Source of the DNA: Arenicola marina
Lineage: Eukaryota; Annelida; Polychaeta; Arenicolidae
Assembly (NCBI GenBank): GCA_964019135.1
Contig: OZ025260.1
Span: forward strand, 10,286,254 to 10,350,253
Length of the DNA: 64,000 bases
Direction: 5' to 3'
This document shows, piece by piece, positions 1 through 64,000 of this stretch. The stretch's first letter is position 1. The number at the start of each line of letters is the position of its first letter. The translations under genes and the position numbers were made by a program. The notes below the pieces were generated by a model. That model did no database searches. It worked only from the letters and a program-made list of their open reading frames with translations, and had not been told where the DNA came from.

Positions 1-404
1 TATCAGTTTGTGTTTGGCAACACCGCTTTAATTGTCAAGAAAATGGTGATCCTGATCGATGAAGACGTCTTTAAGGCCAGTACAAAGCCACTGGGGCCGG
101 TTTCATGAAGAGTGGTCTTAACGTATGACCGGACATAGCGCTAAGACTCTAAACTGAGCATACTAACGACTCGGTCATTAGCTAAGACTAACTGAGTTTT
201 ATAAGCAAAAAGCTGTCGGTCGGCATTAAGACCGGAGAGAACCATCTATTTTTAGACGACCGGGGTTTTTTTCGAAATAGCGTCACGCCTACTGTATATA
301 CAGTCACATCATTCATGCTGTGTTGTGACATTGTTGTGCCACGCGCGATCTCGCCCTGGCGATCTGCTCTCGCGTTCTTGCGATCTCGGCCTCGCTTCCC
401 GACG
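1..404. other. No gene recognised; inverted-repeat-like element near 95-240
   Basis: No exon could be supported. Around 100-240 the motif GGTCTTAACG and its partner CATTAAGACC face each other, as in a short foldback or MITE-like element. Frame 1 is open from base 1 to about 108, but it has no splice signals or recognisable protein similarity. The first exon of gene A is not seen here and probably lies left of the window. Confidence 0.3.
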
Positions 405-1800
405 CTCGACTATAGCCCTAGGCTATGGCTCCGGGCTATACTTCGGAATGTGGCTCCGGGCTATGCTTCGGAATGTGGCTCCGGGCTATGGTTCCGAACT
501 TTGCTCCGGGCTATGGTTCTGGGCTATTGCTCCGGGCGCGGGGCTGTGGCTCCGGGATTTCCCTCGAGGCTATGGCTCCGGGCTATGGCTCCGGGCTATC
601 GTTCTGGTCTCCGGGCTAAGGCTCTGTGCGCCGGGCCATGGCTCCTGGCTGTGGCTCCGGGCTGGGGCTCCTGGCTGTCGCTCCGGGCTGGGGCTCCTGG
701 CTGTGGCTCCGGGCTGTGACCCGGGGCTATGGCTCCGGACTATGGTTCCGCTATCGCTCTGGTCGCCGGCCTAAGGCTCCCGGCGCCGGGCTATGGCTCC
801 GGGCTATGGCTCCGGGCTACGGCTCGGAGCTGTGGCTCTGAGCTATGGCTCTGAGCTATGGCTCTGAGCTATGGCTCTGAGCTATGGCTCTGAGCTATGG
901 CTCCGAGCTATGGCTCCGGGCTGTGGCCCCGGTCGCCGGGCGCCGGGCTATGGCTTTGAACACCTTGCTATGGTTACGGGCTATGGCTCTCGGCTGTGGC
1001 TCCCGGCTGTGGCTCCGGGGTATGGCGTCGGGATATAACTTCGGGCTAGGGCTCCAGGCGCGGGGCTGTGGCTCCGGGATATAAGTCCGAAATGTGGCTC
1101 TGAGCTATCGCCCTGGGCTATGGCTCCGGGCGTCGGGCTATCGCTCCGGTTGCCGGGTTATCTTTTCGGTCGCCTGGCTAAGGCTCCGTTCGCCGGGCCA
1201 TGGCTGCTGGCTGTGGCTCCGGGCTGTGGCTCCGGGCTATGGCTCCGGGCTGTGGCTCCGGGCTATAGCTCCGGGCTGTGGCTTTGGGCTATGGCTCCGG
1301 GCTGTGGCTCCGAGCTGTGGCTCCGGACTATCGCTCTGGTCGCCGGGCTAAGGCTCCGGGCTACGGCTGCGGGCTATGGCCCGGGGCTGTGGCTCCGGGC
1401 TACGGTTCGGAGCTGTGGCTCTGAGCTATGGCTCCGGGATGTGGCTCCGGGCTATGGCTCCGGTCGCCGTGTTAAGGCTACGGGCGCCTTGCCATGGTTC
1501 CGGGCGCCGGGCTATTGCTCCGGGCGCCGGGCTATAGCTCCGGGCGCCGGGCTATGGCTCCGGGCTGTGACTCCGAGCTGTGGCTCCGGGCTGTGGCTCC
1601 GGGCTATGGCTCTGAACGCCTTGCTATGGTTACGGGCTGTGGCTCCGGGCTGTGGCTCCGGGCTGTGGCTCCGGGCTATGGCTTAAGGATATAACTCCGG
1701 CATGAGGCTCCCGCCTATGGCTCCGGGCTATGGCGCCGTGATATAACTCCGGGATGTCGCTCGGGGCTGTGGCTCCTGGCGCCAGGGTAAGGCTCCGGGC
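405..1800. repeat. 13-bp GC-rich minisatellite
   Basis: Imperfect tandem copies of a 13-bp unit, typically CTATGGCTCCGGG or CTGTGGCTCCGGG, run for about 1.4 kb. Because 13 is not a multiple of three, all + frames stay open for long stretches and produce Leu-Trp-Leu-Arg/Gly-Tyr-Gly-Ser-Gly repeats. This is a by-product of the repeat and not evidence of a protein. The array lies upstream of the lectin exon of gene A, the place where gene B carries its intron 1 arrays, so it may be in intron 1 of gene A. Confidence 0.9.
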
Positions 1801-2060
1801 GCGGGCTATGGCTCCAGTCCCCGGTTTAAGACACCGGGCCCAGGGCTAAGGCTCCAGTCCCCGGTTTAAGACACCGGGCGACGGGATAAGGCTCCAGTCC
1901 CCTGTTTAAGACACCAGTCCCCGGTTTAAGACACCGGCCGTCTGGCTAAGGCTCCGGCCGTCGGGCTAAGGCTCCGGCCGTCGGGCTAAGGCTCCGGCCG
2001 TCGGGCTCAGGCTCCAGCCGTCGGGCTAAGGCTCCGGCCGTCGGGCTATGGCTTCAGGCG
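1800..2060. repeat. Degenerate tail of the GC-rich array with a 20-30-bp period
   Basis: The 13-bp array passes into longer units built from GGCTCCAGTCCCCGGTTTAA with GACACCGGG, and then into repeated GGCTCCGGCCGTCGGGCTAA (20 bp). The shared GGCTCCGG core suggests the longer units grew out of the 13-bp array. Confidence 0.75.
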
Positions 2061-2878
2061 CCGGGGTAAGGCTGGTTGCGTTCGGGCGTGTGCAGGAATT
2101 CTTGAAAGAGGAGAGGAGCACAATAATTTGTTACACACAAGGCACAGATATACCTTAGAGTCTGAAAGAGGGTGGGGGTTACGCGCCCCCTGCCCCCCCC
2201 CCCTGCCCCCCCCCCCCACCCCGACGCCCATGCACGGTGGGTGTGGATGGGCCGGGGAGATGGGGGGGCAGTGTATGATTGAGTGTGGGTAGAGTTGGAA
2301 GGGATGAGTGAAGCAGAGTCTGGTGGATGGGTGTGGGGCGGAGGGACAGGAGTCCGCGAAGCTAGTGGGCGCCTGTTCGGGTGGATAGCAAAACTTTTTT
2401 TAGTTGATCAACGGGTTAATTTCTTATTGGCTAATGAAATGTAAAAACAGAAAACGGACAATTATGCGTGTTTTGCAGACAATTCAATGATCTGTCTGAT
2501 GATCATTATGTTCTATATCCAGGCGCCTTACGGTGTGGGAATGCTAGCCGGGGTCAAATTTGGGGACGCTAAGCTCAAGAACACCATACTAAACGACGCC
2601 CTACATGTCTTTTGTCGGCTTGTCCGAAATACAATGCACCATACACATTTAAGATTGTAACGTGTCGGACGTGAACACGTCGGGACGTGAATGTATGCAA
2701 TGGTTTTCCCACTCAGTGACCTTCCGGCGCCCGGACGTAAAAACTTAATGGTTTCGGCGAAGACGTCCGATACGTCCAGACGTGAGGACGTCAATTTACC
2801 TCCACACAGGAGAACTCCAAGGCGCGCTGGCGTCCGGACGTGTTTACGTAACGTACTGGATTGTTGACATAATAGTTG
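2061..2878. other. No gene recognised; homopolymer C tract and ACGTCC/GGACGT-rich stretch
   Basis: Poly-C tracts occur near 2190-2220. From about 2640 to 2850 the motif GGACGT and its complement ACGTCC recur at irregular spacing. No exon could be supported. Confidence 0.35.
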
Positions 2879-3068
2879 AGGATGAAGAACATGCAATTGT
2901 TCTCGTCGTATACAAATTAATAGCCGTGTTAACACTAATGTGTCCATTATGTATATGACATGGTATTATAATTATGTGTATGTCATCTGTCATCTGTCTT
3001 TTCATCTGATGTCATAATAGTTTTACAGAAACATAACATGATAGTTATACGATCGTCGTTTGTTCCAG
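2879..3068 (+). repeat. Intron fragment shared with gene C (54729-54918)
   Basis: These 190 bp before the lectin exon of gene A match 54729-54918 before the lectin exon of gene C with no indel (constant offset 51,850) and only a few substitutions. Similarity stops abruptly at 2879 and 54729, so the boundary is a duplication breakpoint. The match continues into the exon on its 3' side. Confidence 0.9.
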
Positions 3069-3359
3069 GTACGGAACTGCACCATGCCATAGTCTGCTAT
3101 AGGAATAGCTTCAGCGAGCCACCGCGGTGTGAGGAGGGATCACATATTAACGTGCAATCAGTGGGATACGAGACAAGAGACACGTGCCCAGAGCAGACCT
3201 CATGTGGCCACCCTGCCGTCAACAGAACTCTGCTTGACGTCATCAGGTCTCAGTGCGACGGGGCCACCGAGTGTCTGACCAACACGACTGAGGCATTCTG
3301 GGATAGCGCCATATGCCCTCCCGGAAACTGGGTTGAGGTCTTTTACAGATGTCAGCCTA
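3069..3359 (+). CDS. Gene A exon 2: SUEL/galactose-binding-lectin-like domain
   Basis: The 291-bp exon follows acceptor TTCCAG and ends before donor GTAAGA. It starts by completing a phase-1 codon. Eight cysteines are visible (VCY, PRC, DTC, TSC, SQC, TEC, AIC, YRC), matching the count typical of rhamnose-binding-lectin domains. N-glycosylation sequons occur at NRT and NTT. The exon has the same length and phase in B, C and D. Confidence 0.88.
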
Positions 3360-6300
3360 GTAAGACGTGTATTGATCAGGATACATATCCCATGTGGAAA
3401 CATTACTTAATGTTGTAGTTATTTGGTGCTTGAGTTTGATGTTTTATGTAAATAAGCGTTTAAATTGCATTCACGTGAAGATGCAACGCCTCTTGGGTCA
3501 TGATGTCCAAGGGTCACGGCACGATGTGCAATCGTCCTTGGATCAATGTGTCTCAAGTGAACAAAACATAGGCCTATGTAATATTGTAATATGGTTCATT
3601 TGTGAAGAATCTTTCTTTTAGAAACCAATTAAACCATGTGAAGCTACCGTAAAATGAAGTCCATAGTTTGTTCGCGGTTTGGCATTGTAGCCAGTAGCCC
3701 ACCATAATTGCATTCACTTCTATTTGCCAGACATGACGTCTGCCACAAACTCTACAACAGCACAAACGTCTCCACCAACGATACCAACGATGCTCTCAAC
3801 AGGTGAGATATCCATTGATAATGTGGAAAGGGATTAATAGTCTACGAATCTATAAAATCTCGTCGGTCGTTATGTCGGTAACCCACTATACTTGCCTTAA
3901 CTTTTATTTGCCAGACATGATGCCTGCCACAAACTCTACAAGTGCACCGACGTCCCCAGCAACACAACAAACTGAGCCAGGTGAGGTATCCATTGGGGTT
4001 TAATAGTCTGCACATCTAGCGAGTCTAGTTCGCCGTTATGTCAGTAATCCATTCACTTTTATTTGCCAGACATGATGCCTGCCACAGCTTCTACAAGTGC
4101 ACCGACGTTCCCAGCAACACAACAAACTGAGCCAGGTGAGATATCCATTGGGGTTTAATAGTCTGCACATCTAGCGAGTCTAGTTGGCCGTTATGTCAGT
4201 AATCCATTCACTATTATTCGCAAGACTCGCCGACTGCGGATCCTGCAACGACTACTCAGATGTCTGCAAGTAATGATGAAACGATGTTCCCGGAAGGTAA
4301 GATCGCCCTTGACGCGAAGCGAGCTTGTATGCCTGCAACTGTCAAGGCATTTGATCTCGCGGGTATGCCTTACCCGCTGATTATGACGTCGTCAATCAAA
4401 ATGCAAAATGTAGGTAGTTCGGAAGAGCGCGGAGGAAGTGGCGGAAGTTTAATGCGAATTTTGTGTTTAGCTTCACGCATTTGACGGTTGTATTATCTGT
4501 CAACGCGTATATTATGCCAGCCTGTAAATAATTAAACATACTTATATTGCTGCCATAGCGACATTTACTCTAGGAGACCCCATCTTGGGTTTTCCATCAG
4601 TAAAGGGCGGTCATCTCTAGTGGTGTCTATTGGAAACAGAGTGAACATTAGAATACGCACTCTGACTTGATCGGCGTTATTTTTTTCAAGAAGGGGAGGG
4701 GGGGGGGGCGCCATGTTTCCATGTTATAACTCAGTGTTTCGTCTCCTTCAGCAATCTGGATTGGGATCCTAGTGGCGGCGTTAGGCGTTACAGTGGCGAT
4801 CACAGTGTTAGCTGTGCTCTGTGTCAGAAGGTAAGCGTTACAGTGGGGTTCACAGTGTTAGCTGTGCTCTGTGTCAGAAGGTAAGCGTTACAGCGGGGAT
4901 CACAGTGATAACTGTGCTCTGTGTCAGAAGGTAAGCGTTACAGCGGGGATCACAGTGATAACTGTGCTCTGTGTCAGATGGTAAGCGTTACAGCGGGGAT
5001 CACAGTGTTAGCTGTGCTCTGCGTCAGAAGGTAAGCGTTACACCGGGGATCATAGTGTTAGCTGTGCTTTGTGTCAGAAGGTAAGCGTTACAGTGGCGAT
5101 CATAGTGCTAGCTGTGCTCTGTGTCAGAAGGTAAGCGTGACAGCGAGGATCACAGTGTTAGCTGTGCTTTGTGTCAGAAGGTAAGGTTACAGCGGCGATC
5201 ACAGTGTTAGCTGTGCTCTGTGTCAGAAGGTAAGCGTTACAGCGGCGATCAGTGTTAGCTGTGCTCTGTGTCAGAAGGTAAACGTTACAGCGGCGATCAC
5301 AGTGTTAGCTGTGCTCTGTGTCAGAAGGTGAGTGTTACAGAGGGGATCACAGTGTTAGCTGTGCTCTGGGTCAGAAGGTAAGCGTTACAGCCCCGATCGC
5401 AGTGTTAGCTGTGCTCTGTGTCAGAAGGTAAGCGTTACAGCGGTGATCACAGTGCTAGCTGTGCTCTGTGTCAAAAGGTAATCGTTACAGCGGCGATGAC
5501 AGTGTTAGCTGTGCTCTGTGTCAGAAGGTAAGCGTTACAGCGGTGATCGTAGTGTTAGCTGTGCTCTGTGTCAGAAGGTAAGCGTTACAGAGGGGATCAC
5601 AGTGTTAGCTGTGCTCTATGTCAGAAGGTAAGCGTTACAGCGGGGATCACAGTGTTAGCTGTGCTCTGTGTCAGAAGGTAAGCGCTACAGCGGGGATCAC
5701 AATGTTAGTTGTGCTCTGTGTCAGAAGGTAAGCGTTACAGCGGGGATCACAATGTTAGCTGTGGTCTGTGTCAGAAGGTAAGCGTTACAGCGGCGATCAC
5801 AGTGTTAGCTGTGATCTGTGTCACAAGGTAAGCGTTACAGCGGCGATCACATTGTTAGCTGTGCTCTGTGTCAGAAGGTAAACGTTACAGCGGCGATCAC
5901 AGTGTTAGCTGTGCTCAGTGTCAGAAGGTGGGCGTAACAGAGGAGATCACAGTGTTAGCTGTGCTCTGGGTCAGAAGGTAAACGTTACAGCGGCGATCAC
6001 AGTGTTAGCCGTGCTCTGTGTCAGAAGGTAAGCGTTACAGCCCCGATCGCAGTGTTAGCTGCGCTCTGTGTCAGAAGGTAAGCGTTACAGCGGTGATCAC
6101 AGTGTTAGCTGTGCTCTGTGTCTAAAGGTAAGCGTTACAGCGGGGATCACAGTGATAACTGTGCTCTGTGTCAGAAGGTAAGCGTTACAGCGGGGATCAC
6201 AGTGATAACTGTGCTCTGTGTCAGATGGTAAGCGTTACAGCGGGGATCACAGTGTTAGCTGTGCTCTGCGTCAGAAGGTAAGCGTTACACCGGGGATCAT

Positions 6301-9300
6301 AGTGTTAGCTGTGCTTTGTGTCAGAAGGTAAGCGTTACAGTGGCGATCATAGTGCTAGCTGTGCTCGTGTCAGAAGGTAAGCGTTACAGCGGCGATCAGT
6401 GTTAGCTGTGCTCTGTGTCAGAAGGTAAGCGTGACAGCGAGGATCACAGTGTTAGCTGTGCTTTGTGTCAGAAGGTAAGGTTACAGCGGCGATCACAGTG
6501 TTAGCTGTGCTCTGTGTCAGAAGGTAAGCGTTACAGCGGCGATCAGTGTTAGCTGTGCTCTGTGTCAGAAGGTAAACGTTACAGCGGCGATCACAGTGTT
6601 AGCTGTGCTCTGTGTCAGGAAGGTGAGTGTTACAGAGGGGATCACAGTGTTAGCTGTGCTCTGGGTCAGAAGGTAAGCGTTACAGCCCCGATCGCAGTGT
6701 TAGCTGTGCTCTGTGTCAGAAGGTAAGCGTTACAGCGGTGATCACAGTGCTAGCTGTGCTCTGTGTCAAAAGGTAATCGTTACAGCGGCGATGACAGTGT
6801 TAGCTGTGCTCTGTGTCAGAAGGTAAGCGTTACAGCGGTGATCGTAGTGTTAACTGTGCTCTGTGTCAGAAGGTAAGCGTTACAGAGGGGATCACAGTGT
6901 TACCTGTGCTCTATGTCAGAAGGTAAGCCTTACATCGGTGATCACAGTGTTAGCTGTGGTCTGTGTCAGAAGGTAAGCGTTACAGCGGTGATCACAGTGT
7001 TAGCTGTGCTCTGTGTCAGAAGGTAAGCGCTACAGCGGGGATCACAATGTTAGTTGTGCTCTGTGTCAGAAGGTAAGCGTTACAGCGGGGATCACAATGT
7101 TAGCTGTGGTCTGTGTCAGAAGGTAAGCGTTACAGCGGCGATCACAGTGTTAGCTGTGATCTGTGTCACAAGGTAAGCGTTACAGCGGCGATCACATTGT
7201 TAGCTGTGCTCTGTGTCAGAAGGTAAACGTTACAGCGGCGATCACAGTGTTAGCTGTGCTCAGTGTCAGAAGGTGGGCGTTACAGAGGGGATCACAGTGT
7301 TAGCTGTGCTCTGGGTCAGAAGGTAAACGTTACAGCGGCGATCACAGTGTTAGCTGTGCTCTGTGTCAGAAGGTAAGCGTTACAGCCCCGATCGCAGTGT
7401 TAGCTGCGCTCTGTGTCAGAAGGTAAGCGTTACAGCGGTGATCACAGTGTTAGCTGTGCTCTAGGTAAGCGTTACAGCGGCGATGACAGTGTTAGCTGTG
7501 CTCTGTGTCAGAAGGTAAGCGTTACAGCGGTGATTATAGTGTTAGCTGTGCTCTGTGTCAGAAGGTAAGCGATACAGAGGGGATCACAGTGTTAGCTGTG
7601 CTCTGTGTCAGAAGGTAAGCGTTAAAGAGAGGATCCCAGTGTTAGCTGTGCTCTGTGTCAGAAGGTAAGCGTTACAGCGGCGATCACAGTGTTAGCTGTG
7701 TTCTGTGTCCGGAGGTAAGATATACTGCCGTGATCACAGTGTTTGCTGTGCTCTGTGTCAGAAGTTAAGCGTTACAGCGAGGATCACAGTGTTAGCTGCG
7801 CTCTGTGTCACAAGGTAAGCGTTACAGCGGCGATCACAGTGTTAGCTGTGCTCTGTGTCAGACGGTAAGCGTTACAGCGGGGATCATAATGTTAGCTGTA
7901 CTCTGTGTCAGAAGGTAAGCGTTACAGCGGTGATCACAGTGTTAGCTGTGCTCTGTGTCAGAAGGTAAGCGTAACAGCGGGGATCACAGTGTTAGCTGTG
8001 CTCTGTGTCAGACGGTAAGCGTTACAGCGGGGATCACAGTGTTAGCTGTGCTCTGTGTCAGACGGTAATCTTTACCGCGGGGATCATAGTGTTAGCTGTG
8101 CTCTGTGTCAGAAGGTAAGCGTTACAGCGTGGATCACAGTGTTAGCTGTGCTCTGTGTCAGACGGTAAGCTACACAGCGGAGATCACAGTGTTAGCTGTG
8201 CTCAGTGTCAGAAGGTGGGCGTTACAGAGGAGATCACAGTGTTAGCTGTGCTCTGGGTCAGAAGGTAAACGTTACAGCGGCGATCACAGTGTTAGCTGTG
8301 CTCTGTGTCAGAAGGTAAGCGTTACAGCCCCGATCGCAGTGTTAGCTGCGCTCTGTGTCAGAAGGTAAGCGTTACAGCGGTGATCACAGTGTTAGCTGTG
8401 CTCTGTGTCTAAAGGTAAGCGTTACAGCGGGGATCACAGTGATAACTGTGCTCTGTGTCAGAAGGTAAGCGTTACAGCGGGGATCACAGTGATAACTGTG
8501 CTCTGTGTCAGATGGTAAGCGTTACAGCGGGGATCACAGTGTTAGCTGTGCTCTGCGTCAGAAGGTAAGCGTTACACCGGGGATCATAGTGTTAGCTGTG
8601 CTTTGTGTCAGAAGGTAAGCGTTACAGTGGCGATCATAGTGCTAGCTGTGCTCTGTGTCAGAAGGTAAGCGTTACAGCGGCGATCAGTGTTAGCTGTGCT
8701 CTGTGTCAGAAGGTAAGCGTGACAGCGAGGATCACAGTGTTAGCTGTGCTTTGTGTCAGAAGGTAAGGTTACAGCGGCGATCACAGTGTTAGCTGTGCTC
8801 TGTGTCAGAAGGTAAGCGTTACAGCGGCGATCAGTGTTAGCTGTGCTCTGTGTCAGAAGGTAAACGTTACAGCGGCGATCACAGTGTTAGCTGTGCTCTG
8901 TGTCAGAAGGTGAGTGTTACAGACGGGATCACAGTGTTAGCTGTGCTCTGGGTCAGAAGGTAAGCGTTACAGCCCCGATCGCAGTGTTAGCTGTGCTCTG
9001 TGTCAGAAGGTAAGCGTTACAGCGGTGATCACAGTGCTAGCTGTGCTCTGTGTCAAAAGGTAATCGTTACAGCGGCGATGACAGTGTTAGCTGTGCTCTG
9101 TGTCAGAAGGTAAGCGTTACAGCGGTGATCGTAGTGTTAACTGTGCTCTGTGTCAGAAGGTAAGCGTTACAGAGGGGATCACAGTGTTAGCTGTGCTCTA
9201 TGTCAGAAGGTAAGCCTTACATCGGTGATCACAGTGTTAGCTGTGGTCTGTGTCAGAAGGTAAGCGTTACAGCGGTGATCACAGTGTTAGCTGTGCTCTG

Positions 9301-12300
9301 TGTCAGAAGGTAAGCGCTACAGCGGGGATCACAATGTTAGTTGTGCTCTGTGTCAGAAGGTAAGCGTTACAGCGGGGATCACAATGTTAGCTGTGGTCTG
9401 TGTCAGAAGGTAAGCGTTACAGCGGCGATCACAGTGTTAGCTGTGATCTGTGTCCCAAGGTAAGCGTTACAGCGGCGATCACATTGTTAGCTGTGCTCTG
9501 TGTCAGAAGGTAAACGTTACAGCGGCGATCACAGTGTTAGCTGTGCTCAGTGTCAGAAGGTGGGCGTTACAGAGGGGATCACAGTGTTAGCTGTGCTCTG
9601 GGTCAGAAGGTAAACGTTACAGCGGCGATCACAGTGTTAGCTGTGCTCTGTGTCAGAAGGTAAGCGTTACAGCCCCGATCGCAGTGTTAGCTGCGCTCTG
9701 TGTCAGAAGGTAAGCGTTACAGCGGTGATCACAGTGTTAGCTGTGCTCTAGGTAAGCGTTACAGCGGCGATGACAGTGTTAGCTGTGCTCTGTGTCAGAA
9801 GGTAAGCGTTACAGCGGTGATTATAGTGTTAGCTGTGCTCTGTGTCAGAAGGTAAGCGATACAGAGGGGATCACAGTGTTAGCTGTGCTCTGTGTCAGAA
9901 GGTAAGCGTTAAAGAGAGGATCCCAGTGTTAGCTGTGCTCTGTGTCAGAAGGTAAGCGTTACAGCGGCGATCACAGTGTTAGCTGTGTTCTGTGTCCGGA
10001 GGTAAGATATACTGCCGTGATCACAGTGTTTGCTGTGCTCTGTGTCAGACGTTAAGCGTTACAGCGAGGATCACAGTGTTAGCTGTGCTCTGTGTCAGAC
10101 GATAAGCGTTACAGCGGGGATCATAATGTTAGCTGTACTCTGTGTCAGAAGGTAAGCGTTACAGCGGTGATCACAGTGTTAGCTGTGCTCTGTGTCAGAA
10201 GGTAAGCGTAACAGCGGGGATCACAGTGTTAGCTGTGCTCTGTGTCAGACGGTAATCTTTACCGCGGGGATCATAGTGTTAGCTGTGCTCTGTGTCAGAA
10301 GGTAAGCGTTACAGCGTGGATCACAGTGTTAGCTGTGCTCTGTGTCAGACGGTAAGCTACACAGCGGAGATCACAGTGTTAGCTGTGCTCTGTGTCCGAA
10401 GGTAAGCGTTACAGCGGGGATCACAGTGTTAGCTCTGCTCTGGGTCAGAAGGTAAGAGCTACAGCGGGGATCACAATGTTAGTTGTGCTCTGTGTCAGAA
10501 GGTAAGCGTTACTGCGGTGATCACAGTGTTAGCTGTGCTCTGTGTCAGAAGGTAAGCGTTACAGCGGGTATCATAGTCTTAGCTGTGCTCTGTGTCAGAA
10601 GGTAGGCGCTACAGCGGGGATCACAGTGTTAGCTGTGCTCTGTGTCACAGGGTAAGCGTTACAGCGGTGATCAGTGTTAGCTGTGCTCTGTGTCAGAAGG
10701 TAAGCGTTACAGCGGGGATCACAGTGTTAGCTGTGCTCTGTGTCACAAGGTAAGCGTTACAGCGGTGATCAGTGTTAGCTGTGTTCTGTGTCAGAAGGTA
10801 AGCGTTACAGCGGCGATCACAGTGTTAGCTGTGTTCTGTGTCAGAAGGTAAGCGTTACAGCGGCGATCACAATGATAGCTGTGCTCTGTGTCAGAAGGTA
10901 AACGTTACAGCGGCGATCACAGTGCTCGCTCTGCTCTGTGTCAGAAGGTGAGCGTTACAGAGGGGATCACAGTGTTAGCTGTGCTCTGGGTCAGAAGGTA
11001 AAGGTTACAGCGGCGATCACAGTGTTAGCCGTGCTCTGTGTCAGAAGGTAAGCGTTACAGCCCCGATCGCAGTGTTAGCTGTGCTCTGTGTCAGAAGGTG
11101 AGCGTTACAGCGATGATCACAGTATTAGCTGTGCTCTGTGTCAAAAGGTAATCGTTACAGCGGCGATGACAGTGTTAGCTGTGCTCTGTGTCAGAAGGTA
11201 AGCGTTACAGCGGTGTTCATAGTGTTAGCTGTGCTCTGTGTCAGAAGGTAATCGTTACAGCCGGGATCACAGCGTTAGCTGTGCTCTGTGTCAGAAGGTA
11301 AGCATTACAGCGGGGATCACAGTGTTAGCTGTGCTCTGTGTCAGAAGGTAAGCGTTACAGCGGGGATCATAATGTTAGCTGTGTTCTGTGCGAGAAGGTA
11401 AACGTTACAGAGGAGATCACAGTGTTAGCTGTGCTCTGGGTCAGAAGGTAAACGTTACAGCGGCGATCACTGTGTTAGCTGTGCTCTGTGTCAGAAGGTG
11501 AGCGTTACAGAGGAGATCACAGTGTTAGCAGTGCTCTGGGTCAGAAGGTAAACGTTACAGCGGCGATCACTGCGTTAGCTGTGCTCTGTGTCAGAAGGTA
11601 AGCGTTACAGCGGCGATGACAGTGTTAGCTGTGCTCTGTGTCAGAAGGTAAGCGTTACAGAGGGGATCACAGTGTCGGCTGTGCTCTGTGTCAGAAGGTA
11701 AGCCTTACATCGGTGATCACAGTCTTAGCTGTGTTCTGTGTCAGAAGGTAAGCGTTACAGAGGGGATCACAGTGTTAGCTGTGCTCTGTGTCAGCAGGTA
11801 AGCGTTACAGAGGAGATCACAGTGTTAGCTGTCCTCTGTGTCAGAAGGTAAGCGTTACAGTGGGGATCACAGTGTTAGCTGTGCTCTGTCAGAAGGTAAA
11901 CCTTGCAGCGGTGATCACAGTGTTAGCTGTGATCTGTGTCAGACGGTAAGCGTTACAGCGAGGATCACAGTGTTAGCTGTGCTCTGTGTCAGACGGTAAG
12001 CGTTACAGCGGGGATCATAGTGTTGGTTGTGCTTTGTGTCAGAAGGTAAGCGTTACAGCGGTGATCACAGTGTTAGCTGGGCTCTGTGTCAGAAGGTAAG
12101 TGCTACAGCGGGGATCACAATGTTAGTTGTGCTCTGTGTCAGAAGGTAAGCGTTACAGCGGGGATCACAATGTTAGCTGTGGTCTGTGTCAGAAGGTAAG
12201 CGTTACAGCGGCGATCACAGTGTTAGCTGTGCTCTGGGTCACAAGGTAAGCGTTACAGCGGCGATCACATTGTTAGCTGTGCTCTGTGTCAGAAAGTAAA

Positions 12301-15300
12301 CGTTACAGCGGCGATCACAGTGTTAGCTGTACTCTGGGTCAGAAGGTAAACGTTACAGCGGCGATGACAGTGTTAGCTGTGCTCTGTGTCAGAAGGTAAG
12401 CGTTACAGCCCCGATCGCAGTGTTAGCTGCGCTCTGTGTCAGAAGGTGGGCGTTACAGAGGGGATCACAGTGTTAGCTGTGCTCTGGGTCAGAAGGTAAA
12501 CGTTACAGCGGCGATGACAGTGTTAGCTGTGCTCTGTGTCAGAAGGTAAGCGTTACAGCCCCGATCGCAGTGTTAGCTGCGCTCTGTGTCAGAAGGTAAG
12601 CGTTACAGCGGTGATCACAGTGTTAGCTGTGCTCTGTGTCTAAAGGTAAGCGTTACAGCGGCGATGACAGTGTTAGCTGTGCTCTGTGTCAGAAGGTAAG
12701 CGTTACAGCGGTGATTATAGTGTTAGCTGTGCTCTGTGTCAGAAGGTAAGCGTTACAGAGGGGATCACAGTGTTAGCTGTGCTCTGTGTCAGAAGGTAAG
12801 CGTTACAGAGAGGATCACAGTGTTAGCTGTGCTCTGTGTCAGAAGGTAAGCGTTACAGCGGCGATCACAGTGTTAGCTGTGTTCTGTGTCCGGAGGTAAG
12901 ATATACTGCGGTGATCACAGTGTTTGCTGTGCTCTGTGTCAGAAGTTAAGCGTTACAGCGGGGATCACAGTGTTAGTTGTGCTCTGTGTCACAAGGTAAG
13001 CTTTACAGCGGCGATCACATTGTTAGCTTTGTTCTGTGTCAGAAGGTAAACGTTACCGCGGCGATCACAGTGTTAGCTGTGCTCAGTGTCAGAAGGTGGG
13101 CGTTACAGAGGGGATCACAGTGTTAGCTGTGCTCTGGGTCAGAAGGTAAGCGTTACAGCGGCGATCACAGTGTTAGCTGTGCTCTGTGTCAGAAGGTAAG
13201 CGTTACAGCCCCGATCGCAGTGTTAGCTGCGCTCTGTGTCAGAAGGTAAGCGTTACAGCGGCGATCACAGTGTTAGCTGTGTTCTGTGTCAGAAGGTAAG
13301 CGTTACAGCGGCGATCACAATGATAGCTGTGCTCTGTGTCAGAAGGTAAACGTTACAGCGGCGATCACAGTGCTCGCTCTGCTCTGTGTCAGAAGGTGAG
13401 CGTTACAGAGGGGATCACAGTGTTAGCTGTGCTCTGGGTCAGAAGGTAAACGTTACAGCGGCGATCACAGTGTTAGCCGTGCTCTGTGTCAGAAGGTAAG
13501 CGTTACAGCCCCGATCGCAGTGTTAGCTGTGCTCTGTGTCAGAAGGTGAGCGTTACAGCGATGATCACAGTGTTAGCTGTGCTCTGTGTCAGAAGGTAAG
13601 CGTTACAGCGGGGATCATAGTGTTAGCTGTGTTCTGTGCGAGAAGGTAAACGTTACAGAGGAGATCACAGTGTTAGCTGTGCTCTGGGTCAGAAGGTAAA
13701 CGTTACAGCGGCGATCACTGTGTTAGCTGTGCTCTGTGTCAGAAGGTGAGCGTTACAGAGGAGATCACAGTGTTAGCTGTGCTCTGGGTCAGAAGGTAAA
13801 CGTTACAGCGGCGATCACTGCGTTAGCTGTGCTCTGTGTCAGAAGGTAAGCGTTACAGCGGCGATGACAGTGTTAGCTGTGCTCTGTGTCAGAAGGTAAG
13901 CGTTACAGCGGTGATCATAGTGTTAGCTGTGCTCTGTGTCAGAAGGTAAGCGTTACAGAGGGGATCACAGTGTCAGCTGTGCTCTGTGTCAGAAGGTAAG
14001 CCTTACATCGGTGATCACAGTCTTAGCTGTGTTCTGTGTCAGAAGGTAAGCGTTACAGAGGGGATCACAGTGTTATCTGTGCTCTGTGTCAGAAGGTAAG
14101 CGTTACAGAGGAGATCACAGTGTTAGCTGTCCTCAGTGTCAGAAGGTAAGCGTTACAGCGGTGATCACAGTGTTAGCTGTGCTCTGTGTCAGAAGGTAAG
14201 CGCTACAGCGGGGATCACAATGTTAGTTGTGCTCTGTGTCAGAAGGTAAGCGTTACAGCGGGGATCACAATGTTAGCTGTGGTCTGTGTCAGAAGGTAAG
14301 CGTTACAGCGGCGATCACAGTGTTAGCTGTGCTCTGGGTCACAAGGTAAGCGTTACAGCGGCGATCACATTGTTAGCTGTGCTCTGTGTCAGAAAGTAAA
14401 CGTTGCAGCGGCGATCACAGTGTTAGCTGTACTCAGTGTCAGAAGGTGGGCGTTACAGAGGGGATCACAGTGTTAGCTGTGCTCTGGGTCAGAAGGTAAA
14501 CGTTACAGCGGTGATCACAGTGTTAGCTGTGGTCTGTGTCAGAAGGTAAGCGTTACAGCGGCGATGACAGTGTTAGCTGTGCTCTGTGTCAGAAGGTAAG
14601 CGTTACAGCGGTGATTATAGTGTTAGCTGTGCTCTGTGTCAGAAGGCAAGCGTTACAGAGGGGATCACAGTGTTAGCTGTGCTCTGTGTCAGAAGGTAAG
14701 CGTTACAGAGAGGATCACAGTGTTAGCTGTGCTCTGTGTCAGAAGGTAAGCGTTACAGCGGCGATCACAGTGTTAGCTGTGTTCTGTGTCCGGAGGTAAG
14801 ATATACTGCGGTGATCACAGTGTTTGCTGTGCTCTGTGTCAGAAGTTAAGCGTTACAGCGGGGATCACAGTGTTAGCTGTGCTCTGTGTCACAAGGTAAG
14901 CGTTACAGCGGCGATCACATTGTTAGCTTTGTTCTGTGTCAGAAGGTAAACGTTACCGCGGCGATCACAGTGTTAGCTGTGCTCAGTGTCAGAAGGTGGG
15001 CGTTACAGAGGGGATCACAGTGTTAGCTGTGCTCTGGGTCAGAAGGTAAGCGTTACAGCGGCGATCACAGTGTTAGTTGTGCTCTGTGTCAGAAGGTATG
15101 CGTTACAGCCCCGATCGCAGTGTTAGCTGCGCTCTGTGTCAGAAGGTAAGCGTTACAGCGGTGATCACAGTGTTAGCTGTGCTCTGTGTCTAAAGGTAAG
15201 CGTTACAGCGGCGATGACAGTGTTAGCTGTGCTCTATGTCAGAAGGTAAGCGTTACAGCCCCGATCGCAGTGTTAGCTGTACTCAGTGTCAGAAGGTGGG

Positions 15301-16740
15301 CGTTACAGAGGGGATCACAGTGTTAGCTGTGCTCTGGGTCAGAAGGTAAACGTTACAGCGGCGATCACAGTGTTAGCTGTGCTCTGTGTCAGAAGGTAAG
15401 CGTTACAGCCCCGATCGCAGTGTTAGCTGCGCTCTGTGACAGAAGGTAAGCGTTACAGCGGTGATCACAGTGTTAGCTGCGCTCTGTGTCTAAAGGTAAG
15501 CGTTACAGCGGCGATGACAGTGTTAGCTGTGCTCTGTGTCAGAAGGTAAGCGTTACAGCGGTGATTATAGTGTTAGCTGTGCTCTGTGTCAGAAGGCAAG
15601 CGTTACAGAGGGGATCACAGTGTTAGCTGTGCTCTGTGTCAGAAGGTAAGCGTTACAGAGAGGATCACAGTGTTAGCTGTGCTCTGTGTCAGAAGGTAAG
15701 CGTTACAGCGGCGATCACAGTGTTAGCTGTGTTCTGTGTCCGGAGGTAAGATATACTGCGGTGATCACAGTGTTTGCTGTGCTCTGTGTCAGAAGTTAAG
15801 CGTTACCGCGGGGATCACAGTGTTAGCTGTGCTCTGTGTCAGAAGGTAAGCGTTAAAGCGGGAATCACAGTGTTAGCTGTGCTCTGTGTCAGAAGGTAAT
15901 CGTTACAGCCGGGATCACAGCGTTAGCTGTGCTGTATGTATATAAATAATAGTATAAATAAATATATATATGTATATATATATATTGACCATATACATGT
16001 ATTTTAGACCTTTAGTTTATCAGGTTGGGTTGCCGTTTTGTTCGTGACGAGAATTGTCTCAATTATCTTTGTGGTAGCAACAATAAATACCCAACAATGT
16101 ATGATGATGGGAATGCCTCGACATGTCATGTATGTGTTAAGTATGTTAAGTATGTGTCCCTCGCTCAGCTGGTGAGCGGGCTGCAGAGTAAAAGGTCGTG
16201 GGTTCGCACTTTGGCACATGCACCTGGAACAAGTGTCGTCCATCCGTAGTTCACTGTCGCGGGAGGTTTCTTGGTCCACTTTTACCTGCATGTGCACAAA
16301 AGCGGCTTAAAACACGGACAGAAGATCAATGGAATAGCTTTATTTCTTATTTCGCCAGGAGGAGAAAGAAGGAATTGGGAGAGACTGTTGGTGAGTCAGG
16401 GACCCCCAGGGGCGGCCAGACCACCAGCCCCCATCCAGGGAGTTCTGGTCTGCTGAACCCTAACTACGAACAGTCGGACGCAATCATACAAGGGTCACGT
16501 CCTGACCGCCAGGGGGCGTATGATCGCCAAGGGGCGTATGACCGTCCCACGGACCCGTATACTGTCGTGCGGAGGCCAGACTCAGCGCACGATGGAAACA
16601 TGGGGGAGAATTCCAACATACCGGGGTCACATTCTGACCGCCAGGTGGCGTTTCACCGTCCCAAGGACCCGTATACTGTCGTCCGGAGGTCAGACTGTCC
16701 GGATGATTTAAACATGCGAGAAAATTCGGCTTATAATTGA
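3069..16740 (+). CDS. Gene A: SUEL-lectin-like single-pass receptor, 5' end missing
   Basis: Spliced model: 3069-3359, 3731-3802, 3915-3980, 4070-4135, 4225-4296, 4752-4830, 16359-16740. The first (signal-peptide) exon is not seen. The exons sum to 1028 bp, which needs a first exon ending in phase 1, as in B, C and D. Domains in order: an eight-Cys SUEL/galactose-binding-lectin-like domain with the signature RSQCDGATEC, a Ser/Thr/Pro-rich stalk from four micro-exons, a transmembrane helix ending AVLCVRR, and a 126-aa tail. The tail has NPNYEQ (NPxY type), GAYDRP and two DPYTVV motifs. Known for the family: SUEL domains bind galactose or rhamnose. Inferred: a type I surface receptor with a tyrosine-based sorting or signalling tail. 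The last intron (11.5 kb) is almost entirely minisatellite. Exon joins are predicted from phase and paralogs, not from transcripts. Confidence 0.82.
3731..3802 (+). CDS. Gene A exon 3: Thr-rich stalk micro-exon
   Basis: A 72-bp phase 1-1 exon between acceptor TTTGCCAG and donor GTGAGA. It reads MTSATNSTTAQTSPPTIPTM and onward, a mucin-like sequence likely to be O-glycosylated. It is related to the next two exons through ATNST and the conserved upstream intron end. Confidence 0.75.
3915..3980 (+). CDS. Gene A exon 4: Thr-rich stalk micro-exon
   Basis: A 66-bp symmetrical (phase 1-1) exon with acceptor TTTGCCAG and donor GTGAGG, reading MMPATNSTSAPTSPATQQTE. It could be skipped or included without changing the frame. 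It is nearly identical to exon 5. Confidence 0.75.
4070..4135 (+). CDS. Gene A exon 5: duplicated Thr-rich stalk micro-exon
   Basis: A 66-bp phase 1-1 exon with acceptor TTTGCCAG and donor GTGAGA, reading MMPATASTSAPTFPATQQTE. It lies exactly 155 bp after exon 4, and the adjoining introns match as well, so exon and intron were duplicated together. Confidence 0.75.
4225..4296 (+). CDS. Gene A exon 6: last stalk micro-exon
   Basis: A 72-bp phase 1-1 exon reading DSPTADPATTTQMSASNDET and onward, ending at donor GTAAGA. The acceptor is the weaker TTCGCAAG, in the position of TTTGCCAG in the preceding exons. The flanking intron resembles that of exons 4 and 5. Confidence 0.65.
4752..4830 (+). CDS. 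Gene A exon 7: transmembrane segment
   Basis: A 79-bp exon after acceptor TCCTTCAG encoding IWIGILVAALGVTVAITVLA then VLCVRR, a hydrophobic helix with a basic stop-transfer end. It ends in phase 2 at donor GTAAGC, as in genes B and C. Its last 46 bases plus the donor are the template for the 50-bp array that follows. Confidence 0.87.
4831..15934 (+). repeat. 50-bp minisatellite carrying a splice donor in every unit
   Basis: About 220 tandem copies of a 50-bp unit fill the last intron of gene A. Each unit starts with GTAAGCGTTACAG and ends with CTGTGTCAGAAG, so it repeats the last bases of the transmembrane exon (4785-4830) plus its donor. Most units keep the strong donor string AGAAGGTAAGC. 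Each also contains CACAG-tgttag-CTGTG, a small hairpin. Higher-order blocks are visible: the rare variant TATACTGC recurs at about 7721, 10008, 12902, 14802 and 15752, and the last two spacings (1900 and 950) are exact multiples of 50. Long open frames do not persist, because the unit contains TAA. Confidence 0.95.
15935..16145. other. AT-rich microsatellite and intron end of gene A
   Basis: A TA-rich tract at about 15945-15990 ends the 50-bp array and is followed by unremarkable intron sequence. Confidence 0.6.
16146..16345 (+). repeat. tRNA-derived SINE-like copy
   Basis: CTCGCTCAGCTGGTGAGCGG resembles a tRNA A box, and GGTCGTGGGTTCGCAC is a good B box about 35 bp later. The tail CGGCTTAAAACACGGAC is shared with the copy at 23985-24125 (GTAGCTTAAAACACCGAC). 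The copy sits just upstream of the tail exon of gene A. Confidence 0.6.
16359..16740 (+). CDS. Gene A last exon: cytoplasmic tail with repeated tyrosine motifs
   Basis: Acceptor TTTCGCCAG is followed by one base that completes the arginine codon of the transmembrane exon, then RRKKELGETV, then 126 residues in all to a TGA. The tail has an internal duplication: SRPDRQGAYDRQGAYDRPTD followed by PYTVVRRPDS, and later SHSDRQVAFHRPKD followed by PYTVVRRSDC. Motifs are NPNYEQ (NPxY), YDRP (YDxP, SH2-adaptor type) and two YTVV (YxxV). These are known endocytic or phosphotyrosine-binding patterns; their use here is inferred. Confidence 0.83.
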
Positions 16741-16880
16741 GAACTCGGTGAAGTTTGTGGTACACATATCTACTGAATTATTACTGCGTTAAACATATAT
16801 ATACTGAAGTATTACATCGTTATACATGGACTATGAAGGTACCAAATTGTTATACATGTATACTAACACTTTACAGCGAT
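16741..16880. other. Presumed 3' untranslated region of gene A
   Basis: AT-rich sequence after the stop codon. No AATAAA is seen before the 27-bp array begins, so the true transcript end is unknown. Confidence 0.35.
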
Positions 16881-17420
16881 GTGCATACTGAAGTATCACA
16901 ATGTTGTACGTGTATTGAAGTATCAGTGCTATACAGGTCTACTGAAGTACCAGTGCTATACAGGTCTTCTAAAGTATTAGTGTTATAGACGTCTTCTGAA
17001 GTATCATTGTTATACACGTCTACTGAAGTATCAGTGCTATACAGGTCTACTGAAGTATCAGTGCTATACAGGTCTACTGAAGTATCTGTGCTATACAGGT
17101 CTTCTAAAGTATTAGTGTTATAGACGTCTTCTGAAGTATCTTGGTTATACACGTCTACCGAAGTATCAGTGCTATACAAGTCTACTGAAGTATCAGTGCT
17201 ATACAGGTCTTGTAAAGTATTAGTGTTATAGACGTCTTCTGAAGTGTCATGGTTATACACGTCTACTGGAGTATGAGGGTTATACAGGTCTGCTGAAGTA
17301 TCAGTGTTATACAGGTATACTGAAGTATCAATGTTATATAGGTCTACGGAAGTGTGTGTTATATAGGTCTACTGAAGTATCATTGTTATACATGTCTACT
17401 GAAGTATCAGCGTTACAGAC
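16881..17420. repeat. 27-bp minisatellite, copy 1
   Basis: Tandem units of about 27 bp such as GAAGTATCAGTGCTATACAG plus GTCTACT. Open frames on both strands come from the nine-codon period and are not credible genes. Confidence 0.9.
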
Positions 17421-17588
17421 GTCTTCATAAGTATTAGTGTTAGGCATGCAAACTGACGTATCAGAGTCATGCATCCATACTTAAGTATCTGTGTTGTATG
17501 TGACGACTGATTAAAAGCCCTTACAGACAGACCGTTACGTGCTCTTGTGTAGTGATTGTGTGACGTGATCGTCAACCTCAAACTGACC

Positions 17589-18254
17589 GCGGACTGCCTG
17601 GTACCGCGTACTGTCTGGTACCGCGTACGGCCTGGTACCGCGTGGTGCCTGGTACCACGTACTGCCTGGTACCGCGTACTGCCTGGTCCCACGTACTGCC
17701 TGGTACCGCGTACTGCCTGGTACCACGTACTGCCTGGTACCGCGTACTGCCTGGTACCGCGTACTGCCTGGTACCACGTACTGCCTGGTACCGCGTACTG
17801 CCTGGTACCACGTACTGCCTGGTACCACGTACGGCCTGGTACCGCGTACTGCCTGGTACCACGTACTGCCTGGTACCGCGTACTACCTGGTACCGCGTAC
17901 TGCCTGGTACCGCGTACTGCCTGGTACCATGTACTGTCTGGTTTCGCGTACTGCCTGGTACCGCGTACTGTCTGGTACCGCGTACTGCCTGGTACCGCGT
18001 ACTGCCTGGTACTGCGTACTGCCTAATACCGCGTACTGCCTGGTACCGCGTACTGCCTGGTACCGCGTACTGCCTGGTACCGCGTACTTCCTGGTACTGC
18101 GTACTGCCTGGTATCATGTACTGCCTGGTTCCGCGTACTGCCTGGTACCGCGTACTGCCTGGTACCGCGTACTGCCTGGTTCTGCGTACTGCCGGGTAAC
18201 AGCCTACTGCCTGGTACCGCGTATGGCCTGGTACCACGTACTGCTTGGTACCGA
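17589..18254. repeat. 17-bp KpnI-site minisatellite, copy 1
   Basis: About 39 units of CTGCCTGGTACCGCGTA. Each carries GGTACC and two GTAC sites. Because the unit is 17 bp, frames rotate and several frames on both strands stay open. Confidence 0.93.
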
Positions 18255-19534
18255 TACCAGCTAGGGACATATGACTGTTGATGTCAGACTTTTGGGTTGT
18301 GACTCTTGAGGTTTAATTTGGTACCTTTGACTTTTGACAGATTGGACAAAGTGAGTGGAGTGGCGAATGCGTCTGCCCTCTATGACACGTGTCTAATCGT
18401 GGTGAAAGAACGATATTGTCAAAGCGCCGAGGATTGTCGGGTCTACGAATTATCCCCATTGAGACCTTTCTCCGACTTAACTACCACGTCCTCCACCAAT
18501 GGGATGTGCAGGCGATTAGGTTGTCAGACAGACTCACTGCACCAATCTACGGATTGCATGAGATTCGTAGATACGAATCTATTAATGTATGGATGGGATG
18601 GCGGCATAGCTGCAGTTTAACTTACATTGCTGATGGCGGTAATGAACTATAACGTTAACACCTGAATAAAAGCTGTCTCAATACAGGTAAATAATAATCC
18701 TAATCTGGCGAAATGAATATAATATGAATATAACAGTTCATTCACCCACCGGGCACCTTACGGACAGAACCTTCCTCCGACGATATTTAAAAAGCAATGC
18801 GGTGATAAGCATCGTATGGTACTCTCTGGTGGGGTCGGCCACACGTCACGCGGATAATGATAAGTGTTGTGTTTGTTAATCAGATTATCGGTGAATGCTA
18901 CTCCCTGCACTATACTGGCGGGACCCGGGATTGTCTTGATTAGCTTGAGAGGTGAGGATATCGGCCGCAGATGTCGGTTAACCCAATGATTGTATCCGCT
19001 GTATAATAATTAAGGGTTTGCGTATACATGTGACACTCTCGTCGTAGATCCATAATTTTGAAAAGGGGGCGGGGGGGGGTGGGCGGGGTTTATTAGTGAG
19101 TTAGTTCGAACAACTTATTCCCTGGATCCGCCATTGGACTTGCTTCAGTGGGTGGCGGTGGGGGTGTAACTTATCGGGGACCCCGACCCCCACCCCATCA
19201 CCACCCGCCCCCGTGTGATGAATCTGCCCCTGGCTATAATTATTGTGAGTTGGTTGACATTATTTAGCGGATGACTTTCAGGGGCGGACACACACATCAT
19301 TTATTAGCGATATAAGGCAATATTGGTCTCCTTGAAAGGAGATACGTGTTTGAGATCAAGAGCAAGACAGCACACGCGAACTTGACATCGTTCATAGAAT
19401 AAAATGACCCAAGTTAGTGGGCGATATTGAAGTATAATGCTGAGATTATTATGTAGAATACAGCACACGTGACACACCCAGACTGACGGTCCTAAAGTGT
19501 GAGGCGCATTACTTAAGTTACATAGTTACATAAA
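18255..19534. other. Unique part of duplication copy 1
   Basis: Contains the conserved open frame at about 18306-18620 (listed separately), a GAATAAAAGCTGTCTC string near 18664, poly-G tracts near 19065-19085, and no other supported gene. Confidence 0.5.
18306..18620 (+). CDS. Unrecognised open frame kept in both duplicated copies
   Basis: A 104-codon frame containing LDKVSGVANASALYDTCLIV, several cysteines and MCRRLGCQTD. A T-rich run ending TTTTGACAG precedes it at 18340 and could be a splice acceptor. The matching frame at 21397-21699 is also open despite about 5 percent divergence. A second + frame over the same bases (18389-18652) is open in both copies too and has changed fewer residues (about 6 against about 10), so conservation does not single out one frame. 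I do not recognise the protein. It may be an exon, a non-coding transcript, or chance. Confidence 0.18.
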   Translation: MRFNLVPLTFDRLDKVSGVANASALYDTCLIVVKERYCQSAEDCRVYELSPLRPFSDLTTTSSTNGMCRRLGCQTDSLHQSTDCMRFVDTNLLMYGWDGGIAAV

Positions 19535-20260
19535 AGTATTAGTGTTATAGACGTCTTCTGAAGTATCATGGTTATACAGGTCTACTGAAGTATCAGTGCT
19601 ATACAGGTCTACTGAAGTATCAGTGATATACAGGTCTTGTAAAGTATTAGTGTTATAGACGTCTTCTGAAGTATCATGGTTATACAGGGCTACTGAAGTA
19701 TCAGTGCTATACAGGTCTACTGAAGTATCAATGCTATACAGGCCTTGTAAAGTATTAGTGGTATAGACGTCTTCTGAAGTATCATGGTTATACAGGTATA
19801 CTGAAGTATCAGGGTTATACAGGTCTACTGAAGTATCAGTTTTATACAGGTATACTGAAGTATCAATGTTATATAGGTCTACTGCAGTATCAGTGTTATG
19901 CAGGTCTACTGAAGTATCAGTGTAATAAATGTCTTCTAAAGTATCAGGGTTATACAGGTCTACTGAAGTATCAGCATTATACAGGTCTACTGCAGTATCA
20001 GTTTTGTACAGGTATACTGAAGTATCAATGTTATATAGGTCTACTGAAGTATCAGGGTTATACAGGTCTACTGAACTATCAGCGTTGTACAGGTATACTG
20101 AAGTATCAATGTTATACAGGTCTGCTGAAGTATCAGTGTTATACAGGTATACTGAAGTACCAATGTTATATAGGTCTACGGAAGTGTGTGTTATATAGGT
20201 CTACTGAAGTATCATTGTTATACATGTCTACTGAAGTATCAGCGTTACAGACGTCTCCAT
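19535..20260. repeat. 27-bp minisatellite, copy 2
   Basis: Same unit family as 16881-17420, about 27 units here against about 20 there. Confidence 0.9.
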
Positions 20261-20418
20261 TAGTATTAGTGTTAGGCATGCAAACTGACGTATTAAAGTT
20301 ATGCATCCATACTTAAGTATCTGTGTTGTATGTGACGACTGATTAAAAGCCCTTACAGACAGACCGTTACGTGCTCTTGTGTAGTGATTTTGTGACGTGA
20401 ACGTTAACCTCAAACTGA

Positions 20419-21340
20419 CCGCGGACTGCCTGGTACCGCGTGCTGCCTGGTACCGCGTACTGCCTGGTACCGCGTGCTGCCTGGTACCGCGTACTGCCTG
20501 GTACTGCGTACTGCCTGGTACCGCGTGCTGCCTGGTACCGCGTACTGCTTGGTACCGCGTGCTGCCTGGTACCGCGTACTGCCTGGTACCGCGTACTGCC
20601 TGGTACCGCGTACTGCCTGGTACCGCGTGCTGCCTGGTACCGCGTACTGCCTGGTACCGCGTGCTGCCTGGTACCGCGTACTGCCTGGTACTGCGTACTG
20701 CCTGGTACCGCGTGCTGCCTGGTACCGCGTACTGCTTGGTACCGCGTGCTGCCTGGTACCGCGTACTGCCTGGTACCGCGTACTGCCTGGTACCGGGTAC
20801 TGCTTGGTACCGCGTACTGCCTGGTACCGCGTACTGCCTGGTACTGCGTACTGCCTGGTACCGCGTACTGCCTAGTATTGCGTACTGCCTGGTACCACGT
20901 ACTGCCTGGTACCGCGTACTACCTGGTGCCGTGTAGTGTCTGGTACCACGTAATGCCTGGTACCGCGTACTGCCTGGTACCGCGTACTGTCTGGTGCCGC
21001 GTACTGCCTGGTACCGCGTACTGCCTGGTACCGCGTACTGCCTGGTACCGCGTATTGCCTGGTACCGCGTACTGCCTGGTACCGCGTACTGCCTGGTACC
21101 GCGTACTGCCTGGTACCGCGTACTGCCTGGTACCGCGTACTGCCTGGTACCGCGTACTGCCTGGTACCATGTACTGCCTGGTACCGCGTACTGCCTGGTA
21201 CCGCGTACTGCCTGGTACCGCGTACTGCCTGGTACCGCGTATTGCCTGGTACCGCGTACTGCCTGGTACCGCGTACTGCCTGGTACCGCGTACTGCCTGA
21301 TACCGCGTATTGCCTGGTACCACGTACTGCTTGGTACCGG
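20419..21340. repeat. 17-bp KpnI-site minisatellite, copy 2
   Basis: About 54 units of the same CTGCCTGGTACCGCGTA family, against about 39 in copy 1. The first part has many GCGTGCTGCC variants that copy 1 lacks, so the arrays have expanded separately since the duplication. Confidence 0.93.
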
Positions 21341-21396
21341 TACCAGGGACATATGACGTTGATGTCAGACTTTTGGTTTGTGACTTTTAAGGTTTT

Positions 21397-21699
21397 TTGC
21401 TACTTTTGACTTTTGACAGATTGGACAAAATGAGTGGAGTGGCGAACGCGTCTGCCCTCTATGAGACGTGTTTAATCGTGGTGAAAGAACGATATTGTCA
21501 AAGCGCCCAGGATTGTCAGGTCTACGAATTATCCCCATTGAGTCCTTTCTCCGACTTAACTACCACGTCCTCTATCAATGGGATGTGCAGGCGATTAGGT
21601 TGTCAGACAGACTTACTGCACCAATCTACGGATTGCATGAGATTCGTAGATACGAATCGATTAATGTATGGATGGGATGGCGTCATAGCTGTAGTTTAA
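21397..21699 (+). CDS. Unrecognised open frame, copy 2
   Basis: Counterpart of 18306-18620, 100 codons, with FDRLDKMSGVANASALYETC and MCRRLGCQTD. The possible acceptor TTTTGACAG is also kept. No family is recognised and an alternative frame (21468-21731) is equally open. Confidence 0.18.
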   Translation: MLLLTFDRLDKMSGVANASALYETCLIVVKERYCQSAQDCQVYELSPLSPFSDLTTTSSINGMCRRLGCQTDLLHQSTDCMRFVDTNRLMYGWDGVIAVV

Positions 21700-23077
21700 C
21701 TTACATTGCTGCTGGCGTTAATGAACTATAACGTTAATACCTGAATAAAAGCTGTCTCAATACAGGTAAATAATAATCCTAATCTGGCGAAATGAATATA
21801 ATATGAATATAACAGCTCATTCACCCACCGGGCACCTTACGGACAGAACCTTCCTCCAACGATATTTAAAAAGCAATGCGGTGATAAGCTTCTTATGGTA
21901 CTCTCTGGTGGGGTCGGTCACACGTCACGCGGATAATGATGTGTTGTGTTTGTTAATCAGATTATCGGTGAATGCTACTCCATGCACTATACTGGCGGGT
22001 CCCGGGGTTGTCTTAATTAGCTTGAGAGGTGAGGATATCGGCCGCAGATGTCGGTTAACCCAATGATTGGTATCCGCTGTATAATAATTAAGGGTTTACG
22101 TATACATGTGGCACTCTCGTCGTTGATCCATAATTTTTAAAAGGTGGGGTAGGTGGGGGGGGGGGGGGGTTATTAGTGAGTTAGTTCGAACAACTTATTC
22201 CCTGGATCCGCCACTGGACTTGCTTCAGTGGGTGGCGGTGGGGGTGTAACTTATCGGGGACCCCAACCCCCACCCCCATCACAACCCGCCCCCGTGTGAT
22301 GAATCTGCCCCTAGCTATAATTATTGTGAGTTGGTTGATATTATTTAGCGGATGACTTTTAGGGGCGGACACACACATCATTTATTGGCAATATAAGGCA
22401 ATATTGGTCTCCTTGAAAGGAGATACGTGTTTGAGATCAAGAGCAAGACAGCACACGCGAACTTGACATCGTTCATAGAATAAAATGACCCAAGTTAGTG
22501 GGCGATATTGAAGTATAATGCTGAGATTATTACGTAGAATACAGCCCACGTGACACACCCAGACTGACGGTCCTAAAGTGTGAGGCGCATTACTTAAGTT
22601 ACATAGCGTTAATAGATGTAACATGATGTAAGCTTCATGTTTTTTTTTGTGACAATTATAAATGAAAGCTAAGTACACGGCTCGGGCGTGATATACGGTA
22701 AAAAATTAACAACGATCACATATTGTGCATAAATATTGTCCTTGCTGCAATGAGCTATTAAGCAGCTCCGTCGACATGCCAAAAAGCATGACTCACATCC
22801 AGCATAAAATATTGTGTTTGTGAATAAATAATAAAATATGTATTTTTGCAGACAGGACTTGGTCAATATGGTAAATGATAGACGACATGATGTATCTTTC
22901 GCATGAAAGGCCACGGAGATTGCCTTTTTGCTGAACTGCGGTCTGGGAAAATGTTTTGCTGTAATATTGTATTCATATCCGAGCCAATAGCTAAACGCCC
23001 TAAACACATAGGTTTCAACGGGACGATGTGCATGCTGGCATAGGTTTTATCTAATGTAAAGCGGCCAAACAACGCGG

Positions 23078-23330
23078 AAGAGAGAGTGAGAGAGAGAGAG
23101 AGAGAGAGACAGAGAGAGAGAGAGGGACATGGACGGGGAGATAGAGGGAGAGAGAGAGGTGGAGACAGAGAAGGGGAGACAGGTGGTGAGGTGGGGGGGC
23201 GGGCAGTGATGCATAGAGAGGAGGCAGAGAAATGAGAGATGTAGAGGGAGAAATTGAGAGATGGACAGAGAAACGAGGGGAATGCGATACATGGGGAGAA
23301 AGGGAGAGGGTGAGAAAGATAAACAGAGAC
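23078..23330. repeat. GA-rich microsatellite
   Basis: GAGAGAGA runs near 23085-23125 grade into imperfect purine-rich GAGGGAGA and GAGAGATG repeats. Open frames on the opposite strand are Ser/Leu/Pro repeats and not genes. Confidence 0.85.
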
Positions 23331-23984
23331 GTTGTTTGCATCTAACGGTATCTTTCCGTCACACCCATGCAAAACTGTTACCAAATTGCTCACGAGGTGA
23401 AAGCACAATTCGTCGGGTTGACCAAATGGCTTACTTGAGGGCGGCCCTAAATGTTACACTGGTTCTGTTGTGTACACGCGAGCCGGGTCGTATAGAGACA
23501 CATAGAGAGACGACAAAAAACACAGAGATAACATAGGAAGGGGGCTGGGGGGGGGGGGGCGAACATGCGCATGGGAGGGGGGGGGGGGGAGATGATCAGT
23601 CTTCATTACACGTTATAGGTCCTTTCCGACTGATCCCAACTGGAACTAAACGTTACGAACCTTGATTACGCTGCTTTTAAAATTTACCTATCCAAGCTGT
23701 CAATTATTCACTGATGTCACTGTTTTATCTAATCATGTGGTGAAAAAAGGTCTTCCACGTCCGTTATGTCGGACAAACAAGTCGGACAAACAAAGCAGCA
23801 TATCATTTTCTTGTCAGCTTCAGAGATGAGTACTTTTCACTTGTACCTTCCATCAGCTACGATTGTCAATTTCATACTCGCTATTAAGGAAAAGGGACTA
23901 ACAACGGGTCAGAATAACACGCGGACTAGACCCGGTACTAGCAGAACTCGTATCCACTACAGCTCAGACGCGTAAACAGGGTGA

Positions 23985-24125
23985 AGCACATTTCAACAGG
24001 TCATGGGTTCGCACCCCGGATAATGCCAATGGGACATGTTTCATCGAACCACAAGTCATCGTCACACGAGAATAGTATTCATGTGCCCAACATGTAATGT
24101 AGCTTAAAACACCGACATAGTATTT
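23985..24125 (+). repeat. tRNA-derived SINE-like copy
   Basis: AGGTCATGGGTTCGCACCCC is a B-box-like string, and GTAGCTTAAAACACCGACAT matches the tail of the copy at 16146-16345. The A-box half is degraded. Confidence 0.5.
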
Positions 24126-25511
24126 TTCTGTGCTCGACCCAAACAGCTGACCGTCCCGGGACCGATGGATCAATACGACCAGAGCTGAATAATTCGCCCA
24201 GATCCATGCTTTGGAAGAACCGGCCTTGATGCGCGATGTAAGAAAACGTTGTTTTCAGATTGCGCCGGCGGGTGCAAACAAATCGTCTTGTTTCGGTCTA
24301 CGATGTTCTGATATCACAGCCGTATGGATGACCCAATAAAAGCTGTCCGTGACCTTCTCATATTTGAGCAGATCTCTGGTCGAGAGATTTAGTTGCCATG
24401 CGGCCAGTCAATATTGAGGCTTTCAGTATCACGCCACAGAATACACTTTATGTGCAAATCAAGTTCTTTATAGAATGAATAATACGCAGCACTGACAATT
24501 TTAACAATTTTCATCAGTTGGACGGAAACACACCCCCCCCCCACCCACCCTCCTCCACCCCCCTCCACCCCCTGCACCCCCAGGCAGCAGCTTTAGCATG
24601 AGGAGGGGTAGGGGGTTTCTTGCACACAGCCTTGGTCGGTCCTGACTGCAGCACATCGGAGTTTGTTGTAGTTCCCGCCCGGAAGGCATGCCAGGGCCTG
24701 CAAACTCGATTATTGCGGTAAACGCACTGCGAGAGTACTTCGTGAGCTATGCGGATTTTTTTTTCCTCTTATGTGGAAAAACGGGGGAAAAATAATTGAA
24801 ATACTCGTTTAATGTTAGACTATTGTGGCCTGCTAAGCACTGGTGCGTCTCATAATATAAAAAAAAGGGAGGGGGGGGGGGGCTACCCAAGGACCCCGAT
24901 AAATAGGCAAAGACAAATGTATGACTCTCTTCCCCTTACACACAGGCCCACTCTACTCACACACAGACAATGTCCTATGCCCAATAGCCCGGGAGATACT
25001 GGACCGGTGCAGCTGTCAGCTTATACATACAGTTACAAAACCAAAATCTGTTTGTATTTGTGCAATATTACTATGTCCATGCGAACACTTCCTGCGTTTA
25101 TCTTGGCAGTAGGCCACGCTTTGTATGGCGTTATTACACCTTGGCAGCCGCCTCAGGCTGCGGGCCAGCGGCGGTGAGCGGTGCGACACTGGCGCCCCCA
25201 CGCGGCCAGGTCACGGTATCTGCACACGCCATAAAAAAAAGCCTCAAACCCCAGATTGTGAGGCCCTTCCCAGGGACGCGCACAGGGACGAGAAGTAGAT
25301 CTACGCATGTAGGGGTGTCGCTGTGTTGCTGTGTCGCCCTGCACTATAACCTACCAAGGCTATTTGATATTGGAGGCACGGAGCTTGTGTAGTGCTAACG
25401 CTGCGCTGTACACAGCCCGACCTCGTGTGTCGCGGAATTAAGCCGGGAGACATCGCTGGGATTTAAAGGACAAAGGAAGACGATCTAGGAAAAGGCAAAG
25501 TCGCGGCAGTC

Positions 25512-25575
25512 ATGGGCAGAGTGAAGGAGTTGTTTCTTCTGTTGGCCCTGTCGCCGTTATTGGGCCAGTCGCAAG
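25512..25575 (+). CDS. Gene B exon 1: signal peptide
   Basis: ATG begins MGRVKELFLLLALSPLLGQ, a basic start followed by a hydrophobic core and small residues. The exon ends in phase 1 at AAGGTAAGC, as in genes C and D. The bases GTTATTGGG at 25556 lie 57 bp before the same string in the first unit of the following array. Confidence 0.83.
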
Positions 25576-28500
25576 GTAAGCCTTCCAGGCCAGCCTGGGT
25601 GACCTCGGTACTGTTATTGGGGGTCCAGCACGGGCGCTAGGGCTCGCGGGCCCTGGGTCACCTCGGTACTGTTATTGGGGGTCCAGCAGGGGCGCTAGGG
25701 CTCACGGGCCCTGGGTCACCTCGGTACTGTTATTGGGGGTCCAGCACGGGCGCTAGGGCTCACGGGCCCTGGTTCACCTCGGTACTGTTATTGGGGGTCC
25801 AGCACGGGCACTAGGGCTCACGGGCCCTGGTTCACCTCGGTACTGTTATTGGGGTCCAGCACGGGCGCTAGGGCTCGCGGGCCCTGGGTCGCCTCGGTAC
25901 TGTTATTGGGGGTCCAGCACGGGCGCCAGGGCTCGCGGGCCCTGGGTCACCTCGGTACTGTTACTTTGGGGTCCAGCACGGGCGCAAGGGCTCGCGGGCC
26001 CTGGGTCACCTCGGTACTGTTATTGGGTGTCCAGCACGGGCGCTAGGGCTGCGGGCCCTGGGTCACCTCGGTACTGTTATTGGAGGTCCAGCACGGACGC
26101 TAGGGCTCGCGGGCCCTGGGTCACCTCGGTACTGTTATTGGGGGTCCAGCACGGGCGCTAGACCTCGCGGGCCCTGGGTCACCTCGGTACTGTTATTGGG
26201 GGTCCAGCACGGGCGCTAGGGCTCGCGGGCCCTGGGTCACCTCGGTACTGTTATTGGGGGTCCAGCACGGGCGCTAGGGCTCGCGGGCCCTGGGTCACCT
26301 CGGTACTGTTATTGGGGTCCAGCACGGGCGCTAGGGCTCGCGGGCCCTGGGTCACCTCGGTACTGTTATTGGGGGTCCAGCACGGGCGCCAGGGCTCGCG
26401 GGCCCTGGGTCACCTCGGTACTGTTACTTTGGGGTCCAGCACGGGCGCTAGGGCTCGCGGGCCCTGGGTCACCTCGGTACTGTTATTGGGGTCCAGCACG
26501 GGCGCTAGGGCTCGCGGGCCCTGGGTCACCTCGGTACTGTTATTGGGTGTCCAGCACGGGCGCTAGGGCTCGCGGGCCCTGGGTCACCTCGGTACTGTTA
26601 TTGGAGGTCCAGCACGGACGCTAGGGCTCGCGGGCCCTGGGCCACCTCGGTACTGTTATTGGGGGTCCAGCACGGGCGCTAGACCTCGCGGGCCCTGGGT
26701 CACCTCGGTACTGTTATTGGGGGTCCAGCACGGGCGCTAGGGCTCGCGGGCCCTGGGTCGCCTCGGTACTGTTATTGGGGGTCCAGCACGGGCGCCAGGG
26801 CTCGCGGGCCCTGGGTCACCTCGGTACTGTTATTGGGGGTCCAGCACGGGCGCTAGGGCTCACGGGCCTTGGGTCACCTCGGTACTGTTATTGGGGTTCC
26901 AGCACGGGGGCTAGGGCTCGCGGGCCCTGGGTCACCTGGGTACCGTCATTGGGGGTCCAGCACGGGCGCTAGGGCTCGCGGGCCCTGGGTCACCTCGGTA
27001 GTGTCATTGGGGGTCCAGCATGGGCGCTAGGGCTCGCGGGCCCTGGGTCACCTCGGTACTGTTATTGGGGGTCCAGCACGGGCACTAGGGCTCGCGGGCC
27101 CTGGGTCACCTCGGTACTGTTATTTGGGGTCCAGCACCGGCGCTAGGGCTCGCGGACCCTGGGTCACCTCGGTACTGTTATTGGGGGTCCAGCACGGGCG
27201 CTAGGGCTCGCGGGCCCTGTGTCACCTCGGTACTGTTATTGGGGGTCCAGCACGGGCGCTAGGGCTCGCGGGCCCTGGGTCACCTCGGTACTGTTATTGG
27301 GGGTCCAGCACGGGCGCTAGGGCTCGCGGGCCCTGGGTCACCTCGGTACTGTTATTGGGGGTCCAGCACGGGCGCTAGGGCTCACGGGCCCTGGATCACC
27401 TCGGTACTGTTATTGGGGGTCCAGCACGGGCGCTAGGGCTCGCGGGCCCTGGGTCACCTCGGTTCTGATATTGGGGGTCCAGTACGGGCGCTAGGGCTCG
27501 CGGGCCCTGGGTCACCTCGATACTGTTATCGGGGGTCCAGCACGGGCGCTAGGACTCGCGGGCCCTGGGTCACCTCGGTACTGTTATTGGGGGTCCAGCA
27601 CGGGCGCTAGGGCTCGCGGGCCCTGGGTCACCTCGGTACTGTTATTGTGGGTCCAGCACCGGCACTAGGGCTCGCGGGCCCTGGGTCACCTCGGTACTGT
27701 TATTGTAGGTCCAGCATGGGCGCTAGGGCTCACGGGCCCTGGGTCACCGCGGTACTGTTATTGGGGGTCCAGCACGGGCGCTAGGGCTCGCGGGCCCTGG
27801 GTCACCTCGGTACTGTTATTGGGGTCCAGCACGGGCGCTAGGGCTCGCGGGCCCTGGGTCACCTCGGTACTGTTATTGGGGGTCCAGCACGGGCGACAGG
27901 GCTCGCGGGCCCTGGGTCACCTCGGTACTGTTACTTTGGGGTCCAGCACGGGCGCTAGGGCTCGCGGGCCCTGGGTCACCTCGGTACTGTTATTGGGGTC
28001 CAGCACGGGCGCTAGGGCTCGCGGGCCCTGGGTCACCTCGGTACTGTTATTGGGTGTCCAGCACGGGCGCTAGGGCTCGCGGGCCCTGGGTCACCTCGGT
28101 ACTGTTATTGGAGGTCCAGCACGGACGCTAGGGCTCGCGGGCCCTGGGCCACCTCGGTACTGTTATTGGGGGTCCAGCACGGGCGCTAGACCTCGCGGGC
28201 CCTGGGTCACCTCGGTACTGTTATTGGGGGTCCAGCACGGGCGCTAGGGCTCGCGGGCCCTGGGTCGCCTCGGTACTGTTATTGGGGGTCCAGCACGGGC
28301 GCCAGGGCTCGCGGGCCCTGGGTCACCTCGGTACTGTTATTGGGGGTCCAGCACGGGCGCTAGGGCTCACGGGCCTTGGGTCACCTCGGTACTGTTATTG
28401 GGGTTCCAGCACGGGGGCTAGGGCTCGCGGGCCCTGGGTCACCTGGGTACCGTCATTGGGGGTCCAGCACGGGCGCTAGGGCTCGCGGGCCCTGGGTCAC

Positions 28501-31500
28501 CTCGGTAGTGTCATTGGGGGTCCAGCATGGGCGCTAGGGCTCGCGGGCCCTGGGTCACCTCGGTACTGTTATTGGGGGTCCAGCACGGGCACTAGGGCTC
28601 GCGGGCCCTGGGTCACCTCGGTACTGTTATTTGGGGTCCAGCACCGGCGCTAGGGCTCGCGGACCCTGGGTCACCTCGGTACTGTTATTGGGGGTCCAGC
28701 ACGGGCGCTAGGGCTCGCGGGCCCTGTGTCACCTCGGTACTGTTATTGGGGGTCCAGCACGGGCGCTAGGGCTCGCGGGCCCTGGGTCACCTCGGTACTG
28801 TTATTGGGGGTCCAGCACGGGCGCTAGGGCTCGCGGGCCCTGGGTCACCTCGGTACTGTTATTGGGGGTCCAGCACGGGCGCTAGGGCTCGCGGGCCCTG
28901 GGTCACCTCGGTTCTGATATTGGGGGTCCAGTACGGGCGCTAGGGCTCGCGGGCCCTGGGTCACCTCGATACTGTTATCGGGGGTCCAGCACGGGCGCTA
29001 GGACTCGCGGGCCCTGGGTCACCTCGGTACTGTTATTGGGGGTCCAGCACGGGCGCTAGGGCTCGCGGGCCCTGTGTCATCTCGGTACTGTTATTGGGGG
29101 TCCAGCATGGGCGCTAGGGCTCGCGGGCCTTAGGTCACCTCGGTACTGTTATTGTGGGTACAGCACGGGCGCTAGGGCTCGCGGGCCCTGGGTCACCTCG
29201 GTACTGTTATTGTGGGTCCAGCACCGGCACTAGGGCTCGCGGGCCCTGGGTCACCTCGGTACTGTTATTGTAGGTCCAGCATGGGCGCTAGGGCTCACGG
29301 GCCCTGGGTCACCGCGGTACTGTTATTGTGGGTCCAGCATGGGCGCCAGGGCTCGCGGGCCCTGGGTCACCTCGGTACTGTTATTGTGGGTCCAGCATGG
29401 GCGCCAGGGCTCGCGGGCCCTGGGTCACCTCGGTACTGTTATTGTGGGACCAGCATGGGCGCCAGGGCTCGCGGGCCCTTGGTCACATCGGTACTGTTAT
29501 TGGGGGTCCAGCACGGGCACTAGGGTTCGCGGACCCTGGGTCACCACGGTACTGTTATTGGGGGTCCAGCACGGGCGCTAGGGCTCGCGGGCCCTGGGTC
29601 ACCTCGGTACTGTTATTGGGGGTCCAGCACGGGCGCTAGGGCTCGCGGGCCCTGGGTCACCTCGGTACTGTTATTGGGGGTCCAGCACGGGCGCTAGGGC
29701 TCGCGGGCCCTGGGTCACCTCGGTACTGTTATTGGGGGTCCAGCACGGGCGCTAGACCTCGCGGGCCCTGGGTCACCTCGGTACTGTTATTAGGGGTCCA
29801 GCACGGGCGCTAGGGCTCGCGGGCCCTGTGTCACCTCGGTACTGTTATTGGGGGTCCAGCACGGGCGCTAGGGCTCGCGGGCCCTGGGTAACCTCGGTAC
29901 TGTTATTGGGGGTCCAGCACGGGCGCTAGGGCTCGCGGGCCTTGGGTCACCTCGGTACTGTTATTGGGGTTCCAGCACGGGGGCTAGGGCTCGCGGGCCC
30001 TGGGTCACCTGGGTACCGTCATTGGGGGTCCAGCACGGGCGCTAGGGCTCGCGGGCCCTGTGTCACCTCGGTAGTGTCATTGGGGGTCCAGCATGGGCGC
30101 TAGGGCTCGCGGGCCTTAGGTCACCTCGGTACTGTTATTGTGGGTACAGCACGGGCGCTAGGGCTCGCGGGCCCTGGGTCACCTCGGTACTGTTATTGTG
30201 GGTCCAGCACCGGCACTAGGGCTCGCGGGCCCTGGGTCACCTCGGTACTGTTATTGTAGGTCCAGCATGGGCGCTAGGGCTCACGGGCCCTGGGTCACCG
30301 CGGTACTGTTATTGTGGGTCCAGCATGGGCGCCAGGGCTCGCGGGCCCTGGGTCACCTCGGTAGTGTCATTGGGGGTCCAGCATGGGCGCTAGGGCTCGC
30401 GGGCCTTAGGTCACCTCGGTACTGTTATTGTGGGTACAGCACGGGCGCTAGGGCTCGCGGGCCCTGGGTCACCTCGGTACTGTTATTGTGGGTCCAGCAC
30501 CGGCACTAGAGCTCGCGGGCCCTGGGTCACCTCGGTACTGTTATTGTAGGTCCAGCATGGGCGCTAGGGCTCACGGGCCCTGGGTCACCGCGGTACTGTT
30601 ATTGTGGGTCCAGCATGGGCGCCAGGGCTCGCGGGCCCTGGGTCACCTCGGTACTGTTATTGTGGGTCCAGCATGGGCGCCAGGGCTCGCGGGCCCTGGG
30701 TCACCTCGGTACTGTTATTGTGGGACCAGCATGGGCGCCAGGGCTCGCGGGCCCTTGGTCACATCGGTACTGTTATTGGGGGTCCAGCACGGGCACTAGG
30801 GTTCGCGGACCCTGGGTCACCACGGTACTGTTATTGGGGGTCCAGCACGGGCGCTAGGGCTCGCGGGCCCTGGGTCACCTCGGTACTGTTATTGGGGGTC
30901 CAGCACGGGCGCTAGGGCTCGCGGGCCCTGGGTCACCTCGGTACTGTTATTGGGGGTCCAGCACGGGCGCTAGGGCTCGCGGGCCCTGGGTCACCTCGGT
31001 ACTGTTATTGGGGGTCCAGCACGGGCGCTAGACCTCGCGGGCCCTGGGTCACCTCGGTACTGTTATTAGGGGTCCAGCACGGGCGCTAGGGCTCGCGGGC
31101 CCTGTGTCACCTCGGTACTGTTATTGGGGGTCCAGCACGGGCGCTAGGGCTCGCGGGCCCTGGGTCACCTCGGTTCTGATATTGGGGGTCCAGTACGGGC
31201 GCTAGGGCTCGCGGGCCCTGGGTCACCTCGGTACTGTTATTGTAGGTCCAGCATGGGCGCTAGGGCTCACGGGCCCTGGGTCACCGCGGTACTGTTATTG
31301 TGGGTCCAGCATGGGCGCCAGGGCTCGCGGGCCCTGGGTCACCTCGGTACTGTTATTGTGGGTCCAGCATGGGCGCCAGGGCTCGCGGGCCCTGGGTCAC
31401 CTCGGTACTGTTATTGTGGGACCAGCATGGGCGCCAGGGCTCGCGGGCCCTTGGTCACATCGGTACTGTTATTGGGGGTCCAGCACGGGCACTAGGGTTC

Positions 31501-34500
31501 GCGGACCCTGGGTCACCACAGTACTGTTATTGGGGGTCCAGCACGGGCACTAGGGGTCGCGGACCCTAGGTCACCTCGGTACTGTTATTGGGGGTCCAGC
31601 ACGGGCGCTAGGGCTCGCGGGCCCTGGGTCACCTCGGTTCTGATATTGGGGGTCCAGCACGGGCGCTAGGGCTCGCGGGCCCTGGGTCACCTCGGTTCTG
31701 ATATTGGGGGTCCAGCACGGGCGCTAGGGCTCGCGGGCCCTGGGTCACCTCGGTACTGTTACTTTGGGGTCCAGCACGGGCGCTAGGGCTCGCGGGCCCT
31801 GGGTCAACTCGGTACTGTTATTGGGGGTCAAGCACGGGCGCTAGGGCTCGCGGGCCCTGGGTCACCTCGGTACTGTTATTGGGGGTCCAGCACGGGCGCC
31901 AGGGCTCGCGGGCCCTGGGTCACCTCGGTACTGTTATTGGAGGTCCAGCACGGACGCTAGGGCTCGCGGGCCCTGGGTCACCTCGGTACTGTTATTGGGG
32001 GTCCAGCACGGGCGCTAGGGCTCGCGGGCCCTGGGTAACCTCGGTACTGTTATTGGGGGTCCAGCACGGGCGCTAGGGCTCACGGGCCTTGGGTCACCTC
32101 GGTACTGTTATTGTGGTTCCAGCACGGGGGCTAGGGCTCGCGGGCCCTGGGTCACCACGGTACTGTTATTGGGGGTCCAGCACGGGCGCTAGGGCTCGCG
32201 GGCCCTGGGTCACCTCGGTACTGTTATTGGGGGTCCAGCACGGGCGCTAGGGCTCGCGGGCCCTGGGTCACCTCGGTACTGTTATTGGGGGTCCAGCACG
32301 GGCGCTAGGGCTCGCGGGCCCTGGGTCACCTCGGTACTGTTATTGGGGGTCCAGCACGGGCGCTAGACCTCGCGGGCCCTGGGTCACCTCGGTACTGTTA
32401 TTAGGGGTCCAGCACGGGCGCTAGGGCTCGCGGGCCCTGTGTCACCTCGGTACTGTTATTGGGGGTCCAGCACGGGCGCTAGGGCTCGCGGGCCCTGGGT
32501 AACCTCGGTACTGTTATTGGGGGTCCAGCACGGGCGCTAGGGCTCACGGGCCTTGGGTCACCTCGGTACTGTTATTGGGGTTCCAGCACGGGCGCTAGGG
32601 CTCGCGGGCCCTAGGTCAACTGGGTACTGTTAATGGGGGTCAAGCACGGGCACTAGGGCTCGCGGGCCCTGGGTTACCTCGGTACTGTTATTGTGGGTCC
32701 AGCATGGGCGCCGGGGCTCGCGGGCCCTGGGTCACCTCGGTACTGTTATTGTGGGTCCAGCATGGGCGCCAGGGCTCGCGGGCCCTGGGTCACCTCGGTA
32801 CTGTTATTGGGGGGCCAGCATGGGCGCCAGGGCTCGCGGGCCCTGGGTCACCTCGGTACTGTTATTGGGGGTCCAGCATGGGCGCTAGGGCTCGCGGGCC
32901 CTGGGTCACCTCGGTACTGTTATTGGGGGTCCAGCACGGGCGCTGGGGCTCGCGGGCCCTGGGTCACCTCGGTACTGTTATTGGGTGTCCAGCACGGGCG
33001 CTATGGCTCGCGGGCCCTGGGTCACCTCGGTACTGTTACTTTGGGGTCTAGCACGGGCGCTAGGGCTCGCGGGCCCTGGGTCACCTCGGTACTGTTATTG
33101 GGGGTCCAGCACGGGCGCTAGGGCTCGCGGACCCTGGGTCACCTCGGTACTGTTATTGGGGGTCCCGCAGGGGCGCTAGGGCTCGCGGGCCCTGTGTCAC
33201 CTCGGTACTGTTATTGGGGGTCCAGCATGGGCGCTAGGGCTTGCGAGCCCTAGGTCAACTGGGTACTGTTATTGGGGGTCCAGCTGGGGCGCTAGGGCTC
33301 GCGGGCCTTGGGTCACCTCGATACTGTTATTGTGAGTCAAGCACGGGCGCTAGGGCTCGCGGGCCCTGGCTCACCTCGGTACTGTTATTGTGGGTCCAGC
33401 ACGGGCACTAGGGCTCGCGGGCCCTGGGTCACCTCAGTACTGTTATTGTGGGTCCAGCATGGGCGCTAGGGCTCATGGGCCCTAGGTCACCTCGGTACTG
33501 TTATTGTGGGTCCAGCGCGGGCACTAGGGCTCGCGGGCCCTGGGTCACCTCGGTACTGTTATTGGGGGTCCAGCCCGGGCGCCAGGGCTCGCGGGTCCTG
33601 GGTCACCTCGGTACTGTTATTGGGGGTCCAGCACGGGCGCTAGGGCTCGCGGGCCCTGGGTTACCTCGGTACTGTTATTGGGGGTCCAGCACGGGCGCTA
33701 GGGCTTACAGGCCCTGGGTCACCTCGGTACTGTTATAGGGGGTCCAGCACAGGCGCTAGGGCTCGCGGGCCCTGGGTCACCTCGGTACTGTTATTGGGGG
33801 TCCAGCACGGGCGCTAGGGCTCGCGGGCCCTGGGTCACCTCGGTACTGTTATTGGGGGTCCAGCACGGGCGCTAGGGCTCGCGGGCCCTGGGTCACCTCG
33901 GTACTGTTATTGGGGGTCCAGCATGGGCGCTAGGGCTTGCGGGCCCTAGGTCAACTGGGTACTGTTATTGGGGGTCCAGCTCGGGCGCTAGGGCTCGCGG
34001 GCCCTGGGTCACCTCGGTACTGTTATTGAGGGTCCAGCATGGGCGCTAGGGCTCGCGGGCCCTAGGTCACCTCGGTACTGTTATTGTGGGTACAGCACGG
34101 GCGCTAGGGCTCGCGGGCCCTGGGTCACCTCGGTATTGTTATTGTAGGTCCAGCATGGGCGCTAGGGCTCACGGGCCCTGGGTCACCGCGGTACTGTTAT
34201 TGTGGGTCCAGCATGGGCGCCAGGGCTCGCGGGCCCTGGGTCACCTCGGTACTGTTATTGTGGGTCCAGCATGGGCGCCAGGGCTCGCGGGCCCTGGGTC
34301 ACCTCGGTACTGTTATTGTGGGACCAGCATGGGCGCCAGGGCTCGCGGGCCCTTGGTCACATCGGTACTGTTATTGGGGGTCCAGCACGGGCACTAGGGT
34401 TCGCGGACCCTGGGTCACCACGGTACTGTTATTGGGGGTCCAGCACGGGCACTAGGGCTCGCGGACCCTAGGTCACCTCGGTACTGTTATTGGGGGTCCA

Positions 34501-37500
34501 GCACGGGCGCTAGGGCTCGCGGGCCCTGGGTCACCTCGGTACTGTTACTTTAGGGTCTAGCACGGGCGCTAGGGCTCGCGGGCCCTGGGTCACCTCGGTA
34601 CTGTTATTGGGGGTCCAGCGCGGGCGCTAGGGCTCGCGGACCCTGGGTCACCTCGGTACTGTTATTGTGGGTCCAGCAGGGGCGCTAGGGCTCGCGGGCC
34701 CTGGGTCACCTCGGTACTGTTATTGGGAATCCAGCACGGGCGCTAGGGCTCGCGGGCCCTGGGTCACCTCGGTACTGTTATTGTGGGTCCAGCATGGGCG
34801 CCAGGGCTCGCGGGCCCTGGGTCACCTCGGTACTGTTATTGTGGGTCCAGCATGGGCGCCAGGGCTCGCGGGCCCTGGGTCACCTCGGTACTGTTATTGG
34901 GGGTCCAGCATGGACGCTAGGGCTCGCGGGCCCTGGGTCACCTCGGTACTGTTATTGGGGGTCCAGCATGGGCGCTAGGGCTCGCGGGCCCTGGGTCACC
35001 TCGGTACTGTTATTGGGGGTGCAGCATGGGCGCTAGGGCTCGCGGGCCCTGTGTCACCTCGGTACTGTTATTGGGGGTCCAGCACGGGCGCTAGGGCTCG
35101 CGGGCCCTGGGTCACCTCGGTACTGTTATTGGGGGTCCAGCACGGGCGCTAGGGCTCGCGGACCCTGGGCCACCTCGGTACTGTTATTGGGGGTCCAGCA
35201 CGGGCGCTAGGGCTCGCGGGCCCTGTGTCACCTCGGTACTGTTACTGAGGGTCCAGCATGGGCGCTAGGGCTCCCGGGCCCTAGGTCAACTGGGTACTGT
35301 TATTGGGGGTCCAGCACGGGCGCTAGGGCTCGCGGGCCCTGGGTCACCTCGGTACTGTTATTGAGGGTCCAGCACGGGCACTAGGGCTCGCGGGCCCTGG
35401 GTCACCTCGGTACTGTTATTGGGGGTCCAGCACGGGCGCTAGGGCTCGCGGGCCCTGGGTCACCTCGGTACTGTTATTGGGGGTCCAGCGCGGGCGCTAG
35501 GGCTCGCGGGCCCTTGGTCACATCGGTACTGTTATTGGGGGTCCAGCACGGGCGCTAGGGCTCGCGGGCCCTGGGTCACCTCGGTACCGTTATTGGGGGT
35601 CCAGCACGGGCGCTAGGGCTCGCGGGTCCTGGGTCACCTCGGTACTGTTATTGAGGGTCCAGCACGGGCGCTAGGGCTCGCAGGCCCTTGGTCACCTCGG
35701 TACTGTTATTGGGGGTCCAGCCCGGGCGCTAGGGCTCGCGGGCCCTGTGTCACCTCGGTACTGTTATTGTGGGTCCAGCACGGGCGCTAGGGCTCGCGGG
35801 CCCTGGGCCACCTCGGTACTGTTATTGAGGGTCCAGCACGGGCGCTAGGGCTCCCGGATCCTGGGTCACCTCGGTACTGTTATTGGAGGTCCAGCACGGG
35901 CGCTAGGGCTCGCGCGCCCTGTGTCACCTCGGTACTGTTATTGTGGGTCCAGCATGGGCGCCGGGGCTCGCGGGCCCTAGGTCACCTGGGTACTGTTATT
36001 GGGGGTCAAGCACGGGCGCTAGGGCTCGCGGGCCCTGGGTTACCTCGGTACTGTTATTGTGGGTCCAGCATGGGCGCCGGGGCTCGCGGGCCCTGGGTCA
36101 CCTCGGTACTGTTATTGTGGGTCCAGCATGGGCGCCAGGGCTCGCGGGCCCTGGGTCACCTTGGTACTGTTATTGGGGGGCCAGCATGGGCGCCAGGGCT
36201 CGCGGGCCCTGGGTCACCTCGGTACTGTTATTGGGGGTCCAGCATGGGCGCTAGGGCTCGCGGGCCCTGGGTCACCTCGGTACTGTTATTGGGGGTCCAG
36301 CACGGGCGCTGGGGCTCGCGGGCCCTGGGTCACCTCGGTACTGTTATTGGGGGTCCAGCACGGGCGCTAGGGCTCGCGGGCCCTGGGTCACCTCGGTACT
36401 GTTACTTTGGGGTCTAGCACGGGCGCTAGGGCTCGCGGGCCCTGGGTCACCTCGGTACTGTTATTGGGGGTCCAGCACGGGCGCTAGAGCTCGCGGACCC
36501 TGGGTCACCTCGGTACTGTTATTGGGGGTCCAGCAGGGGCGCTAGGGCTCGCGGGCCCTGTGTCACCTCGGTACTGTTATTGGGGGTCCAGCATGGGCGC
36601 TAGGGCTTGCGGGCCCTAGCTCAACTGGGTACTGTTATTGGGGGTCCAGCTGGGGCGCTAGGGCTCGCGGGCCTTGGGTCACCTCGATACTGTTATTGTG
36701 AGTCAAGCACGGGCGCTAGGGCTCGCGGGCCCTGGCTCACCTCGGTACTGTTATTGTGGGTCCAGCACGGGCACTAGGGCTCGCGGGCCCTGGGTCACCT
36801 CGGTACTGTTATTGTGGGTCCAGCATGGGCGCTAGGGCTCATGGGCCCTGGGTCACCTCGGTACTGTTATTGTGGGTCCAGCGCGGGCACTAGGGCTCGC
36901 GGGCCCTGGGTCACCTCGGTACTGTTATTGGGGGTCCAGCCCGGGGGCCAGGGCTCGCGGGTCCTGGGTCACCTCGGTACTGTTATTGGGGGTCCAGCAC
37001 GGGCACTAAGGCTCGCGGGCCCTGGGTCACCTCGGTACTGTTATTGGGGGTCCAGCACGGGCGCTAGGGCTCGCGGGCCCTGGGTCACCTCGGTACTGTT
37101 ATTGGGGGTCCAGCACGGGCGCTAGGGCTCGCGGGCCCTGGGTCACCTCGGTACTGTTATTGGGGGTCCAGCACGGGCGCTAGGGCTTACAGGCCCTGGG
37201 TCACCTCGGTACTGTTATAGGGGTTCCAGCACAGGCGCTAGGGCTCGCGGGCCCTGGGTCACCTCGGTACTGTTATTGGGGGTCCAGCACGGGCGCTAGG
37301 GCTCGCGGGCCCTGGGTCACCTCGGTACTGTTATTGGGGGTCCAGCACGGGCGCTAGGGCTCGCGGGCCCTGGGTCACCTCGGTACTGTTATTGGGGGTC
37401 CAGCATGGGCGCTAGGGCTTGCGGGCCCTAGGTCAACTGGGTACTGTTATTGGGGGTCCAGCTGGGGCGCTAGGGCTCGCGGGCCCTGGGTCACCTCGGT

Positions 37501-40500
37501 ACTGTTATTAGGGGTCCAGCACGGGCGCTAGGGCTCGCGGGCCCTGGGTCACCTCGGTACTGTTATTGGGGTTCCAGCACGGGCGCTAGGGCTCGCGGGC
37601 CCTGGGTCACCTCGGTACTGTTATTGGGGTTCCAGCACGGGCGCTAGGGCTCGCGGGCCCTGGGTCACCTCAGTACTGTTATTAGGGGTCCAGCACGGGC
37701 GCTAGGGCTCGCGGGCCCTGGGTCACCTCGGTACTGTTATTGGGGTTCCAGCACGGGCGCTAGGGCTCGCGGGCCCTGGGTCACCTCGGTACTGTTATTG
37801 TGGGTCCAGCAGGGGCGCTAGGGCTCGCGGGCCCTGGGTCACCTCGGTACTGTTATTAGGGGTCCAGCACGGGCGCTAGGGCTCGCGGGCCCTGGGTCAC
37901 CTCGGTACTGTTATTAGGGGTCCAGCACGGGCGCTAGGGCTCGCGGGCCCTGGGTCACCTCGGTACTGTTATTAGGGGTCCAGCACGGGCGCTAGGGCTC
38001 GCGGGCCCTGGGTCACCTCGGTACTGTTATTAGGGGTCCAGCACGGGCGCTAGGGCTCGCGGGCCCTGGGTCACCTCGGTACTGTTATTAGGGGTCCAGC
38101 ACGGGCGCTAGGGCTCGCGGGCCCTGGATCACCTCGGTACTGTTATTAGGGGTCCAGCACGGGCGCTAGGGCTCGCGGGCCCTGGGTCACCTCGGTACTG
38201 TTATTAGGGGTCCAGCACGGGCGCTAGGGCTCGCGGGCCCTGGGTCACCTCGGTACTGTTATTAGGGGTCCAGCACGGGCGCTAGGGCTCGCGGGCCCTG
38301 GGTCACCTCAGTACTGTTATTAGGGGTCCAGCACGGGCGCTAGACCTCGCGGGCCCTGGGTCACCTCAGTACTGTTATTAGGGGTCCAGCACGGGCGCTA
38401 GGGCTCGCGGGCCCTGGGTCACCTCGGTACTGTTATTAGGGGTCCAGCACGGGCGCTAGGGCTCGCGGGCCCTGGGTCACCTCGGTACTGTTATTAGGGG
38501 TCCAGCACGGGCGCTAGGGCTCGCGGGCCCTGGGTCACCTCGGTACTGTTATTAGGGGTCCAGCACGGGCGCTAGGGCTCGCGGGCCCTGGGTCACCTCG
38601 GTACTGTTATTAGGGGTCCAGCACGGGCGCTAGGGCTCGCGGGCCCTGGGTCACCTCGGTACTGTTATTGGGGGTCCAGCACGGGCGCTAGGGCTCGCGG
38701 GCCCTGGGTCACCTCGGTACTGTTATTGGGGGTCCAGCACGGGCGCTAGGGCTCGCGGGCCCTGGGTCACCTCGGTACTGTTATTGGGGGTCCAGCACGG
38801 GCGCTAGGGCTCGCGGGCCCTGGGTCACCGCGGTACTGTTATTGGGGGTCCAGCACGGGCGCTAGCGCTCGCGGGCCCCTCCGGGATAATATCGAATCGC
38901 TGGCGGTAAATGCGCGCTGATTGCCGCGATAAGGTGGAGGTAATTATGTGAAATGCCTGCTGATGGAGGTAATTTGATGAAGGTAATCGCCTGCCGCTAG
39001 AAGAAATTACGTGCCACCAGAGGTTACCACGTGTCGCTAGAAGTAATGGCGTGTCGCTGGTGATAAGCGCGTGCTGCTCGTTCCTCGTAGGTAATTGCGG
39101 GCTGCTATAGGTACGTCTCGCGAGAGGTAACCGCTTGTCGCTAGAGATAACCGCTTCCCGCTGATGATAACCGCATGCCGTTAGAGGTAATTACGTGCCG
39201 CTAGAGGTAACCGCGTGCCGCTGGACGTAATGGCGTGCCACTAGAAGTAATTGTGTGCCGCTAGAGTGTAACCGCGTGCTGCTAGAGGTAACCGCATGCA
39301 GAACCTGGACAGTAATATAATATAATACCTGTTTACCCACGGGACCCAATGGAGCCGTATATTAGATTACCACATTGTACGGCCAATTCGCAGGACGGGA
39401 TTGGAGCATGCGTGATATATTCCGCTGAATGCAAATAGCCGCACGCACATACCCCGGGGGCCCCACCACCGGACGCCTCGCACCTGCCATTACTGGCGGG
39501 AGGGTCCCCGTCCAAGGTGAAGCATCCAGCAGCGCGCTACAAGGCGGAGGACATTTCATTACGCATAACGCGGTCCTATAATTCTTTGTAAAGGGTCTGA
39601 ATAACCAAATGCTTCGCGAGCATTGAATTGTAAAGAACCGTTACATAATTAAAGGTGAAAGGATACATATCTAGAAAGGGCATCCAGAGATTTTGTGTGC
39701 AGAGAATTGTTAATACATACATTGCACATATTTTACCGTACATAACAAGCTTGCATGTTTATATATATACATTAGCCAGGTTTGAGCTAAGTCGCCGCAT
39801 GGAGGGGTACCTACCCTCAGATACTGGGTACACCGAGCCCAGGGAACTGGACCTTGTTACCTGACTGTATGATGTGTTTGGGTGGAGGCCAGACTAGGCC
39901 GTTCCGGCTGAGTAACTTGAGTGTGAAACCCTCTCCTGGCTAATATTGTACTGAGCAATTGAGTGCATCAGTCCTTACAGGGGACATCGCTTGTTATTAA
40001 AAGGACGAGCGGGAGTGCATTCGATAAAATGGCCGCCCAATGGAGCGAGCGAGTTATTCAGAAAGTTTATTACCATGAAATGTAAACATTCATTGTATTT
40101 CCGGTTGATTGTACAATCAGAGAGTACTATCGGGGATGTTTCTTTTTAAAAAAACTGGCGACCGTGGTTGCTTGTATATTCAGGACGCCTTAACCACGTT
40201 TGGTCATATCGCGTCAATGAGAGAAGGAAGGGAGAGTGGAGCCATGTCCCCGGGGGTAACCCCTTACTCTTTGCAAAGAAAGACATGGGATCCTTATCGT
40301 GCGACAAACAGACATGGCCGCAGCGGGGCGCGAGCCACCGTCAGGCTCTCAGGTGGCCAGAATACTTAATGCGAGCGCTCTAACCCACTGAGCTACCGGA
40401 CCGTACCACGTTTCTCAGGCAATAAGGAACCTTGAGAGATCCAATGCACAATCCAACGACGAAGGGTGTGATGCTCTACCGGCTTAACTCGTCGGGCTCC

Positions 40501-43500
40501 ATCGTGACCGGCGTATTGCGCGCCTCCATCTGAAGTCACAAAACCCTTCCCCCGTCAAACATATGTTAAGCCACAAGTTAATAGCTCTGGGGACGAATCG
40601 CGAGAAGTTCCATGCTAGGGACAACGAAGCCGACTGAGTCGTATCAATAGCACTGTGCGAATAATACGTGAGCTATACAGAAATATGTCGCATTAACATG
40701 AAGCACGGGCGATCACACCCTCAAACAATACCCGATCATTAATGCTGTTGTTTGTCAACAAAAATCAGGCCAGTTGCCCCCCCCCCCCGCCTTGTTGTAC
40801 CATGGCAACACAAGTAGGCTATATCGAGTCGATCTTTCACTTCACCGGAGCCATTATTTCTGTGCATTACTAGGATGACGCGCTAGCTGTGGCATTGCAA
40901 AGTATTTACAAACCTCCTCATCTTTACATTCCTACTGCAGGGCATAGTGTGAGTGAAGAGTTATTAGGACTAAGAGGTTTCCGATCCATATTTGTATTAA
41001 TAATAAAAACTTAAAACGATGGCCCGAGGTCACAGTTTCTTGGTCTGGGCACCGACCGCTTGTACAGTATATACTACATATCATCTGCTAAACCTCGTCG
41101 ACAACTTCTTGTCGTCAGTCAAACTGCCGGTTTGTATACCATGCACAGATCCTCCCCTGACCAAAGTTGGGCACCAGTAACCCTCCCCTGACCAGGGTGG
41201 TGTAACAGTAATCCCCTCTGACCAGGGTTATGCACCAGTAATCATCCCCGGACCAGGGTTGTGTACCAGTAATCATACCCTGACCAGGATTGTGTAGCAG
41301 TAATCCCCTCTGACCAGGGTTGTGTACCAGTAATCCCCTCTGACCAGGGTTGTGTACCAGTAATCATCCCCTGACCAGGGTTGTGTAACAGTAATCCTCC
41401 CCTGACCAGGATTGTGTACCAGTAATCCTCCCCTGACCAGTATTGTGTACCAGTAATCCTCCCCTGACCAGGGTTGAGTACCAGGAATCATTCCTGACCA
41501 GGGTTTTGTACCAGTAATCATCCCCTGACCAGGGCTGTGTACCAGTAATGATACCCTGACCAGTATTGTGTACCAGTAAACCTCCCCTGACCAGGGTGGT
41601 GTAACAGTAATCCCCTCTGACCAGGGTTGTGCACCAGTAATCATCCCCTGACCAGGGTTGTGTAACAGTAATCCTCCCCTGACCAGGATTGTGTACCAGT
41701 AATCCTCCCCTCACCAGGGTTGTGTACCAGTAATCCTCCCCTGACCAGGGTTGTGTACCAGTAATCATCCCCTGACCAGGGTTGTGTACCAGTAATCATC
41801 CCCTGACCAGGGCTGTGTACCAGTAATCCTCCCCTGACCAGGGTTGTGTACCAGTAACCCTCCCCTGACCAGAGTTGTGTACCAGTAATCTTCCCCTGAC
41901 CAGGGTTGTGTACCAGTAATCATACCCTGACCAGGATTGTGTAACAGTAATCCCCTCTGACCAGGGTTGTGCACCAGTAATCCCCTCTGACCAGGGTTGT
42001 GTACCAGTAATCATCCCCTGACCAGGGTTGTGTAACAGTAATCCTCCCCTGACCAGGATTGTGTACCAGTAATCCTCCCCTGACCAGTATTGTGTACCAG
42101 TAATCCTCCCCTGATCAGGGTTGAGTACCAGGAATCATTCCTGACCTGGGTTGTGTACCAGTAATCATCCCCTGACCAGGGCTGTGTACCAGTAATGATC
42201 CCCTGACCAGGGCTGTGTACCAGTAATCATACCCTGACCAGTATTGCGTACCAGTAATCCTCCCCTGACCAGGGTGGTGTAACAGTAATCCCCTCTGACC
42301 AGGGTTGTGCACCAGTAATCATCCCCTGACCAGGGTTGTGTAACAGTAATCCTCCCCTGACCAGGATTGTGTACCAGTAATTCTCCCCTCACCAGGGTTG
42401 TGTACCAGTAATCCTCCCTGACCAGGGTTGTGTACCAGTAATCATCCCCTGACCAGGGTTGTGTACCAGTAATCATCCCCTGACCAGGGCTGTGTACCAG
42501 TAATCCTCCCCTGACCAGGGTTGTGTACCAGTAACCATTCCCTGACCGGAGTTGTGTACCAGTAATCTTCCCCTGACCAGGGTTGTGTACCAGTAACCCT
42601 CCCCTGACCAGGGTTGTGTACCAGTAATCCTCCCCTGACCAGGGTTGTGTACCAGTAATCCTCCCCTGACCAGGATTGTGTACCAGCAATCCTCCCCTGA
42701 CCCGGGTTGTGTACCAGTAATCTTCCCCTGACCAGGGTTGTGTACCAGTAATCCTCCCCTGACCAGGGTTGTGTACCAGTAATCCTGCCCTGACCAGGGT
42801 TGTGTACCATTAATCCTCCACTGACCAGGGTTGTGCACCAGTAATCATCCCCTGACCAGGGTTGTGTAACAGTAATCCTCCCCTGACCAGGATTGTGTAC
42901 CAGTAATCCTCCCCTGACCAGGGTTGTGTACCAGTAATCCTCCCCTGACCAGGGTTGTGTACCAGTAATCATCCCCTGACCAGGGCTGTGTACCAGTAAT
43001 CCTCCCCTGACCAGGGTTGTGTACCAGTAACCCTCCCCTGACCAGAGTTGTGTACCAGTAATCTTCCCCTGACCAGGGTTGTGTACCAGTAACCCTCCCC
43101 TGACCAGGGTTTTGTACCAGTAATCCTCCCCTCACCAGGGTTGTGTACCAGTAATCCTCCCCTGACCAGGGTTGTGTACCAGCAATCCTCCCCTGACCAA
43201 GGTTGTGTACCAGTAATCTTCCCCTGACCAGGGTTGTGTAACACTAATCCTCCCCTGATCAGGGTTGTGCAGCAGCAATCCTCCCCTGACCAGGGTTGTT
43301 TACCAGTAATCTTCCCCTGACCAGGGTTGTGTACCAGTAACCCTCCCCTGACCAGGGTTGTGTACCAGTAATCCTCCCCTCACCAGGGTTGTGTACCAGT
43401 AATCCTCCCCTGACCAGGGTTGTGTACCAGCAATCCTCCCCTGACCAGGGTTGTGTACCAGTAATCTTCCCCTGACCAGGGTTGTGTACCAGTAATCCTC

Positions 43501-46196
43501 CCCTGACCAGGGTTGTGTACCAGTAATCCTGCCCTGACCAGGGTTGTGTACCATTAATCCTCCACTGACCAGGGTTGTGTACCAGTAATCCTCCACTGAC
43601 CAGGGTTGTGTACCAGTAATCTTTCCCTGACCAGGGTTGTGTAACACTAATCCTCCCCTGATCAGGGTTGTGCAGCAGCAATCCTCCCCTGACCAGGGTT
43701 GTGTACCAGTAATCCTCCCCTGACCAGGGTTGTGTACCAGCAATCCTCCCCTGACCAGGGTTGTGTACCAGTAATCTTCCCCTGACCAGGGTTGTGTACC
43801 AGTGATCCTCCCCTGACCAGGGTTGTGTACCAGTAATCTTCCCCTGACCAGGGTTGTGTACCAGTAATCCTCCCCTGACCAGGGTTTTGTACCAGTAATC
43901 TTCCCCTGACCAGGGTTGTGTACCAGTAACCCTCCCCTGACCAGGGTTGTGTACCAGTAATCCTCCCCTGACCAGGGTTGTGTACCAGTAATCCTCCTCT
44001 GACCAGGGTTGTGTACCAGTAATCCTCCCCTGACCAGAATTGTTTATTTTATGATCCTCTCTTGACCAGGATTTTATGCTACCAATTCTCCCGTGATTCT
44101 CGGAAACGAACGCACCGACACATAGTCTTGCCGATTTAAATCACAATGCTCGTAGTCTTGCCGACTGACGTCACAATGCTCATTGTGTTGCAGAGTTTCG
44201 TCACGCCACGCTGTGCCGTGGACGCAGCTTCGCGGAGCCGCCACAGTGCGGCGAGCGATCCTTTATTCACGTCATATCCGTTTCCTCGGAGATCATGGAA
44301 TCCTGTTCCGATGTCGCCACATCCTGCGCCGACGCTTCCGGAAGCAGTCTCAGTTTCTACGAGACGGTGCGAGTCAGGTGCGAAGGGGAGTCCGCATGTC
44401 TGGCAAGCACGCCGGAAGCTTTCTGGAGCGATGTGACTTGCCCTCCAGGCAACTGGATCGACGTCTTCTACAGGTGCAGTCCAGGTATGTATAGTCAATG
44501 GCTTCCCGCCGTGGCCGAGTGGATTCAGCACCCCGGTACCTACATCTGAGGCGTGTCACCCGCCATCTTTTGTTGTCCATTTTACTGTATGATTACCAGA
44601 GTAATAACGGTATAACCACATGAATGGATAACAGTTAAATTACATTTAAACTATAATAATTAAATACATGTTTGCCCATGCTCCAGCCCAGATGTGGCTA
44701 TATGTGTAGAGAATGACGCCTATATCCCCATGTCTTGGTCACGGAGCCTCCTGTGTACAACAATGGCATACAACTCCAACATTATATGTTTCTGCCTCTG
44801 GTCGCAGTTGAGCTTCCCGCGACTGAGCTGCCGCTGGAAGAGGTCCCGCCGTCTACCACACATGACGTGGTCACTACCGCCGAGTTGCCTGCTGGGACAA
44901 AGCCGGTCGACGTCGCAGCGAATAGACAAGACCCACCGAACGAGGCCAACTGTAGTGGTTCGTAAAACCTTATATCAATTCACAAGCCTATTTTTAAGAA
45001 TCAAATGGAGAACCTAAATTGCTGACTAAATGCGGTCTGTTTTTTTATCAGCCGCTCGCAAGTAAACCAGTTAACTGTGATAATGTCTCCCCTTCCAGGC
45101 TTGCTGATCGGCTTCGTGATGTCCATGGCGTGGTCCCTGCTGCTCACAACAACCCTATTGGTCATGTGCGTCAAGAGGCAAGTCATATATTTCGCCGTGA
45201 ATAACATGGCCGTGACTCTGGCTAAGTCTCGCTCACCTATCTCCCCGTAAATAACATGGCCGTGACTCAGGCTGAGTCTCGCTCGCCTATCTCTCCATGA
45301 ATAACATGGCCGTGACTCAGGCTGAGTCTCGCTCACCTATCTCTTCGTGAATAACATGGATGTGACTGGCTGAGTCTCGCTTACCTATCTCACCGTGAAT
45401 AACATGGCCGTGACTCTGGCTGAGTTTCGCTCACCTATCTCTTCGTGAATAACATGGATGTGACTGGCTGAGTCTCGCTGACCTATCTCACCGTGAATAA
45501 CATGGCCATGACTCTGGCTGAGTTTCGCTCACCTATCTCTTCGTGAATAACATGGATGTGACTGGCTGAGTCTCGCTTACCTATCTCACCGTGAATAACA
45601 TGGCCGCTTATCTATCAAATGACTTGGCCGTGACGCTGATGCATTCAGGTCACAGGGCACTAGGCGGGGGCAACATGGTTATTTGGGCGTTTGCACATTG
45701 GTCTATCCAACATAATTATATGCCATTTAAGGTGACGCCCCCCCCCCCCCGCCCACTAACTAACTAAAGTGTACCCACTTCCCTTTTCAAATCCTGAATC
45801 TGCGCGAGATTCCTTGATGTCTTAATACCTTGCTCTTACCTTTATAATCGATATTAGACATACGCCTAAAAAATCATTCTTAAATATACACTGCACATGC
45901 AAACTAAAACAGTTTTATATTTGTATGTATATATATATTTTCACAGACAACGCCAAGCGCCAACAGAATCCATTAGCGAGGATGCTGAAAATCACTCGAA
46001 CGCGACGAAGAACTCTGTCCGAGGGCACTACGAGATTCCAGTGCGCATGAACTTCAATGCCAAGGCTTACAATGGACTGGACATTTTCGACAAAACCAAG
46101 ACTATTGGGATGCATGCGCAGCTGGGGAGACAAGACACTTTCTGTTATCCCTATGAGGAGCTTGATAACCTGAAACCTCCCAATTACACCGAATAA
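25512..46196 (+). CDS. Gene B: SUEL-lectin-like single-pass receptor, complete
   Basis: Spliced model: 25512-25575, 44194-44484, 44808-44957, 45099-45177, 45947-46196; 834 bp, 277 residues. Residues 1-21 are a signal peptide (ELFLLLALSPLLG). About 22-119 form an eight-Cys SUEL-like lectin domain with VRVRCEGESAC. About 120-168 are a Pro/Thr/Glu-rich stalk, 170-194 the transmembrane helix, and 195-277 the tail. Tail tyrosine motifs are HYEIPV, AYNGLD and YPYEEL. Intron phases equal those of A and C. Intron 1 is 18.6 kb and mostly minisatellite. The intron after the transmembrane exon uses a GC-AG donor. Likely a surface lectin receptor; ligand and signalling partner are unknown. The donor of exon 3 (GTTCGT) is weak, so 44957 is the least certain boundary. 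Confidence 0.83.
25604..38875 (+). repeat. 58-bp GC-rich minisatellite in intron 1 of gene B
   Basis: About 229 tandem units of 58 bp run for 13.3 kb. Each unit contains ACCTCGGTACTGTTATTGGG, GGTCCAGCACGGGCGCTAGG and GCTCGCGGGCCCTGGGTC. Four G runs per unit could form a G-quadruplex on the + strand. Higher-order duplications are visible: 26285-27340 recurs 1507 bp later, and 29212 recurs 1276 bp later (22 units). The 37.8-38.6 kb part is very homogeneous (TTATTAGGGG variant), so that part spread recently. Repeated open frames in this array are not genes. Confidence 0.95.
38930..39300 (+). repeat. Degenerate 20-bp minisatellite in intron 1 of gene B
   Basis: Imperfect units of about 20 bp such as GGTAACCGCGTGCCGCTAGA, with TAATTACGTG variants. 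They begin soon after the 58-bp array ends. Confidence 0.75.
39301..41145. other. Unique part of intron 1 of gene B
   Basis: No exon supported. Around 40005-40080 the string GAGCGGGAGTGCATTCG matches the end of the foldback element at 51420-51882. A SINE-like copy lies at 40235-40410. A poly-C tract is near 40775. Confidence 0.45.
40235..40410 (-). repeat. tRNA-derived SINE-like copy, minus strand
   Basis: The reverse complement reads CCGGTAGCTCAGTGGGTTAG then AGCGCTCG, a clear tRNA A-box region, with a degenerate B box (GGTGGCTCGCGCC) about 45 bp further on. The body is too diverged to be a working tRNA. Confidence 0.5.
41146..44060 (+). repeat. 31-bp minisatellite made of splice-acceptor-like units
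   Basis: About 93 units of 31 bp built from CCAGGGTTGTGTACCAGTAA and TCCTCCCCTGA. In each unit the pyrimidine-rich TCCTCCCCTGACCAG followed by G looks like a 3' splice site, with CTGAC as a possible branch motif. The array ends about 130 bp before exon 2 of gene B. Minus-strand open frames (TGTQPWSGEDYWYT type) come from the repeat. Confidence 0.93.
44194..44484 (+). CDS. Gene B exon 2: SUEL/galactose-binding-lectin-like domain
   Basis: Acceptor GTGTTGCAG and donor GTATGT bound 291 bp, the same length and phase as in A, C and D. Eight cysteines are kept (TLC, PQC, ESC, TSC, VRC, SAC, VTC, YRC), and so is CPPGNWIDVFYRC. The domain is the most diverged of the four. It carries RCEGESAC where A, C and D have QCDGATEC. 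Confidence 0.87.
44500..44560 (+). other. tRNA A-box-like fragment in intron 2 of gene B
   Basis: GCCGTGGCCGAGTGGATTCA resembles the 5' part of a tRNA-Leu or tRNA-Ser, but no B box follows. A SINE remnant or chance. Confidence 0.25.
44808..44957 (+). CDS. Gene B exon 3: Pro/Thr/Glu-rich stalk
   Basis: Acceptor CTGGTCGCAG; the exon reads ELPATELPLEEVPPSTTHDV then VTTAELPAGTKPVD and onward. It is 150 bp long if the phase-1 donor GTTCGT is used. A better-looking donor GTAAAA five bases later would shift the transmembrane exon out of frame, so it is not chosen. Confidence 0.65.
45099..45177 (+). CDS. Gene B exon 4: transmembrane segment with GC donor
   Basis: A 79-bp exon reading LLIGFVMSMAWSLLLTTTLL then VMCVK, after acceptor CCTTCCAG. 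Length and phase equal those of A and C. The donor is AAGAG followed by GCAAGT, a consensus GC-AG donor in place of GT. Confidence 0.84.
45190..45605 (+). repeat. 48-50-bp minisatellite just after the transmembrane exon of gene B
   Basis: About eight units containing GTGAATAACATGGCCGTGAC and CTCGCTCACCTATCTC. First units start at 45201, 45251, 45301 and 45351, so the period is 50 bp. Units share CTTCGTGA....CATGGC.GTG and CTCAC with the upstream exon, in order. Confidence 0.87.
45947..46196 (+). CDS. Gene B exon 5: cytoplasmic tail
   Basis: Acceptor TATTTTCACAG, then QRQAPTESISEDAENHSNAT to GHYEIPVRMNFNAKAYNG, ending DNLKPPNYTE and TAA. The phase matches the transmembrane exon. The tail has no clear similarity to those of genes A or C apart from several spaced tyrosines. 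YEIP and YEEL fit general SH2-binding and sorting patterns. Confidence 0.8.
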
Positions 46197-46231
46197 CCAC
46201 ATACCACCTATCTATGGTGACATGTGAAGGC

Positions 46232-47165
46232 AAGGCTCGGGATAGCACTGAGCCATCCGTACTGCAGACCTTCACCATGAAGACAACAAGATCAAGGCTT
46301 GGGTTAGCACTGAGCCATCCTTACTGCAGACCTACACCATGCAGACAACAAGATGATAGGCTTGGGTTAGCACTGAGCCATCTTTTCTGCAGACCTACAC
46401 CATTGTTGACAACAAGATTAAGTCTTGGGTTAGCACTGAGCCATCCGTACTGCAGATCTACACCATGTTCACAACAAGATCAAGGCTTGGGTTAGCACTG
46501 AGTCATTCTTACCGCAGACCTACACCATGAAGACAACAAGATGATAGGCTTGGGTTAGCACTGAGCCATCTTTTCTGCAGACCTACACCATGTAGACAAC
46601 AAGATCAAGGCTTGGGTTAGCACTGAGCCATCTTTTCTGCAGACCTACACCATGTAGACAACAAGATTAAGGCTTCGGTTAGCACTGAGCCATCCTTACT
46701 GCAGACCTACACCATGTAGACAACAAGATGATAGGCTTGGGTTAGCACTGAGCCATTCTTACTGCAGACCCACGCCATGCAGACAACAAGATCAAGGCTT
46801 GGGTTAGCACTGAGCCATCCTTACTGCAGACCTACACCATGTAGACAACAAGATCAAGGCTTGGGTTAGCACTGAGCCATCCTTACCGCAGACCTACACC
46901 ATGCAGACAACAAGAGAAAAGGCTTGGGTTAGCACTGAGCCATCCTTACCGCAGACCTACACCATGTAGACAACAAGATGATAGGCTTGGGTTAGCACTG
47001 AGCCATTCTTACTGCAGACCCACGCCATGCAGACAACAAGATCAAGGCTTGGGTTAGCACTGAGCCATCCGTACTGCAGACCCACGCCATGTTGACAACA
47101 AGATCAAGGCTTGGGTTAGCACTGAGCCCTCCTTACTGCAGAGCTACACAATGCTGACCACAACT
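46232..47165 (+). repeat. 62-bp minisatellite 3' of gene B
   Basis: About 15 units of 61-63 bp containing GGTTAGCACTGAGCCATCCT, ACTGCAGACCTACACCATG and AGACAACAAGAT. It starts about 35 bp after the stop codon of gene B, so it may lie in the 3' untranslated region. Confidence 0.92.
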
Positions 47166-47385
47166 ACTAGGCTAGGATGGATGCAGAACAATATATTTTA
47201 TTTGTTTCGATTGCGACTTCTTCCATTGAGCATTCCAGGGAGCGGTGTGAATGCTCACCACGCGGACTCACGGACAGGAACGTAATTGACCCCCCACTTG
47301 GCCAGTGGCCCCCCTGTGACCCTAGCGACCCTGGCCCACCCCCTATCCCCGGACCTGTGTGTGCCCCAGAGATTATCTGTTTGCA

Positions 47386-47530
47386 TAGTTAAGGTAGCGC
47401 GTTCGGCTAACTTATTTAGCGGCCGGGGCGTGGTTCAAATCCCACCTGTGCAAGTCTTTGTGCGGTCCCAGGTCTCTCTTCCTATTCATTGTCGTGATAT
47501 AACTTACACAGGTTAAATGGTCTTACTTTT
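47386..47530 (+). repeat. tRNA-derived SINE-like copy
   Basis: AGTTAAGGTAGCGCGTTCGG resembles an A box, and GTGGTTCAAATCCCACCTGT is a good B box about 45 bp later. The following sequence is not tRNA-like. Confidence 0.55.
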
Positions 47531-48558
47531 ATCCTCAAGTCAAAGGATGTGACCCCACTTTGCTCCCCCCCCCCCCCCAAAGCCCTCTCCGACCTCGGTC
47601 TAACTGAAGGACAAGGCGGTCAGGGTTGTGCCACAGCCCATGGAGATGGCGTACAGACTGAATGCATGCACTGTAGACATTGTGTGCTTGAAGATTATCA
47701 CGCTATTAGTTAGTAGTAAGCTTTAGTGGTGGAGGTTATCTACTGCATATCGCAACAGGGAGGGTATCAGGCAACATCGGCGGATACCGCAGTGCATGGC
47801 GGGTACCAAACCCGACGGCATATACCATGCAGAACGGCGCATGGAGAAAAGACTTCAATATGCACACATTTTTGAGTGTACCAGCTACTGTTTTATTTCT
47901 TGCTTACGTTTTGTAATAATTATGGAAGCGCCAGTATTGTAGAAACATTACATGCATACCTATGATCACATAGACTAATAATGGAGGACGGTTCAAACAG
48001 GCGGGTATCTCCGCCTCTCCCGAGGCGATAAGAGGACAAACATTTGTACATAGACTGCACTTTGTGATTACGGAGCACGTGTTAAGCATTTACTATGATC
48101 TCTTGTGTATCAGCGTCGCATCTACGTAAAACACCTGAGCGATCGCTGATTCAAATCGTTTTATTAAATCTCCATTTCGGCTTCTCGTTGTTGACACATG
48201 TCGTAGTCGCCATCTTCGGCGACTCTCGGGCATTGTTATTAAATTCGTACAACTATCTCACAATCTTTCACCTACTGCCTCGTGAGAGGTTTCAAAATGG
48301 CCTGCCTTTATTTTTGCGTCGGCGCGGTAAATGCCGATCTGGCGGGACAGAAACTTAACATTTTATAACGACATCCTACCTGAAATGTAGCTACTGGTGG
48401 ATCCAACTGCTGAAGGTTGACAACGTGGCGTGGCGTTATGTATTTTTTTGTACATAGAACCAAACGTTTGGTATTCTGTTTTTTTATTAGGCAAAATGTA
48501 TAAAATATATAAAAAATGCACAAAGCTGAACGGATGGTTTGAACATTATTTGTTAAAA

Positions 48559-49230
48559 TCCTGCAATCTAGACCATGTTTAGACTATATATATAGGGCTA
48601 CAGGTCAGTCATTACTTGGGCGGGTGGCCTGTTGTGACGTATGTCTGGTGATCTTTGATAGGCCTACCAGCGTACGTGGCCAGGGATTCGAACCCTGGAC
48701 CGCTACAGCTCCGTACCTCTGCGTGAAGAAGTAGAGAATACTAAAAGGCCATGGCTCCGCTAGACACTGAAACCTCTCCAGAGGCTTCAGTGTGTAGCCG
48801 TACATGTGCTCTGCCTAAAGCTACCCAATAATTCAAGGGATCGGATGAATACTGCTATGTATAAATACATGAAGGCTAAATATGGGTGATAAAGAAGGAC
48901 GAAAATACAGAGAAAAATATGAAGCCAGATTTACTTATTATTCGCTAAATACATATGAAGCCAAGTCTATAAAGGCAGATACATGGGGGCCAGATACAGA
49001 AAGGTAAATGTTTACAGCTAGACGTGTAAAGCCAAGCATATAGCCTAAAGCCATATATATAAACCAAATTAAGCTGAAGATGTGATTCGTGTAGACCTAA
49101 CAATGTTGCTCTGACCAACAAGAGCTGGCTACGAGTCACCCCATACAACCCCCCCCGCCCCGCCCCCCGGCCCCACTATTAGTACAGGCATTCGTAGCGT
49201 TACGGAATGGATTATTGTTATAACTGGTTA
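48559..49230. repeat. Dispersed repeat, uninterrupted copy
   Basis: Runs from CCTGCAATCTAGACCATG to CGAGTCACCCCATACA and beyond the poly-C tract. It is nearly identical to 57640-58130 plus 59276-59440. On the minus strand GGTTCGAATCC, a B-box match, is present, so the family may be tRNA-derived. Confidence 0.85.
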
Positions 49231-51419
49231 AGGGCCAGCAGAACCGGTTTATTGACACCAGAGTAATTTTTTGAAAATTTTGTTTTACCTGCCATACCTC
49301 TCTTTAGTTGTTAAAATATTCTGCTACAATGTCCACGGATAAATTATGAATGAAGCCCCAGTCATGCCTTTGCTCTAACCACTCACCTTTTCCTATTTAT
49401 TACAAGAAAATTAAGAAATATGGTGAGAAGTGCACATCCTAAGAACCACGGCAATATATCTTAAAACTAAGTTAATTGTCTCCCCAATCGTCCGAAGTAG
49501 AACCAACGAGAATAATTTAACGTTACTCAACCCATATTACTGACTGACAGATGATTTTCTGTAAACATGTGTCCTCGGCTAGTCGCCATTTTTGACCGAA
49601 GGCGATAATAGAAGCATTTAAGCAAAGCTTAATTTTAGACTGGATTAACCCACGCCATATTTTGTCGGATTACGTTTATGCTTGACAGGCATGTTCTACA
49701 ACGTCATACCTACCAGTTATGGAGCTTCATCAGAGTGATCACATCACATTACCTGGGATTTTCCAATATATTGTGGGTCTTCTTCACCTAGTTTTTTCGT
49801 GGACACTTCGCACATAGTCTCATATTACTACGCATTTGTTTACCAGTCTATAATCCGCCAGTCTCTAGCTGATATACACTAGAACTGAATATAATCCAAA
49901 TATGTATCCATATTTCATAACTGAATTGACATAAATTGCCCATATTTCTTCGGAAAAGGTCACCAACTTCAGGAACTATGTTTTCAGTAAGACGTCGACA
50001 CCCAAAGTATGTTGTTCGGTTACCGCACGTGCTTTAGTTTCGCAGGTTTCTCAAGAAATCGGTATACATTTCAGCTAAATCAGACAAGGATACTTTAGTA
50101 ATTTAATAAACAAAAATAATGGAGTTAAAGAAATCATTCGATCATGTTTCAGATTGCTGTCAAGTCATATTTCCAACGACGAGGTCGCAGGTGATTGTTT
50201 ACATGCCAGCGCGTGACATGCCACAGGGCACCACACACAATATTAACCCGTTTGTTACTGAAGTCACTTGCAAGGATTTCAATCTCAGCGGCGAACAGTT
50301 GGTTATTGAAATGCATTTAACATTTAAGTAATCTGGCAAATTTTAATGTCTCAGTGTAACAATATGCAGCCCCAGCGTGAACTCTCCGTGCTCTGCTTGA
50401 CTGATAACCAGCATGTTCAATGGCTGGAGACAAAGAAACCACTGATCGAACACATGTCTGTGTGTGCCACGACCCACACGCACAGCTTCACCCTAAAAAT
50501 TTGATAAAAAATTTGAGAAATATCCCGATAATATTAGGTTAGCTTTTTTCTATTTCATGGCGAGTACATGGTTCAATCATAATACGATATTTGCATGGAA
50601 TCATATATGGTCGTCTTCACCTGTTCACACGAGGATATATTTTTAGGATTGCTTTTCCGAAGCCGGATTTGTCTGGCAATACACTCATTATTGCCAAAGG
50701 CCTTTTGCAAATGAATTTATATTTTCCTTATGGTAAGCCAGCATTTACTACCATTATGTATTATCGATTAACGACACATGTCAATATTCATGGTGTTTGC
50801 TGTCGCAGACCATTTTTTCGAGTTGTTCGAAGGCGGCTGTAGTATTGTGGAATAAGGAATGATCCCCCGTGCGTATGGGTGTAACGCAACGAATGCTCCC
50901 GGTTGAAATAAAGCAGATTCAATATGGCCGACTAGTAATACACATGTTGTGTTGATTTGTGAACTCTTGAAAATAAAGGGTTAATGTGCCATAAAACGGA
51001 CTACTTTTCTGCGAACCAGAAGTGAAAAATGACGACCAACTTTACAAAAACTTGGGACGACAAGGTAACTTCAAGTCTTACGTAAGATTCCAATTTCAGT
51101 TAAATTAACAAAATAAGCCTCGTTGGCAATAAACCATTACGTCTACTTTCATTTGGATGAGGTTTAGCAAGTTTTCAACTGGCCGCTTTCTGTCGGCACT
51201 GCCTGAAATAAAATATTTCGCAATGATACACAATTTCAAAAAATTATGTCCCTTATTTCATGGCCATAGCTTATTTAGCTCTTCTGGGTGCATAGACTGT
51301 AATGGTATATCAATTATTAGCTTATGTTTATAAATAGCACCAATAGAGTGCAAACAATTTTTCGACACTTGAAACTTTTCAGGCTCACAATGCCGCTTCT
51401 AATGGCCCTTAAGCGCTAA

Positions 51420-51882
51420 GTACTAGTTAAAGAACGAGCTGGAGTGCATTCGCCAAAATAAAGCACGAGACGCTCGCCCCCCGTTGTAAATGCGAGTCTG
51501 TGCCCTCTCTATACCACATAGTGCAGCGGTCTCGCTTATTTCACGGCTTGCCTGCCGTGAAAAAACCGGGACACTTCATCGCATGGCTGTGCCCTATTTC
51601 TCAACGCACGTTCACCGTGGAAAATTAGGGTCCATCTCTCTATACTACATGATGCATTGGTCTCGCATATTTCACGGCTTGCTTGCTTGAAAAGCCCGGG
51701 ACACCTCATCGCATGGCTGTGCCCTATTTCTCCACGCAAGTTCACCGTGGAGAATTAGGGTCCATCTCTTTATGTACTAGTTAAAGAACGAGCTGGAGTG
51801 CATTCGCCAAAATAAAGCACGACACGCGATAGCGTCGAGTGGTTTATTTGGGGAATGCACGACAGCGAGTTCTTTAACGTAC
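51420..51882. repeat. Foldback element with an internal tandem duplication
   Basis: GTTAAAGAACGAGCTGGAGT starts near 51426 and again near 51780. The right end, GTTTATTTGGGGAATGCACG through GAGTTCTTTAACGTAC, is its inverted complement with mismatches. Between the two left-end copies is a sequence of about 175 bp (TTCACGGCTTGC, CATCGCATGGCTGTGCCCTA) present twice. Plain non-autonomous DNA element, family unknown. Confidence 0.7.
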
Positions 51883-52512
51883 TTATAAAATTGTTATAAC
51901 AAGGCATGACATGTGCTCATATTTGGACACAGGAATTGACTATTGTGTCAATTGCACTGCCCGACGAATACATGAGGCACATTGTGGAAACAACGGTTCG
52001 TCATTGTGAAGCCCCAGTGGGGAGGGTAGGGGTGGGAAGGCGTGGATGAAGTAGACATTTTGGAAGTCATTGCTTCTTAGTTTTGTGAAAACATTGCCCC
52101 CTGAAATACGATATGACGGATATAATGAGAAATGTGTGCAATCGATAACTGTGGAATTTCCATGTATTTTGAGATTTCTGATCTAACCCCCGCCCCTTTG
52201 GTGCTTAACATTGACTTATGCATTCCATTGTTTGTCTTGAAATTGGCAAGTTCTGTCAACACCAGCCAACTCGGCTCCGCTCAGCTCAGCTCGACCGATT
52301 ATACCGTGACACTTGACGAGTCAATATTAACAACTGTTCGTTATCTAGATAATGCACAGTTTTTCCGTTCATTATTAAAATAAAGCACTGTTTTACCGTT
52401 CTTTATTTGAATAACGCACACTTACGTTAATACAACACGGCTAGGTCTGTTTTTCGATCCATTCTTCAAGATAATGAACACTTAAGACAAAGGCGTGACG
52501 TCACACAATTTT

Positions 52513-53877
52513 TTAATTATGATGAAACAGTGGTTGGCCCTAACATGGAAGAACGACCGTTAGTCGTCGGCATTAACGCTGCTCCTTGACCATACTTGGA
52601 TCTTAGTAATAACCCCGTTACATTTTTGTATCAATCACTAGATCTAGATTTTGCATAGCACAGGGAAGGTAAAACCTGGAGATAAAAGGGTTATTTGGGC
52701 AACACATCTGTGGCACAGTGATGTATTAACCCCCCCCCCCCCCTCTGGTGACAAGTGCATGCGGAGTTCGACTCAACGTACGCCCACCTCCCCACCCCCC
52801 AAGATATTATATGCTGCGCAGCCTACGAAGGGGGTTGCAACTGGGGCCGCTTCATATTAGACAATTTTGGCGTTTATTGCACACAAACGCACCCTTTTGT
52901 ACCACTGACGTAAGTTCGTCTCGCGCTTGTAGCCCGCTCCTGAGGGTTGGCGTTGGTGTATGAAGCGTATGAAGTCACTTGATCAAAAAATAACTCGACA
53001 GCACGTGACTGCTATGTCGTGATTCAGACACAGTTGAAGTGTGCACGATACACTGCACTAGAAGTCGGCTTCACAACTTCCTGTTTGCGAAGATTAGACG
53101 AAAGTGGAATCAGCTACGGAGTCTCATAAGTACACAGAAGAGAGTGTCCTGACATAACACCTGTGGACAACCGGCTCAATATTTGAGGTCACAAGATACC
53201 AGTGAACAAACGACACTGAGCATAAATTGACAGAACAACACGTAACAGGAAAAATGCAGCAGGGCAAACGAAACAGAAAACGCAACAGGGCAAACGCAAC
53301 AGGTAAACGCAACGGAACAAAACAGCACAAAGGATTCAAGACTTCAAGGAACACTGTACCACAAAAAACAGCAATCGCAAGAACGCCGTAAACTAAGCCG
53401 TTACACGACAATAAATATGCACAACTGTACAACTGTCCCGTGTTTCCCAATGGTACTTATGGGCCGCGGTATGTCGCCAAGAAGCGTATCCTCTCAACGG
53501 CGTAAAAATCGCTATGTGATTCCACTTAAGGAGAGTGAAATGAACGGTATAAGTCGCGTATACATCCCGCATACCGAGAAGTTAGGGGGATAACACGAGG
53601 CAGCGGCTGACGAATCCTGGACTCCTTACTTGGTGGGCTGACAGTTTCTGATATCCGACCAAGACTGCACGTCCGCGGAGGCCATGAACACCCACAGATT
53701 TTACTTCTGGCATTCGACATAAGGAATGGCAATTTGAATTCAAGGTGGGCCAGGACCACGGGACTAGAGGGCATCCATTGATACACAACCGGGCAGGGGC
53801 AATATCAGCTGATACATGATTCGACCAGAATAGCCTCTCCAGAAGCCAAGGAGTTTAAAGTTACTCATTATCCTGTC
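52513..53877 (+). repeat. Duplicated 5' flank of gene C
   Basis: Matches 59461-61399 before gene D, starting at TTAATTATGATGAAACAGTG. It includes poly-C near 52731 and a run of CAACAGGGCAAACGCAACAG-type repeats near 53231-53320 that is longer in gene D (60543-60790). The promoter must lie here, but no TATA box is obvious. Confidence 0.85.
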
Positions 53878-53950
53878 ATGATGCGAGTGACGGTCGCGGA
53901 ATGGCTCCTTACTCTCCTTGGGATCGCCGCGTCAACCGGGCTGACGATGG
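53878..53950 (+). CDS. Gene C exon 1: signal peptide
   Basis: ATGATG start, then RVTVAEWLLTLLGIAASTG, ending in phase 1 at donor GTAAGC. The gene D counterpart differs at only a few residues, which supports this start. Confidence 0.83.
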
Positions 53951-56900
53951 GTAAGCAGACACTATATAGTAGTTTGAGCTTCAAAATAAGTCAGAGAAAG
54001 GACTGAATAAGATATATTCGTAAACCTGGCAGCCACGGCGCTACGCGTCTCGGACCTTCGGGTTCTACAAATCTGTCTGATCTCCTTTCTCCATGAGTTT
54101 AACTACAGCATCCAACAGTAGAATGTACTGACCTCTGACTGACTCACATAGGGTCTGTAAGTGACATCACAGACAGCGCGCGTTCACCTCCAGCGAATCC
54201 GGTTTTGGGTACATGACGCTTCACCGCCCCATATACAAAGCATAGGCAGCTCTTTGTAATGGCGTGAAACGCACAGAAAACCAGCGTCTTGCGATTTAAA
54301 ACTAGTACGAGTATGAAGGTACACCCCCAAAAATTTATTCCATATGGTTTTCAAATCTAACATTGCATTCATATCTCAAACATCAGTGAGTCTAGTTCGA
54401 GGCCCATAGTAAAGTATAGGGACCCGCTGACGCGTTGTACCAAGAATGGTTGTTTCTAGAGGTGAGCGCGCGCTGTCTGTGACGTCACTGACAGACCCTA
54501 TTGCGAATCGTTTTATTCAGCTCCGTACGTTCACTCATTCATCGTCAACCTTGGTTCCTGGTATAGAACTGCACCATGCCACAGTCTGCTATAGGAATAG
54601 CTTCCGCCATCCACCGCGGTGTGACGAGGGGTCACATATTTACGTGGAATCAGTGACATACGGCATAAATAATACGTGCCCAGAGGATTCCCGTTGTGAC
54701 CACCCTGCCGTCAACAGAACTCATCAACAGGATGAAGAACATGCAATTGTTCTCGTCGTATACAAATTAATAGCCGTGTTAACACTAATGTGTCCATTAT
54801 GTATATGACATGGTATTATAATTATGTGTATGTCATCTGTCATTTGTCTTTTCATCTGATGTCATAATAGTTTTACAGAAACATAACATAATAGTTATAC
54901 GACCATCGTTTGTTCCAGGTACAGAGCTACACTATGCCACAGTCTGCCTTAGGAATAGCTTCAGCGAGCCACCGCGGTGTGAGGAGGGATCACATATTAA
55001 CGTGCAATCAGTGGCGTTCGAGACAAGAGACACGTGCCCGGAGGAGTCCTCCTGTGGCCACCCTGCCGTCAACAGAACTCTGCTTGACGTCATCCGGTCT
55101 CAGTGCGACGGGGCCACCGAGTGTCTGACCAACACGAATGAGGCATTCTGGGATAGCGTCATATGTCCTCACGGAAACTGGATTGGCGTCTTTTACAAAT
55201 GTCACACATGTAAGTATTACGCACATGTAAGTATTACGCACCCGTTATTGTATATCCGTGAATTGAGCTTCAGACAATTGAAGTGGCTGTTTTTCCACCA
55301 GCCTAGGAACGGCGTAGGCTCAGTATGCCACCACAGTACAGCAGTGGCGGGTCTGGCCCCCCTCGCCCCCTGCCCACTGATTTTTATGTTACTTCTGAGC
55401 GAAGAAGCAATTTTTTAAACGAAAGGGCAAACCACCCAAGCGATCTTTTGCAGAGTAGAACTGGCCAAAGTGGAATCCCCACCTCTTTAAAATCCTGGAT
55501 CCATCCTTGTCACAGGGATATCAGGATCACTTTCATATCACAGTTTATTCCAGGATAAAATGTCCGGGACCCAGGACCTCAGTTTTGATACCTTGATGAA
55601 TGCGTTGTCTGTGACTTTATCGAATAAAAGGCGTAACCTATTATAAACTCTACTATTTGACTATCGTAAAAAACTTAAGGAAAAAAACAATGTAAAGCAC
55701 CAACACTGACACTTAATCGCTATAATGTGCCTTTTCGGACAGTGAGTGATTTGTCACGTGTGTTTTCAGATACTCAGCTCCCTGCAACAACCGTTCGACT
55801 GATCGACTATACCACTTCAGGTTTGAATACACAGCTGACAGAGATCACAACTGACCAGGCGGCGCTAGTGGACAATACCAATCAAAGGTTGACCGCCCTC
55901 AACTTAGGTTAGGAATGGCATGGGTCTCGGTGTGGGAAAACTGTTGCGAGGATTGGTCAAAGGGCTGTACACATGAATATACCCCCATCCCCTCCTCCCG
56001 CCAATGGGCAGATCGTTGGTTTGGAAGTCGTCTTAACACGTGTCCAAGACTCGAACCCAACCTTTCCTGCCCCAGCCCAAAATATTTCCAATCCGTATCG
56101 TTCCTGTTTGTACGGAAGGGGGGGGGGGGGGCAATTGTTAATTATCCTGATATGTTATATTATGAAATCTGGGTGTAGATGTCGTGCTAAGACAAATCGT
56201 GTTAACTTACATGAAAGGCAATCTTACGTGTTGGATCATTCATTTCAGCCCTGATATCAGCGGTTTGTGTGGCCATGGGAATTATCACTCTCCTCAGCAT
56301 TATCCTCGCCGTGGTTTGTATCAAGAGGTCAGTAATCAGCTGTAGGCATACACTACTTCCAAGGGTAGAACCTAGATTTTGAATGTAAATCACCATGCAG
56401 CCATAATCGTAACGCTGCCTATGTATAATGCCTAGGCGAGCGATAGTCACGAGGTGTACTATTTTTCCTCTGGGCTTATATAGCAGTCTGTTATAATTAA
56501 TTTTGGATTTACGACATATTAATATCGTAACTTATCTGAATCATTTCATTTTAGTGATAGTAATAGATATATTCATTTCCAGGCAAGCTGAAAATATGTA
56601 TTGAAACCAGGGCTTGTGGAGCCGCATAAACGCTTTATTTTAAGCACTTAAAAGCACTAACACCAGGGGCAGATCTAGGAATTTGCCAAGGGGGGGAAGG
56701 GGGTTGCTCTCTGAAAACTTGCGACAGGGGGAGGGGGGGATGGTCTCTGAAAAACTTGCGACCGGGGGGGGGGGCGCTGCTCGGAGAAGCCGACTTTAAC
56801 AGTGTATGTTCAGGTCAGGTTCCCAAGGGGGGGGGTTGCAACCCCCGTAACCCCCCCCCCCCTAGATCCGCCCCTGAACACATCCACTGATTGAGGTACA

Positions 56901-57188
56901 TGAATTGTCCTTTCTCTCAACAGCAGGCGTCAGAACCAGGTGGCTAGACGCGGAATGGGCCAGCAGATGGCGCCACTGTACGACACTCCCGCGTCGCCCG
57001 GCACGCGCGAACACAGCTCAACGGTCTCTGACGTCCACGAGCCTTGGGTGGCACCATATGAGGCTATATCTGTCATTTCAAATGACAACCCACTGGAAAA
57101 TAGACTTGATATAGCTCCCAGACTGGTGGACAACTCGCAGTATTCAAGTTTCGAGACAAACGGCAGGGAGCCACGTGAAGTAGATTAG
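53878..57188 (+). CDS. Gene C: SUEL-lectin-like single-pass receptor, complete
   Basis: Spliced model: 53878-53950, 54919-55209, 55770-55907, 56249-56327, 56924-57188; 846 bp, 281 residues. Residues 1-24 are a signal peptide (WLLTLLGIAA), 26-121 the eight-Cys SUEL-like lectin domain with RSQCDGATEC, 123-167 a Thr-rich stalk, 169-193 the transmembrane helix, and 195-281 the tail. Tail motifs are LYDTP (YDxP), YEAI (YxxI) and NPLEN. Two adjacent ATG codons start the frame; the first is used here. Intron 1 carries a MITE and a truncated second copy of the lectin exon. No large minisatellite is present, unlike A and B. Role inferred as for gene A. Confidence 0.85.
54149..54500. mobile_element. 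MITE with about 42-bp inverted ends, probable TA target
   Basis: The left end TAGGGTCTGTAAGTGACATC and the right end GACGTCACTGACAGACCCTA are inverted complements with few mismatches, extending about 42 bp. The element is about 352 bp. Gene D reads ACTCACATTGTGAAT at this place, close to an empty site. TA flanks fit a Tc1/mariner-type MITE, but the family is not proven. Confidence 0.75.
54561..54722 (+). pseudogene. Truncated, dead copy of the lectin exon in intron 1 of gene C
   Basis: Matches the first 162 bp of the lectin exon (IELHHATVCYRNSF onward). The acceptor is TTCCTG in place of TTCCAG, and the copy stops at 54722, seven bases before the sequence shared with gene A begins. Its upstream flank (CGTTCACTCATTCATCGTCA) matches the flank of the working exon in gene D, so this was probably the original exon of gene C. 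Confidence 0.85.
54729..54918 (+). repeat. Intron fragment shared with gene A (2879-3068)
   Basis: Gapless match to gene A that runs on into the lectin exon. Gene D has unrelated sequence here, so the piece came to gene C by duplication or conversion from an A-like gene. Confidence 0.88.
54919..55209 (+). CDS. Gene C exon 2: SUEL/galactose-binding-lectin-like domain
   Basis: Acceptor TTCCAG, donor GTAAGT, 291 bp, eight cysteines kept. The 5' part (SEPPRCEEGSHINVQSV, ETRDTCPE) follows gene A, while the 3' part (DSVICP, donor ACATGTAAGT) follows gene D. The sequon NRT is kept. Confidence 0.88.
55770..55907 (+). CDS. Gene C exon 3: Thr-rich stalk
   Basis: Acceptor GTGTTTTCAG; the exon reads TQLPATTVRLIDYTTSGLNT then QLTEITTDQAALVDNTNQRL, 138 bp, phase 1-1. 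The donor GTTAGG is weak, as is GTTCGT in the matching exon of gene B, but it is the one that keeps frame with the transmembrane exon. Confidence 0.72.
56249..56327 (+). CDS. Gene C exon 4: transmembrane segment
   Basis: Acceptor CATTTCAG, 79 bp, reading LISAVCVAMGIITLLSIILA then VVCIKR, ending in phase 2 at donor GTCAGT. Same length and phases as in A and B. Confidence 0.85.
56664..56876. mobile_element. Short inverted-repeat element with GGGGCRGATCTAGG ends
   Basis: The left end CAGGGGCAGATCTAGG and the right end CTAGATCCGCCCCTG are inverted complements. AACAC flanks both sides and may be a target duplication. The inside holds several poly-G runs. Lies in the last intron of gene C. Confidence 0.65.
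56924..57188 (+). CDS. Gene C exon 5: cytoplasmic tail
   Basis: The acceptor is a tandem CAGCAG, so the exon may begin at 56924 or 56927; both keep frame and differ by one residue. The tail reads RRQNQVARRGMGQQ, then APLYDTPASPGTREHSS, later APYEAISVISNDNPLEN, and ends at TAG. YDTP is a YDxP adaptor-binding pattern and YEAI a YxxI pattern. No close similarity to the tails of A or B. Confidence 0.8.
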
Positions 57189-57639
57189 ACAGATAACGCC
57201 TGATACTCGGATGTCAGTAATTCAGCACGTACAATTGGATCTGTAGATAATATCTAACAGACTAAATCATTGTCTTCCATGGCTTTCACTCAAACGTTCT
57301 ACATAGAACATTCTATAAAACGCCACGTTAGTGTTTAGCAGGACCCACAACGAATATACCAAAATGTAAACTGTTTCTTGGGCGCATCAGGTTTAGTTGT
57401 CCGGCTAAGAAACCTCCCGACAATGAACTGGTTGGATGAAACTTGTACCAGAGACCGGAACCCGCAAACTCTCGATGTGCATTCAGTTTGCGTACTGAGC
57501 TGGAAAGGCTCCCTGTGACTATGATGACGCAAGAACAACATCAGGAGGGCCCAATGGTTGATAGACGTACTGATCAGTGGCGGATTGCACGAGTCTTATC
57601 AGACTTGGGAGGAGGGGTGGGGGGGGGGGAGGTGAAATC
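57189..57639. other. Presumed 3' flank of gene C
   Basis: No AATAAA is seen close to the stop codon, and no gene or repeat is recognised before the dispersed repeat at 57640. Confidence 0.4.
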
Positions 57640-59440
57640 CTGCAATCTAGACCATGTTTAGAATATATATATAGGGCTACAGGTCAGTCATTACTTGGCC
57701 TGTTGTGACTTATGTCTGGTGGTCTTTGATAGGCCTACCAGCGTACGTGTTCAGGGATTCGAACCCTGGACCTCTATAGCTCCGAACCCCTGCGTGAGAA
57801 AGTAAGGAATACTAAGACGCCGCTAGACACTGAAACCTCTCAAGAGGCTTGAGTGCTTAGCCATATATGTGCTCTGCCTAAAGCTACCCAATAATTCAAG
57901 GGATTGGATGAATACTGCTATGTATAAATACATGTAGGCTAAATATGGGTCATAAAGAAGGACGAAAATACAGAGAAAAATATGAAGCCAGATTTACTTA
58001 TTATTCGCTAAATACATATGAAGCCAAGTCTATAAAGGCAGATACGTGGGAGCCAGATACAGAAAGGTAAATGTTTAGAGCTAGACGTGATGACCAAGCA
58101 TGTAGCCTACAGCCATATAAATAAACCAAACTAGATTTGTCAAGCGTAGCTTGAGAGGGAAGACGAAAATCGGGGTATAGGTGCAACTGACCTTGACCCG
58201 ATAACTATGAAAGGTCGCAGATAAAGTTCAGAGGCCGTATTAATAAACCCGCGTATAACATAGCTGGAGGATAGCGAGAACGTATGAATCTCAAAAAAAG
58301 TCACTGAGCGTCAAACCCGTACCGAACGAGGTCTATTGCGAAATCGGTCACCGCGCTGGCAGTCATTTGGCCTGTCGATGCTTCACAATGGGATTGGCCA
58401 TGTTAAAGTAAGATTATTTTTTTGCGTCATAACTACCGGTTCGATTTCGATGGGATTTGGCACACATGATGTCAGTAATATTAGGACATATTCCACCACA
58501 CATATTTAATCTAACTACATGCATGTTGTCACATCGGTTTTTGTATCATTTTCGTTAAGTAAAAATTAGATCATCTAATAACTCGAAAACTATAAATGTG
58601 ACTTGAAATCTGAGACCATATTTCCTTTGCGCCTCACTCTGAGAAATACTCTGAAACAAACCGCGGATCTCTAGACCCAATATTAACGGAGTTACTGCTA
58701 AAATCATGTTCCGTGACCTTGACCTTGATTTGACCTTGACCTGTTATGCGTAACCTGGATCAGTATCGTCATCCGACCCTAAATACTAATCTTATGTCCT
58801 ATGCAAAGCGTCGTTTGTCTCACTTGTACCCTTCATGGAGAAATTGAGGAGCCATTTTCCCGCCAAAATCCTCTCATAGGGGTCAATGTTAAAAGTTTAA
58901 GAATTTTTTGCATGAAAACTATTCGGGCGATTTGCAAAATTTAAAGACGACATACATGGTACTGATAGGCCTAATGCGTGAAATAATTTGCAGCGCGAAT
59001 AAATGGAAACTGTGAACGTTATAGCGACTTGTCCGATTTTTGGTCCTATCTATCAATGGTTAAGCGAATTTCAAAAAATTCCTGTGACCTTGAAATTTGA
59101 CCTACATTGCCCATCTGATAATTGGGCCTGACGATGGCCACTCCGCATCTTTTTGTGAATTTGGAAGTCGATATCGTGAGGCGTTGGAGAGATAATGCGT
59201 GACAAGACAAACAGACAGACAGACAGACAAACCGAACACACCGACATAAGACGAAAATCACAGATTTTCGTCTTAATTAAGCTGAAGATATGATCCGTGT
59301 AGACCTAACAATGTTGCTCTGCCCAACAAAACTGGCTACGAGTCACCCCATACACACCCCCCCCCCCCCACCCCCCGGCCCTACTATTACCACAGGCATC
59401 CGTGGCGTGACGAAATGGATTATTGTTGTAAACGGCAGTT
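57640..59440. repeat. Dispersed repeat, copy split by an insertion
   Basis: 57640-58130 and 59276-59440 together match the uninterrupted copy at 48559-49230. The insertion falls at the place equivalent to about 49068. Confidence 0.85.
58131..59275 (+). mobile_element. Non-autonomous element with 3' hairpin, HINE/pearl-like
   Basis: A 1.14-kb insertion. AAGACGAAAATC lies near the left end (58160-58171) and its complement GATTTTCGTCTT at the right end. The right end is a 13-bp perfect stem with an ACA loop (59247-59275), preceded by an ACAG microsatellite (about 59209-59229). A subterminal inverted repeat, short microsatellite and 3' hairpin are the known layout of Helentron-associated INEs such as pearl elements. 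Family assignment is inferred from this layout. Confidence 0.55.
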
Positions 59441-59460
59441 GTGACGTAACTGGTTAAGCG

Positions 59461-61399
59461 TTAATTATGATGAAACAGTGGTTGGCCCTAACACGGAAGA
59501 ACGACCGTTAGCCTTCGGCATTAACGCTGCTCCTTGACCATGCTTGGATATTAGTAATAACCCTGTTACATTTTTGTATGAATCACTAGATCTAGATTTT
59601 GCATAGCACAGGGAAGGGAAAACCTGGTGATAAAAGGGTTATTTGGGCAGCACATCTGTACCACAGTGATGTATATTACCCCCCCCCCCCCCTCTGGTGA
59701 CATGTGCATGGGGAGGTCGACTCCCCCCCCACCCAAGATATTATCTGTTGCGCCGCCTACGAAGCGGGGTTGCAACTGGCGCCGCTTCGTATTAGACCAT
59801 GTTGCGTTTATTGCACACAAAAGCACCGCTTTTGTACCACTGATGTAAGTGCGCCTTGCGTTTGTAGCTCGCTCCTGTGGGTAGGCTTTGGCGTTTGAAG
59901 TGTCACTTGATCAATCTAGGACGACAAAAGTTAACTCGACAGTACGTGACTGCTATGTCGTGATTCAGACACAGTTTTAACTTCTACATGCGCTAAATAA
60001 ATACAACGTTCGTGGTATATATGAAAGACAATTATGTGTGCACCAGCAAGCAGGGGACAAATTTCAAGATTCTTGAAAAACGGTCAAATCAGCTGTAATA
60101 TCTTGCAACATTATAGTTTTCAAGAATAAAACATTAAAATAACGAGCTTTGTGTATTTAATACAGCAAAAAACATCTTGTACTCTTTCGAAAAAAATACA
60201 ATTGTGACAGAACTCTTTCTTTTCATCACCTGATTTCATGTATTACTATGCTTAGGCTGGGTCCCAGCACTAATTTGTAGAAATGCGCCACGCATTTTTC
60301 CTATCTATTTGCGCAGTGCCGCTCTGGCGAGCGAGTGTGTACATGCTTTGAGGGTGCAGAGAGAGGTGCACTTGAAGTCGACTTTACAACTTCCTGTTTG
60401 CGAAAAGAGACGCAAGTGGCATCAGCTACTGCGTCCCATAAGTACACCGACCAGAGTGTTCGGACATAACACCTGTGGACAAACGGCTCAATATACGATG
60501 TCACAAGAAGCCAGTGAACAAACGACATTGATCAGAAGTTGACAGGACAACACGTAACAGGGCAAACGTAACAGGACAAATGTAACCGGACACACTCAAC
60601 AGCACAAAATGCAACAGAAGAACACATAACCGGACAAGCATATCAGGCCAAAAATAACAGGAAAAATGTTACAGGACAAACGTAACAAGACAAAGCGTAA
60701 CATGGGCAAAGCGTAACAGGGAAAACGGAGCAGGACAAACTAGACAGAAAACGCAACAGGGCAAACGCAACAGCTAAACGCAACGAAGAAAAAGAGCACA
60801 AAGCATTCAAGACTTCACGGAACACTGTAACACAACAAAGCGGCAATCGCGAGAACGCCGCAAGGTAAGCCGTTACACGGCAATAAGTACGCACAACTGT
60901 GCTAACGTTAAAGCCTAAATAACACGTACATCACATTGGTACAATAACCGTGATAGAAGTAGTGTGCGCCGTGTTTCCCAATGGTACTTATGAGCAGCAG
61001 TATGTCGCCCCAGAAGCGTCACCTCTCAACGGCGTACCATTCGCTATGTGATTCCACCGAAGGAGAACGGTATATGTCGCTGTACACCCCGCATACCGAA
61101 AAGTTAAGGGGATAACACGAGGCAGCGGCTCACGAATCCTGGATTCCTTACTTGGTGGGTAGACAGCTTTTGATGTCCGACCAAGTATCCACGTCCGCGG
61201 ATGCCAAAAACACCCACAGCTTTTACTGGCATTCGACATCATGCATGACAATTTGACTTCAAGGTTGGCCAGGACCACAAGACTAGAGGGCATCCATTGA
61301 TACACAACCGGACAGCGGGCAACATCAGCTGATACATGATTCGACCAGAATAGCCTCTTCGGAAGCCAAGGAGTTTTTAAAGTTACTCATTATCCTGTC
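59461..61399 (+). repeat. Duplicated 5' flank of gene D
   Basis: Counterpart of 52513-53877. It is longer because of about 0.35 kb of extra sequence near 59990-60340 and an expanded ACAGGGCAAACGTAACAGG-type repeat at 60543-60790. Confidence 0.85.
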
Positions 61400-61472
61400 A
61401 TGATGCGAGTGAAGGTCGCGGAATGGCTCCTTACTCTCCTTGGGATCGCCACGTTAACCCGGCTGACGATGG
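61400..61472 (+). CDS. Gene D exon 1: signal peptide
   Basis: 73 bp, two adjacent ATG codons, hydrophobic core WLLTLLGIATL, phase-1 donor GTAAGC. Same length as exon 1 of gene C. Confidence 0.82.
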
Positions 61473-64000
61473 GTAAGCAGACACTATATAGTATTTTGAG
61501 CTTCAGACCGAGTCGGAGAAAAGATTGAATAACGAAATATTCGTAAACCTGGCAGCCTCGGCACTACGCGTCTCGGACCTTCGGGTTCCACAAATCTATC
61601 TGTTCTGCTTTCTCCATGCCTTAAACGGTATAGCGTCCAACAGTAGAATGTATAAGGCTCTTTCACAGCCCCACCTCCTCTCGCTATGTGGGGCTGTAAA
61701 CGGCTAATGTAAGCTTGGCAGGGATTGGTCAACAGGGTCAACGCGCCCTGCTTCTTTCGAATCTTCTCATTGGCTGTGCTAACTGAGCGCGATGCATCAT
61801 GGCCGCCGTTGACAAAGTTTTTGAGAAAGTAAAAGAGTTTTGGCTCAAATTTCGCTCAAATCAAGAATGCTTACATTCCAGTTCAGCGGGGTGGCCGGTT
61901 GGAGGGAGGGAGGGGGGGGGGGTGTACACGGGCCTCATACTCGCACTCCGTCCTCCCCTCCCTCACCCCAGTCCTGAAACATGCCTCTTTGACCTCACAC
62001 AATACGGAGACGAGAGAGTCCGCTCCGGCGCGGTCCACAGCGGAATAGCCAGAGGGGTCATGCAACAGGGCTACCCCCTTTCCCCTCTCTCCGTCGCTTT
62101 ACGGTGCCTAGCTGTGGCTAGATTTTAAACCTCTAAATTGATTATTCATATTTACAACCCTTTGCCTGCCAAAATAGGTCTGCTTCTAAATTTTTAAAGT
62201 TACATATCGAGCTCTTTCCCGCCAAAACTAAAGAGGTCAAAATACAAATAAGAATCAGTCCTTGAATCAGTCAAAATTTCTTTTGTCTATACTCCACCCG
62301 TGCCAGACTGCCAAAAAGTGTCTCTTAGCCTTGCCCGTGATATCAATTTACCACACGTTTTCAACTTAGTGGTAAACATCACCAGTATAAGTAGCAGTGC
62401 CGCGGTGGAGTTCTGTGGTATCTCGGGATGGACACGTTTGCCACATCACAGCCGAAACGGCGATGTTTATCAGGTTTCTGAATTTTTGAATGAAACAATA
62501 AAGTTTTCCGCAAATTTTGATATAAATTTCGCCTGGGCTTAGTTTTGGCGGGAAAGAGCTCGTTATGCAACTTTAAGTTAAAAGTGAAACAAAACCATCG
62601 CCCTCTCTCGCCCTTGGGATCAAATGGTCGGTATCCTACCGTCCCTCAAGCTCAGCGGTTTTGCGACTTATTTTTGCTGAGTTGGTATGCACCAGGAAAC
62701 CACCGATGAACCCGAATGTAAAGTTACGAAGAAGGAAGAAACTTTGTCTTGTCATGATCAAAAAGTGACACGAAGACATCCAAACGGTCATGTTTTACCA
62801 TTATCGTGCTGTGTAATGACGCATTAATGTGTTCTTACGCCATGCACCATACAGCTTGGCAGCGGAATGGTTATGTCGACCACTAGGTCTCACCATCTTT
62901 GTTGGTGAGATGCCGCGAAAGCTGATGGGTTTTTTGTGACGTCACTGTAGAAAATTCCGTACAGTGAATTTAGCCGTTTACAGACCCAATCTGAGTGAGC
63001 GGGCCACGCAGCGGTGGGCTGTGGAGGAGACTATAGAATGTATCAGCATCTGACTGACTCACATTGTGAATATACTGATATTTACGAATCTACCAATAAC
63101 GGTAAATTAGTAGATTTGTAGATTTATTTATTACTTTGACGTCATGGCATTTATTTCAGATACTGCTTGGTTTCAGGTTTTAATTAGCTCCATACGTTCA
63201 CTCATTCATCGTCAACCTTTGTTTCAGGTACAGAACTGCACCATGCCACAGTCTGCTATAGGAATAGCTTCAGCCAGCCACCGCGGTGTGAGGAGGGGTC
63301 AAATATTACCGTGGAATCAGTGTCATACTACACAAGTTATACGTGCCCAGAGCAGTCCTCCTGCGGCCACCCTGCCGACAACAGAACCCTCTTGGACGTC
63401 ATCCGGTCTCAGTGCGATGGGGCCACCGAGTGTCTGACCAACACGAATGAGGCATTCTGGGATAGCGTCATATGTCCTCTCGGAAACTGGGTTGACGTCT
63501 TGTACACATGTCAGACATGTAAGTATTACGCACATGTAGGTATTACGCACATGTAAGTATTACGCACCCGTCATTGTATATCCGTGAATTGAGCTGCAGA
63601 CAATTAAATTTGCTGTTTGTTCACCAGCGCAGGAACGGCGTAGGCCCTGTATGCCATCACAGTACAGCAGTGACGGGTCTGGCCCCCTCGCACCCTTCCC
63701 ACTGATTTTTATGTTACTTCTGAGCAAAGAAGCAATTTTTCAAACAAAATGCAAACCACCCAAGCGATCTTTTGCAGAGTAGAACTGGCCAAAGTGGATC
63801 CCCCCACTTCTGTAAAATCCTGGATCCATCCTTGTCACAGGGATATCAGGATCACTTTCATATCACAGTTTATCCCAGGATACAATGTCCGGGACCCAGG
63901 ACCTCAGGGTTTATACCTTGGTGAATGCTTTGTCTGTGACTTTATCGAATAAAAGCCGTAACCTATTAAAAAAATGCTATTTGATTATCATAAAAATGTT
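61400..64000 (+). CDS. Gene D: SUEL-lectin-like receptor, 3' part outside window
   Basis: Visible exons: 61400-61472 and 63228-63518. Exon 1 encodes MMRVKVAEWLLTLLGIATLT and ends in phase 1 at GTAAGC. Exon 2 encodes the eight-Cys lectin domain with RSQCDGATEC and ends at GTAAGT. Intron 2 (from 63519) matches intron 2 of gene C to the window end, so stalk, transmembrane and tail exons are expected to the right. Intron 1 contains a 1.38-kb insertion that gene C lacks. This is the closest paralog of gene C. Confidence 0.82.
61653..63033. mobile_element. 1.38-kb insertion with inverted ends and 9-bp target duplication
   Basis: TAGAATGTA occurs at 61644-61652 and 63034-63042, while gene C has it once in the same context. 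The ends are imperfect inverted repeats: TTCACAGCCCC and CTGTAAACGGCTAA on the left against TTAGCCGTTTACAG and GGGCTGTGGAGG on the right. A 9-bp duplication with long ends suggests a MULE-like non-autonomous DNA element. No transposase is visible. A second element is nested at 62194-62576. Confidence 0.75.
62194..62576. mobile_element. Nested MITE with 34-bp inverted ends and TTAA flanks
   Basis: The left end (62196-62229, with CGAGCTCTTTCCCGCCAAAA) and the right end (62541-62574, TTTTGGCGGGAAAGAGCTCG) match at about 32 of 34 positions. TTAA lies at both outer edges and may be the target duplication. The internal open frame (62300-62542) has no recognisable product. Confidence 0.8.
63228..63518 (+). 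CDS. Gene D exon 2: SUEL/galactose-binding-lectin-like domain
   Basis: Acceptor TGTTTCAG, donor GTAAGT, 291 bp, eight cysteines kept (TVC, PRC, YTC, SSC, SQC, TEC, VIC, YTC). Sequons are NIT and NRT. Confidence 0.88.
63519..64000 (+). repeat. Intron 2 of gene D, duplicated with gene C
   Basis: Matches 55210-55660 of gene C, including the CATCCTTGTCACAGGGATAT string. It begins with two or three copies of GTAAGTATTACGCACAT, so the exon 2 donor itself is repeated in tandem here and in gene C. Confidence 0.83.

What the first reader, a model, noticed from the sequence alone, without database searches (positions are those of the whole stretch)
4785..15934. An exon edge and its splice donor amplified about 220 times inside the same intron
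The 50-bp unit equals the last 46 bases of the transmembrane exon of gene A (from 4785) plus GTAAG, repeated to 15934. Most units keep AGAAGGTAAGC, a near-ideal 5' splice site. The real donor therefore competes with roughly 220 copies, each preceded by exon sequence. Many units also offer TTACAG upstream, so 37-nt micro-exons are conceivable. Use of a later donor would add frame-breaking copies, because the unit contains TAA and 50 is not a multiple of three.
Basis: partly seen in the sequence, partly recalled or inferred. Interest (0 to 1): 0.87.

Follow-up and report, generated by a model that had tools for sequence, protein, structure and literature searches.

The report
Splice-site minisatellite filling a lectin-receptor intron
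The end of one exon, together with its splice signal, has been copied about 220 times inside the following intron of an animal lectin-receptor gene; smaller versions of this oddity are known from lancelets as "mirages", and this very large one is a good natural test of how cells pick the right splice site among many copies.

Summary
A 50-bp array (4785-15933, 224 units) starts inside the transmembrane exon of a lectin gene (gene A, exon 4752-4830). The unit is the last 46 exon bases plus GTAA. Unit 1, which is coding, matches the consensus at 49 of 50 positions; 215 of 224 units keep GT at the donor position; 144 of 224 (the authentic one included) score at least as well as the authentic donor, against 3 of 3629 GTs elsewhere on this strand.

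Frame, splice sites and two paralogs in the window support the gene model and show that the intron is older than the array. This is the structure called a "mirage" in lancelets; the host species is not identified here. Best reading: slippage and unequal exchange of an exon edge, tolerated because exon definition picks the first donor.

Donor 2 would leave the stop 46 nt before the last junction and may escape NMD as a tail-less receptor; untested. No RNA, read or population data were available.

The parts
3069..3359 (+). Gene A lectin exon (SUEL / rhamnose-binding lectin type)
   Evidence: PF02140 E=3.9e-6 at 27.6 bits, below Pfam's cutoff of 31.4; L-rhamnose-binding lectin 5h4s_A E=2.6e-7; splice phases consistent
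3731..4296 (+). Gene A: four short Ser/Thr-rich exons (3731-3802, 3915-3980, 4070-4135, 4225-4296); exons 2 and 3 are a tandem exon duplication
   Evidence: translation and splice sites; exon 2 vs 3 62/66 identical; 155-bp repeat
4752..4830 (+). Gene A transmembrane exon (AIWIGILVAALGVTVAITVLAVLCVRR across the junctions), phase 2 end; source of the repeat
   Evidence: open frame through seven exons to a stop, one leading base assumed; the TM exon is also 79 nt in paralogs B and C
4785..4834 (+). Repeat unit 1: last 46 nt of the exon plus GTAA; contains the authentic donor at 4831
   Evidence: 49/50 to array consensus
4835..15934 (+). Remaining 223 units of the 50-bp array, the last truncated
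   Evidence: 215 of 224 units (unit 1 included) keep GT at the donor position
4881..4882 (+). Donor 2 (AAGGTAAGC): use would give a tail-less protein with the stop 46 nt before the last junction
   Evidence: geometry computed; use not shown
15935..16358 (+). Non-repeat remainder of the intron with the authentic acceptor (TCTTATTTCGCCAG)
   Evidence: acceptor score 8.9, reached by 0 of 2709 AGs outside the array on this strand
16359..16740 (+). Gene A cytoplasmic tail exon (RRKKELG...NPNYEQ...two DPYTVVRR...stop)
   Evidence: frame-continuous translation
45099..46196 (+). Paralog B TM exon (45099-45177), 769-nt intron with an unrelated 98-bp array, tail exon 45947-46196: same phase and place, GC-type donor
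56249..57190 (+). Paralog C TM exon (56249-56327), 596-nt intron with no large array (only a 37-bp unit repeated 2.5 times), tail exon from 56924: same phase and place

Best explanation
It is a mirage-type minisatellite: a tandem array seeded by duplication of an exon's 3' edge with its 5' splice site, grown by slippage and unequal exchange inside a pre-existing intron. Shown here from sequence: the source (gene A's own exon), the unit, an intron older than the array, wholesale retention of donor motifs, block duplications inside the array, and an in-frame stop right after the true donor. Inferred: the first donor is normally used because the 79-nt exon is recognised as a unit across the exon, so the donor nearest the upstream acceptor wins; rare use of later donors gives tail-less, mostly decayed transcripts. 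That growth of the intron to 11.5 kb further protects the first donor is a guess, since the intron without the array may already have been long enough for exon definition.
For: Unit 1 is 49/50 identical to the consensus, paralog edges only 19 and 22 of 46. The same phase-2 intron after a 79-nt TM exon is present in paralogs B (769 nt) and C (596 nt), so the intron predates the array. The nine donor columns are no more conserved than others (0.944 vs 0.934; 2409 of 5000 random 9-column sets at least as conserved), as expected if donors are kept by descent. No trend of divergence with distance from the exon (Spearman 0.03, p=0.63) and no neighbour effect, with block duplications such as 22 units matching at lag 46 with 3 mismatches in all: block-wise exchange. 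GCGTTA occurs in the exon just before unit 1 (4778-4783), at unit 1's start and at the consensus unit junction, a possible slippage seed. The authentic acceptor scores 8.9, the best of 1253 AGs inside the array 4.1. Five minigenes with two identical donors each used the upstream one exclusively under exon definition, with flanking introns of 365 nt (PMC9225289, results section part 1 of 2). Lancelet mirages are reported not to disturb splicing.
Against: No RNA evidence for this gene. Predicted folding makes the authentic donor one of the least open, rank 214 of 223, so nothing intrinsic favours it. GT itself is somewhat well kept (0.982; 622 of 5000 random column pairs at least as conserved), which is not significant but does not exclude constraint. 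Three of gene A's seven acceptors score below the best AG in the array, and one below the mean of the GTCAG|AAG sites, so splicing into the array is not excluded by score. In PMC9225289 the downstream donor is preferred in about 60% of all events before strength is matched, and two donors were tested, not over a hundred. Decoy donors or decoy exons elsewhere can cause intron retention, though context-dependently (PMC8706089 abstract; PMC12017769 passages).
Confidence: 0.77

Rival explanations
1. Regulated switch: the array lowers accurate use of donor 1, and its length sets the ratio of full-length to tail-less or unspliced receptor RNA.
For: 144 of 224 donors score at least as high as the real one, itself included; any later donor gives VRR-stop just after the membrane span; donor 2 leaves the stop 46 nt before the last junction, under the recalled 50-55 nt NMD limit, donor 3 leaves 96; authentic donor predicted poorly accessible; decoy sites promote intron retention in mammals; a C. 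elegans minisatellite is over-represented near alternative splicing regions (PMC4039745 abstract).
Against: No clear sign of selection on donor columns; lancelet mirages are reported not to disturb splicing; identical donors under exon definition use the first.
Confidence: 0.1
2. Assembly artefact: a short array inflated by the assembler.
For: PMC3087553 reports a mirage that appears aberrantly assembled in a draft genome; longest exact non-overlapping internal repeat is 594 bp.
Against: 117 distinct types among 224 units and blocks with differing mismatches; even a shorter array would keep the exon-edge unit.
Confidence: 0.06
3. Functional U1-binding array protecting a long intron from premature polyadenylation, or feeding recursive splicing (GTCAG|AAG|GTAAG in many units).
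For: 0 AATAAA and 0 ATTAAA in 11.1 kb of array; 171 GTCAG|AAG sites with mean acceptor score 1.0, max 4.1, within the range of gene A's real acceptors, -0.7 to 8.9.
Against: The intron is long only because of the array; absence of polyA signals follows from the unit sequence; no clear constraint on donor columns. Protection by U1 is recalled knowledge, not tested.
Confidence: 0.04

Closest known systems
Amphioxus 'mirages' (globin, Adh3, TnC, PGBD5 genes)
   Same: Minisatellite-like tandem duplication spanning an exon-intron boundary, many units with AG/GT splice signals (PMC3087553 passages; PMC3902484 passage)
   Different: Here 224 copies and 11.1 kb; globin gene BflGb6 has 6 and 3 units of 150-160 bp in two haplotypes, Adh3 units are 10-72 bp; host species not identified here; the original Adh3 paper was not held under the id tried, so its copy numbers were not seen
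Intron gain by tandem genomic duplication
   Same: Tandem duplication of sequence carrying splice signals (PMC4974935, search listing only)
   Different: Here the intron already existed, as the paralogs show; the array grew inside it
Decoy exons / decoy donor sites causing intron retention (OGT, VWF)
   Same: Surplus splice sites that may engage the spliceosome without being used (abstract; passages)
   Different: Those decoys are few and function-tested; the OGT decoy exon has weak 3' and 5' sites, here the donors score high and the acceptors low to moderate

Membership tests
Mirage (exon-intron boundary minisatellite) | Tandem repeat unit spans an exon-intron boundary | tested here: met
   unit = 46 exon nt + GTAA
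Mirage (exon-intron boundary minisatellite) | Units carry splice signals | tested here: met
   215 of 224 units keep GT at the donor position
Mirage (exon-intron boundary minisatellite) | Regular mRNA splicing despite the copies | not testable with these tools
   no RNA data
Mirage (exon-intron boundary minisatellite) | Length polymorphism, somatic instability | not testable with these tools
   one haplotype; block duplications suggest past exchange
Mirage (exon-intron boundary minisatellite) | Host is a lancelet | tested here: inconclusive
   no genome held; 0 exact matches to a 30-mer of the unit in viral contigs, which says little; no species marker found
SUEL / rhamnose-binding lectin domain protein | Match to the domain profile | tested here: inconclusive
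   PF02140 E=3.9e-6, but 27.6 bits is below the curated cutoff of 31.4; PDB L-rhamnose-binding lectin E=2.6e-7
Intron gain by tandem duplication | Intron absent before the duplication | tested here: not met
   same phase-2 intron in paralogs B and C without this array

The most novel reading that the evidence does not exclude
The array is a length-tunable splicing rheostat: among about 140 equivalent donors, donor 2 alone yields a transcript expected to escape NMD, encoding a lectin receptor cut off right after its membrane anchor, so unstable array length would vary the ratio of signalling to decoy receptor between individuals or cells.
Probability: 0.08. Interest if true: 0.85.

Novelty: new member of a known kind. 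Interest (0 to 1): 0.5.

Why it matters
It is a natural experiment on 5' splice-site choice: one true donor followed by over a hundred equal copies in nearly identical sequence context, where only the first keeps the protein. Whether cells choose it by position across the exon, by order of transcription or by another rule can be read directly from RNA of this gene. It also shows how large an exon-boundary minisatellite can become, and that tandem duplication in this gene has made both extra exons (the Ser/Thr-rich ones) and a boundary array.

Tried and rejected
Exon origin of the other arrays: the 58-bp, 98-bp and 62-bp arrays start 19, 11 and 35 nt after an exon 3' end, but their units do not match the exon edge in register (shuffles at or above: 197, 535 and 802 of 1000). 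A local match of the 58-bp unit to its left flank scored 18, reached by 18 of 300 shuffles, so a weak relation there is not excluded. Selection for donors: no clear sign. Directional growth from the exon: not seen. Accessibility favouring the true donor: the opposite. Rfam families at gathering threshold and ARAGORN tRNAs in the window: none reported. Species identification: failed (no genome held, 0 matches; literature listings did not help). Boundary minisatellites outside lancelets: I recognised none among the titles and abstract starts listed (8 of 8; 20 of 66; 3 of 3; 12 of 14; 12 of 385; 8 of 8); these lists are partly capped and I opened only eight papers, so this is no claim of absence. 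Passages of PMC2206037 and PMC2632668 mention tandem repeats in amphioxus genes, the latter also partial exons with splice sites in introns; neither was needed for the argument.

Limits of my own calls: donor and acceptor weights are recalled human-like frequencies, not fitted to this species, and scored on the + strand only. In one search three paralog acceptors scored None because their coordinates were one base off. In one search the label 'D sp' fell on a copy near 53951, not on gene D near 61469. In one search the nine arrays were picked by hand and did not follow one cut-off (a 20-bp array of lower score was in; a 155-bp and a 130-bp array were out); one search repeats the test with every TRF array of score 400 or more.

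Full report
Observation. TRF finds a 50-bp array at 4785-15933 with 223.7 copies. Aligning the stretch cyclically to the consensus gives 224 units, 208 of them exactly 50 bp, mean identity 0.935. Unit 1 (4785-4834) is the last 46 bases of an exon plus GTAA and differs from the consensus at one position. Sequence upstream of 4785 shows no match to the unit beyond chance (158 of 300 shuffles at or above), so the repeat starts inside the exon. The exon edges of paralogs B and C match the consensus at only 19 and 22 of 46 positions, gene A's own at 45 of 46. The finding is therefore correct, with the small change that the unit is 46 + 4 bases.

The gene. Gene A reads in one frame, with one leading base assumed, through seven exons: a lectin exon (3069-3359; PF02140 E=3.9e-6, below Pfam's curated cutoff; PDB L-rhamnose-binding lectin E=2.6e-7), four Ser/Thr-rich exons, the transmembrane exon 4752-4830, and a tail exon 16359-16740 with NPNY and two DPYTVV stretches. 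Its signal-peptide exon was not sought systematically and is not identified. The donor at 4831 (AAG|GTAAGC) joins 16359 in phase 2. The intron is 11,528 nt (4831-16358), of which about 96% is array. Two paralogs in the window have a TM exon of the same length (79 nt), the same phase and an intron at the same place, 769 and 596 nt long. The intron is thus older than the array.

Splice signals. 215 of 224 units keep GT at the donor position; 135 have the authentic 9-mer; 144 (authentic one included) score at least as high as it, against 3 of 3629 GTs in the rest of the + strand (recalled human-like weights). The nine donor columns are not more conserved than others (0.944 vs 0.934; 2409 of 5000 random column sets at least as conserved); GT alone stands at 0.982 (622 of 5000 random pairs at least as conserved) (units 2 to 223). 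Retention by descent suffices. Acceptors inside the array: 183 TTACAG sites average -6.7 (best -3.6), 171 GTCAG|AAG sites average 1.0, best of 1253 AGs 4.1. The authentic acceptor scores 8.9, reached by 0 of 2709 AGs outside the array; the other six acceptors of gene A score -0.7 to 5.5, two of them below 3 and a third, 3.6, still below the best array AG. Predicted folding leaves the authentic donor among the least open (rank 214 of 223), which speaks against an intrinsic advantage.

Consequence of a wrong choice. The frame at the exon end is AGA AG|G TAA, so any later donor or intron retention completes one Arg codon and stops. The product would be a receptor without cytoplasmic tail. For donor 2 the stop lies 46 nt before the last junction, for donor 3 96 nt. 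By the recalled 50-55 nt rule only donor 2 might escape decay. This is geometry, not evidence of use.

Array dynamics. The 224 units show 117 distinct types, the 223 full ones 116; the two longest of five block duplications of 8 or more units are 22 and 14 units at lag 46, each with 3 mismatches; the longest exact repeat is 594 bp. Distance to unit 1 does not change along the array (Spearman 0.03, p=0.63) and neighbours are no more alike than distant units. This fits block-wise unequal exchange from a common source close to the exon sequence. GCGTTA occurs in the exon just before unit 1, at the start of unit 1 and at the consensus unit junction; it may have seeded the first slip (inference).

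Mechanism. Five published minigenes with two identical donors under exon definition (365-nt flanking introns) used the upstream donor exclusively, and in pairs of near-equal strength genome-wide the upstream donor is preferred under exon definition and the downstream one under intron definition; before strength is matched the downstream donor is preferred in about 60% of events (PMC9225289, results section part 1 of 2 read). I infer that donor 1 wins here by proximity to the exon's acceptor. The intron before gene A's TM exon is 455 nt, and the non-repeat remainder of the array intron is 424 nt; both exceed 365 nt, so exon definition may have applied before the array grew, and I cannot say that growth helped. 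The untested alternative is partial mis-splicing or retention, known for decoy sites in mammals (PMC8706089 abstract; PMC12017769 passages); a C. elegans minisatellite is over-represented near alternative splicing regions (PMC4039745 abstract).

Known kind. Tandem duplications spanning intron-exon boundaries were named mirages in lancelets; passages of PMC3087553 describe 6 and 3 units of 150-160 bp in two haplotypes of a globin gene, unit sizes of 10-72 bp in Adh3, no interference with regular splicing, and somatic instability at Adh3; a passage of PMC3902484 adds PGBD5 and TnC. The structure here meets the definition; its size is far beyond the globin examples. I could not read the original Adh3 report and cannot say that this is the largest. 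The species is not identified (no genome held).

Neighbouring arrays. Of the twelve TRF arrays with score 400 or more, four begin between 45 nt before and 35 nt after an exon 3' end: the 50-bp one at its own donor, the 58-bp and 98-bp ones after donors of other introns, the 62-bp one after a stop codon. In 20,000 random placements 23 reach four of twelve, and 5 reach four of ten when the duplicated 27/17-bp pair is counted once (an earlier hand-picked set of nine gave 7 of 20,000). At the tighter limit of +20 it is three arrays, with 162 and 91 of 20,000. The cut-offs were chosen after seeing the data and the gene models are mine, so this is a lead only. None of the other three units matches the exon edge in register.

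Noticed in passing
25594-38878, 45188-45606, 46231-47163: Three other minisatellites (58, 98 and 62 bp) begin 19, 11 and 35 nt after an exon 3' end (two donors, one stop codon) without exon-derived units in register; more than random placement gives (post hoc cut-off).
   Followed up: partly
3900-4226: Tandem duplication of a whole Ser/Thr-rich exon with its intron (155-bp period; exons 62/66 identical), phase-symmetric and in frame.
   Followed up: partly
16886-22620: Tandem duplication of a roughly 3-kb segment carrying 27-bp and 17-bp arrays and an open stretch of about 100 codons; the 1.2 kb compared are 95.9% identical (1163 of 1213).
   Followed up: partly
3069-3359, 54919-55209, 4752-4830, 56249-56327: Lectin exons of genes A and C are 90.7% identical and their upstream 200 bp 95%, while their TM exons are only 59% alike: mosaic evolution of the cluster, by conversion or exon shuffling (inference).
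   Followed up: partly
45178-45188: Paralog B's donor after the TM exon is GC-type (GAG|GCAAGT) and a minisatellite starts 11 nt after the exon end.
   Followed up: no
54568-54720 (approximate): Truncated extra copy of the lectin exon upstream of gene C's intact one, seen by reading.
   Followed up: no
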